Both the position numbers and the translations under genes were made by a program. A model generated the notes under the pieces. It was not told where the DNA came from and ran no database searches. It saw only the letters and a list, made by a program, of their open reading frames with translations. From Chondrosia reniformis (lineage: Eukaryota; Porifera; Demospongiae; Chondrillida; Chondrillidae), in assembly GCA_947172415.1 (NCBI GenBank), contig OX359202.1:4698899-4762898 (forward strand): a stretch of 64,000 nucleotides of DNA, read 5' to 3'. Positions 1-64,000 of the stretch are shown here, piece by piece (position 1 is the first letter of the stretch; every line of letters begins with the position of its first letter).

Positions 1-26
1 TAGGTCCTATTTCAGTACATATGTAA

Positions 27-996
27 CTACACATTCCAACTTCTAACCAGTGCTACTACTCTGGCCTTACTTTTATCATCTAGATCTTCCTTATCAATAG
101 GGAAAACCTTCCCATTGCAGAATAACTTTAAATTGGCATCAAATCTTTCATTTTCCCATTCAATAGGCTGAATGGAGCTACTAGGCCTTGTAGCTACGTC
201 TTGAGACAGTTTTTGCTCCTTATCAGAGTTTTCAGGCTGAATGGAGCTGCTAGGCCTTGTAGCACCGTCTTGAGACAGGTTTTGCTCCTTATCAGAGTTT
301 TCAGGCTGAATGGAGCTGCTATGCCTTGTAGCACCGTCTTGAGACAGGTTTTGCTCCTTATCAGAGTTTTCAGGCTGAATGGAGCTGCTATGCCTTGTAG
401 CACCGTCTTGAGACAGGTTTTGCTCCTTATCAGAGTTTTCAGGCTGAATGGAGCTGCTAGGCCTTGTAGCACCGTCTTGAGACAGGTTTTGCTCCTTATC
501 AGAGTTTTCAGGCTGACTGGAGCTGCTATGCCTTGTAGCACCGTCTTGAGACAGGTTTTGCTCCTTATCAGAGTTTTCAGGCTGAATGGAGCTGCTATGC
601 CTTGTAGCACCGTCTTGAGACAGTTTTTGCTCCTTATCAGAGTTTTCAGGCTGAATGGAGCTACTAGGCCTTGTAGCTACATCTTGAGACAGTTTTTGCT
701 CCTTATCAGAGTTTTCAGGCTGAATGGAGCTGCTAGGCCTTGTAGCACCGTCTTGAGACAGTTTTTGCTCCTTATCAAAGTTTTCAGGCTGAATGGAGCT
801 GCTATGCCTTGTAGCACCGTCTTGAGAAAGTTTTTGCTCCTTATCAGAGTTTTCAGGCTGAATGGAGCTGCTAGGCCTTGTAGCACCGTCCTGAGACAGT
901 TTTTGCTCCTTATCAGAGTTTTCAGGTTTCAATTTTGATTTATTTCCAGCTATATATATGAGATTTAATTCTGCATTTAAGACAAAACAGGATTCT
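27..996 (-). CDS. Terminal exon of unrecognised gene with eleven 23-residue tandem repeats
   Basis: An open frame runs from a probable splice acceptor (reading ...ctacag at about 997) to a TAG stop at 29-27. It starts with about 22 residues (ESCFVLNAELNL...), followed by 11 copies of a 23-residue unit (consensus QPENSDKEQKLSQDGATRP plus SSSI) and a non-repeat C-terminus ending in VVALVRSWNV. The unit is hydrophilic, rich in S, D, E, K and Q, and probably disordered. Variation is limited to a few positions (K/N, G/V, P/H, I/S, S/F), so the array is young or homogenised. The upstream exons were not identified. It could be the 3' end of the LRR gene to its right, but the phase of that gene's last visible exon does not join this acceptor directly. 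Function unknown. Confidence 0.55.
171..929 (-). repeat. 69-bp coding minisatellite, 11 copies
   Basis: Eleven head-to-tail 69-bp units lie inside the exon above. The unit is a multiple of three, so all copies stay in frame, and opposite-strand frames also remain open by chance. Copies differ by only a few substitutions each. Confidence 0.9.
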
Positions 997-1221
997 CTGT
1001 AGGTTCATTGAATGATAATAGTATAATTTACCCATTTCCTCCATTTTTTCACAACAATTTTCATTAAAACCTAATTATAAAGAAAGAACATTTACTACAG
1101 TTAATACTTTACACCTATCATTTATTGAAAGTAATATTAAAGTTTTGTCCTATTCTTGTTTAAATGTCTTAGCAGCTGCAAAGCCATTGAGTCTGAAAAC
1201 TTCATTATACTTCCATCTACA

Positions 1222-1588
1222 TACCGTATATGTCTGTATAGAAGCCGGGCTCAAATAGAGGCCGGGGCTCGAATAGAGGCAGGGGGTGCCGAGGCCAATT
1301 CTTTATTAGAGGCCGGGTCTCGTCTCGAATAGTGGCCAGGCTTACCCGATCAATACGCAAGACCTCTCGATCGACACGGTTTATGCTCTGCGGGCAACTG
1401 TGAGGTGCAACAACCGCTACGCGTGAGCTTCTTGCTGCAAGCAAACGATGTCTAAAAGGAAGTTGTACGATGTCTCCTTCAAATTTAAGGTGAAGGTAAT
1501 TTTATAGAACCTGGGCTCAAATAGAGGCCAGGTCAAAACTCCCTGGAAAGAAATAGAGGCCCGGGCCTCTATTCGGACATATACGGTA
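1222..1588. mobile_element. pogo/Tigger-like MITE with transposase N-terminus remnant
   Basis: The ends are inverted: TACCGTATATGTC at 1222 matches GACATATACGGTA ending at 1588. The TIR extends inward as AATAGAGGCC-type sequence. On the plus strand at about 1449 a short frame reads MSKRKLYDVSFKFKVKV and then stops. This resembles the first residues of pogo/Tigger transposases with a Brinker-type DNA-binding domain. The element is internally deleted and non-autonomous. Family assignment is inference from TIR style and this short remnant. Confidence 0.7.
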
Positions 1589-2515
1589 CATAATTAAACA
1601 AAAAGGCAGTCTGGGAAAGTTTCTTACTTTAGTTAAGAGGTTTCATGCAATGGTATATAAATTGTCCAAACACTGTGTCTGTTGTCAGCATATACGTAAG
1701 TACTGTGCACACAATAACAATATATTCAGCATCTTTAACCACTAATTCTTGTGTATTGTTGCAATTTAGACTATGATTTTAGCACTCAAAAGTGGGGACC
1801 ATCAGTTGATAATGTAAATGGGTTTACTCATTCTCTAATTTATTCATGCAAATTGTAACATTACAACTTAAAACCATCTCATAATAAACATGATATGTAC
1901 ATACCTACAGTAGGTTGGGGACACCCAAATATGGACACCTGTAGATACTTCAACTTAAAGGTACCAATGTGTCTACCATCCCATAGCTGTTAGTGGTTAC
2001 AGTGACTATGAAAAAAATCCTCCAGTCAATAAAATTGAGACATTTAATTTAAACTTAAAAGAAATGTCTGTGAAGTGATTGGTACTTTTAAAAAGGAACC
2101 AAAGGCAGTGGACATATTGTATGTAAAAGCTCTATACCTTAAAAATCCAAATTTATAATATTGTGTGTGGAGGTGCTGAATCTTTCACTGTATGACATAC
2201 GTATGTATGCATGCACTTGATTGTGGCTGTCTTAAGCATATTTATGTCTACGTATATAGAGCATTGATCCCTTTGTAACTTACACTGTGTGCTACTTATA
2301 AATAAATATATACACACAAGGGCTTTATTGTGTGACCAGTTACATTCTCATACATCTACATAGCAAACTCACAATTTAATGAACAAAAATAAACTGTCAT
2401 ACATGTCACCTTTACTGACTAAACTGTGTAACGTACAAACCTTTAGGTGAAAATGTGTATATACTTACGTATGTATACAGTATATTGATTTAGTGTACAA
2501 ATAAGTGTTACTCAC

Positions 2516-5500
2516 AGCTGGCATAAATGTTGACATCTGTCATAGCCTGGTTATGTAATACATCAATCAAGCATGATCTAGTCAGTTCTTTGGGACAAGA
2601 GGAGTGCATTTCCAATTTCACTGTCTTCAGTGATGAGTTTTCCCTCAAGGACCTTTCCACTGAGTCACATTTGCATTCATCACAGGATGATGTCTAAATT
2701 CATAATGATGCGGATTGTATGATTAGAATACATGCTGAAGGTTGTATTATTCAACAATACGTAATTTAATATTTAATAACAAGTGCACCATATGTACATT
2801 CTAATTCAGTACCTACTTCATGTCGATATGCTCTTATTCGAATGCAATTATAAGACAGCTTACCAATACCACCTGTGACCTATATATATATCTGATCCTT
2901 GGCACTGTAGAGACTCTGTGTCTTTGACACTTTGCACTGATGCTGAATATCAGTGCAATCTCAAACTATACCATGTACGTACGTACGTATGCACACATAA
3001 CAAACAAAATGGACTAAATTGTCTATCATATTTTTACTTTAGAAACAAAAGCCTTAACGGAGAATCTTGTTACTTCTTGCCTTAGTTTACTAAGGCAAGG
3101 AGTATCTGGCTTGGACAACCCTCAGTCAGTTATGTTTTCCCTTCTTTGGGTTTTTAGCCAGAAGCCTCGGCTTTGCCTCCTTCCGGCAGCAGCAGACAGG
3201 TGCACGTCAGGCCAAAGTTGACCGTCATAATAGGAGGGAGTACCTCCATACACCAATCCACCACTGCTTTCCAGAGGTCGACAGGCAAGGACTGGGACAG
3301 GACTACTTATCGTCCAGGCCCCAATCCCTCAACAGATAGATGTCGCCTCAATATCCTTACAGCCGAACAGAGAACAGTTCTCTGCATGGCTCTCATCACT
3401 TCTATTGCACCTTTTGACAGCTTTGGAATTATTGTAGAACACCTCACAAAGACATACGTACATATATAGGTAGGAAGGTACTGCTTGCAAGAAGTGTGAG
3501 GACGTAGAACAAGTGTGGGGATGTAGAATAAGATGTCACTGTTCATGTCTTCATTGTAACTAGTTCAATAGTTTATCGAGAGTACTTGATAATATTTATT
3601 ATGCCATTCAAAACAAGACATGTCAGTTACCAGATTAAGGTACAAAACAAACTATGTACGTCAGGTAATAAAATACAGACTACAGGGGTGTAGGTGAAAC
3701 TTTTCAATGTAGCATCGATCACAGCTGATGATTACTTTCCATATCTTTCTAGTCTTACATATGCACAGCATTATGACGTGATTATAGTTTTCAAGGACTG
3801 AACACTACAATACAAAACTTTGTACAGGTAATACCATTGATATAGTATACTATATGAAATATGCATACTACCATATATCGGGAATTGAATGTGTGTGTCA
3901 AAAGAATGCGAATTGCAAGTTTTGACTGTATGCACAATCTTTTGACATGTATTGATTTGACACCTCAGTAATTTTTGTATATACATCCCGTACACGAAAG
4001 CTTTATCTCGCATTCTTTTATCACAATGTTTACTTAAACCCATAATTCACAATGTTTTAATCTAAGACTTGCATTCATATCCCGATATACGGTATATGTT
4101 ACATGACAATTATCTGTTATTACGAACACAAAAACAAACTTATAGAATATGGGAGGACAGTCAAATATTGTAAAACATCTCAGGCATATACGTATATACA
4201 TCCGTACGGAATGTCATTGACTTTGGCATATATTATCTGACCTGGTTCAATATTTATACCAAAAGTACTTGACAATGCTTATTATATTATTCAAATACAT
4301 AACATTCCATTGGCTGGAGACAGGTATAAAACACAACAGACTATGCCAGACAATAATATACAAATTTTGATTATACAAATGTACGTAGGTGAGGCTTGGC
4401 AGTATTGATCTCAACTAATGACTACTTTCCTGTTTCTGTACCTTTCTACTCTTGCGTATGTACGTATGTACAGTAATTATAACTGGTGCTATAGACTTTT
4501 TAAGGATTTTATAAACTGAGTACTACAATACAAACCTCTTCTGGACATCTCAGTGATACTTGAATACTCTCCAGGTTCCCTTTAGCAAGGTAACACAACA
4601 CTTCAGTACAATGAAGAGGAGCAAGTTCAAGTGTCAGGGAGGGTACATGTGACAGCAAGCACTGGTCAGGTTGATCCAGAGAATACACTGCTGTACCTAT
4701 TTTGCATAAAATAAAAAATCAACCAAAAAGCGAAAAAATTTGTAAAGTACGTACGTATGTAAGTCTAATCAAGCTAACATTGAGGTACGTACATTTATAT
4801 CAAATGTACCTAATTACACCTACATGCAGTCAAACCTCAGTAAACCATGGCTGGAACAATCCTAAAATTCTTTCCATACAAATTTACCCTAATAGTCAGG
4901 ATGTAACAAACTAATTCTGGCTAATGGAGTGACTTCATTTAATAGAAATGGTGGCTATAGGAGGAAAGTTTATATGTAAAATAAAATTTTGTTCTCTGGG
5001 GATTTAATAAAGACAGTATAGAGCAAATCCATTTGTAGTGGATCCTTTGGCAAACAGAACAATTTAATAACAGCATAAAGTTGAAGTTCAACTGACAAGT
5101 CAATGGAAATCATTAACATTGAAACCTGTTATATGCAGTAAACACCCAGATATAGCATACTTCTTCTGTGGAACCAAGGGGGTTCATTATACTGAGGTTT
5201 GGCTATATACACATACGTATATACATGACTGTGGCAATTGAATACATTGTATTGTATATTGGAGTATATCCGGCAATATATAGACTTCACCAAATCACAT
5301 AATTACTATTTTACCATAAGCTTCAAAGTTCAATTCTTCTAATGTTTGGTTGCTCAATGAAACAAGTAAGCAAGGTCTAAAGAGACCAGAAGGATAGTGA
5401 AACTTTAAGTGGAACTGTTTCAGTGTCAAATGACATTTTAACAAGTCTTCCAGAGGTTGATACTAAATAAACAAGAAATATTTATTACAATTAAAGGTGA

Positions 5501-6926
5501 TACCAGATAATGGATAATAATGGAACAGTACAATTGTATTAATCATAATACAAAATGTACATACCATTGATTGTATTTGATTGTTACTAGCAACTACTTT
5601 TGTTTCATGGTATAACAATTTTGATAATGTTTGATTCCTCTTGGAAAACTTAAGTACTGTTACAAGATATTCAAGAGTGACATCCTTCAATTCTAATGAT
5701 TTAATGTGACTAGATTCACATGTGACAAGACACATTTCAAACTGAGTATAATCTAAAAGGAGATACATATATGTACAAACATAAAGTTAACAGGTTTTGA
5801 AGGACTCATGCAGTGGGGGATTTGAAAATGTACATGTACATGTGTATCAATGGATTTATACCTTCATACGTATGTATACAGTATATTGATTTAGGGTATA
5901 AATAAGTATTACTCACAGCTGGCATAAATGTTGACATCTGTCATAGTCTGGTTATGTAACACTCCAATCAAGCATGATCTAGTCAGTTCTTTGGGACAAT
6001 AGGAGTGCATTTCCAATTTCACTGTCTTCAGTGATGAGTTTTCCCTCAAGGACCTTTCCACTGAGTCACATTTGTATTTATCATATGTGGATATCTGTAA
6101 GGTGAACATTATACGACATGTATGCAGCTTCAGAGGGTGTCATAAAGCATTTTACATAAATCCTTTAAATTAACTGTGCATACCCAAAGACTACACATAC
6201 ATAACTGATTACCTAATTTCTTAGTAAAACACATACGTACAACTTTGGTGTACTCATCATTCACTGATGTGTAGTTGTGAAACATGGCATTAGTGAAGAG
6301 GTAGAAGCTGACGATGCTGACCACAGAGAAGAGGGTTTAGCTAGGACTGATATTAGTTCTATTGAGGTTGTATATATATATATATATTTAAATCATTAAC
6401 ACACATCTCATCATATATTACACACTAAATAAGCACACTACTTGACTCACCTCAGAGAAACACCTCAACTTGAATGTAAGATCCTCTAAATGTTTAGCCT
6501 TTCCGAGATAACACAACACTTTACTCCAGTGCTGAACAGTGAGGTTTAGATTGAATGAGAGCTTGATACATGTCATCTCAGGTAGAATTAGATCCTCATT
6601 ACCAATTGAACAGTCTAATGTAAGAGGATATAATAAAACAGTAAAAGCAAAGAAGATTACTATTCACTATTCAATAACTGCTCAACTATGTATACAAACA
6701 AGAAGACATCTTTCATAAATCACACAATAATACAGAGTACATTACATTGTGATAACAACAAATACCACAAAGGTTGACGTTAACACATTAACTTACTAGC
6801 TAGAACCATTTAAAGGTCAAAACTATCTAAAATGGATATTCAAGGGACCACAAAATGGCTACCTTATTACTTACAAGTCTTCTTTCTGATAGAAAGTATG
6901 GCAAAGTAGTAGAATGATGAATTACA
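2516..6926 (-). CDS. LRR-like gene, seven phase-compatible exons (partial)
   Basis: Exons, 5' to 3' on the minus strand: 6926-6875, 6614-6451, 6094-5917, 5752-5565, 5462-5315, 4696-4536 and 2693-2516. Every junction has GT/AG sites and matching phase. The products contain leucine-rich segments, for example SLKTVKLEMH, SLELKDVTLEYL, TLEELNFEAYG and LESIQVSLRC. Exons 6614-6451 and 4696-4536 are related (VLCYLGKA versus VLCYLAKG). Exons 6094-5917 and 2693-2516 are near-identical copies of the same length (178 nt), so the gene grew by module duplication. The first exon listed (52 nt) is the least certain. Neither the N-terminal domain nor the 3' end was found. Sponge genomes hold many NLR and other LRR genes, and this could be the LRR part of one, but no NACHT domain is visible here. 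Confidence 0.55.
3555..4530. repeat. Diverged local duplication (3555-3830 and 4245-4530)
   Basis: The two stretches share an ordered series of similar blocks (AGTACTTGA.AAT, TGACTACTTTCC, ACTACAATACAAA...). The right copy runs into LRR exon 4696-4536, while the left copy no longer has a recognisable exon. This fits the module-duplication history of the LRR gene. Divergence is considerable. Confidence 0.45.
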
Positions 6927-8381
6927 CTAAATTAGGGGTAACTGTTAATTAACATCACAGAAAGTTTAGGTAGCGTGAACATGCATTACATACGTATGTA
7001 TACACATACATATGTATAAATACTATGTAAGTAAAATCGTTCAATATTAGTGAGATAACCTCCATGCATGTGTTTTTCTGACTTCCGAAAGCTGAGGAAA
7101 TTTCAAGAAGGGAGTTCGAAAAGTGGTGAGGCCTAGGCCACATCAGGCACAGCGGTTCTGATGGCCTTGTATAGGGTAGGAACAGGATCTTTGGATCTTT
7201 GGCTGTAGTAGTTTCGTTCCTGTGAGTCAATCTGTTCCTTGGATTTCAGTGTTGTAGCAAATTCTATCCACTATGACTTTAAGGCATTTCATGACTCCAG
7301 TGAGCACTTTTGGGTGGCGCTGAGAATATCAGCCCCCGAACCTCCAGCTTGGACAATGGAGTACCAATAGATAAGATCTGGCTCCCCTACACCGCACCAC
7401 CAAACCATCCATAACAATAACTATTTATTTCATATTGTACTATTTTTAATAACATTTTGCAATAACTCATAACATTAGTTTTCTCCACCTATCAGTTCTC
7501 TTGATTGGTTTTGTAACTCAAATTGTATTATTTAGCTGATGAAGGTCTGCAGACTAAAATGTCCTGAAATAAGTTAATTGTTTCATGCTGCTACGGAAAG
7601 CTCAATAACCTATCTATCATACAAACAACGTACCAATGAATCTTTATACAAATTTCTACATTATTTACAGACAATTAAAACCAGTAATACAGTCAAAATT
7701 TGGTTATCCTGACTCAAGCTATCTGAAAACCTGTTTTCATTTGATAACACACCGTATTCTGTTTATTTAGGCCCATATCTAAATTTTGTGTCAAGTGTAG
7801 CTAAAGTTACAAATGGGCTAGAGGACCATCTTACCCTACAGCCTAAAGGGCCAACGGTGAGGCATCGAACGACGGTTGGCATTTCAATGTAGACAGCTTA
7901 CTCGATGTGTAAAGTGGCTTTAATATTTTCCTTGGTCTAGCACCCCGAGATCAAGGTTGGACCTTAGGATAACGTCCATCGTCTCAAATTACAACAAGAA
8001 CAACTTAAAATTTTCCTGCGGAAAACATTTTTTATTTATTTATTGGAAAAGTGGGGACTACTAATTTCTCTTTGGGACACTCAAAGTGAGCAGCCATATT
8101 GACTTTCATATTTTTAATTTAATGATAATATCATGTTACATTTCAAAATGGATGGCAGTGAGGGTCTGAACTGCGTTTACGCCTAGTCGGGGGCGCGAAT
8201 TACTTGACCGAATCGTTGGGATTTAATATACGTATATTCTTAATCCTAACGATTGAGGACGTTTAGGTGTCCTGAACATTACAAATAGTGACAGAAAAGC
8301 TTCGTTAACTAAAGCTTCCTGAACGCCGTCATTTGTAACAAATGTTGCAAAATATCTCGGCACGACTTAGTGAATTGCATA
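6927..8381. other. Non-coding stretch, no gene recognised
   Basis: No convincing exon was seen on either strand. Around 7530 there is a GATGAAGGTCTGCAGAC motif whose inverse appears again near 33128, so it probably belongs to a dispersed repeat. The 8100-8380 part resembles 28690-28870 (a TTCTTAAC/CCTAACGATT.AGGAC block), which suggests another piece of the repeat family found in SCYL1-B intron 8. Confidence 0.35.
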
Positions 8382-8718
8382 TTACCGTATAGCCAGAAAT
8401 GTTAGCGGTAATTATATTTTGTGATTTGTAGTAAAAAGTGAAGTTTGCAGAATGTTTGCAGTTTATTGAACACAATCATTTTATACTGATAATACTGTAT
8501 GACAACAACAACAGACACTTTGTCATAATGATATCAATGTATATGCTCAATGTTATTGTTGTATATAAAGTGTTCTGAAAACAAAGTACAGACACAATAT
8601 TGCTTAGCTGTCTATCATGTTTAAGGAAAATTTGGTGAAGAATTAAATTTGGCAAGCTTCAAACTACTCGCCAAATCGCCAAATTTAAGTCCTCGCCAAA
8701 TTTTCCCACTATACGGTA
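8382..8718. mobile_element. Short MITE-like element with ATTACCGTATAG ends
   Basis: The terminal inverted repeats ATTACCGTATAG (left) and CTATACGGTAAT (right) enclose about 340 bp of AT-rich non-coding sequence. The TIR core resembles that of the element at 1222-1588. No transposase fragment was seen. Confidence 0.45.
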
Positions 8719-8978
8719 ATTCAACTTGAATATCATTAAACGTACCACCACGTACGTAACGTTACGTAGTATAGATAGTCTATGCTGGCACTATGTCTCA
8801 GTACTTCAGTGCCGAGACAAAAACGATGTATTGACGTGTAAATTAAGTGTTACATAATAGTTGCGTATGATCCCATATTATATCTATCTTTCCGTAACAT
8901 GAAGCCATACAACGGAATCGGCAAATAAAACAATATAGCAGCCCTTAAAACTATTTCAATCTTTGTATGTGTATGTTA

Positions 8979-11900
8979 TTAGCTTCTCACTAACTCACTT
9001 TCATAAATTATCTCACTAGAAACGCTACTAGTATTGGCGTGACAGTATCCTAAAGATTCACCATCTGGTATAGGACTTGACAATTGATAGAGAGCTTCAT
9101 CAAACACCAACTGACTGCATTCATCATCGGGATCAGACCTCTTTCCTAGACAAGTCTCAGGTATGCCATCAATGACTACTTCACAAGAGCAATCAATAAA
9201 ATTACATATTATGGACTTCTGATGCTCAACATAAATGGAGATATTGCTCTTGGGTGGAGTCCTCAAAATTCCTCTGATACCTATAGTAAAGAAATAATGT
9301 ACAGCACGTAAATTCAATTGTTTGAATTGACAATAAAACTTTAAAACTAGTCCAACTGCATGTTTGCCTTGATCTTACATCTATCACCTCGACCTTCAAT
9401 GGATCTGCCGGACCTTATAGCACCATTTTCAAAGTGTAGAACTACGTCTATATCTTCACAAGCAAGTGTACGAGAAAAAACACTTTGAGGCTCCTGTAGA
9501 GAGAGTACGTGCTATTAATAATAAGTGATTATATACACCTAAACTAATTTTCAATTCTAATATCTTATAATCCCTCTTAACTGGTCCTACTAGCATACCT
9601 CTTCTTCTTTAGACTCCTTTATAAAAGGAGCAGATTGATTCATAAATGACCTTAATTTATTCTGAAGTCCCAGAGTACTTCCAGATTTACTCTGCATTGT
9701 AAAATACGGCACTTGATTGACCAAAATTGACAATACCGCCATTTTTTATTCCGGGATTTATTATGACGTCATTCGGTCTGGTGCACAGACCACGCAAAAA
9801 GAGTCTGGTGCACAGACCACGCAAAGAGTCTCCCACAATATTATGACAAAAAATAAAATTTTCATTTTAATAGAAATTTACAAATTGATATTGAAAATTT
9901 TTGGTACAATTTTTTATTGATAGGTGCTTTTTTATAGGTGGATAAGCTTCCCCCGCTTGGCATTAAGCAGTTTGTTGGATTCATTGATTAGAGTGGTTTG
10001 TTTTAATTGGATGCTTTCCAGGCAGTCAAGGTAGGAGCTCTGGTGACAGTGTATAATGCAAGATCCAATTTTAGAGTGATTTAGTTACATATTAATTACA
10101 TATAGGTGAGATATACTCTTGAAAGACTATAATACCACTTACCACAGCAAAAAGGTGAATTTATACAACATTGCTGGTCCAGGAACATTCAGATCTGGTG
10201 AAAACTGGTAATTTGTAAACTGATCTTTTCTTACACTGTCTCGAGTTCTTATACCATTGATTAAATGCTTTTTTGTAATTCATTTCACAATATGTTCCTT
10301 CACATTTATGACCATCTCACCCTAACTTTTATTGACAAATTATATCACTGCCAGTGTGAGTGATCAATATATGGAGACAATTAATCAGCTGGTAATTATA
10401 ATAAATAAATGATATTGAGATGGAGCAGAGACTGTTTATTCGTTATTTCGTTATATTATGTATTATAGGTGTTTTAGTAAAGCTGCTATATAGTTGAGTG
10501 GACAGTCTTAATTTAGATGGATGAGATAACAATTAATCTCAAACTCATACCATATGCATGGGTTGAGCTAATTCACTGGAATTACATCAGTATTGAAAAT
10601 GGCAACCACTGATCATGCACCTCCCAGTCATCCAAGATGGAAAATCATCTACTTATATATGAATTACTTATAGCTATTTCGCCCTTTTTAATGGTATATG
10701 CTTTTTTAAGACTAAATAAAGAAGACAAAAAATTGGTTTTTGACTCTTTTCTCTTTGACTGCGACATTATTTCGATTTGCCGCAAAAGAGTCTTTCTAAA
10801 CAAATTCAAACAAGTAATATTAAGAGGAAAAAAGTAAGAAACAAAAACATTTAAAAATGAAGTTAGAAGTATTAGTAGGATGGCAACTTCATTTTTAATT
10901 GTTTTCATTTTACTTTATATACAGTATATACTGTTAATATGGCAATGGCCAATTGTAATGAAATTTTATATAAGTGACCCCTGAATGTAACTGCATATAA
11001 GTACTAGTCATATCTGCAAAAGCCAGTCAAATCACAGCATCCTCATTAAAAATTCAGCAGATTGTACTCTAAGCAGTTGCTTCATAATGAGAGCATGTAA
11101 AACTACATACCTGAATACTGCCTGCTTCAGCACTACTGACAAGTTGTAAAGCAAATATATCTAGATCACTCGATTCTTCCCTTTTTATCATCATGTCATA
11201 ATCACATTTGTTCTTAAGTTGACACAATGTTTCCAACAGAATTGACCACTTCATATCCCTGCTTCCTCTTAACCAGGTGCTCAAGAGCTCATAGAAATGT
11301 TTGTTATCTTTACTACCCTCATTAATCCTCATCCTTGAATCAAGTGTAATCTTCTTTATGTTTGGTTTACTGCTTAGTACCTCTTCGGATAGTTGATAAT
11401 ATATTACATCCTTTTCAGTAAAACCGAATTGTTTTTGATGCACTAACCCATGGAGGTGTTCAATTGCCATTTTAGACACTAAACATTTACTAGCAGTCAT
11501 TTCCTGGTCCAGTAATTTCTCAAGTACTTCTAGGAGATCAAGCAAGCAAGGTTTCTGTATATATAATCCAGACCTCTGTCCAAATAGCACTATTTGAACA
11601 TTTTCAGGTACTGATGATACCGTGCACAATGAATTCAAATGCATTTTCTCTGCCAGGAACAAACAACACATCTTTTGAAATCGAAAGTTTATTTGATCAG
11701 CAATTTTAGCAAATAAATTGACATTCATAAAAATGGTATTGCTTTGTTTTAGGATCATAGCTACTTTTTCACAAAAGAAATTAACCTTTGTATTTTTCAA
11801 TCCATTCTCAATAGTACTGATACAAATATCAGTAATATGTTGAAACTTATTAGAAACATTGAATCCATTCCTCTGATAGATGTCACGTGACATCTTTATT

Positions 11901-12720
11901 TTTATATATTTTAAAACCATATTCATTATGAACTCATTCCCTTTTACAGATTCCAGATTATCAGATAAACAAGTTAGTTGGATATTTCCAATAATATTGA
12001 TCCATTGTGGAAGGATAATATCACCATTAGCAGATAAATCAGTTGAAAAACTCTTAGCTGACAATTTAAATGCCGCATAAAGAGGAAATCCATCAGCAGC
12101 CTGATGAAGGGATGTTACTGGTACTAGTACTACAGCTTTATCTGTACCCAATCTAATGGGTTTAATAGCAACGTTAACAGCAGCCCAATAGAAAAGATAT
12201 TTTTCTTCACTTTTTAGAGCATTCATGAGCATGTATAAACCTATGTGTGATTAATGTATATGGATTGTAATTATATATATATATACAGCAATGTCAAGTT
12301 ACATACTACTGTACAATTAAGTACATATATACTTAATTACAAAATACTCCTAGGATGTAATCAAGTTAAATATTACAATACCATTAAAATTGAAAATATT
12401 TCTGGAGTCACCACAGTGTACAAAATCTACAAGGGAGTGCTAACTGTAACCTGATTGAGATATTGAGATCATTATACATGCACAATATGATTAAATTTTC
12501 ACATTTTTAGCTACTAGATTCTGTAGGACCTGTGTATCATTCCCTGATTACAAAAAGAGTCAGAAGTGATATGTTTCAGTATGCCACTTCTGTATATATA
12601 CTATAGTTATCATACTTTCTAGCAAATAGAAATGCATTCATTGACTCTGTGAGATGACTTACCAAATGCAGGAAACGTTATAGAAATTGATTCGTTTTCC
12701 TGATTAGGGTTCTCTGTCAT
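8979..12720 (-). CDS. Unrecognised five-exon gene, about 565 aa
   Basis: Exons on the minus strand: 12720-12663 (ATG; MTENPNQENESISITFPAF), 12240-11111 (376 codons), 9691-9599, 9493-9379 and 9280-8979 (stop). All phases match and the sum is 566 codons with stop. The large exon looks mostly helical (YWAAVNVAIKPIRLGTDKA at its start, then many L/I-rich segments), perhaps a helical-repeat protein. The last exons carry RGILRTPPK, which fits the [GS]IL[RK] pattern of the SILK motif used by PP1-binding proteins. The tail is acidic and serine-rich. I do not recognise the family. Alternatively the last three exons form a separate 171-aa gene, using the in-frame ATG at 9697 that lies just before the acceptor I used. 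The 1.4-kb intron 11110-9692 holds repeat debris. Confidence 0.55.
9778..9830. repeat. Tandem pair of GGTCTGGTGCACAGACC-type hairpins
   Basis: Two direct copies of GTCTGGTGCACAGACCACGC are separated by a short A/G stretch. Each contains the near-palindrome GGTCTGTGCACCAGAC read on the other strand. They lie about 80 bp upstream of the possible internal ATG at 9697. A role as a regulatory site is speculation. Confidence 0.5.
10640..10915. repeat. Degenerate fold-back family fragment
   Basis: The segment carries blocks seen in other fold-back copies, such as GACTCTTTTCTCTTTGACTG and AAAAACATTTAAAAATGAAG followed by TTAGAAGTA...GGATGGCA. It lies in an intron of the gene above. The short frames on both strands here are not convincing genes. 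Confidence 0.45.
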
Positions 12721-12746
12721 TTTCTTTAACCAGTATTCTATATAAG

Positions 12747-13053
12747 ATAAATAAAAACATTAAAAAATGAAATTAGGGGTGGTAGTGCTCCCAACCGTCA
12801 CTAGCAAATCTGGAAAAGGTAGTAGCAAAACAAGAAAGGGATCAGGATAACCATACAGAAGTGGTATATATATACTGAAATTTAAGTGACTTAACCATAC
12901 ACATTACTTCCAGGGGCGCATTGGGAAAACTGAAGTTATCCTTGTCATATGATCCCTTTCCTGTCTTGCTACTTTTTCCAAATTTGCTAGTGACGGTTGG
13001 GAGCACTACCATCTCTACTTTTAATTTCATTTTTTAATGTTTTTATTTATCTT
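12747..13053. repeat. Fold-back element, arms of about 105 bp
   Basis: The left arm (about 12747-12846: AATAAAAACATT...GGGATCA) is inverted at about 12946-13053 (TGATCCC...AATGTTTTTATT), with several mismatches and small gaps. The spacer contains GGGGCGCATTGGG. It belongs to the same family as 28974-29347. It sits about 30 bp upstream of the ATG at 12720, so it may overlap the promoter or 5' UTR of that gene. Confidence 0.75.
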
Positions 13054-14189
13054 GTATTACCTCTTTTTCTTGTTAATATTACTTGTTAAAATTTCTTTTG
13101 AAGTGACAAGTCCAAATAACGTCGCAGTCAAAGAGATAACCGAGAGTTCTTAATTAAAAAAATGGCGACAAAAAGCTTCCTCTATAATCTGACGTGCCAT
13201 AATTAAGTAGCCATCTCTACTCAAATCGTTTTAAAACAGAAGCGTTCCTATATCCTAGTTCCTAAAAGTTTTAGACGATACGACCTTAAGATGTAGTTAT
13301 CTATAATATGCGCGTCAATGCACGAGCGTGAAATAAAAGGAAGAAGATGAAGATGAGGAAAGCCGGAAGTAGATCTGCAGTTTAACTTCGAGCCTTTATG
13401 CGCTCTTCAAAACAACTTTCCCACAATTGACATCGTACAAAAAGAAACATTAGAAGTTTAAAAGAACTAAAGACGTATTCACTGCCGATTTATATCGTGT
13501 TAATCCATAATACATTGACCCTACTTAGAGTCTAAAAGAGTACTACCGTACTCTCTAATTTAATATGTAGTGTTTGCCCTATACTCTCAAACAACCACAC
13601 AATCAATCAAGTACATCAAACGGCATGTTTGTGCTGTATATAAGACTCATGTAGGAAGAGGATTACTACTTTAGATTTACACATCAAACATTCAGGATGG
13701 AAGTCACAGTTGTTTGCTCCAATAAGATTACTCCTCTTCTTAATATTGAAGTAAACAAACTGACTTGTTCCCCTTCCTAGAGTATCGCGCAAATATAGCG
13801 ATTATTCACACCAGATTTACTTAATAATACACTGAAACTTAGTCTAGAAATAAATTATAAATCATTACCAGCCTGCATGGAAAAGATCCGTGAAATGCTG
13901 GATAGAGTCCAGCTCTCATTCATTATTAGTTTGCTTAAGCAACCGCCTCTTTGGATAGATGCCCAGTTGTTCGTCCAATTGCAGTAGCAAAATTATAGAA
14001 ATTCTACAAATGTCTAAATGACACAAAGATACTGAAAATAGAGTTCAGCGTTACTACGTTTAACGATTGTTACAAACACATGACGGTACCAACATGACGC
14101 AATATGGCCATTGTGAAAAGAAATTCTTTACTAACCAATCGGTACTTTTTGGTGGAAACTACCGATTGGTTAGGGTTTTTCCCTTAGAA
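13054..14189. other. Intergenic stretch with repeat debris
   Basis: No exon was recognised. It holds pieces related to the fold-back family body (AAATGGCGACAAAAAGC and similar). A short hairpin lies near 14130-14170 (ACCAATCGGTA... and TACCGATTGGT). Confidence 0.3.
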
Positions 14190-14590
14190 AGGCCCATATT
14201 ATTATCATTATCATTATTATTATTATAAAATTTAAAGGAGGCACAAAACAATAACAATAACAAACATATGTCCTAGTGATACAATAATACATAAACTCAA
14301 TAGTCAGTTCAGCAACAACAAAAGGAGGCAATCACTTCATTACCAAAACCGAGCAGTCCACATCTTCATAATACTCTTCAATATTGACAAATGCTGGCAT
14401 CCCTTGTCCAGAACTAAAACTAACTTATCATCCTCGCACAGATTATCAAAATCGTTGGCTATATGCTTCATTGCCTGTAAGGGAGGCTGGCGTTCGGTGC
14501 ACCACGCATTACACTCAAGCAGCCAATGGGTAACATCCTCCACCTTCCCTGCCTGACACTCCCGACATCACTCGCTAAGATTTCTGCTTC
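14190..14590 (-). mobile_element. 3' end of a non-LTR retrotransposon (LINE)
   Basis: The minus-strand frame reads CRECQAGKVEDVTHWLLEC and continues about 60 residues to a stop at 14340. This CxxC...H...C cluster is the zinc-knuckle-like motif found after the reverse transcriptase in many non-LTR elements. Downstream on the minus strand a short 3' UTR ends in an ATA/ATG-rich trinucleotide tail (14197-14226), typical of such elements. The copy is 5'-truncated and ends just upstream of SCYL1 copy A. The clade is not determined. Confidence 0.7.
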
Positions 14591-15961
14591 TTATGACGTA
14601 TGTAGATGAAATAATACGTAACAATAAAATTAGATTCTGATCTCATCAGACAAAAAATGGCGTGGGTCACTAAACTGAGTGGTATTTTATGGTCTTCCAA
14701 CGCCACAGCTGGTGACTTTCCTTATGAAATAGATGAAGAAGGATTCAATTCACAGTTATGGAATGTCCTTAATGGACGCAGAAAGGTATTAATGGACTAA
14801 TGGATGTAGTTCTACTTGATGCAAATACAGTATAATAGGCTTATTTTTATTATTGTTTACTTGTTGTAAAACTTTTCCCTTGCTATATGTAGTCTGACTC
14901 TGTTCCAGTAACTGTACTAATATGCAAGCTGTCTGGTAAAGGAGAAAATGAGGTAACCCTTACAACTAATATAAGGTCGTATATATGTCATTTATAGTAT
15001 CTAATATATATATGATTTTTGATTAGGTAAAGGCTGCACAGTCTGCAAATGTCAAGTTAAAAACAATGAAACATCCTAACATACTGAAGTACATTGGTAG
15101 TCTGGAGGTATGTGATGCTACACTGAGTGGCTACAATTAAAAAGTTACAACAATTTTTAACAGTAATTACTATTTTAGTCTTCTGAAGATATCCGGATTG
15201 TCACAGAAAGAGCGCTACCTCTCAGTGCAGTCTTATCAGAACATAGAAAGAATGATTTTTTTATTAAATATGGAATTTTACAGCTGTTGGTGAGAGTGTT
15301 AATAGTTTTAATTGTCTAATATTTATATACGAATATGTAAATCCATCTCCTCTTGTATGTTTGTGTATGCACAGTTTCTCTGTACAAGTACATACACGGT
15401 ACAAATTTTCTTCGGCCATTCATCATGATCATCATCCTGTGGCAATCATAGTTAGAAACTTTGAATACACTTGATGAGAAGTCTTATACTTGCTGTATAC
15501 ATGTTAAGTCAGCAAAATATTTACCAAACTGATACTCAAAAGATGGACCATCCAAAAGTTATTTTGAGGTTGTTACTTGTGTCAGCTGTTTGATTTAAGC
15601 CAAATATGAACATCCGAATATAGCATTTTTTGACTTGTCTTACTATATATATATAGAAAGGGCTGGACTTCCTTTCACAGTGTGAGCTTGTTCACAACAA
15701 CCTTTCTCTGTCAACTGTGTTTGTGGATGCTGCAACAGAATGGAAGATAGCCGGCTTGGAGTACTCTTATAAGCATGGCGACACTCCTCCAGACAAGCCA
15801 GTACTCAAATATGATCCTCCGGAAGGAAAGGGCGGGCAGCGAGGACACAAGTGGTGTGTGTGGCGATGATGGTGTAATACTGCACTACCAAGTCATGCAG
15901 AGTGTCATATGTTGTTCAATCACCTATAATAATATTATCTCCAATTACTATATATATAATG

Positions 15962-16144
15962 TACAGTGGAACCTGCTTAACCTGATCACCTATGGGATCT
16001 AATCTATCTGGCAGCTGCATTAGACAGGTGACCGCAGTGTCAGGGTTTAAATGTATACAAAGTATAATGTAAAATTTTGGACTTAATCCAGGTGTAGCAA
16101 GGGACTGTCCAAGAGAGGTGACTGTTCATGCAGGTTCCACTGTA
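15962..16144. mobile_element. MITE with CAGTGGAACCTGC ends, SCYL1-A intron 5
   Basis: The element begins TA-CAGTGGAACCTGC and ends GCAGGTTCCACTG-TA, about 180 bp, flanked by TA, as expected for a Tc1/mariner-pogo type non-autonomous element. The same insertion is present in copy B (26278-26449), so it predates the duplication or conversion event. Confidence 0.8.
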
Positions 16145-18801
16145 GTGTAAGGCTTACTTTGTCCTTAACCTTATAATGTGTATATACCATAAAATTATTG
16201 CTTCATAAACCACATAATCACTTTTAAATTGGCAATTCCTCATTAGCATATTTGTTAATTATCTTGACAAGCATTCTAGCCTAGCCATGAAACCAGCCAT
16301 TTTATTGGCAGATTTGTTATGTTCTAATCTCTACACACCAAACACCTTTGAAAATGGCTGCTCAAATTCTGAGGTTGTAATTAGATTAGGGACAGGTTAT
16401 TTAGGGTTCATATAAGGAAATTTAACTCTACCACAATGTAATTTGTTTTGTATACTCTGGACTTAAAGGGGGTTTCTTAATGTAAATAATACACACAATA
16501 TCTCTTATATGTGTTCATATATACTGTAGGTCCAAAGACATGTGGTCACTGGGAGTTCTCATTTATGAGCTGTTTAATGGAGAATTGAGAGAAGTGTCCA
16601 GTTTGAGGAACACTTCTAAAGTACGTTTGTTAGCCATTCAGTGTCAAATAGATGTAGATGCACATACATACATGTACCTTATGTGATCAAATTGACCTTT
16701 TCTGTAACACGTTCTAACCTAAAGTGCATTGTGAGTACTTTGTGGAATAAGAATGCTGACAAACATATCTGAAATAGCTTAGTTGGATATACAGTACTCT
16801 TTGGATTACACTGGTAAGCATAAAAGGTTATCACCACATGCAAGGTGACCTGGGAAAGTTTGTTCAAATGGTAGTCAGGAGTTACTGATTGCAGCATCCT
16901 GTCTGGACAACAGACCCAAAAATTACTGTATTTAGAGTTCTGTGTGAACATGACCTTTGGATATGACCTTTGGATATGACCTCCTTCAGGACTGAGAGAG
17001 AGGCACTGTTGCTGGTAGTTACCACATACAGGCAGAACTACTAGGGTATCACTAATGTACATATAATTTGTTTAATAAGTTGAATATAGCTGATTTAATT
17101 TAATATATAAGTGTGTAAGCTTTTACAGGTCATATTAATGAAAACATTATTCCTTCAGCTTCAGACTTCATAGTCTGATTGAAAATGACATCCACCTCCC
17201 TCCTTGTTGAAGTCAATCTTGTCATAATAACATTGAATGTCCTATTGGGGATTTACACCATGACCTGGTACACCAGAGTCAAATGCTGCCATTTCCCACT
17301 CTATCCGGGCAGAACAACCACTACAGTTATTACTAAACACGTTTTTGAACTACCTATGTATTCCTGTTCTGTAACATGTGTAGATTCCAAAGCCTCTAGT
17401 TCCCCACTACTGTCAGCTGGTGTCAGCTAACCCGAGAAGCAGACCAGAGCCAAAGGTCCTTCTGAATGAAATGAGAGCTCACGGAGGCTATTTGGCAGGC
17501 CCACTCATGAGCTTGGCTTTGGGAATCGAAGAACTACATGTGAGTATTCGAAATTGGATTATGCCGTCAATCCTACATATACATATTAGCACTACGCATA
17601 CAAGTTTACATGTATTTCTTTGTTAGGTAATGGAGGCTGCTAGTCGGAAAGACTTCCTTATGGAATTGGACAAACACTTGGATAGATTTCCAAAACAGTT
17701 CTGCACGAAGAAGCTTTTGCCCCAGTTGGTCACGTCCTTCCAATTTGGGAACGCTGGCATATCAATTCTGCAACCGCTTATAAAGGTATGTACTATACGT
17801 ACATATGCTATTATGCAGCGGATGTGAACATGTGACATTTCTGTACTGACATATTCTCCTATCTATTGACTAAGTATAGCATAATATATAAGGTATAGGA
17901 CCACAGATTATTAAAGCCAATTAGTAATCTAACTGATAACCAAACCACAAGTATAATTATTGCTGGGATTGGAACTCAGGACAGCTGGCTGTAACCACAA
18001 GGTTCTGCCACTGAACCACAATTACTACAACATTTATGTCTCCTCTGTACTAACTACAAACTACCTACGTGATTATTAGTCTCCATATCATATTATGTAC
18101 TAATTGGTGATATTCTATTCATTCAAACAACCTGAGATTTACAGTAGAGCCTAATTATTAGTTATACTGAGCTTTAGGATTTTAGCTGAATCGATTCATT
18201 AAATGATTTTACAAGTCCTTGCCGCCTCCATTTTTCCATTTCTGTGTGCCAATTATAGTAGCCCCTGGCTAATGGCTTCCCAGGTAAAATAAGAATACCT
18301 GATACCCTGATATGAACGTACGTAGTTCAACCATACGTACATACGTACATACAATAGTCATCCCATTCTTAACAGACACTCCAAGTACTGTGACAGCCTC
18401 TCTACAGTGTATATACTGTACATATTACCTGCAGTACTGAGCTAGGAGGACTAGCTGTACTCTTTTAACTGCTTCTGACAGAAGCTGTGATAAGTTAATT
18501 TTAGTAAAATTTCCCATATCACAGCAAAATAAACCAAGTTAATATTCTGTTTACTTCCATGTGTACATATATACATCATTAGTATGTGTTTAAACTGTAA
18601 ATGTGATGTACACTATATATTACATTTAATCACAGGTAGGCCAGTGGTTGGATGACAAGGAGTATCAGACTAGTGTTGTACCTGCTATTGTTAAGCTGTT
18701 TTCATCATCTGACCGGTCAATTAGAGTTCAACTCCTCAAACAGGTCTGTGCTTCATATTTACATAACAGTTAATCATGCACACATCCAACATTTGTGTTT
18801 G

Positions 18802-18971
18802 CAGGGCTGCATAGAGGGGGGGCAGGGGGATTCCCCCCCAGGATTGATTTTGTCCCATTAGACTTTTCGGAACCCCCTAAACTGCTTTGACACCCTCATA
18901 TCATTACCCCCCCTAAATGTTGAAAATATTCATTTCCCCCCCTCTGGCCCCAAGTTCTGCATGCAGCCCTG
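18802..18971. mobile_element. CAGGGCTGCA MITE, SCYL1-A intron 9
   Basis: CAGGGCTGCATAGAGG at the start and GCATGCAGCCCTG at the end are inverted. The interior is strongly C-rich on this strand (CCCCCC runs). The end style suggests a hAT-like non-autonomous element, but no clear 8-bp target duplication could be read. The same insertion is in copy B at 30181-30347. Confidence 0.65.
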
Positions 18972-20596
18972 GTTTGTGTATCTTCAAAGAACTAGCCAGC
19001 ATTTATGTTTGTCTAGCCCTTATAAGCCTGGTAATTCATTGTATTAGCAAGTTAATTAATTTTCTGCCACTTTAAAGTGTTGTATTTATGTCTATATGTA
19101 CACTTTCAATGTACTAACCTCATTAATTAGCTAGTATTTCATAACACAGCTGGGGAAGCACGTTTGTGGTCCAGTAAGTGTACAGTACATACAGACTCCT
19201 GTATCTTCATCCAAAGCTCTCTTCAGGTTTAGTTCCCCTATAGGCTCTTTTAACAGAATAGGCATAGCATGTAGGAAAATGGTATCTTAAATTTTTCATA
19301 CGTACTTACATATTGTACCGATAACAAGTTTCCAATTCATCCCTAAGTTGGGTTATTATAACTCATACTAATAAACTTTCACTTTAATTGGTTTTATGAG
19401 ATTGTGAATTCAAATAACAGATTATCAATTTTATGACAAACTAGGCAGACGTAAAGAGATATACGTACATACATATATACAAGATGAGTGTAGTGTGCTA
19501 TGTACGTACATGAGTACATGTACGTATACTGTAAAACCTTAATATTAGTACGTCATTAATGTTAGTGAAATTATCGATACGATATCATGTACTAATATTT
19601 ATGGTTCCTAAAGTGTTTATTATTACACATGCCCACACAACTGGGTAGTTTGGAGCAAGTATTTTGAACAAAACGTTAAATTTAATTAAATCATATATGA
19701 TAAAACACTGAATACGTATAATTGACATTAATATTAGTGATTTTGCAGTATATATATGCATCTCTATATTAGTTTGTTAACTTGTTGCTTACTGTATACT
19801 CTTAGTCATCATATGTACATAAGTACATAGAATTTTGTACACTTTGTATATGTATATCCACCATTTCCTAGAGACATGGTTGACATCAATAGGTGGCCAT
19901 GGTGAAAGACTTACAATGGGCTGATTTCCTGAATGTGTTACTTAGGAAAACCCTAGAACTTTGGAAGAGGAAACATATTGACATTTACGCCCATTGTTCT
20001 TCCAACCGTCATTTTAGTCAATCAACTGGTTCCTATTCTTAACAGTGTCCTCCCCCTTGACTAGGCCATTCTCATAATCATCTTTAGGGTAATCCCCTTA
20101 GTTTTAGTTGCCTAACTACCACTTAGATTGGTTGAATCTTGAAATTTTTTCTCCAATATATCTTTTTACATGTACGGTATTACCTGTGTTAAGAATCAAA
20201 TTATAGGGTTTATGCTGTATTGTGTTTTAATTGTATTGCATAATTTCATTACAAATCATGTTGTGCAATACATTATCTGACCATTTTACTAATTGTAGTT
20301 GAGAATTTTGCTGAACAGCTGAGACCCACAACTGTCAGTAACGACATATTTCCAAACCTTTATATGGGGTTCACTGATACAGTACCAGCCATCAGAGAGG
20401 AAACAGTGAAGGTATGTACCAAGCCTTGCATGAAGACGGGTCCAATGGCTCATTACTGTAGCTAATTGAACATCTATGTAGGGTAGCATAAAGTTATTTC
20501 ATTATTTCTATAACATCAAGTTGCTTCGCGCAATTTACTATTTTCTTTTATTATTTTTCATAGATTTGTAAACCTTCAATATAATGAATCATCAAT

Positions 20597-20855
20597 GCAC
20601 CATTTTCTTACTGTGCATGCTATGTATACTTTAGGCTTATAGAACTAAGGGAGGCTAAAGGCTTATAGGGAACTAAACCTAGTGAGAGCTTTGGATGCAA
20701 ATATGAGATTTTTCTCCTTCTACTTCTCCTTCTCCACGGGGCCTGACAGCTTTTTCTGGGAATTCCACCCTTCATCATTAACCCTGGAAATATTGTTTTC
20801 TTCTTGATCTTTTGTGAGTACTGGGCTCTTTGTCCCAAATCTAGGGGTCTTACAT
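20597..20855 (+). repeat. Dispersed repeat family (CCTATAGGGAACTAAACC), copy 1
   Basis: It starts CACCATTTTCTTAC..GCATGCTA and contains GGGAACTAAACCTAGTGAGA and a TTTCTCCTTCTACTTCTCC tract. Other copies: 31890-32115, 43020-43185, reversed at 62960-63150, and short pieces near 19195-19275 (reverse) and 44365-44435. All lie in introns of SCYL1, HAP2 or MED17. No coding capacity was seen. It may be a SINE or MITE. Confidence 0.65.
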
Positions 20856-21639
20856 ACACAATTAACAATGTATTATTGTTTGTTCATATTAGCATACTCT
20901 CCAAATCATGTAACAATTGTACTTCATTGTAGAGCATGGTACTGTTAGCTCTAAAACTTGATTCAAAGATACTCAATGGCAGCTTATTAAAATTCTTAGC
21001 TAAATGTCAGCTGGATCAGGAGGTAAACCTGTTATCTGTTATGTCTTTCTCTAAACATCTGAAAATGTTTATTATGCAAACATCTCTACTAATGCAACCT
21101 CTTTATTTATGTCTACTGCAGCCACCAATTAGAGCCAACACAACAGTCGTCATTGCGAAAATAGCCCAAATAGCCCCTTATTTGGATAAAGGAGTACGTT
21201 AATTGGTACACAACATATCCAATCACCTAGCTTGTAACAAGCTAATTACATTTGGTAGTGACTTACATATCTATATCCTTGCATTCTGTAGACAAAACAT
21301 AAAATCCTATCTTCTGCCTTCTTGAGGCCCTTAAAGGACCCCTTTCCTGCAGCTAAAATGGCTGGCTTGAGTGGTTTGGCTTCCACAAAAGACAGTTTCC
21401 CTCCCAATGAAATTGCTAGCAAAATACTACCTACCTTATGTCAGGTACTGTTGGACAGTGACAAAGCTGTTAGAGAAAAGGTAATTCGTTAACTTTCTTG
21501 AGAGTCCTCGAGCTCAACCAATCAAAACTATTGCTGGATGGTTTCTCAGCCACTGGAATGCATACAGCAGCTATTGAAAGGACTAATTATATATATATAT
21601 TTAATGACACACCCACAAAATGATGTGAGACACAAATAC

Positions 21640-22326
21640 AGTATGCAGTAGGGACAAAAACTTTCGGTGAAAAACTAGATTCTCTTTATCTGGTAAAAGG
21701 ACTATGAAATTAAACGGTGGGCTTATTTGTATGGTGATAGATCTACTATGGGCAGTGACATTTTGAACAGTCAGCGGCAACCATGAGCATGGAAATGAGG
21801 TGCATGAGGTGTCTTTGTTCGTTCTGGTATTAGCTTCCAGTGTCAAGAGTAGTGCTGCAATGTGCGAACAAGCTGCACCCAGACCGGCAATGCTGGAACA
21901 GTGGCCACAAAATAAAGTGCCATTCTGCTTCACTGCTACCTGTAACCATGTAGTGAGGTTCAATCATCTTCGTAATTCTTAACTACTTTAACTTTATCAA
22001 TCCATCCGTTGACATAATAATTGTAGGGCTTCAAGGCTCTTGTAGGCCTTTAAACTTTCACCTGTGTAGAGTCTAGGAGTCTGAATTAGATATCTGGATA
22101 TTCCATGCTTCTATGCTTCTATTTTATGCCAATTTGTCCAATTTTCACCAACAATGCTTGGTTCTTGAAGGTAAGGATCATCTATACCACCAAGTTTGTC
22201 AGGTTTTTGGGTATAGCGATACTTCTCTGCGTCTTCGAGTTCATAAAAGTAGGGCGAATACTTTCTTGACATCGCTGTCGGCTTATTTGCCACTCTAAGT
22301 GGGAACGAATAGAGTCCTTTTGCCAC
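21640..22326 (-). pseudogene. Decayed SWIM-finger/YqaJ-type gene fragment
   Basis: Read on the minus strand, an N-terminal part (MSRKYSPYFYELEDAEKYRY..., then KLGGIDDPYLQEP) is followed in shifted frames by ISRYLIQTPRLYTGESLKAY with KSLEA, then by VNGWIDKVKVVKNYEDD. After that come NLTTWLQVAVKQNGTLFCGH, SSIAGLGAACSHIAALLLTL and DTSCTSFPCSW. This order matches the N-terminal and SWIM zinc-finger region of a widespread invertebrate family that usually ends in a YqaJ nuclease domain. At least two frameshifts or stops break it. One lies at a tandem AGAAGCAT duplication near 22108. The YqaJ part is missing. It lies directly after truncated SCYL1-A. Confidence 0.65.
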
Positions 22327-22550
22327 TCAAAATGGCGCCTTGACTAGGGTAACTAATAAAATTAAGCGATTATGACATCATCCCATAACCTCTACCGAGA
22401 CACATTGTCTGTATAAACAAATTGAAACTCCCACAAATCTTGTGGGAGTTTCAACACTTTGTAAAGCCCAACAACTTCGGTACTTTCCAAGGGAAATTCC
22501 CTGAAAAATTACCTTATATAATGCCATCTCACACAAGGCCTTTCCAAATA

Positions 22551-23062
22551 CAGTGGAACACGTTTATAACGAACACGGATTTAACGAAATTTCGGTTGTA
22601 ACGAAACGTTTTGAAAAAACGGTTTTAAACAACATAAAACCTTCGATTTATAACGAAATTTTAGGGCGAATCTTGGAAAAAATCGTTTATAACGAAAGAG
22701 CTATCAGCTTACCACATCTTGTAGCCATAGAAAAGGAAATCAAGCAAGATGCGAAGGAGTTTGAAAATTGCAAAGTACAAACTACACTAACGAACCTTTT
22801 TAGTTACAGTCCTGCGTGACATTCTATAACTTGAAAATCGTACGTATACGAATCACGCGATCGTTTATAATTTATTTTGATGTCAATGTACTACAAAAAA
22901 AAACGAACAAATGACTTAGAGCTATAGACATTCAATCTATAATTTACCGTGACGAGTATGGATACAATGCGTGCCTGAAAACGTATCTTTTTTATAACGA
23001 AATTCGGTTATAACGAAATAAATTTACTGCAATTTGAAGTTCGTTATATCCGTGCTCCACTG
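22551..23062. mobile_element. pogo/Tigger-like element with CAGTGGAACACG ends
   Basis: The left end CAGTGGAACACGTTTATAAC and the right end GTTATATCCGTGCTCCACTG are inverted and flanked by TA. The sub-terminal sequence repeats the TATAACGAA motif many times on both sides. A plus-strand frame up to 22819 ends VQTTLTNLFSYSPA, resembling the QTxITDFF-type C-terminus of Tigger/pogo transposases. The element is therefore an internal-deletion derivative. Family naming is inference. Confidence 0.75.
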
Positions 23063-24636
23063 TATATATAAGAAGCCACATAACTTGATTGTTGCCAGTA
23101 ATAATATTTTAAAGATAGAACTGCTTCTATGTATATACAGTAGAAGACAGTAAATCTAAAATAATTATTAATACAGTGCACAGGCCTACTGTTGCAAGTG
23201 TGACTGTCTCTGATCACTGGTTAATGTATAGGTATCTACCTGGAGAGTACTGGCTTAATATACACAGATATCAAACAGTATATATAAATATATATTACAG
23301 CAAACTTAAATAATTACCAAAGTGTACATGTCAACTCTAGATTATTACATCCAGTTTCTTAAATTTTCTAAACTCTGAATTCTGTGTTTGGGCACACCAT
23401 TCCTACTTCAGCTTGTTGCGCCCAAACACAGAAGTGTATAGTTCAGTTACAACTTACTTAAATTTCAGTATGCACCTTCTGTATGATTAGCCTTATCATA
23501 TAATCAGTGTCTTGTTTCGATACTTTTTGCAGATGTATTAGTGAACACTGCCATTCCTACTTCTAACATCATTTTTGTAAATGTTTTTTACTTGTATTCA
23601 ATGGAATCACTGTATTAGTCATGTACAATTAGGCTACTTCATTTTCAATGACTAATTCTTAGTACTAGGGTCATTTGGCTATATATAGGACTCTAACCAT
23701 AATTATTGCTTCCTTGTTCTGATTGAGATATTGTCACTAGCAACATGTTTCTTTAATAATTCAAATGATTTTTAATTATAATAAATTATAAAATGAAATC
23801 TAAGGAATTGCCTATAGTAAGTATGAGTTATATTGATTATACCTACTGTATAATTTGTATATCTTTAAAAGGAGTTCTTTTGTCTAATGATGTCTTCATT
23901 GGATTATGGTCCAAAATATATCTATGATATACTCACTTTATGCTACATTGTCTAGAAGGTCCAGAAAGATACATAGACCACCTGACTAATATTACTGCAT
24001 CCATCTGAGGTATCGTCCCAATTTCTAGTGTATCCAGGATGCTGTGAGGTTGGTACAGTTAACTGGACAGATTCAGGCTTTATAGAGTATGGGTGCACTG
24101 TAAGAGATTTACAAGGGAGCAGTTTCTCCAATGTTCAACACTTTTCACAAAGTTTATCTAGATTGACTAACACAACTTACTTACCTGTTGGCACTGGCCG
24201 TTGACAAATGTACAAACACAATCGTGAAATGATATGGCTTATTTGTCGCGTTCAATTTATAAGAGCAGTGGATTTCATATGAGCATCAGCAACAGTAATT
24301 TTTGTACAAGTTATTGAACGTTTCGACCACCAAGGTTTTCACTAGCAAAAAGATGACACAATCGTATCCCACCTCCGAAAGGACCGAACGATTTTGATTG
24401 TGGTTGGTATTTTACTCGATGCATGATTTGAGCAATACCTCTCTTTGTCATGATAGTGTCCGGGAACAAGAATTGGTTCTCAGTACGTCATCTTGAAGTT
24501 ACAACAACCACCCGTTAAAAACTTAGACGTGAAAAAATATTTCTCGATTAATGCTGGATAGGCCTACCACTTTGCGACCCTCTAAACAACGTCCATTTTG
24601 ACAATTAAGTCTTTAGGCTACTGGCAATCTGAAAAA
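23063..24636. other. Non-coding stretch before SCYL1-B with fold-back remnant
   Basis: A fold-back family remnant lies at about 23380-23620, with TCTGTGTTTGGGCACACCAT inverted as GCGCCCAAACACAGA. Near 24280 there is a GAGCATCAGCAACA block shared with the MITE at 36901-37028. No exon was seen. The last 200 bp presumably include the SCYL1-B promoter. Confidence 0.4.
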
Positions 24637-27600
24637 ATGGCGTGGGTCTCAAAACTCAGTGGTATGCTATGGTCTACAAACGCGACAGCTGGTGATTTTC
24701 CTTATGAGCTGGAAGAAGGAGGATTTGATATAAATTTATGGAGTATAATTAAAGGGAACAGAAAGGTGAGAGTGAAGACCTTGTTTGTTTGTAACCAGAC
24801 GTGATGTAATTCACTAGCTGTGTTAGTTGTATACTACAAGACGTGTTTAGTACAAGTAGCTACGTTAACTCTTATTTCATATTGTAGCCTGATCTTGTTC
24901 AAGTGACAGTACTAGTGTGCAAGCTGTCAGATAAAGGGGAGAGTGAGGTAAGTGTGTGTCTTTACTGAAGGTAAGGCAAGTATGGTATGAATATATATTA
25001 TTATTATTATTAGTTTGCAACTGTAATAAGTTTACTAACTTTAGGTGAAGGCTGCAAGACTGGCACATGTAAAGTTAAAGACAATGAAACATCCGAACAT
25101 ACTTAAATATATTGATGGATTTGAGGTAAGTGCAGTGTATTATATATATTTTGAGCTGCAGGTCAATACAATACCATTACTGTTACATATGTTATTTATT
25201 TTAGTCTTCTGAAGAGATCCGGATTGTCACAGAAAGAGCGTTACCTCTCAGTGCAGTCTTATCAGAACATAAGGCAAATGACTTCTTCATCAAATATGGC
25301 ATTCTTCAGCTGCTAGTGAGTAAGACATACATACATTGAGCAGGACACAGCTATACCTGACAGTGGAGACTGAACCAATAGATGATCTGTTTAGGTGGTC
25401 TTTTGTACAGCCCTGAAATTGACCCACTTCCATAATACAATACTTTCAATGTACACCACCAATTTGGCCTATTCTGAGGAATACTTTAATAATGTAGAGA
25501 TTACATCACTAACATTAACATGCATTGGTTTTATATGCTGTATATTAATCTGATTAGATTGAATAAATTCTATTCTAATTCTATTCTCTTCCTATTCTAA
25601 TATTGTACATAATTACATACCATTGAAATGTAGCAGTAAATTTATTCAAAATTCATTGCTGAAGAAGCATTTTGGATCAATACATTCAATCTAATAATAA
25701 TTAGTGTTAATGATGCTAAACTAATCCCTATTACTAATATACGTATGTACTTATAATATTATCAGAGAATATGATAGATGCATCATATTATTGTTATATT
25801 ATTGTTATATTATTGTTATATTATTGTTATATTATTGTTATATTATTGTTATATTATTGTTATATTAAAGCATCATATTATTGTTATATTATTGTTATAT
25901 TATTGTTATATTATTGTTATATTATTGTTATATTATTGTTATATTATTGTTATATTATTGTTCCAACAGAAAGGGCTGGACTTCCTTTCACAATGTCAGC
26001 TTGTTCACAACAACCTTTCTCTGTCAACTGTGTTTGTGGATGCTGCAACAGAATGGAAGATAGCCGGTTTGGAGTACTCTTATAAGCATGGTGACACTCC
26101 TCCGGTCAAGCCAGTACTCAAATATGATCCTCCGGAAGGAAAGGGCGGGCAGCGAGGACACAAGTGGTGTGTGTGGCGATGATGGTGTAATACTGCACTA
26201 CCAAGTCATGCAGAGTGTCATATGTTGTTCAATCACCTAATAAGGATATCATTTCCAGTTACTATATATATATAATGTACAGTGGAACCTGCCTAATCCG
26301 GTCACCTACGGGATCTAATTTATCTGGCGGCTGCATTAGACAGGTGACCGCAGTATCAGGGTTTAAATGTATGCAAAGTATAATGTAAAATTCCAGGTGT
26401 AGCAAGGGACTGTCCAAGAGAGGTGACTGTTCATGCAGGTTCCACTGTAGTATAAGGCTTGTGTTGTCCTTAACCTTGTAATGTAATGTGTATATACCAT
26501 GAAATTATTGCTTCATAAATCACATAATCACTTTTATATTGGTATTCCTCCTTAGTCTATTTGTTAATTATCTTGACAAGCATTCCTAGCCTAGCCATGA
26601 AACCAACCATTTTATTGGCAGATTTGTTATGTTCTAATCTCTACACACCAAACACCTTTGAAAATGCAAGGCTGCTCAAATTCTGAGGTTGTAATTAGAT
26701 TAGGGTTATTTAGGGTTCATATAGGGAAGTTTAACTCAAGTTTATCCACAATGTAATTTGTTTTGTATACTCTGGACTTACATGGGTTTCTTAATGTAAA
26801 TAATACACAAATATATCTTATATGTGTTCATGTATAGGTCTAAAGACATGTGGTCACTGGGAGTTTTCATCTATGAGCTGTTTAATGGAGAATTGAGAGA
26901 AGTGTCCAGTTTGAGGAACACTTCTAAAGTACGTATGTTAGCCAATCAGTGTCAAATAGATGTAGATGCACATACATACATGTACCTTATGGTGATCAAA
27001 TTGACCTTTTCTGTAACAAGTTCTAACCTAAAGTGCATTGTGAGTACTTTGTGGAATAAGAATGCTGATAAATAGGTCTGAAATAGCTTAGTTGGATTAC
27101 AGTACTTTTAGGTTACACTGGTAAGCATAAAAGGTTATCACTACATGCATGGTGACATGGGAAAGTTTGTTCAAATGGTAGTCAGGAGTTACTGATTGCA
27201 GCATCCTGTCTGGACAACAGACCCAAAAATTACTGTATTTAGAGTTCTGTGTGAACATGACCTTTGGATATGACCTTTGGATATGACCTTTGGATATGAC
27301 CTCTTTATCCTTCAGGACTGAGAGAGGCACTGTTGCTGGTAGTTACCACATACAGGCAGAACTACTAGGGTATCACAAATGTACATAATTTGTTTAATAA
27401 GTTGAATATAGCTAATTTAATTTAATATATTAAGTGTGTAAGCTTTTACAGGCCATATTAATGGAGACATTAATCATTCAGCTTCAGACTTCATAGTCTG
27501 ATTGAAAATAACATCCACCTCCCTCCTTGTTGAAGTCAATCTTGTCATAATAACATTGAATGTCCTATTGGGGATTTACACCATGACCTGGTACACCAGA

Positions 27601-30600
27601 GTTGAGTGCTGCCATTTCCCACTCTATCCGGGCAGAACAACCACTAAAGTTATTACTAAACATGTTTTTTGAACGTATGTATTCCTGTTCTGTAACATGT
27701 GTAGATTCCAAAGCCTCTAGTTCCCCACTACTGTCAGCTGGTGTCGGCTAACCCGAGAAGCAGACCAGAGCCAAAGGTCCTTCTGAATGAAATGAGAGCT
27801 CACGGAGGCTATTTGGCAGGCCCACTCATGAGCTTGGCTGTGGGAATCGAAGAACTACATGTGAGGATTTGAAATTGGATTATGCCGTCAATCCTACATA
27901 TACATATTAGCACTACGCATACAAGTTTACGTGTTCTTCTTTGTTAGGTAATGGAGGCTGCTAGTCGGAAAGACTTCCTTATTGAATTAGACAAACACTT
28001 GGATAGATTTCCAAAACAGTTCTGCATGAAGAAGCTTTTGCCACAGTTGGTCACGTCCTTCCAATTTGGGAACGCTGGCATATCAATTCTGCAACCGCTT
28101 ATAAAGGTATGTACTGTACATATGCTATTATGCAGTGGATGTGAACATGTGACATTTCTGTACTGACTTATTCTCCTACCTACTGAATAAGTATAGCATA
28201 ATATATCATAGAGTACGGTAGTACTCTATAAGTAGGGATGGCCGAAAAAAAACATGGCCGCCCTATTCAATGTATTATCAATTAACACCTCATAAATCAA
28301 CAACGTTCAGATTTTCGGTTGCATTTGTGTGTTTGCAGTCGTTTTTGCATGCTTTTCTAAACGCCAAAACATGTTACGATGCTCTACAACCTTCGCAAAG
28401 TGGTTAAACCGAAATAGGCCAAATTCTGCAATTCCTCATTTTTTCTTCTTCTTCTTCTTCTTCTTCTTCTTCTTCTTCTTTTTTCAAATGAGCTAGCGCT
28501 AACATGCGAACTTACGCAGGTACATACAAATACTAAATCGTCATGAATGTTTCCGAACTAGGGAATAGGCTACCCTAGATTTCAACGCGCTCCAACCGAA
28601 GCGTGTTACTTTTGAAAGTGCCCAATTTAGGGCCTCTTTGAACGCCATTTTTTAATTAAGTTTCAAATTCTCTGTATATAAAATAAGTAACCCGAATGAG
28701 TAATATTTGTGGTACTGCCGTTACCCGCGATCGAATTTTTTAGTCGCTTTGCAGGGCCTATATACAGTCGTATTCTTAACGATTATGGACCCTTTAATAT
28801 CCTAAACTGAATGTTAAAGAACGGTAGAAAACATCTTATCAAATTTGGGATCTTTTCGGACGCCATTTTTTAATTTAGAGCTCTCTATTATATCGTCTAT
28901 TCTGCTACTTTATTTCGAGTTTTCGCCAAGAAAACTTTTAAAACAAATATTAACAAGAAAAAAGGAGCAATACAAGTTAAATAAAAACATTCAAAAATGA
29001 AGTTAAAAGTAGGGATGGCACTATAACAGTGATTGGCACATCTAGAAAAAGTAACGAAACAAGAAAGTGATCATATGGTAAGGCTAACATTGCAGAAGTG
29101 GCATACTGAAACTTAACTATACACATCACTTCTATGTTTGGGCGCATCGATCCCTACTTCTAGTATATCCATGATGCGCCCAAACATAGAAGTGATGTGT
29201 ATAGTTAAGTTTCAGTATGCCACTTCTGCAATGTTAGCCTTACCATATGATCACTTTCTTGTTTCGTTACTTTTTCTAGATGTGCCAATCACTGTTATAG
29301 TGCCATCCCTACTTTTAACTTCATTTTTGAATGTTTTTATTTAACTTTAAGGTATAGGACCACAGAATATTAAAGCCAATTAGTAATCTAAGTGATAATC
29401 AGTGTGAGGGAGATTAAAGCCTAATTGGAACTCAGGACAGCTGGCTGTGACCACAAGGTTCTGTCACTGAATTACCACAACACTTGCTTCTGTACTCCCT
29501 ACAAGTCTACAAACTAATTACATTATTATTAGTCTCCATGTGTACTAATTTGTGATACTCTATTCATCTGAACAAACTGAGATTTACAGTAGAACCTAAT
29601 TATTAGTTGTAATAAACTTAAGGATTCCAGCTGAATCGATTCATTAAATGATATTACTAGTCCTTGCTACCTCCATTATTATGAGCGTACTTCAACCATT
29701 GGATGACATACATACGTATGTATATGCAAAAATCATACCATTCTTAATAGACACGCCAAGTACTATGACTGCCTCTCTACAATGTATATACTATACGTTT
29801 TACCTAAACAATAATGTAGTACTGACTAAGGAGGTCTACCTGTACTCTTTTAACTTTGCTTCTGACAGAGGCACATTTTAGGAGAACTTTCCATATCACA
29901 CAAGATAAGCACAGTTAATTTTCTGTTTATTTCCATGTGTACAATACAAACATAGTTAGTATGTGTTTAAACTGTACATGTGATGTACGTACTATATATT
30001 ACATTTAATCACAGGTAGGCCAGTGGTTGGATGACAAGGAGTATCAGACTAGTGTTGTACCTGCTATTGTTAAGCTGTTTTCATCATCTGACCGGTCAAT
30101 TAGAGTTCAACTCCTCAAACAGGTCTGTGCTTCATATTTACATAACAATTAATCATGCACACATCCAACATTTGTGTTTGCAGGGCTGCATAGAGGGGGG
30201 CAGGGGGATTCCCCCCCCCCAGGATTGATTTTGCCCCACTAGACTTTTCGGAACCCCCTAAACTGCTCACCCTCATATCATTGCCCCCCTAAATTTTGAA
30301 AATTTTCATTTCCCCCCCTCTGGCCCCAAGTTCTGCATGCAGCCCTGCCTGGCTATCCTGGTTTGTGTATCTTCAAAGAACTAGCCAGCATTTGTGTTTG
30401 TCTAGCCCTTATAAACTAGCCTATAGCCTGGTAATTCATTGTATTAGCAAGTTAATTAAGTAATTTTCTGCCACTTTAAAGTGTTGTATTTATGTCTATA
30501 TGTACACTTTCAATGTACTAACCTCATTAATTAGCTAGTATTTCATAACACAGCTGGGGAAGCACGTTTGTGGTCCAGTAAGTGTACAGTACATACCTAC

Positions 30601-33600
30601 TTACATATTGAACTGATAACAAGTTTCCAATTCATCCCTAAGTTGGGTTATTATAACTCGTACCAATAAACTTTCCTTTTAACTGGTTTTATGAGATTGT
30701 GAACTCAAATAACAGATATATCTATTTTATGACAAACTAGGCAGACGTAAAGAGATATACGTACATACATATATACAAGATGAGTGTAGTGTGCTATGTA
30801 CGTACATGAGTACATGTATACTGTAAAACCTTAATATTAGCACGTCATTAATGTTAGTGAAATTATTGATACGATATCATGTACTAATATTTATGGTTCC
30901 TAAAGTGTTTATTATTACAGATGCCCACACAACTGGGTAGTGTGGAGCGAGTATTCTGAACAAAACGTTAAATTTAATTAAATCATATATGATAAAACAC
31001 TATATACGTATAATTGACATTAATATTAGTGATTTTACAGTATATATATGCATCTCTATATTAGTTTGTTAACTTGTTGCTTACTGTATACTCTTAGTCA
31101 TCATATGTACATAAGTACATAGAATTTTGTACACTTTGTATATGTATATCCACCATTTCCTAGAGACATGGTTGACATCAATAGGTGGCCATGGTGAAAG
31201 ACTTACAATGGGCTGATTTCCTGAATGTGTTACTTAGGAAAACCCTAGAACTTTGGAAGAGGAAACATATTGACATTTACACCCGTTGTTCTTCCAATCG
31301 TCATTTTAGTCAATCAACTGGTTCCTATTCTTAACAGTGTCCTCCCCCCTTAACAAAGCCATTCTCATAATCATCTTTAGGGTAATCCCCCTAGTTTTAG
31401 TTGTCTAACTACCACTTAGATTGGTTGAATCTTGAAGTTTTTTCTCCAATATATCTTTTTACATGTACAGTATTACATGTGTTAAGAATCAAATTATAGG
31501 GTTTATGCTGTATTGTGTTTTAATTGTATTGCATAGTTTCATTACAAATCATGTTCTGCAATACATTATCTGACCACTTTACTAACTATAGTTGAGTAAT
31601 TTTGCTGAACAGCTGAGACCCGCAACTGTCAGTAACGACATATTTCCAAACCTCTGTATGGGGTTCACTGATACAGTACCAGCCATCAGAGAGGAAACAG
31701 TGAAGGTATGTACCAAGCCTTGCATGAAGACGGTCCAATGGCTCATTACTGTAACTAATTGAACATCTATGTAGGGTAGCATAAAGTTATTTCATTATTT
31801 CTATAACATCAAGTTGCTTCGCGCAATTTACTATTTTCTTTTATTATCTTTCAGAGATTTGTAAACCTTCAATATAATGAATCATCAATGCACCATTTTC
31901 TTACTGTGCATGCTATGTATACTTTAGAGTAAAAGGCTTATAGGGAACTAAACCTAGTGAGAGCTTTGGATGAAAATACAAGAGTTTTCTCCTTCTACTT
32001 CTCCTTCTCCACTGGGCCAGACAGGTTTTTCTGGGAATTCCACCCTTCATCTGGAAATCTTTGTTTTCTTCTTGATCTTTTGTGAATACTGGGCTCTTTG
32101 TCCTAAATCTAGGGTCTTACATACACAATTAACAATGTATTATTGTTTGCTTATATTATTATGTTCTTCATGTCATGTAACAATTGTACTTCATTGTAGA
32201 GCATGGTACTGTTAGCTCCAAAACTTGACTCAAAGATACTCAATGGCAGCTTATTAAAATTCCTAGCTAAATGTCAGCTGGATCAGGAGGTAAACCTGTT
32301 ATTTGTTGTGTCTTTCTCTAAACATCTGAAAATGTCTACAAACAACTGAAAATATTTATTATACAAACATCTCCACTACTGCAGCCACCGATTAGAGCCA
32401 ATACAACAGTCGTGATTGCCAAAATAGCTCCTTATTTGGATAAAGGAGTACGTTAATTGATACACAACATATCCAATCACCTAGCTTATAACAAGCTTAT
32501 TACATTTGGTAGTGACTTACTTACATATCTATATCCTTGCATTCTGTAGACAAAGCATAAAATCCTATCTTCTGCCTTCTTGAGGCCCTTAAAGGACCCC
32601 TTTCCTGCAGCTAAAATGGCTGGCTTGAGTGGTCTGGCTTCCACAAATGACTGTTTCCCTCCCAATGAAATTGCTAACAAAATACTACCTACCTTATGTC
32701 AGGTACTGCTGGACAGTGACAAAACTGTTAGAGAAAAGGTAAACTGCTTGCCAGAGTAAATAGGAATACATGTATGTACATATTCACTGAAGTAAGGGAG
32801 TTAATTGCACTTGGCCTGTACAAATGCTCTGATGATATTCACTGGAAAACATTACACTAAACCAGCCAATTGACCGCAGTCTAATCTTAATGAACCCAAA
32901 TGAGGGCAAAACAGCTGTCTGTGGTTCTTTGATGAATTTTTCCATCTTGGATGACTGGGAGGCAATCACTGGTTGCCAATTTAATATAACTTTCAAATTG
33001 GTCCCCCAGCCAAGATTGACTGCCGTCACTTGGCTGCATGGTTCTGCGTAACATTTTCCCATACATATTCACTGTATGGTCTGGTTAGTAGCAGTGCAAA
33101 AAATTCACAAAGTTTCAAAACCTTTTGTCTGCAGACCTTCATCAGTTGAATAACGTGGTTATATCTAACACTTTAACTATGGAAAGCTCATTAACTAACC
33201 CTCACCCCTCTAATAGCTAGCAGTGAACCTCTATTCTATCATATTCACTATTATTATGCTAATAACCTTTTTTTTCAACTGAAAGGCCTTCCAGACCCTT
33301 GATGTTTTAGTGGCAGTTCTTAAGGATCATTCGAGTAAAATGGAAGCAGGTGGAAGTGATGGTATGGAAGGATCATGCATATAGCTTGTACTAGCTAGCT
33401 ATATTTAGGTAGACAAGTAATTAATCTTGGAAACTCCATATAGCTGATCACAGCAAAGCCTCGTGGTCATCATGGACACAGGGATTTTCCCTTTCCAAGT
33501 TTTACAACAAAAAGGAACGTTCAAATGACGTGCCTTCAGCACACAAGGAGGAAGGCGAAAAGAAGACAGATAATTCCGAAGGAGTGAAGTCATCAGACAG

Positions 33601-35291
33601 TATGTATATCAGCTGACTTTTGTGTGCTTGCTACTTAACTTAAACATTTTCCTACCCCTTTAACCAGCAGCAGATGGTGTATCCAGATATGATTCCCAGG
33701 TGAGATATTGTGCTCATTACCTGGTTTAGGGTATGCTTCTAGTTATGTGGTTTAGTACCAGTTTATGTGCTTTCATTGATCCTAAGGAATTAAGCGATTC
33801 TTTTTAACGAAGTTATCTTTTTACTGAATAGAAGGATGCTGAATTTATATTAACTCACAGTTTTACAGTGCTGGTACTATATATGTTTTATTTAAACAGG
33901 AGCTTGTAGGTTGAAAGCAGTTCTGTGAAATGTTTAAAAATCAAACCTGATTTACAGTATATTATGAGAGCATAAACTGAGTGGGGGATGTGAATGTGGT
34001 AATGCAAGAATCTGAAACTGTACCCTTAATTGTTGTATTCTAATCAGCAGCTCTTCCTAATGAGGTGGTTTTGGGTTGTTGATTCTATTATGATTAATGG
34101 TTTTGGAGGCAGTTCATGGTGGTTGAAGATTGATTATTTGTGGTTAATTATCACTTCCAATAACTTGTAGGTCAATCCTCAGGATGACATGTCCTGGGAT
34201 GAAGACGAATGGGGAGACATGCCTCCCAGAGACGAGAGCCAGGACCAAGCAGTTGGTATATCTGAAGAATGGGATGACTTTGAGCCCTTTGAGGTATATA
34301 GACATGTGGATATCTACTTATGGCACGTACGTAGATGATGTGTTGAGAAAGTTCTTTTTTTGTTTCTTAGCCTTTGGAAACTCTAACTCATAGTAAAAAG
34401 AGTAAGTTTCCCTTTAAACAAGTTTTTAATACCATTTAGCTGATTTGCTTTTGTCACTTAACCGTTTTAAGATCAAGAGCTGATCTTAAAGCTTGGATGT
34501 CATAATCATAATCTATGGCTCAACCACCTTTTTGAGTGGCTAAGGGGAGACTCTGGTTCTCGAAAAGTGAACTTTGGTTCTGCCAATTAGCTCATTGTGC
34601 TCCTTAGGAGACATAAGTGGGTGGAGTTAAGCCAGAGTCAAATGATGAGGACACATCCAAGCTCTAAGATCAACATTGTATTCCAGTTTGTGATTTGTTC
34701 TAAGATCTATAAATTCCAGAATTATGTCATACACTATACTACATGGCAGGCAGTGAATCAGTTGCATAGGGAGGATTCATTTAAGTGTTCAAGCCAATTC
34801 TGCTTTTACCTAATAGATAATTCTAGTCCTTTTCTATGTCGTATTAACAATCTGGAACACCATATTCCAAACATAATGTTATCATGCCTATGAAGCTAAG
34901 AACCATAAAGAGGATAGACTTAAAAACACAGTTTTCTTATACTAGACTTAAAGTACAATTTCCCTTAGACCTTAAAGCACACTTTTCCTATGTTTTTGTA
35001 TGTCAAGTTTCCACCCTATGACACGTGATGATAGCTATCACAATTGTCACAGGTGAACCACCTCTTTTCACAATGAAAGAGCCGGATGAATCTGGTTGGG
35101 ATGACGATGGGTGGGGTGATTCCTTTGCTGATAATAGTGGTTCTAAGGCACCAAAGGAAGTTAGTACTGAGAAAGATGAACTAAAGAAAAAGAAACAAGA
35201 AGAAAGGGAACAGCGTAAAAAGCGTCAGGAAGAAGCAAGGCTAAAGAGAGGAGCTCCAACCAAGCCAAAGCTGGGTAAAAAGGCAGACTAA
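24637..35291 (+). CDS. SCYL1: SCYL1 copy B: N-terminal kinase-like protein, 19 exons, about 734 aa
   Basis: Exons: 24637-24765, 24888-24947, 25045-25125, 25205-25315, 25970-26166, 26838-26928, 27705-27860, 27948-28106, 30015-30122, 31592-31705, 32200-32289, 32385-32447, 32550-32738, 33286-33361, 33444-33599, 33668-33699, 34171-34293, 34371-34401 and 35053-35291. The phases sum to 735 codons with stop; human SCYL1 has about 808 aa. The N-terminal domain is a pseudokinase (VHNN for HRD, GLEYS for DFG), ending in KWSKDMWSLGVFIYE. HEAT-type repeats follow (FGNAGISILQPLIK, TVPAIREETVK, RANTTVVIAKIAPYL). Then comes an acidic, tryptophan-rich linker (MSWDEDEWGD, SGWDDDGWGD), a KKKQEEREQRKKRQEEARLK coiled stretch and the terminus KKAD. 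Human SCYL1 ends RKLD and binds COPI in Golgi-ER retrograde traffic; KKAD fits the same K/R-K-x-D pattern. The match to the family is strong. Confidence 0.95.
25785..25962. repeat. 11-bp minisatellite (TTATTGTTATA) at the SCYL1-B intron 4 acceptor
   Basis: Two runs of TTATTGTTATA units are separated by AAGCATCATA. The second ends only 8 bp before the AG used for exon 5 (TTCCAACAG at 25961-25969). The array forms the U-rich tract of this acceptor. It is absent from copy A, where the acceptor follows TATATATATAG. Confidence 0.85.
26278..26449. mobile_element. MITE with CAGTGGAACCTGC ends, SCYL1-B intron 5
   Basis: Orthologous to the insertion at 15962-16144: same position in the intron, same ends, TA flanks. 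Confidence 0.8.
28440..28480 (+). repeat. (TTC)n microsatellite
   Basis: An uninterrupted CTT/TTC run of about 40 bp lies inside the copy-B-specific insertion. Confidence 0.9.
28974..29347. repeat. Perfect palindrome, 175-bp arms, 24-bp loop
   Basis: The left arm 28974-29148 and the right arm 29173-29347 are exact reverse complements over 175 bases by direct comparison. The arms start AAGTTAAATAAAAACATTC and end GGGCGCATC. Because it lies inside a transcribed intron, it would form a long RNA hairpin in the pre-mRNA. Confidence 0.95.
30181..30347. mobile_element. CAGGGCTGCA MITE, SCYL1-B intron 9
   Basis: Counterpart of 18802-18971 at the same intron position, with small length differences in its C runs. 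Confidence 0.65.
31890..32115 (+). repeat. Dispersed repeat family (CCTATAGGGAACTAAACC), copy 2
   Basis: Counterpart of 20597-20855 in intron 10 of copy B, shorter by small deletions. Confidence 0.65.
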
Positions 35292-35997
35292 CTGAACCAG
35301 AGAAGCACATCCACCTCCCTTGACTGGCAGTGTATATACTAAAGAGTTTATTTATTTAATTTGTCAAGCATTTTTATTGGAGTACGTATTTATGGCCGGG
35401 AAAAACATGGTCACCATACTAACATGCAAAAATCTCCAGATAGTCTGACATTTCATTTTTCAGAATATGTCTAGCATATTTTTCATTAATCAGAACTATG
35501 GAAAGACAACGCACTAAGTTTGAACAAACTACACTAAGCAAGTTAGTTCTGAAGGTACCAAAAAGTGGGCACCTTTTTAAGTAAATAATTAGCACTAGTT
35601 GTAGAAATGGCAGAAAATGAGAAATCTTGCAATTATTGGGACCATTACAGTTTGGCCACTTTGCAACTGTAGTAAACCATACTGAAACATGTTTTGACAG
35701 TTTAAAATATAATTAGTTTAATGTAACCACAAATTGCTTTGTTGCTATGAGGTGTTAATTCATAAACATTAAATATGGAGGCCATGTTTTAATCAGCCAA
35801 TCCCCTACTTGTAGAGTTACCTTATGAATCTTGAACAAGAAAATTATGCATAGCACCTTAAAATCAAATTTACAGTACCAAAACAAAATAGTATAGAAGC
35901 ATATGAATGTTGCTCCTCTAATTTCCTATAAACTATAAGAGTTAACTATTAACGGTAGTTTTAATCTATCTGGAGCAGGAATTCAGTTATGATTGTT
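35292..35997. other. Convergent 3' region between SCYL1-B and the rolling-stone-like gene
   Basis: Both genes end here, so this stretch should hold both 3' UTRs. No exon or mobile element was recognised. A fragment near 35380-35430 (GGGAAAAACATGGTCACC) and 35755-35800 (GAGGCCATGTTTTAATC) resembles repeat-family debris seen elsewhere. Confidence 0.35.
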
Positions 35998-37224
35998 TCA
36001 ATTTGTAACATTTTCTTGATTTGTCTCTACATCCACGTTAGTCTCTTTCTTGCAGCAGGATTTTCTGAGGTGCCAAACTGCCCATCTTCTCAGCAGTGAG
36101 CCAAAGTACATCAACAGATGAAATGCTGGCACAATGACTAAAATTGTAAGTATCAATAGTCCAACTGCTTCTCCAGGTTTGGTACTATAGTCAAGCACTG
36201 GGTATATGTAGTTGGACCCATTGATACCTTTACCGCCAGCTAAATAGTATACACCAGAAAATACACCATAAATGCTACCATAGATCATGACAGTATAGAC
36301 ATGATAGATGCTTATAATGATTCCAGAAATACCAACATCCACTAGTGACATTATACCACCGATGAGGTGGACATGGTAGTTTATAGGTTTATTTAATACA
36401 TTGTCATTTTCTGCTAAAAGGCTCCAGTATAATACTGCGATGAGTACTTGCAGCAGAGTAGCAACTTGAAAGAACACCCAATGAAGCTTTTGATACCAAG
36501 ACAGCTTATCTTTAGGGCAAATAACACCACTCTTAGCTTGTTCCTCAATTGAATGCTGTCCATTTCTCTCAGTAGTACTAGGGTTGTAGTTGTTACATGT
36601 AGAGTACATCATTTTGAACTTGATAGTGCAGGATATGGCAGCAATAAGGAGATAGGCAACATAGGTAATGAATCCCCAAATTGTCAGGAAAATGAGAAGT
36701 ATTCCTGGAGTCGGAACTACAGCAAAAATGCATGCAAGCCATATGAGGAAGTAAAGTGCTATAATCCAGCGGTATCCTATGTACAGGACTTGCCACAGGT
36801 TGTAAGGTAGCCACTGCAGTAGAGAAAGGAATATTAACTATAAGGCATACGTAGTTTTGCTCTCATGCAATTTCTAACTTATGGTATATAATAATAATAT
36901 GAATTAGTTACAATTTGAGCATCAGCAACACCTATTTTTGATCAAAGTATTAGGACGTCTCGACCTGTAGGTCTTCCTCTGCTTTGATCAATAATAAGTA
37001 TTGCTGATGCTCAAATTGTAACCAATTCATTATGAACACAATAAGTACCCCTTTTTACTTCTTATAATAATATGTATATACGTATATATGAACATTTTAA
37101 CTGATACTAAGTATATACATACTGGTGTAAAAGCAAGATTTCTCCAATCTGGATCACAGAAAAACAGCTTGGTCCAGTGGAACTCCTTCTTCAACATATC
37201 ACATATCCTTGGACATATTGCCAT
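35998..37224 (-). CDS. Rolling-stone-like multi-pass membrane protein
   Basis: Two exons: 37224-37123 (start MAICPRICDM; an alternative in-frame ATG at 37197 begins MLKKEFHWTK) and 36813-35998 (stop). The junction is GT/AG in phase 0 (...AFTP|WLPYN...). This gives about 305 aa, the usual size for the family. Several hydrophobic helices are visible: WIIALYFLIWLACIFAVVP, ILLIFLTIWGFITYVAYLL, FFQVATLLQVLIAVLYWSLL, then VDVGISGIIISIYHVYTVMI, YGSIYGVFSGVYYLAGGKG and VGLLILTILVIVPAFHLLMY. The order, a histidine-containing loop (NYHVHLIGGIMSLVD) and the YLAGG...YIYPVLDY segment match Drosophila rolling stone and its relatives. Rolling stone is a plasma-membrane protein needed for myoblast fusion in Drosophila. 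The role here is unknown. Its 3' end faces SCYL1-B. Confidence 0.85.
36901..37028. mobile_element. Short MITE with GAGCATCAGCAA inverted ends
   Basis: The left end 36901-36928 and the right end 37001-37028 are inverted over 28 bp with one mismatch. The interior has a further inverted TTGATCAAAG pair. It lies in the intron of the rolling-stone-like gene. Related pieces occur near 24280 and 40037-40150. Confidence 0.8.
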
Positions 37225-39638
37225 CTCCCAGTTTCTTATCTCCCAATTTCTTATGGTATATATTCTTGTAAAGTTTGGCTTGTGATATACTTGACATGAT
37301 TTGGATTTCATTATATAGCTGTAGATGGGGATCATATTACACTTAGGAAAGTCATGCAGTAAAAATCTGAAGTATATACATGTATAGGAATTTTCAAATT
37401 GGATTTTGGAACAACCACACAAGGCCAAATGTCAGGTTGCAAAAGGTATGAAGCCGTGCAGGCAGATCAAAAACAGTGCAATACGCACGTACGTCATTTC
37501 AATTAAAAGATTAGGTTTCAATATATACAAATTATATAAATGCATGGAACCTGAAATATGGTTCTGCATTATATGGAATTGCAACTATTATGATGATATT
37601 ACTGTATAGTTGAATGCCGGCAGTTCCCATGCAGTTATAGGGTCCTAGCTATCACAGGATCAAATCTCAGGTTAAAAAAACAAGACACTGATTGTATGAT
37701 AAGGCTAATCATACAGAAGTTGCATATACACTGAAATTTAAGTAACTTAACCATACACTTCTGTGTTTGGGCGCACCATTCAGTGTATATGCAACTACTG
37801 TATGATTAGCCTTATCATATAATCAGTGTCTTTTTGCAGATGTATTAGTGAACACTGCCATTCCTACTTCCAACATCATTTTTGTAAATGTTTTTTATTT
37901 ACTTGTATATAGTACGGTTTCAGTCTATATACAATCTAAAATCTCTAGATGCTGATCAGAAATTTCATGATCAGTTATCAATGGTATACTCAAAAACAGA
38001 AATGATGTGTAACTAAGTAACCTATTTCAGTATGCCAATACTGTATATGGTGTGCTGTATCTCTCGTGGGTCACTGTTTTGTTTCAATACTTTTTCCAGA
38101 TGTATACTATTCATTGTTGCAACACTGGCCATCCCTAACTTCTGACTTCATTTTTTAACTATTATATTTATACACGTACACATTGAAAGCTTTCAGAACT
38201 TTCAGTTTCAAAAATATGATCTATGGTATGTACAAACTCATGAAACCTGAGATGCATATGTAGTTGAAATTACAGGTTTAACTTTCAGTACCCATACAGT
38301 TATAGGACCCTAATTTGTAGGAAATGCCATCATGTATTCTAATAATTCCAGGGAATTTTGCAATTGATGTACGCATATATACAGAATGGAATTATGCACT
38401 TTTTATATAGACTGTACAAGAGTACTAGTATTTACGTATACATGCATTATATATACGTATATACGTACGTATATATATATATATATATATAGTACAATTT
38501 CAGTCTTTCACCTTACATACATATAGTAATATTTGTATGTTTGTATAATGGAGATTTTTTGGGCATGTACTGATCAGGATGCCCCAAAATGTACCATGCA
38601 GCAGAGATGGCAAATGGTAAGTACTTTCAACCCACTATTGGTGCATGTGCCGAGCTGGAGAGGGGAAGGCCAAGTACTACACTACCAGTGATGAGACCAT
38701 CTGTGCAACAAAGTTGATTTTAACTTGAAACAGCTATAACACCAAACAGGCCCAAGTGGAGCCAACTGTCAAGGAGAATAGCTGAAGTGGCAGCGGTAAT
38801 AGTGCACGCATGTATTTGTGTTTAGAAACTTGCAGTTTGTATATAACACAAAAGTGCTTCATACCATTTAATCCTTTGGAAAGTGCATAACAAGCAAGGA
38901 GAGTATAGATATGGGCTATCTTTCCATGTAAGTGACTGGTTTGAGGGCATGCATCGCTGCATGCACATGATCAGAAAATCACAACCTGATATACCAAAAA
39001 GGAAAGATGAATAGTAGATATGAACATATGCATGCAATTATAAATGTTACAGTAGAAACACTTGTAAAATGAGATTAAAAGTATAGGGATGGCAGTCCAT
39101 GGGACTAGCACATGATCTAGAAATGAAGCAAGACATGTAAGGCTAACCATGCAGAAGTGGCATATCTACTGAAATTTATATAATTAACTGCATCACTCCA
39201 TAATTTGGGCGCATCATGATACAATTTTTAGACGATATATGCATCCAAGATCAATAAAGATTACATGTACATCTATTACTATATAGGCTAGCGTGCCATG
39301 AAAGGGAAGAAAATGAGGAAATCCGTAAGTAGGCCCATAGCTGTTCCACCTACTTACAGTCATTAATCACTTTTTCAGATTAGTTAATTAATATTGTACA
39401 AAAAGCTGTTTTGGAAGCTTAAAAAGCTAAAAATAGGGCGGCCATGTTCTTTTCGTACCATCCTATTCGCTTGATATTACATTTTAATTTAGTCATAATA
39501 GAGAAGATAACCAACACCTATAACTTATATAGTTAGAAACAAGCACGTGGATTTAAGACGCGCAGACTTTCGCGGCTATTGGAAACATGTTTGAATCGAC
39601 CAATTGCAATCCAGTAACAAGTGGCAGCAAATTTTGTG
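37225..39638. other. Head-to-head intergenic region with fold-back remnants
   Basis: It separates the starts of the rolling-stone-like and HAP2 genes. It contains fold-back family copies at about 37677-37905 (AAGACACTGATTGTATGAT inverted as ATCATATAATCAGTGTCTT), a partial copy near 38000-38170 and a third near 39060-39210. A TATA/TACGTA simple repeat lies at 38450-38492. Short frames here show no gene-like character. Confidence 0.5.
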
Positions 39639-42600
39639 ATGGTGGTGATGCTATTGCCTGGCTTTCAAACAAACATTTTCTTTCTCTCTGTATTTGTTAC
39701 ATTTTCTCGGAGTAGCCTTATTAGTCAAAGTCATGTAAGTCTTTGTGAGCGTTCTTCTGCAGAACCGACTTCACCAGATGGCGTTCCTTGTGAGAAGAAA
39801 ATTGTCGTTACAATGGGTCTGAAAGCAGGCCAAAAGTCCGGAAGCGAGTCATTGTATGCTAATATTGATCAAATATACGAAGAAGGAAGTACAGAACTCA
39901 GTCGACTAAAGAAACCATTTAAAGTAGAAATACACAAATCTCCTGCACTCATCAGTTATGAACTCTACTATAGAGGGGTGAGTGGATTCACTATGGGCCA
40001 TATTACACGTCATGCAATCTAGATCTGTGGTTGGTAATTTTGAGCATCAGCAACTATTATAGTGATTCACAAGTTTGAAAGTTTCTATACTTCACTTCAC
40101 TTACCTTAAGGGTCAAAACGTTCAAACCTAAGTGTTGCTAATGCATAATGATCCAACAAGTATATACCCCTTATCATTTCATGTCCATCTGTATATATAC
40201 ATTCATCCATTCCATCATATCTACATATACGTATATGCGTATAATACTTAGCCTTCACCTATCTCAATATGTACATATATATATAATAGTCTGCTAATGC
40301 AAAGCCACATGAAGAAAGTACACTTCAGAGGGATTGCCGTGATCATTGGGAGCTACCTGTCTCCGAGTTGGCTTGTGGGAAATTTCATGATGGTACATCA
40401 TATGTTTTTAACAGTCAGGGATTTTGCTGTGTGTGTTCTCTTGGTGGCATACTCCACCTTGATGAAGGAATAGATAACATAAGAGGTAACCATAGCTGTC
40501 ATCTGTTTGGAGGAGTCCATGCTTCAGCACACTGTCTGCGGTTCCATGACTTGTGGTCAGTAACCAATACTAGTCTGTATATGAAATAAATTTGTACCTA
40601 TAGTTATTGAAAAGCACCGAATCAATATACTTGGAAAATCCCTACGTTAAAGGTTTTAAGTACATTTCATATATACCATATGAAACCTGAGATTTGGTGC
40701 TGTGATAAATGTAGTGTATCTAGCCGTAGGTCAAACAGGATTAATGGGATGACCGATGGGCTTGCACTATTATACATACAATAGGTCACATGATCGGGTT
40801 ATGCATTAGCAAATTAGAGGTTCATGCGGGTGCTTATGCAATAGTCACATGGGCGAGGAAGGTAGACACAGTCTGCACATTCATGCTAGTTTGCATGTGG
40901 TTGCTTGTGGACCTTTGGTCATCAGCTATAGATTGTTTGATGTTTGATAAATTGATGCTGATGTCGTACATTATATACGGAGCATCAACATCTAATTATA
41001 AAAATCTTGACTATAAAGTCACGTATCATCTAGGATCATGAGTACATTATTCATATTATATATACGTAAGTCTTGTTATATATACGCCAGTATATCTATA
41101 TATACAATATATGAGCTTCATATTATGTACAAGAAACTAAATATATACTCAATATACTTACTTAAGAAGAGCATATATAATATTAGAACTATAGTGAGGG
41201 TACCATGTATAAAAAGGGTCTGCATACGTACGTACATGCAATATATAAATTAGTTGCAGTAAACTGTATTATCTCATTTCCTGAAATATATACTCTTTCA
41301 GGTATGATGTCTATGAAATTGGTCCTGGTCTGTTGTATTACAATATAAGCATTGATATAGCAGAGTTTGGTGGGATTGAAGAGAAGTCACCAAATGGCTT
41401 TAATGTCATATGGAGACCACTGTCATCTTTTAGTGTCAGTCCAGAGGTCCCAATCAGAAGATCCGAAAATGGAAAAGTCTGTATTTAATATACATAGTTT
41501 ATTTTACGTAGGCATATGCATATTTTATATATGCTATATATTACACTTGCATGTGCACAGCTGACCATTTTAATGATATGCTGCTTACGTATAATATATT
41601 ATGTATATAATTTGTAGGTTGTTGCTGAAATACATGGTGAACTGCTTGGAGGCACATTTGTCAAAGATTTTTCAACCAAGTACCTTTTAATACCAAACAT
41701 AATTCACTGGCCAAAAAATCAAGAGCCACCAGTACAATACAACGTGAGGACCTATGCAGGCATACAGTGTAACTATACATGCATGTATATATATACAGTG
41801 AATCCTCGATCGAGGATGGCGGAGTCTACTAGCGCTGCGAAGCCTAAGCGAAAGAGAACAGTTTTAAGTATTGAATCTATACGTGTTTTGTTGGCGTGCT
41901 TGATCGTCCAAAGAAATCGTTCTACTGTTCTACATATTTGATTGTATTTCACTTATCCGAACTTTTCACTTATCCGAACAAAATTTTTGTGCCATTTGAC
42001 CAATGGGGTTCGGATAACTGAGGATTCACTGTATATGCATCCAATATGTGTAGAATGAATTAAATAATTTATTCTGTGTGTAATATATTCCTATTGTATA
42101 GAATGGTCCTTCAGACTGGTTGATTGTGGACAAACATGATGTTGATCTGTCTGGAAGGACTTGTAACAGAGTTGGAACATACTTTACAGCATTTAGGACA
42201 CAGACTAAACCTTGTCAACAGGATCAGGGAAGGTCAGCGTCTTAGTATTTCAAATTTGTATATATACTACATATATATGTGCATATACGTATGTAGCATA
42301 CACATACATATATTACACAACATCATGTTTTCCCTCTTCTTAATGTTTGAGAATGATTATATACTTGTGGTTTGATTATCACTAAGATTATTCATATATA
42401 ATAGGTATCCATTGCCAATGTCACAGTGCACATGTGTATTTTATTACTGGATTATTTTGCCAAACAATTATATATGATAGTAATTAAATAGCTGATGAAC
42501 CAAATGCTAGGGGGACCACAAAGTCCCTACCATGTAAGTGCTGAGGGACCAAGTCCTAAATGCGCTTGATTAGTACTCATGCATGCATGATCAATTTTGA

Positions 42601-43737
42601 CATACGTACTCAATTACAATTCAAAAACACAATATAAGTTTAGTGCTATATACGTATACATATATTGACTTGATATACGTATACATACGTACATATAATT
42701 ATAATATCATTTATGTATATGTACGTATATGTGTAGCTGTTTACACAATCAGCCTTTAGATATATGGAATGGAGATAATGTGAGTTCAGTATACTTGTAG
42801 CTACATGTATCTGCTTAGACAGTATGTACGTATATGATTTATGTATATACATTGTATGGACATTGATATTAAATTTGGTCAATTATTAGGACTTTAACAC
42901 ACGTCTTGAATGGTTCACTTCAAAATTTACTCAAGACGTGTGTTAAAGTCCTAATAATTGACCCAATTTAATATATATCAAATTAGCATGTCTAATAACA
43001 TTATATGAATACGCCATTTTTCTTACATGCTACATCTACGTACTTACTAGTACAGGCCTATAGGGAAATAAACCTAGTGAGAGCTTTGGATGAGGATACA
43101 AGATTTTTCTCCTTCTACTTCTCTTCTCCACTGGACCAGATACGTAGCTGTTTCTGGGAATTCCACTATCACCTGTATTTATGTATATTTGCAGACACTT
43201 AGACAAGGAGGGAACCAAGGACACTATATGTTACAATATTTTGGAGATATTCACGAATCTACAACAGCTGAGAATGGCTCTGTGGTACTAAAATTCAAGT
43301 ATTCAGATTTTCAGAACACACTTGTTACGTTCCACATAGATGCATCAGACTTAACATTTGTCTATTCAGTGTGAGTGTCTTCCAGTATGAAATGTATATA
43401 CTGGTTTATATAGGCTACATATTAATTACGTAAGTGATATACATATATATGTATATGATCTTATAATATAATATACGTACGTATATGACAATGTACATAT
43501 ATATATTCATTTATATACACAAAGAGCAAGTGGAAGGATAGTAAATGTTTATGCCACCAATTTCAAGGCTCTCTCAGAAAGTGGGTTTGTCTATGTAGAG
43601 GTGGAGAATACTGGAGAAGTTTCATCTGAATTCTCAGTGAGTTATTTATTAAAAGCATCATGGTTGTACAGTATATACTGTGCATGCATGTGCAGTTGTA
43701 TTACAGTGGAATCTCATTATAAAGAAGCTCAAATGGG

Positions 43738-43776
<39 letters not shown>

Positions 43777-46042
43777 TATTCACTTATTGAATGTATATAA
43801 TAGTATACAACTTTAGCTGGGGCTAGCAAAATACTTCACTATGCTGAGACATTTACTATAAGCGATTTTGTTATAATGAGATTTTACTGTATATGTATAT
43901 ATACCTACAACTGCAGCTTTGGTATTGACCCACTGCCTACATCTTGCACTGTTAATATACACATTAGTTATGCAACTAATGACTATATACGTACGTAGGT
44001 ATCTATTAGTGCATGTAGTCAAGGCATTACAAAGACAAGTGGGAAAACAGTCCACTTGGATCCTGGGCAAGTCAGAGAATTGACATTTCAAATCAGAACC
44101 TACCGCTCACTTGGTGCTGCTCATTCCTGTGAAGGTACGTATGTACACAACTAAATGTATATTGTATATACGTACGTATATGCATGTTCCTTTCTGTATT
44201 AACTTACAGTGCAACTTTTTGATGCTGATTATGCTTTGATCCAAAGTGCACAGGTGTCCTTCAGTACAAATGGAACCTGCTTCTGCTATGGAATATGTGG
44301 CTGTGTAGTGAGTTTGTCTACATTTACATAGGTATATACATACGTACATGAAAAATCTAAGATACCATTTTCCTACATGCTATATGCCTATTCTGTAAAA
44401 GAGCCTATAGGGGAACTAAACCTGAAGAGAGCTTTGCTTTTGCTTTACATGTTATATAAGCCAGTATACATGTGCTAGTTGCAACTACAATTCCACTAGG
44501 ATACTTGCAATGAAGCATACTTAATGCAAGTGCAAATAATTGGAAGTTGGCAGGATAACAGCTCACATTAACACAAATATATTTACTTTTTAACTTTCAC
44601 ACACTGTATTTTTAACTCTACTATTTATGTATATGATGCATGTAAATACCTTCAAGTTCAACAGACCAAAGTAATTTTACATGTTTGCAGTGTAACCCAA
44701 GTGAACAGCTTCTGTGTCCTGAGCCACCGGTAGTGTATGTACCAGATGACATTGGAAAAAGAGTGTTATTTCTGATTTTAGAATCCCTTGGAGCTCATGG
44801 TCTGGCATTAATCATTGGAGGAACTCTAATTATTCTTGGTTTTATTAAGCTAAGCTTTGGAGGAATATTTTGTTGTAGAAAGAAAAAATCAGAAGAGTTG
44901 GCAGAAGAATTGAAAAAGAAGGGATTACTTCCTCAACAGGGTTTGTTAAACACATGCCCTGCATACATGTATATATATAAGTAACATTGTTAATACTGGT
45001 ACCTTGATGGGCACAATAGCTGTCTGCACACTTTAAAGTACATATAGTATAATATATATAAAGTTGTGATTACACATTGTAATTGCCGGATGAATATATG
45101 TATATGCTATAGCTAGTTATCCACGTTCAAATATATGCAGGTCCAATGCCAGTCATTTGTGGTGGCAAATGCCAAGGAGCTCTAGCAGCTAAGGATAGAT
45201 TTGAGAGACGAAATAAAAAGCTGCTAAAGTTAGGAAAAAAGCCTAAAAGAGAAGAGAATTGGATGAATAGTAGCTATGCCTGTTCCTGTCATACAGAGTT
45301 AGTATTGTGCTCTATATATTATTATATACAGGATATTACAACAAAATTAATATGGCTATATATATATGTATTGAACATAAAATGATACATATACGTACAT
45401 ATATGTTGTAAGGAATAATCTTTAAGTCTATATATGCGTGATTCTTCATTTCTTATCACACCTTGCAGGTTAACTGACATCAGGTTCATAATGATATTGA
45501 GATCTGTTTTCTTCTTTTTCTACTGTTGCTTCATTCCGTTTGTGATGCTTGGAAAGAAGGTTGTCTGGAGGTATAGGGACACTGCAAAAGCTAAATCCAA
45601 AGCAGAAAGGTATGTTATTCGCAAAGCAAAACAAGATGGCACTGAGCACAAATATGTGCTGGATCCAAGCAAGCCCCCAGGGGAGGAACAGTACAACAAC
45701 GAATGGGAAATGTGTGAGGAAGGTAGTCAGAATGATGAGTGGATAGATGAAGCAATCCAACCACATTCAGAGTCCTTAAAGGACCATAAGGATGTCCAAG
45801 AAGACCTTGGCAATTGTGAACAAGCAGACATTGACGCCTTAATGAATTTGGAAGAGGGAAATGCAAAACAAAAGTCATCAAAAATTAAAAATTCTTCAAA
45901 ACAAAAAAGTACAAAACGAAATACTGAAACAAGGAAGAAGTCATCATCTTTGACTGAACTAAAACAGAGATTAGACGGAGCCAAATTAAGAGCTAAAGAA
46001 AAGAGAAAGAAAGCGAAGTTACCAAAGAAAAGTGAAGTTTAG
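39639..46042 (+). CDS. HAP2: HAP2/GCS1 gamete membrane fusion protein, 13 exons, about 856 aa
   Basis: Exons: 39639-39977, 40290-40555, 41302-41476, 41618-41743, 42102-42232, 42405-42435, 43195-43370, 43525-43636, 43999-44134, 44210-44307, 44691-44940, 45141-45297 and 45469-46042. The phases agree and sum to 857 codons with stop. Family signatures are CEKKIVVTMGLKAGQ near the N-terminus, SQGFCCVCS, ASAHCLRFHDLWYDVYEIGP at the exon 2/3 join (HAP2-GCS1 core), TCNRVGTYFTAF and NTGEVSSEFS. HAP2 is a class II fusogen on the gamete surface that merges plasma membranes. The start ATG is followed by a hydrophobic stretch (NIFFLSVFVTF) that could be a signal peptide. A hydrophobic segment lies in exon 11 (GLALIIGGTLIILGFIKLSF). 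A second in exon 13 (RFIMILRSVFFFFYCCFIPF) corresponds to the plant transmembrane segment. A long charged, lysine-rich tail follows. The 31-nt exon 6 is the weakest part; it restores phase and adds cysteines where the family has a C...C pair. Confidence 0.93.
41796..42031. mobile_element. pogo/Tigger-like MITE in HAP2 intron 4
   Basis: CAGTGAATCCTCG at the left and CGGATAACTGAGGATTCACT plus G at the right are inverted, flanked by TA. A plus-strand frame reads MAESTSAAKPKRKRTVLSIE and then degenerates. It resembles the N-terminus of a Tigger/jerky-type transposase before its helix-turn-helix. Internally deleted. Confidence 0.75.
42878..42962. repeat. Perfect 32-bp inverted repeat, HAP2 intron 6
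   Basis: GTCAATTATTAGGACTTTAA... at 42878-42909 is exactly inverted at 42931-42962, with a 21-bp loop. Similarity extends outward with one gap (TAAATTTGG / CCCAATTTA). Confidence 0.9.
43020..43185 (+). repeat. Dispersed repeat family (CCTATAGGGAACTAAACC), copy 3
   Basis: Same blocks as 20597-20855, lying immediately before the HAP2 exon 7 acceptor (43194), so repeat sequence contributes to that acceptor region. Confidence 0.6.
43704..43889. mobile_element. MITE with CAGTGGAATCTCATTATA ends, HAP2 intron 8
   Basis: CAGTGGAATCTCATTATAAA at the left is inverted as TTATAATGAGATTTTACTG at the right, with TA flanks. It contains a (TA)n run at 43741-43772. A second copy lies in MED17 at 63284-63459. 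Confidence 0.75.
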
Positions 46043-47007
46043 TATATACAACTATAATTCCCTATATGTGTACATGTTATTGAATCATTACAACAAGATT
46101 GATATTATAACTTGTGTATATATATATTCAGTTCCAGTTGATAAAACTTTCATGGTCAAAAATGTTGCTAAATTATTACAAAGCACGTACTATAAATCAT
46201 CTTCATGTTGCAATCTACATAATGTACATTTTGTTTTGTGCATGTTAAATCAAACTGACCTCTTTCTCTAATTACATATTAATTAACATGGTTTTCTCAA
46301 ATATCCATGTAATTCCTCTCATATACATAGAGCAAAAGATATGATTTCAACCTACGTACCTTTATAACTTACATTTAAGCTTTAAATGGATCAATAACAG
46401 CTAATATGTTATACAAGTTCTTGTACGATTACAGTGCATTTATGTTGCTTCAATCATGGAACTCAAACCTTTAATTCCATTGAATAAAGAAGGCTTATTA
46501 TATATGGAAACTTCAAGTCATGTTATAGGTTATGTTTATGCATTGAAATTATGTCAAATTCCTAAGATTAATTGATTTTGATTGGTATCCATTCTAATTA
46601 AATCCTTTAATTTATACATTTCAATGTAAGATATGAACCAGTGTTACTAAAGCTTATTTTAAGGTACAAAGTCACTGGCCACTTGATAATAAATCTTAAG
46701 GGCCATATAACGAAAAATAATAATCTTCCATGTGAATATTAGCATCAATTGACAGCATGAACCTACTGTATCATGATCATAATGGGGTAAAAGACTACAG
46801 GACAGACAATTCTATGTCTTCAGGCAGGCCAATAACTTCATTATGTATAAAATTATAAGGTTTTATTTTAAACACTTCTGAAATCTGTAATTAGGTATAT
46901 ATGGCTACACATCTGTATCGCCTGATCAGACTCAACTAATATACCAATTTAGGATCAGTAAATCATTTGTATGCCTTCCCTGAAGTATTGTACATATGAC
47001 TGCTATA
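46043..47007. other. AT-rich region between HAP2 and the satellite
   Basis: No exon, transposon or RNA gene was recognised. It should include the HAP2 3' UTR. Confidence 0.35.
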
Positions 47008-48540
47008 CGAAGTTAATGTATGGTGAGAGATAGGGTAAATTTGAGTTGATATCAAAATTTGCAAAACTCATTGGAAGCCTTTCATACATCCCTGTGAATA
47101 TTGAGAGATATGAAGCTAATTCTTTGTGTCAGCATTCACAGACATCTATAGAGCATATCCAATGAGTTTTTGAAATTTTGATGAAACTTAAAATTTCCTT
47201 ATCTCTCACCATATACATTAACTTTGTATGGCAGATATTTCGGTACATTAAGGGTTGTAACTCCAACAAACATTAAGATGTGAAGCCAATACTGGATGTC
47301 AGCATTCACAGACATGCATGAAACATTTCCAAAGAATTTTAGAAGTTTCAATTTTTGTTCATATTTGCCCTATCTCTCACCATACATTAACTTTGTATAC
47401 CAGAATTTAATGTTCACTGAGGGCTGTCACTCCATCAAATGGAGAGATATGAAGCTAAATCTTTGTGTAAGCATTCACAGACATTAATAGAGCATATCCA
47501 AGGAGTTTTTGAAATTTTGATGAAACTTAAAATTTGCCCTATCTCTCACAATACATTAATTTTGTATACCAGAATTTAATGTTCAATGAGGGCTGTCACT
47601 CAATCAAATGGAGAGATATGAAGCTAAATCTTTGTGTAAGCATTCACAGACATCTATAGAGCATGTCCAATGGGTTTTTGAAATTTTGATGAAACTTAAA
47701 ATTTGCCCTATCTCTAACCATACATTACTAGAATTTAATGTTCATTGAGGGCTGTCACTCCATCAAATGGAGAGATATGAAGCTAATTCTTTTTGTCAGC
47801 ATCCACAGACATCTATAGAGCATTTCCAATGTGTCAGCAATCACAGACATCTATAGAGCATGTCCAATGGGTTTTTGGAATTTTGATGAAACTTAAAATT
47901 TGCCCTATCTCTCACCATACATTAACTTTGTATACCAGAATTTAATGTTTATTGAGGGCTGTCACTCAATCAAATGGAGAGATATGAAGCTAATTCTTTC
48001 TGTCAGCATTCACAGACATCTAATAAAAACGGCCTAGTTGAAATATCGATCATAGACATTAATATCGTACAGGCGATAAATATCGGACCTCTCACTATAT
48101 CTAGTTTTTTGTATCATGAATAGTCGCTCTCCTCCCTCCACCAAGACACATACAGGCTTTTATCCATTTGCCACAGTTTTGAGATGTATTGGAAATACTG
48201 CGTATGTGTGTAAAATTGCTTGGAACGATTGACTGGTCTGGAATTAAAGTGGAATAAATTGACGAATTCTCGAAAATAATTGGGATCAGAAAAGTCGTTC
48301 TCCTCGGCCCATCAAGACACCTACAGGATTTTTTTCGCTTTTCCCAGTTTTCAGGTGAACCACTAATACTGCCTATGTCTTTAAACTTGCTTGAAACAAT
48401 TCACTGATCTGGAAATAACGAGAAATATATTAAAAAAGGTCCCAACCACAACCGTTTTCTTTGGACAAAACTTCATATAAATAGAAGCGAAAAACCTTAT
48501 ATAGTAGGCCTACCTGGACACATCTCTATGGTGGTTGCGG

Positions 48541-49283
48541 TGTCATAGTCATTAATGACTCCCCCACTGAGGGACTCCCCAGTCTGTGAGGCCTAGGTGT
48601 GAATGACTCCCAAGTCACTATTGCCTAGGTGTGAATGACTCCCCACTCACATTCGCCTAGGCATGAATGAATCCCTTCTAGATGAAATGACTCCCTGGGA
48701 GTCATTCCTGCCTAGAGGTGTTACTGACCCCTTGCACATTCGTTGCTCATTTGAGGACGACACGTTGAACAGGAATTTTCGAAAGCAGCAGCAAGCAAAG
48801 GTGCATGTTAAAACATGGTTACAAGATGAACACAGTAAGATGTATAAACTGTTACAAGACAAGAACTACCTGCAAGCAAAGCACAACCATGTGTCAGGTG
48901 ATTGGTTCACCTTGATGTTAACACACTTAAAGTGAAACCACAATTGGCATGAGTCGCACTGAATCATGTGAAGATCATATGATTCAGGCAGTGCACATGT
49001 GCAGTGAACAGAGATGAAGATGTGTTTCATCCGCTTCCTTTTTCCTGGCTGTGACTGGTTGGAGAGTGGAAATGGCTCCAAGGATTGTTGCTCTATGCAG
49101 CGGAGCAAATGTACATCTCAACAGTAGCAAACTCCTCCATGGCACCCTTTCCGACCGTCACAGCATTTCAGTTTGCCGCCAAAATGGGTGGGGAGTCACT
49201 CCCACCCAAGGGACGTCATTTCCGCCTAAGGCGCTAATGACGGGGGAGTCACTCCCGACGGGGAGTCATTTACGCCTCTGACA
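48541..49283 (-). mobile_element. Ginger-like DNA transposon remnant with 4-bp target duplication
   Basis: The empty site is visible in the other two spacer copies (GGTTGCGGTTCCC). Here the sequence reads GCGG-TGTCATAGTCATTAATGACT ... GGAGTCATTTACGCCTCTGACA-GCGG, so GCGG is duplicated. The ends are inverted TGTCA/TGACA, with sub-terminal GACTCCC repeats in both orientations. TGTNR ends with 4-bp duplications are characteristic of Ginger transposons, whose transposase is related to Gypsy-type integrases. That assignment is inference, since no integrase core remains. Confidence 0.75.
48866..49108 (-). pseudogene. PHD-finger C-terminal fragment inside the transposon
   Basis: The minus-strand frame includes VHCTCALPESYDLHMIQCD, SCQLWFHFKCVNIKV and SPDTWLCFACR, then a stop. 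The spacing CxC...CxxC...HxxC...CxxC is a complete PHD finger, a reader-type zinc finger of about 50 residues. It is the C-terminal end of a longer element protein whose other domains are deleted. The first ATG-like codon is not meaningful. Confidence 0.75.
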
Positions 49284-52200
49284 GCGGTTCCCATAGAGGT
49301 TGGTAGCGCTTAGACTCTGAAGCTGTCTCCTAATCGGTTGGTGCCATAGAGACGTGCTCACCAATAATCCGGATTTCGGGGGGGTTCCACGTAATGTGGG
49401 ATTGGCATCTGATATCTAAGGATTCATATGAGTCGGCCATATCGAGAAGAACTGGTTCTTCTCACGCAAGTGACACCCAAAGCTCAACTCGGCAGAGCGT
49501 TACCACCGATCCCGGCCTATGAGCGTCGTGGATGGTAGCGTTCGGTATGGTCCAACTTTTTTTCTTTGGAGTTTCGTTGGCTGTCGATTGACGAAATTTC
49601 ACTTTAACGAGATCCATATAAAATATACGTATGGATAGGGAGTACTTCAATAACAATCAAGTACTACACAGTGCATATCCATATGTATAAAAAATTGGAA
49701 AGTATTCTAGATTTTTAGATATAGTATGGAATTTCTGACTTTATTATAACATAATACCTTCTAACGGTCGGCCATATATAGTATTACGCAATATTCTTTA
49801 ACAAAAGAGTACAATTAACTGTAGTTCTGTTACTCTATCAAATGGAGAGATATGAAGCTAATTCTTTGTGTCAGCATTCACAGACATCTATAGAGCATGT
49901 CCAATGGGTTTTTGAAATTTTGCTGAAACTTAAAATTTGCCCTATCTCTCACCATACATTAACTTTGTATACCAGAATTTAATGTTCATTGAGGGCTGTC
50001 ACTCAATCAAATGGAGAGAATGAAGCTAATTCTTTGTGTCAGCAATCACAGACATCTATAGAACATGTCCAATGGGTTTTTGGAATTTTGATGAAACTTA
50101 AAATTTGCCCTATATCTCACCATACATTAACTTTGTATACCAGAATTTAATGTTCATTGAGGGCTGTCACTCAATCAAATGGAGAGATATGAAGCTAATT
50201 CCTTGCGTCAGCATTCACAGACATCTATAGAGCATGTCCAATGGGTTTTTGGAATTTTGATGAAACTTAAAATTTGCCTTATATCTCACCATACATTAAC
50301 TTTGTATACCAGAATTTAATGTTCATTGAGGGCTGTCACTCAATCAAATGGAGAGATATGAAGCTAATTCTTTGTGTCAGCATTCACAGACATCCATAGA
50401 GCATGTCCAATGGGTTTTTGAAATTTTAATGAAACTTAAAATTTGCCCTATCTCTCACCATACGAACATTAACTTTGTATACCAGAATTTAATGTTCATT
50501 GAGGGCTGTCACTCAATCAAATGGAGAGATATGAAGCTAATTCTTTGTGTCAGCAATCACAGACATCTATAGAGCATGTTCAATGGGTTTTTGGAATTTT
50601 GATGAAACTTAAAATTTGCCCTATATCTCACAATACATTAACTTTGTATACCAGAATTCAATGTTCATTGAGGGCTGTCACTCAATCAAATGGAGAGATA
50701 TGAAGCTAATTCTTTGTGTCAGCATTCACATACATCTATAGAGCATGTCCAATGGGTTTTTGAAATTTTGATGAAACTTAAAATTTGCCCTATCTCTCAC
50801 AATACATTAACTTTTTATGGCAGATATTTCTGTACATTAAGGGTCGGTCATAACTACAACAAACATCAAGATGTGATTCTAATACTTGCTGTCAGCATTC
50901 ACAGATATGTATGAAACATTTCCAAAGAGTTTTTAGAAGTTTAATATTTTTGTTCATATTTGCTCTATCTCTCACCATACATTACTTTGCATGGCAGATA
51001 TTTCTGTACATTAAGGGATGTCACTCAATCCAATGGAGAGATATGAAGCTAAATCTCTATGTCAGCATTCACAGGCATCTATAAAGCATGTCCAATGGGT
51101 TTTTGAAATTTTGAAGAAACTTAAAATTTGCCCTATCTCTCATAATACATTAACTTTGCATACCAGAATTTAATGTTCATTGAGGGCTGTCACTCCATTA
51201 AATGGAGAGATATGAAGCTAATTCTTTTTCTCAGCATCCACAGACATCTATAGAGCATTTCCAATGGGTTTTTGAAATTTTTATGAAACTTAAAATTTGC
51301 CCTATCTCTCACAATACATTAACTTTGCAAAACAGAATTTAATGTTCATTGAGGGCTGTCACTCCATCAAATGGAGAGATATGAAGCTAATTCTTTTTCT
51401 CAGCATCCACAGACATCTATAGAGCATTTCCAATGGGTTTTTGAAATTTTATGAAACTTAAAATTTGCCATATCTCTCACCATACAATAACTTTGTATAC
51501 CAGAATTTAATGTTCATTGAGGGCTGTCACTCAATCAAATGGAGAGATATGAAGCTAATTCTTTGTGTCAGCATTCACAGACATCTATAGTGAAATTTTG
51601 ATGAAACTTAAAATTTGTCCTATCTCTCACCATACTTATATTAACTTTGCACACCAGAATTTAATGTTCATTGTGGGCTGCCACTCCATCAAATGGAGAG
51701 ATATGAAGCTAATTCCTTGTGTCAGCATTCACAGACATCTATAGAGCATGTCCAATGGGTTTTTGGAATTTTGATGAAACTTAAAATTTGCCCTATCTCT
51801 CACCATACATTAACTTTGTATACCAGAATTTAATGTTCATTGAGGGCTGTCACTCAATCAAATGGAGAGATATGAAGCTCATTCTTTGTGTCAGCATTCA
51901 CAGACATCTATAGAGCATATACAATGAGTTTTTGAAATTTTGATGAAACTTAAAATTTGCCCTATCTCTCACAATACATTAACTTTATATAGCAGATATT
52001 TCTGTACATTAATTAAGGGTCGTAACTCCAACAAACATCAGGATGTGATTCTAATACTTGATGTCAGCATTCACAGACATGTATGAAACATTTTCAAAGA
52101 ATTGTAGAAGTTACAATTTTTGTTCATATTTGCCCTATCTCTAACCATACATTAACTTTGCATGGCAGATATTTCTGTACATTAAGGGATGTCACTCAAT

Positions 52201-52590
52201 CAAATGGAGAGATATGAAGCTAAATCTGTATGTCAGCATTCACAGACATTAATAGAGCATATCCAATGAGTTTTTGAAATTTTGATGGAACTTAAAATTT
52301 GCCCTATCTCTCACAATACATTAACTTTGCATACCAGAATTTAATGTTTATTGAGGGCTGTCACTCAATCAAATGGAGAGATATGAAGCTAATTCTTTGC
52401 GTCAGCATTCACAGACATCTATAGAGCATGTCCAATGGGTTTTTGGAATTTTGATGAAACTTAAAATTTGCCCTATCTCTCACCATACATTAACTTTGTA
52501 TACCAGAATTTAATGTTTATTGAGGGCTGTCACTCCATCAAATGGAGAGGTATGAAGCTATATAATTCTTTCTGTCAGCATTCACAGACA

Positions 52591-53660
52591 TCTAATAAAA
52601 CCGGCCTAGTTGAAATATCGATCATAGACATTAATATCGTACAGGCGATAAATATCGGACCTCTCACTATATCTAGTTTTTTGTATCATGAAAAGTCGCT
52701 CTCCTCCCTCCACCAAGACACATACAGGCTTTTATCCATTTGCCACAGTTTTGAGATGTATTGGAAATACTGCGTATGTGTAAAATTGCTTGGAACGATT
52801 GACTGGTCTGGAATTAAAGTGGAATAAATTGACGAATTCTCGAAAATAATTGGGATCAGAAAAGTCGTTCTCCTCGGCCCATCAAGACACCTACAGGATT
52901 TTTTTCGCTTTTCCCAGTTTTCAGGTGAACCACTAATACTGCCTATGTCTTTAAACTTGCTTGAAACAATTCACTGATCTGGAAATAACGAGAAATATAT
53001 TAAAAAAGGTCCCAACCACAACCGTTTTCTTTGGACAAAACTTCATATAAATAGAAGCGAAAAACCTTATATAGTAGGCCTACCTGGACACATCTCTATG
53101 GTGGTTGCGGTTCCCATAGAGGTTGGTAGCGCTTAGACTCTGAAGCTGTCTCCTAATCGGTTGGTGCCATAGAGACGTGCTCACCAATAATCCGGATTTC
53201 GGGGGGGTTCCACGTAATGTGGGATTGGCATCTGATATCTAAGGATTCATATGAGTCGGCCATATCGAGAAGAACTGGTTCTTCTCACGCAAGTGACACC
53301 CAAAGCTCAACTCGGCAGAGCGTTACCACCGATCCCGGCCTATGAGCGTCGTGGATGGTAGCGTTCGGTATGGTCCAACTTTTTTTCTTTGGAGTTTCGT
53401 TGGCTGTCGATTGACGAAATTTCACTTTAACGAGATCCATATAAAATATACGTATGGATAGGGAGTACTTCAATAACAATCAAGTACTACACAGTGCATA
53501 TCCATATGTATAAAAAATTGGAAAGTATTCTAGATTTTTAGATATAGTATGGAATTTCTGACTTTATTATAATATTATACCTTCTAACGGTCGGCCATAT
53601 ATAGTATTACGCAATTTTCTTTAACAAAAGAGTACAATTAACTGTAGTTCTGTTACTCTA
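52591..53660 (+). repeat. Satellite spacer unit, copy 2
   Basis: About 1,070 bp, uninterrupted, near-identical to copy 3, with the same flanking satellite variant (ATGAAGCTATATAATTC). Part of the higher-order repeat. Confidence 0.92.
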
Positions 53661-56460
53661 TCAAATGGAGAGATATGAAGCTAATTCTTTGTGTCAGCAT
53701 TCACAGACATCTATAGAGCATGTCCAATGGGTTTTTGAAATTTTGATGAAACTTAAAATTTACCCTATATCTCACAATACATTAACTTTGTATAGCAGAT
53801 ATTTCTGTACATTAATTAAGGGTTGTAACTCCAACAAACATCAAGATGTGATTCTAATACTTGATGTCAGCATTCACAGACATGTATGAAACATTTCCAA
53901 AGAATTGTAAAAGTTACAATGTTTGTTCATATTTGCCCTATATCTAACCATACATTACCAGAATTTAATGTTCATTGAGGGCTGTCACTCCGGGATCCAT
54001 CAAATGGAGAGATATGAAGCTAATTCTTTTTCTCAGCATCCACAGACATCTATAGAGCGTGTCCAATGGGTTTTCGAAATTTTGATGAAACTTAAAATTT
54101 GCCCTATCTCTCACCATACGAACATTAACTTTGCATACCAGAATTTAATGTTCATTGAGGGCTGCCACTCAATCAAATGGAGAGATATGAAGCTAATTCC
54201 TTGCGTCAGCATTCACAGACATCTATAGAGCATGTTCAATGGGTTTTTGGAATTTTGATGAAACATAAAATTTTCCCTATATATTTCTCACCATACATTA
54301 ACTTTGTATACCAGAATTTAATGTTCATTGAGGGCTGTCACTCAATCAAATGGAGAGATATGAAGCTAAGTCTTTGTGTCAGCATTCACAGACATCTATA
54401 GAGCATGTCCAATGGGTTTTTGAAATTTTGATGAAACTTAAAATTTGCCCTATCTCTCACCATACTTACATTAACTTTGTATACCAGAATTTAATGTTCA
54501 TTGAAGGCTGCCACTCAATCAAATGGAGACATATGAAGCTAATTCCTTGCGTCAGCATTCACAGACATCTATAGAGCATGTCCAATAGGTTTTTGGAATT
54601 TTGATGAAACTTAAAATTTGCCCTATATCTCACCATACATTAACTTTGTACACCAGAATTTAATGTTCATTGAGGGCTGTCACTCCATCAAATGGAGAGA
54701 TATGAAGCTAATTCTTTGTATCAGCAATCACAGACATCTATAGAGCATGTCCAATGGGTTTTTGGAATTTTTATGAAACTTAAAATTTGCCCTATCTCTC
54801 ACCATACTTACATTAACTTTGTATACCAGAATTTAATGTTCATTGTGGGCTGCCACTCCATCAAATGGAGAGATATGAAGCTAATTCCTTGCGTCAGCAT
54901 TCACAGACATCTATAGAGCATGTCCAATGGGTTTTTGGAATTTTGATGAAACTTAAAATTTGCCCTATATCTCACTATACATTAACTTTGTACACCAGAA
55001 TTTAATGTTCATTGAGGGCTGTCACTCAATCAAATGGAGAGATATGAAGCTAATTCTTTGTATCAGCAATCACAGACATCTATAGAGCATGTCCAATGGG
55101 TTTTTGGAATTTTGATGAAACTTAAAATTTTCACTATATATATCTCACCATACATTAACTTTGTATACCAGAATTTAATGTTCATTGAGGGCTGTCACTC
55201 AATCAAATGGAGAGATATGAAGCTAATTCTTTGTGTCAGCATTCACAGACATCTATAGAGCATGTCCAATGGGTTTTTGAAATTTTTATGAAACTTAAAA
55301 TTTGCCCTATCTCTCACCATACTTACATTAACTTTGTATACCAGAATTTAATGTTCATTGTGGGCTGCCACTCCATCAAATGGAGAGATATGAAGCTAAT
55401 TCTTTGTGTCAGCATTCACAGACATCTATAGAGCATGTCCAATGGGTTTTTGGAATTTTGATGAAACTTAAAATTTTCCCTATATATATCTCACCATACA
55501 TTAACTTTGTATACCAGAATTTAATGTTCATTGAGGGCTGTCACTCAATCAAATGGAGAGATATGAAGCTAATTCTTTGTGTCAGCATTCACAGACATCT
55601 ATAGAGCATGTCCAATGGGTTTTTGGAATTTTGATGAAACTTAAAATTTTCCCTATATATATCTCACCATACATTAACTTTGTATACCAGAATTTAATGT
55701 TCATTGAGGGCTGTCACTCAATCAAATGGAGAGATATGAAGCTAATTCTTTATGTCAGCATTCACAGACATCTATAGAGCATGTCCAATGAGTTTTTGGA
55801 ATTTTGATGAAACTTAAAATTTGCCCTATCTCTCACCATACTTACATTAACTTTGTATACCAGAATTTAATGTTCATTGTGGGCTGCCACTCCATCAAAT
55901 GGAGAGATATGAAGCTAATTCCTTGCGTCAGCATTCACAGACATCTATAGAGCATGTCCAATGGGTTTTTGGAATTTTGATGAAACTTAAAATTTTCCCT
56001 ATATATATCTCACCATACATTAACTTTGTATACCAGAATTTAATGTTCATTGAGGGCTGTCACTCAATCAAATGGAGAGATATGAAGCTAATTCTTTATG
56101 TCAGCATTCACAGACATCTATAGAACATGTCTGTTAGGTTTTTGGAATTTTGATGAAATTTAAAATTTGCACTATATCTCACAATACATTAACTTTGTAT
56201 ACCAGAATTTAATGTTCATTGAGGGCTGTCACTCAATCAAATGGAGAGATATGAAGCTAATTCTTTGTGTCAGCAATCACAGACATCTATAGAGCATGTC
56301 CAATGGGTTTTTGGAATTTTGATGAAACTTAAAATTTGCCCTATCTCTCACCATACATTAACTTTGTATACCAGAATTTAATGTTTATTGAGGGCTGTCA
56401 CTCCATCAAATGGAGAGGTATGAAGCTATATAATTCTTTCTGTCAGCATTCACAGACATC

Positions 56461-57530
56461 TAATAAAACCGGCCTAGTTGAAATATCGATCATAGACATT
56501 AATATCGTACAGGCGATAAATATCGGACCTCTCACTATATCTAGTTTTTTGTATCATGAAAAGTCGCTCTCCTCCCTCCACCAAGACACATACAGGCTTT
56601 TATCCATTTGCCACAGTTTTGAGATGTATTGGAAATACTGCGTATGTGTGTAAAATTGCTTGGAACGATTGACTGGTCTGGAATTAAAGTGGAATAAATT
56701 GACGAATTCTCGAAAATAATTGGGATCAGAAAAGTCGTTCTCCTCGGCCCATCAAGACACCTACAGGATTTTTTTCGCTTTTCCCAGTTTTCAGGTGAAC
56801 CACTAATACTGCCTATGTCTTTAAACTTGCTTGAAACAATTCACTGATCTGGAAATAACGAGAAATATATTAAAAAAGGTCCCAACCACAACCGTTTTCT
56901 TTGGACAAAACTTCATATAAATAGAAGCGAAAAACCTTATATAGTAGGCCTACCTGGACACATCTCTATGGTGGTTGCGGTTCCCATAGAGGTTGGTAGC
57001 GCTTAGACTCTGAAGCTGTCTCCTAATCGGTTGGTGCCATAGAGACGTGCTCACCAATAATCCGGATTTCGGGGGGGTTCCACGTAATGTGGGATTGGCA
57101 TCTGATATCTAAGGATTCATATGAGTCGGCCATATCGAGAAGAACTGGTTCTTCTCACGCAAGTGACACCCAAAGCTCAACTCGGCAGAGCGTTACCACC
57201 GATCCCGGCCTATGAGCGTCGTGGATGGTAGCGTTCGGTATGGTCCAACTTTTTTTCTTTGGAGTTTCGTTGGCTGTCGATTGACGAAATTTCACTTTAA
57301 CGAGATCCATATAAAATATACGTATGGATAGGGAGTACTTCAATAACAATCAAGTACTACACAGTGCATATCCATATGTATAAAAAATTGGAAAGTATTC
57401 TAGATTTTTAGATATAGTATGGAATTTCTCTTTATTATAATATTATACCTTCTAACGGTCGGCCATATATAGTATTACGCAATTTTCTTATACAAAAGAG
57501 TACAATTAACTGTAGTTCTGTTACTCTATC
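56461..57530 (+). repeat. Satellite spacer unit, copy 3
   Basis: About 1,070 bp. It differs from copy 2 by a few small indels (TGTGTG near 56645, loss of GAC near 57429). The distance from copy 2 start is 3,870 bp. The copy 1-to-2 distance less the insertion is about 3,828 bp. Confidence 0.92.
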
Positions 57531-58545
57531 AAATGGAGAGATATGAAGCTAATTCTTTGTGTCAGCATTCACAGACATCTATAGAGCATGTCCAATGGGG
57601 TTTTGAAATTTTGATGAAACTTAAAATTTGCCCTATCTCTCACCATACATTAACTTTGAATACCAGAATTTAATGTTCATTGAGGGCTGTCACTCCATCA
57701 AATGGAGAGATATGAAGCTAATTCTTTGTGTCTGCATCCACAGACATCTATAGAACATGTCCAATGGGTTTTTGAAATTTTGATGAAACTTAAAATTTGC
57801 CCTATATATCTCTCACCATACATTAACTTTGCATACCAGAATTTATTGTTCATTGAGGGCTGTCACTCCATCGAATGGAAATCTAGAGATATGAAGCTGA
57901 TTCCTTGTGTCAGCTTTCACAGACATCTATAGAGCATATCCAATTGGTTTTTGAAATTTTGATGAAACTTAAAATTTGCCTTATCTCTCACCATACATAA
58001 ACTTTGTATGGCAGATATTTCTGTACATTAAGGGTCGTAACTCCAACAAACATCAAGATGTGAAGCCTATACTGGATGTCAGCATTCACAGACATGCATG
58101 AAGCATTTCCAAAGTGTTTTAGAAGTTTCAATGTTTCTCATATTTGCCCTATCTCTCACCATACATTAACTTTGTATGACAGATTTTAATGTACATTAAG
58201 GGCCGTATATAATTCCAACAAACATCTAGATGTGATTCTAATACTTGATGTCAGCATTCACAGACATGTATGAAACATTTCCAAAGAATTTTAGAAGTTT
58301 CAATTTTTGTTCATATTTGCCCTATCTCTCACAATACATTAACTTTGTATGGCAGATATTTCTGTACATTAAGGGCCGTATATAACTCCAACAAACATCT
58401 AGATGTGATTCTAATACTTGATGTCAGCATTCACGAAACATTTCCAAAGAGTTTTAGAAGTTTCAATTTTTGTTCATATTTGCCCTATCTCTCACCATAC
58501 ATTAACTTTGTATAGCAGATTTTTCTGTACATTAAGGGTCGTATA

Positions 58546-59011
58546 TATGCAAGTTAGTGGGTATATATGTAAAACCACCACAATATATATTATTGGTGGC
58601 AATAGTCTACTATTTGCAATACTTCTTGCAAGAAATCAACCAAATTTGGAGGAGACTTCCACCACATTTCCATGCAAGAGAGCTTAAGTATACATTTTGA
58701 CACTTATATATACGTATTTCCTATCATGTCCTTGTGTACAAGTTACAACTCAGTAGCCATATATATATATGTATGTGTTGATGCAATCACATGGCACCTA
58801 CGTACATGTATATATATGTACGTACCTCCCCTCAATTGTATATCAAATCTGCTACATTAATTAACTGAGTATTGTATTGTAAATAAGACTGGTTCAGAGT
58901 CTGTGACACAAGTGACAGTAGAGTATATATGCTGGACCTATCTCATGTATGAGTGAACACACGATAAATTGTATTACAAAGAGAATCAAAAGCGTCCACA
59001 ATCTGTAATGA
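58546..59011. other. Region between satellite and MED17 3' end
   Basis: AT-rich, with TATATA and TACGTAC runs. No gene seen. It presumably contains the MED17 3' UTR. Confidence 0.35.
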
Positions 59012-62000
59012 CTAAATTTTCATTGCCAAAATGTTACTAAATTGTTCCTTAAAATTCTTTCCATATTGCAGTCCTAAAGTGTAGCATTCAGTTCTTTTCC
59101 TGCCGGCTACATCAGTCTGGCCCCTAACTGCAGTAGAATCAGTCCATGAGATACACACAGTGGCCTTACCCCAACTGAGCAACAGCTCAACTTTCCTGTA
59201 AACAAACAAACAAACAACAGTTTGAGTTCATCATCTGATCAACTGGTGATACTGTGATGCAGAGATGATAGGGGATAGATATTTACCAATACAACCTCAA
59301 TTTAGGTAAGCGGTGTTGATATAATGATGTATATGTGAAGGGCGGCTATAGAGAGGTTTATGAACCCCTCCAGGTCTGGAATGTGCATTTTCTACTACTG
59401 GAGTCATCATGACTAATATTAATTACAATTATTTTTACGTGATAAAGAATCTTTGGAGAATCAAACATTACTTTTTAATTGGACCACTACTTCAGATACC
59501 AGACTGAATTATTAATTAATTGAGGTTTCTTGCACAAACATTTTGGTAGTGGCCAAGTTAATTAATGAATACAATAAAAAAGGATACAGATTCTTAGCAG
59601 GTAAATCTTTTTCCAGGTAGTATATAGCCATTGTATATTTAAAATATACCATTTCACTTGGATTTTAACCTAGTTAAGTTTAACTAGCACGAGAATTAGT
59701 ATACATACTGTATGTACAGTAGGTATGTACATACGTACACATGTTCTTCAGACACACATAAGCTTAAGTAAGAAATATCCACAAATGTACCTGGAGGTAT
59801 CAGTTGTTTCCAACATCAAAGCAGTTTGTTCTGATCCTTCTTCAACATTAGCTGAGACTGGATTGATACTCAGTACTCTCCACTTAGCTTCCAGTGCCAA
59901 CTCTTTAGCCATTTTTAATTTAAACAAAATTACCTGTAAAACATACATATGCATGACCTTTGACTTAAGAATATTCACTATTTGTTTGTTACCTGTTTCC
60001 TGATGGATCCTTGAACTCTATCGCAGACAAGAGGAACTGTTAGTGTTCTTCCTTGCTCTAGCTCCACTGACACACTCTCAGAAGCAACTGAAAACTTAAC
60101 TGCATATCTAATGTACACAAATGTATGTGTATGTAAAACAAATATGCATACTGTATTAGGCTCACTGCTACGTATGTATGTAGGATTGATTCTCTATACA
60201 TATGTAGATTAATAAACGTACCAGTAGTACTTATCAGAATGTTTATTAGGACATAAAATATTTACTTATGTATAAAGCTAATGCAACATGAAAAGACTGT
60301 CTAATGAATAACCTCTTTACTAGAACACTAACAAAATACCACTATATGAACTATCAATTATTCAACAATTCACACAGCAGTGTGTCAGAAGTAATAGTAA
60401 TATTACAATTTTTAAGTGGCAGATGAATCTCACCTCTCATCTAGCATGAGAAACAATTTCCCATATGTTACAACTCCATCAGGGTCGGGCTCCCAGTGAA
60501 GCATGGCTAAGGGATCCTTACAAGTGTCTACAACCTCCCTCACCCACCGATTTACCCTGCAGATCAACAATAAATATGAATGCATGTAGGCAGTTGATGT
60601 ACTCAAAATTACACAGTCCAGTAGGATTTTTTTATTTAACAATACAGTTCGATATTACCTCTCAAAGGCATCCAGGTGTCTAGCCTGGGTGATGAAATCC
60701 TCAAATAGCTTCACAGCTTGATGATCCACCTCACTAGGAAAGAGTTACATTATACATTATAATAAATGATAATGCCAAGCTTTAATATTAATATGTACAC
60801 CTAATTTGCTATGACTGTCAGTGTATAATATCACAAATGAGATATGATATCAGGGTACGTATCTTTAGGGAGTCCACAAGCCGTGGAATTGGGCCCACTT
60901 TGAAGATAGTCAATTGCTATTTTTAAGAGCAAATAATTATAAAATCTCTCCTCAAAATGTTACTATATTATACGTAGTTGGCCCCTCCCCTGTGATATTT
61001 TCTAAAGGAACCCCTAGATACTATTGTGAACATGTTCAGTACCTGAGCTGATCTGGTTCTGGCTGCAGCTTTAGGATTTCCGCCTTGGTTAGTGCATTTA
61101 CTCCTGCATTTTGTATTTCAGGTTTCTCAAAACTTGCAGTAGCCGGTTTGGGATGGTGAACCTCTGAGTTGTTCTTGTGGATTTGACGTAAGCCCTTCTT
61201 TAGGCTCACAACAAGCTCCCAAATAGGTTGTATCACGGGAAGAGAATCAAACTACACAGCAAAACAAACTCTAATGGACTTGGCAATGGTACACTGCCAG
61301 TCAATCTATTAGTGCCTCACCATTTTGGAACTGGGTTTTTCTACTTTTGTCACAAAGGCAACTGTAAGCCATCGATTTTTTCTTAGCTATACATGAACCA
61401 CAAAAGCTATTTGTATGTATGTAATAATCAAGCATACTTTAAAGGTACATAATTCCACACACACTTATGTACGTACGTATAAACTGGTAGGGCGTAGTAA
61501 TGATATTGTATTCACAGAACTGGTTGTGGTTAGTATAAGAGGAGACATGAATTGAGAATTGCTGTGACAATTGTATGCAGTTCAGTAGCAGAGCAGCTGG
61601 TGGTCATAACTAGCTATCCTGGGTTCGATTATCAGCAATTGTTATTTTCATATTACTTAAGATATTTGAGAATGATTACTTGTGGTTTGGTTATCACTTT
61701 GATTACTCATGCATTGTATATATGTATGCATCTGGTTAATGTTTCCCGTTGAGCTATCAGTAAACATGAAATTTAATGTTTCAATTAGTAGCTCTTCATT
61801 ACCAAAATGAGTATAAATAGTCACTGCACTGCATGTATGTATATAAATGTGCTACTTATGTACTGAATGACCATATAAGGAACTATACTGGTGATCTTAC
61901 ATAGATATGAAGCTGATTTTGGAGCATCTCAAAAGGAACATTCAACTGACGGGTATTGTAAATTCCATGGCATAGCTACATGAGCAGAAAAATGGAGCAC

Positions 62001-63995
62001 ACTCAAAAAGACCACATACTCACCATTTGCCAAGCTAGGATAGTGGCCAGGCTAGGATAGTGGCCAAGCTAGGATAGTGGCCAGGCTAGGATAGACACTA
62101 GGTTAGGATAGAGAATTCTTACCTTAGTAAAGAGCTCCTTGTTAAATATTACATTCTGAGCCTTTAGAAGCCTTTGTTCCCAGCTTGGCAAAGAGGCTGT
62201 TCGTGGATAATGAAGTACATTCAGAAACCTATTCATTGTATCTTCATCTAGGAAATAAAAATGCAATATTTATTAGTTCTTCATAATAACCAATGACATA
62301 ACTATGTGTGCATCCTCTAAACACACAAACCCACTCAATGAACCTAACTACGTATGTGATTTAAAACTGGCTATACACTCACAAGTAGAATACATATATA
62401 GAGCACAGTTATATATTTCCATGGGTAATTCTTTTCCAAACCGATAATGGGGGAAAGAGTTACCCTTAGAAATATGAATCATGCCAGCCAACCCAGATCA
62501 TCATTGAGACAATATATCATAATTACAAACATCTATTCTTCTACTTCTGTACTCGACCCCCTCCATGTTACCTGCCCCCCCCCCCCCCCCCACACTCTTT
62601 TAATACTGCACTTGGAGTCATAAATACGTACCTTTCATTGGAGTGTCAGAGAGGAAGACCAGTATCTCACTGTCAGCCTGCAGCTCAGCTGGAAGGTTGA
62701 TGTTAATGAAGTCCTTTGGAAGAGATCCCAATAAGGTGGAAGATGAATCTGTCAGACCTTTTGTGATCTCATAGGAAGATGGAGGGCAAAACAGCGAACC
62801 AGCTGGAAATCAAGACCAATGCATAGCTATATGTATGTCATATAATTATAGACAATATAGGAATGTACATGTAACTTGTTTGGAATATTGGTTTAGACCT
62901 AATTGTACATAATTTACACTTATTAGGTACAAAATATTATGTGGACATACATAGCCAAGGATTCAAGAAGAAGACAAAGATTCGCAGGGTCACTGATGAA
63001 AGGTGGAATTCCCAGAAACAGCAGTCTGGCCCAGTGGAGACGAAGAGAAGTAGAAGGAGAAAATTCTTGTATTTTCATCCAAAGCTCTTACTAGGTTTAG
63101 TTCCCTATAGGACTTTACTTTAAAGTAGATGTAGCATGTAAGAAAAATGGTGTATTGATTACTCATATACGTATATACGTACATGTCTATACTCAAATGT
63201 TAGAGTCTTTTTAAATATTAATATTCTTCTAAATTTTAACATTTGCTTGATGCACATAATAAATTGTGTAGTATTCATACATACAGTGGAATCTCATTAT
63301 AGTGAAGCTCAATGGAGACCAAAGTTAGTTCCATATATCAAATATTCACTATATTGAATGTATATAATAGTATTACAACTTTTGCTGGGGCTAGCAAAGT
63401 ATTTCACTATATACTGAGACATTCACTATAAGTGATTTCATTATAATGAGATTCATAGGTATATTAAAATACCTGAAGCAAAGGTAACATCCACCACAAT
63501 GCCATTGGCTGCTCGACGGAGCTTCCACCTCTTCCTCAGCTCAGTCAGTGCTGAAAGGTAGCGATCATCACTGTCATGCAGACCAGTGGAATGAGCTTCT
63601 GATTTGAGAGCTGTCACACCTTTTGATAAAATTTCAGCTGCCTCTCCAAGCGCCTGAGAAGAAAGAGATTGCAACAAATACTGAAAGAGTAAATCTCTAT
63701 CACTTTAGAACAACACTAGCCAATTTACGAATAATATAAACAACATATTTGGACAGTTAACAAGCTGTATTTCCAGTATCATATAAGAATCATGTCAGAG
63801 AATTTCCCTATAGGAAGTTTGACCACATATTACTATGCCAATATATTTGTTGGGTGGGAAAGACTGAATCTTCGGCGTCTAAAGAGCTATAACTACAGTA
63901 AGATAACTGGGCAAGCAGGCCCTTATAGCAATCACATATAGGCTAAAATATACAAAGTTTGACTATAATAAAAGGTTTTGATAGATGGATATACC
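59012..63995 (-). CDS. MED17: Mediator subunit MED17, C-terminal 465 residues (5' part beyond window)
   Basis: Exons on the minus strand: a donor at 63995 (only AAGAAG of that exon visible), then 63680-63473, 62802-62632, 62247-62123, 61945-61901, 61251-61043, 60733-60659, 60556-60434, 60107-59993, 59933-59791 and 59195-59012 (TAG). All phases match. Identity rests on LTELRKRWKLRRAANGIVVD followed by VTFASAGSLFCPPSSYEI, which matches the LRxxWKLRKVG...SAGSLFP block of animal MED17. Further support comes from SWEQRLLKAQNVIFNKELFT and the short exon LQNQLHIY that aligns with KNQIISQ. MED17 is a core head-module subunit linking Mediator to RNA polymerase II in the nucleus. The 45-nt exon at 61945-61901 was inferred from phase and alignment. 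Confidence 0.92.
62034..62105. repeat. 17-bp minisatellite in MED17 intron
   Basis: Four to five copies of CTAGGATAGTGGCCAGG/A, slightly decayed at the right end, end about 15 bp from the donor of exon 62247-62123 on the minus strand. Confidence 0.85.
62575..62592 (+). repeat. Poly-C run
   Basis: A run of about 18 C bases (poly-G on the transcribed strand) in a MED17 intron, about 40 bp beyond the exon 62802-62632 donor. Confidence 0.9.
62960..63150 (-). repeat. Dispersed repeat family (CCTATAGGGAACTAAACC), reversed copy
   Basis: Reverse complement of the family described at 20597-20855. It ends with TAGCATGTAAGAAAAATGGTG, which matches the start block of the family. Confidence 0.65.
63284..63459. 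mobile_element. MITE with CAGTGGAATCTCATTATA ends, MED17 intron
   Basis: Second copy of the 43704-43889 element. The left end is intact and flanked by TA. The right end (TTATAATGAGATTCATAG) is mutated. It stops about 14 bp from the donor of MED17 exon 63680-63473. Confidence 0.7.
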
Positions 63996-64000
63996 TTCTT

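Follow-up and report, generated by a model that had tools for sequence, protein, structure and literature searches.

As described in the respective reports, rodent 4.5SH RNA is encoded by hundreds of Pol III gene copies, each lying in a tandem repeat of 4-5 kb (PMC7279448), and the RNA itself is about 100 nt long, derives from 7SL RNA and has internal A and B boxes (PMC3440375, PMC10137851). The 5S rDNA of pike is described as having more than 20,000 copies with variable spacers at many loci, including higher-order blocks and inversions (PMC5437419), and RNU2, the U2 snRNA gene, is described as a tandemly repeated gene of the snRNA type (PMC3795722).

A satellite array of the sponge Chondrosia reniformis resembles these systems in some respects and differs from them in others. 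Like rodent 4.5SH, it holds a multicopy family in a kilobase-scale tandem repeat; unlike 4.5SH, its candidate RNA measures ~310 nt and has an external PSE/TATA-like promoter, its spacer is a 173-bp satellite, and its arrays occupy at least 12 chromosomes. With pike 5S rDNA it shares high copy number, variable spacers, many loci and inversions and, given the >20,000 copies in pike, the ~750 copies in the sponge are not in themselves extreme. In contrast to 5S rDNA, the sponge RNA has no 5S match in Rfam and its promoter lies upstream instead of within the gene. Like RNU2, the sponge gene is snRNA-type and tandemly repeated, but the RNA is not U2, ends in a T-run and is encoded in many dispersed arrays as opposed to one locus. 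In the sponge's own RNase P RNA gene, a PSE and a TATAAATA-like box are spaced as they are in the array, and a T-run (T5) follows downstream, as in the sponge block. This gene has one genome match, and by short-word blastn its RNA shows no similarity to that of the block.

We think it likely that the ~1.06-kb 'spacer' of this array encodes a structured non-coding RNA, about 305-315 nt in length, and that the 173-bp satellite separates the gene copies, in the manner of rDNA. The multicopy gene family would be new and, as judged from sequence features, is probably transcribed by Pol III.

The array and its embedded units

The window, by which we mean the whole 64-kb stretch that was analyzed, corresponds to positions 4698899-4762898 of contig 14 (chromosome 14) in the C. 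reniformis assembly, which comprises 117,379,552 bases in 15 contigs. From 47.0 to 58.55 kb it consists of 169/173-bp satellite monomers in which three ~1.06-kb units are embedded (Table 1). Tandem Repeats Finder (TRF) reported 169/173-bp arrays at 47103-47831, 49827-52594, 57518-58376 and 57974-58547 and a further array, given as 346-bp dimers, at 53650-56462. The commonest k-mer offsets within the window include 173, 3870, 169, 342, 346, 3823 and 3868. These results bear out the 173-bp monomer spacing described in an earlier note on this DNA, and TRF likewise agrees with its estimate of ~16 monomers between neighbouring spacers. The three near-identical spacers reported there are also present, as units of ~1.06 kb with pairwise identities of 99-100%, each comprising two diverged ~147-bp repeats and a core richer in GC. 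The distance from unit 1 to unit 2 is 4572 bp, or about 3830 bp once the 742-bp insertion in unit 1 is subtracted, and that from unit 2 to unit 3 is 3868 bp, in line with the previously noted values of ~3.83 and 3.87 kb. Because its RNA is interrupted 36 nt from the start, the copy of the RNA gene in unit 1 is probably dead.

Table 1. Positions in the window of the satellite blocks, the candidate gene units and their parts
Feature	Position	Strand	Remark
Inverted partial monomer, left edge of the array	47000..47104	-	Accounts for 25 of 46 inverted pairs, the longest ones; complementarity of 70-80% with many monomers
173-bp monomers, first block	47105..48021	+	TRF; blastn map
Gene unit 1 (~1.06 kb plus 742-bp insertion)	48022..49826	+	99% identity to unit 2 on either side of the insertion
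PSE-like element, unit 1, AACCACAACCGTTTTC	48444..48459	+	One of three equal best matrix hits
RNA region of unit 1, split by the insertion 36 nt in	48506..49563	+	
MITE-like 742-bp insertion in unit 1 RNA	48542..49283	.	Imperfect TIRs GTCA...TGAC; 5-bp duplication GCGGT
173/169-bp monomers, ~16 copies	49827..52593	+	TRF
Gene unit 2, intact	52594..53649	+	40 scored genome matches including units 2 and 3, 97-100% identity
Two diverged ~147-bp repeats 5' of the promoter, unit 2	52685..53001	+	Unit positions 92-237 and 262-408; 74-77% identity
PSE-like element, unit 2, AACCACAACCGTTTTCT	53014..53030	+	Element common to U1/U2 and RNase P promoters; per-position P 4.8e-7
TATA-like box TATAAATA, unit 2	53046..53053	+	Distance from PSE equal to that of CATAAATA in the RNase P gene, by eye
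RNA region, unit 2, ~311 nt, near-invariant, T7 at end	53076..53386	+	Estimated start 53071-53080, going by the spacing in the U1 and RNase P genes
173/169-bp monomers, ~16 copies	53650..56461	+	TRF
Gene unit 3, intact	56462..57517	+	99% identity to unit 2
PSE-like element, unit 3	56884..56900	+	One of three equal best matrix hits
RNA region, unit 3	56946..57256	+	Identical to unit 2 RNA
173-bp monomers, last block	57518..58547	+	TRF

Searching the genome for a 40-mer from the core of the unit returned 708 exact copies, or 749 with up to three mismatches, and 0 genome-wide matches to the reversed-pattern control. A second 40-mer was taken from the 5' flank and matches the genome at 336 sites with up to three mismatches; the 100 matches listed are exact throughout and are spread over 12 of the 14 chromosomal contigs. 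Comparison of the two totals, with no pairing of the pieces at single copies, indicates that the core is retained without the 5'-flank piece in over half of the family. The unit is therefore found elsewhere in the genome, where the earlier note had advised looking for it, and at least 12 of the 14 chromosomes carry it; the satellite, too, occurs on other chromosomes. The same note had considered that the three blocks might be an assembly duplication. The assembly reads are HiFi at about 70x with a mean length of about 13 kb, as derived from counts in the available text of the assembly paper (PMC12181767); because of this coverage and read length, and because the unit occurs on at least 12 chromosomes, an assembly artefact behind the array is unlikely.

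On contig 1, 67 exact core 40-mers form 23 clusters (gap >20 kb), and 37 successive distances of less than 7 kb range from 1454 to 6213 bp, some of which may be too long since only exact core 40-mers were used and inexact copies were skipped. Because unit length varies on contig 1, the 3.85-kb period proposed before holds locally in the window but is not a genome-wide period.

Promoter and terminator of the candidate gene

Genes for U6, U2 and U1 were located in the genome, with 2, 6 and 7 matches, respectively, as were those for SRP, RNase P and MRP RNA, with one each. ACCACAA with a T-rich continuation lies 5' of the four U1 loci (of 7 matches) and six U2 loci that were read. Among these ten loci the element reads AACCACAA in nine and GACCACAA in one, and it begins 57 nt 5' of the RNA in nine listed U1/U2 loci. 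In the RNase P RNA gene, AACCACAA is located 66 nt upstream of the RNA. The 110 nt upstream of the U6 and MRP genes do not contain AACCACAA, so that among the presumed Pol III genes RNase P alone backs the PSE match.

A PSE matrix trained on U1/U2/RNase P promoters (eight training sites) found its best three hits in the 64-kb window in the three gene units. Its chance rate was 94 of 195.4 million random positions (P 4.8e-7 per position). The score of the units, 18.1, is lower than that of all eight training sites (24.2-32.8), and one of ten random 64-kb sequences exceeded it (18.8 vs 18.1). As a random sequence of this length can outscore the units, the PSE match carries weight through its position just 5' of the invariant block. 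Across 27 unique copies of the unit, AACCACAA is invariant and TATAAATA varies at its second base only (TTTAAATA in some arrays), and the linker and upstream sequence are more variable than either element. In the older array L040, 12 of 56 promoter positions are changed and the PSE core is retained.

The near-invariant block ends in T7 in the window (T-run 53380-53386), and a T-run of at least five T is present in all 11 distinct RNA sequences, four of which have a change in it. Internal A and B boxes occur in the block only with 2 and 3 mismatches. The PSE-like element, the TATA box at a fixed distance and the T-run terminator are the features of a type 3 Pol III gene, and we infer that the block may be transcribed, by polymerase III.

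Constraint on the block and candidate identities of its predicted RNA

In an alignment of 30 units, a biased sample made up of the best-scoring ones, two columns are variable in 53069-53368, as against flank columns that vary throughout. Older arrays allow the same comparison at greater divergence. The block of L039 has 3/312 differences vs 39/422 in its 5' flank, that of L042 has 6/315 vs 34/423 and 47/264 in its flanks, and that of L040 has 6/312 vs 46/225 in its 3' flank; overall, the flanks of old arrays diverge by 8-20% and the RNA block by 1-2%. Eight extra loci with a core match were picked for their absence among the listed exact flank matches. Their units are 89-94% identical to those of the window where alignable, and seven of the eight have two to four differences from the window RNA outside the T-run, L063 having more. 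On these sequence comparisons, the near-invariant block is under constraint relative to its flanks.

The predicted fold of the window RNA has a z-score of -2.33 (2/100 shuffles as good), and an alternative cut of the block stretch gave -1.15 (26/200 shuffles as good); the folding energy is thus only modestly better than chance. The pattern of substitutions was assessed on all but one of 52 full copies; these comprise 48 copies and four long variants, from loci that overlap and are not all different places. Among the 27 unique copies, ten substitution events lie outside the T-run, of which seven are unpaired, three keep a pair and none breaks one; the null mean for pair-breaking changes is 4.6-4.7 (P 0.0003-0.0007, for predicted pairs). 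Double compensatory changes were found in 0 of 106 predicted pairs. The one full copy dropped by the extraction filter was the decayed L063, in which four of five additional substitutions break predicted pairs; when it is included, 4/15 substitutions are pair-breaking (P 0.012).

These data bear on the possibility that the array is a non-functional satellite whose block is uniform through gene conversion or recent amplification alone. Copies in tandem arrays are able to recombine, and those from one array or chromosome tend to have a variant in common, as this explanation would predict. We nevertheless consider it unlikely, since the block has the same history as its flanks and yet, in old arrays, differs by 1-2% where they differ by 8-20%. 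Moreover, the conserved footprint extends over the PSE and the larger part of the TATA-like box and less over the linker, and substitutions spare predicted pairs, with the exception of one decayed copy.

The block has no Rfam match at the gathering threshold, and lax thresholds yielded weak, chance-level matches only. SRP, RNase P, RNase MRP, U1, U2 and U6 RNAs were rejected as candidates: none has a covariance-model match in the block, and their genes were located elsewhere. A blastn comparison of the block with the SRP, RNase P, MRP, U1, U2 and U6 loci detected no similarity. Telomerase RNA was discarded as well, the TTAGGG template being absent and the longest (CCCTAA)n match being 5 nt. 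A search covering mainly literature outside subscription found nothing on this RNA or satellite in Chondrosia, and the available text of the assembly paper gives 784 non-coding genes (PMC12181767). A peptide- or protein-coding reading does not hold either, as frames of 36 and 42 codons are disrupted or altered in copies L005 and L042, and the sole frame unchanged across the three copies compared has 12 codons. Features of snoRNAs and Sm sites were not found in the block or amounted to scattered short motifs, and the ARAGORN scan placed no tRNA within the array. A pattern scan for relatives gave 0 hits in viral contigs and 0 in genome contigs, in collections without a sponge set.

Length, promoter type and terminator of the block would all fit an amplified, very divergent 7SK RNA, 7SK being a Pol III RNA of about 310-330 nt with a paired GAUC motif near its 5' end. 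This identity is quite unlikely, as the block has no Rfam match to 7SK, lax thresholds included, and contains a single GATC, at position 256. The genome-wide search with RF00100 gave no 7SK match, and its controls gave no match either.

Dispersal of the units and neighbouring genes

The loci sampled (38 from searches plus 12 fetched regions, some overlapping, of ~750 copies) differ in arrangement. In L040, L063, L064 and L065 the gene is antiparallel to the surrounding monomers, and the promoter linker has diverged with retention of the AACCACAA core; L061 and L062 have monomers in both orientations. L004, L005, L007 and L008, a single lineage found on contigs 2 and 8, have a longer RNA form in which 29 nt are inserted where the fold is unpaired. 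By eye, part of the insertion resembles the GCTTCGGCAG stretch of U6.

Dispersal over the genome could be expected of a mobile element that is non-autonomous and has tandem repeats inside it. Such an element would also accommodate the inverted monomer at the left edge of the window array and, in the single-unit array L042, the location of the two apparent ends near one monomer phase. Yet 13 apparent array ends, inspected by eye, have no common terminus, nor do they have the constant inverted termini of a TIR DNA transposon, and the gene lies within or adjoins satellite in all loci mapped, which makes such an element very unlikely. Because the array ends lack a common terminus, recombination or circle reintegration would fit the spread of the units better than transposition. 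The array had originally been read as a higher-order satellite, with centromeric function as a possibility; the nested repeat produced by tandem amplification stands, but not the centromeric sense. We found small dispersed arrays with a spacing of 1.5-6.2 kb in place of a large chromosome-specific array of fixed multimers, and with its dispersed arrays, variable unit length and conserved promoter-to-terminator block this is not a higher-order satellite of the centromeric type. For all its 169/173-bp monomers in nested units, a centromeric or subtelomeric satellite is extremely unlikely: a chromosome has many arrays, each of few units (contig 1 has 23 clusters), unit length is variable, and ~3.6 kb separate the window array from the HAP2 exons. 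No feature observed in the analysis suggests a role at centromeres or subtelomeres.

We see an about even chance of a more specific proposal: an undescribed, lineage-restricted and essential structured Pol III RNA, whose ~750 near-identical genes occupy nearly all chromosomes in two or more gene/satellite orientations and include at least one longer form (the 29-nt insertion), and whose satellite persists because it carries the gene. Under the broader, likely reading of the block as an RNA gene, the RNA would probably act within an RNP. RNA polymerase III would initiate near 53071-53080, directed by an external promoter of the snRNA type (a PSE with a TATA-like box), and terminate in the T-run 53380-53386. 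Unequal exchange within arrays may set copy number and unit length, and an unspecified process would carry units from one chromosome to another. The RNA and its promoter could be under purifying selection that keeps the block near-invariant as flanks and monomers drift, with conversion, together with selection, keeping the RNA uniform. By analogy with rDNA and 4.5SH genes, the many Pol III gene copies would supply abundant RNA, and we infer that the RNA may be required in large amounts.

If the RNA-gene reading is correct, the RNA would be an abundant one new to animal biology, and the array would show that a 'satellite' may separate the copies of a dispersed RNA gene family; the satellites of other genomes may then merit the same check. 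The many copies, each with a near-invariant gene and a drifting spacer, would make the contributions of concerted evolution and selection directly measurable.

The array was earlier placed between HAP2 and MED17. On its left, exons of the HAP2/GCS1 gamete-fusion factor at 39618-43371 support the first assignment, with Pfam matches to PF10699 (HAP2) in three of the eight frames tried on this side, of which one scores below the curated cut-off; MED17 was not confirmed by Pfam in the 12 right-hand frames tried. Left of HAP2 there is also a direct duplication (15023-21484 / 25041-32742), whose pieces are 78-93% identical at an offset of about 10.0-11.5 kb. ARAGORN predicts a tRNA-Cys with anticodon ACA inside its first copy. 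At 165-926, a 69-bp minisatellite of eleven copies lies in a 325-codon open frame on the - strand, in which it encodes 23-residue repeats.
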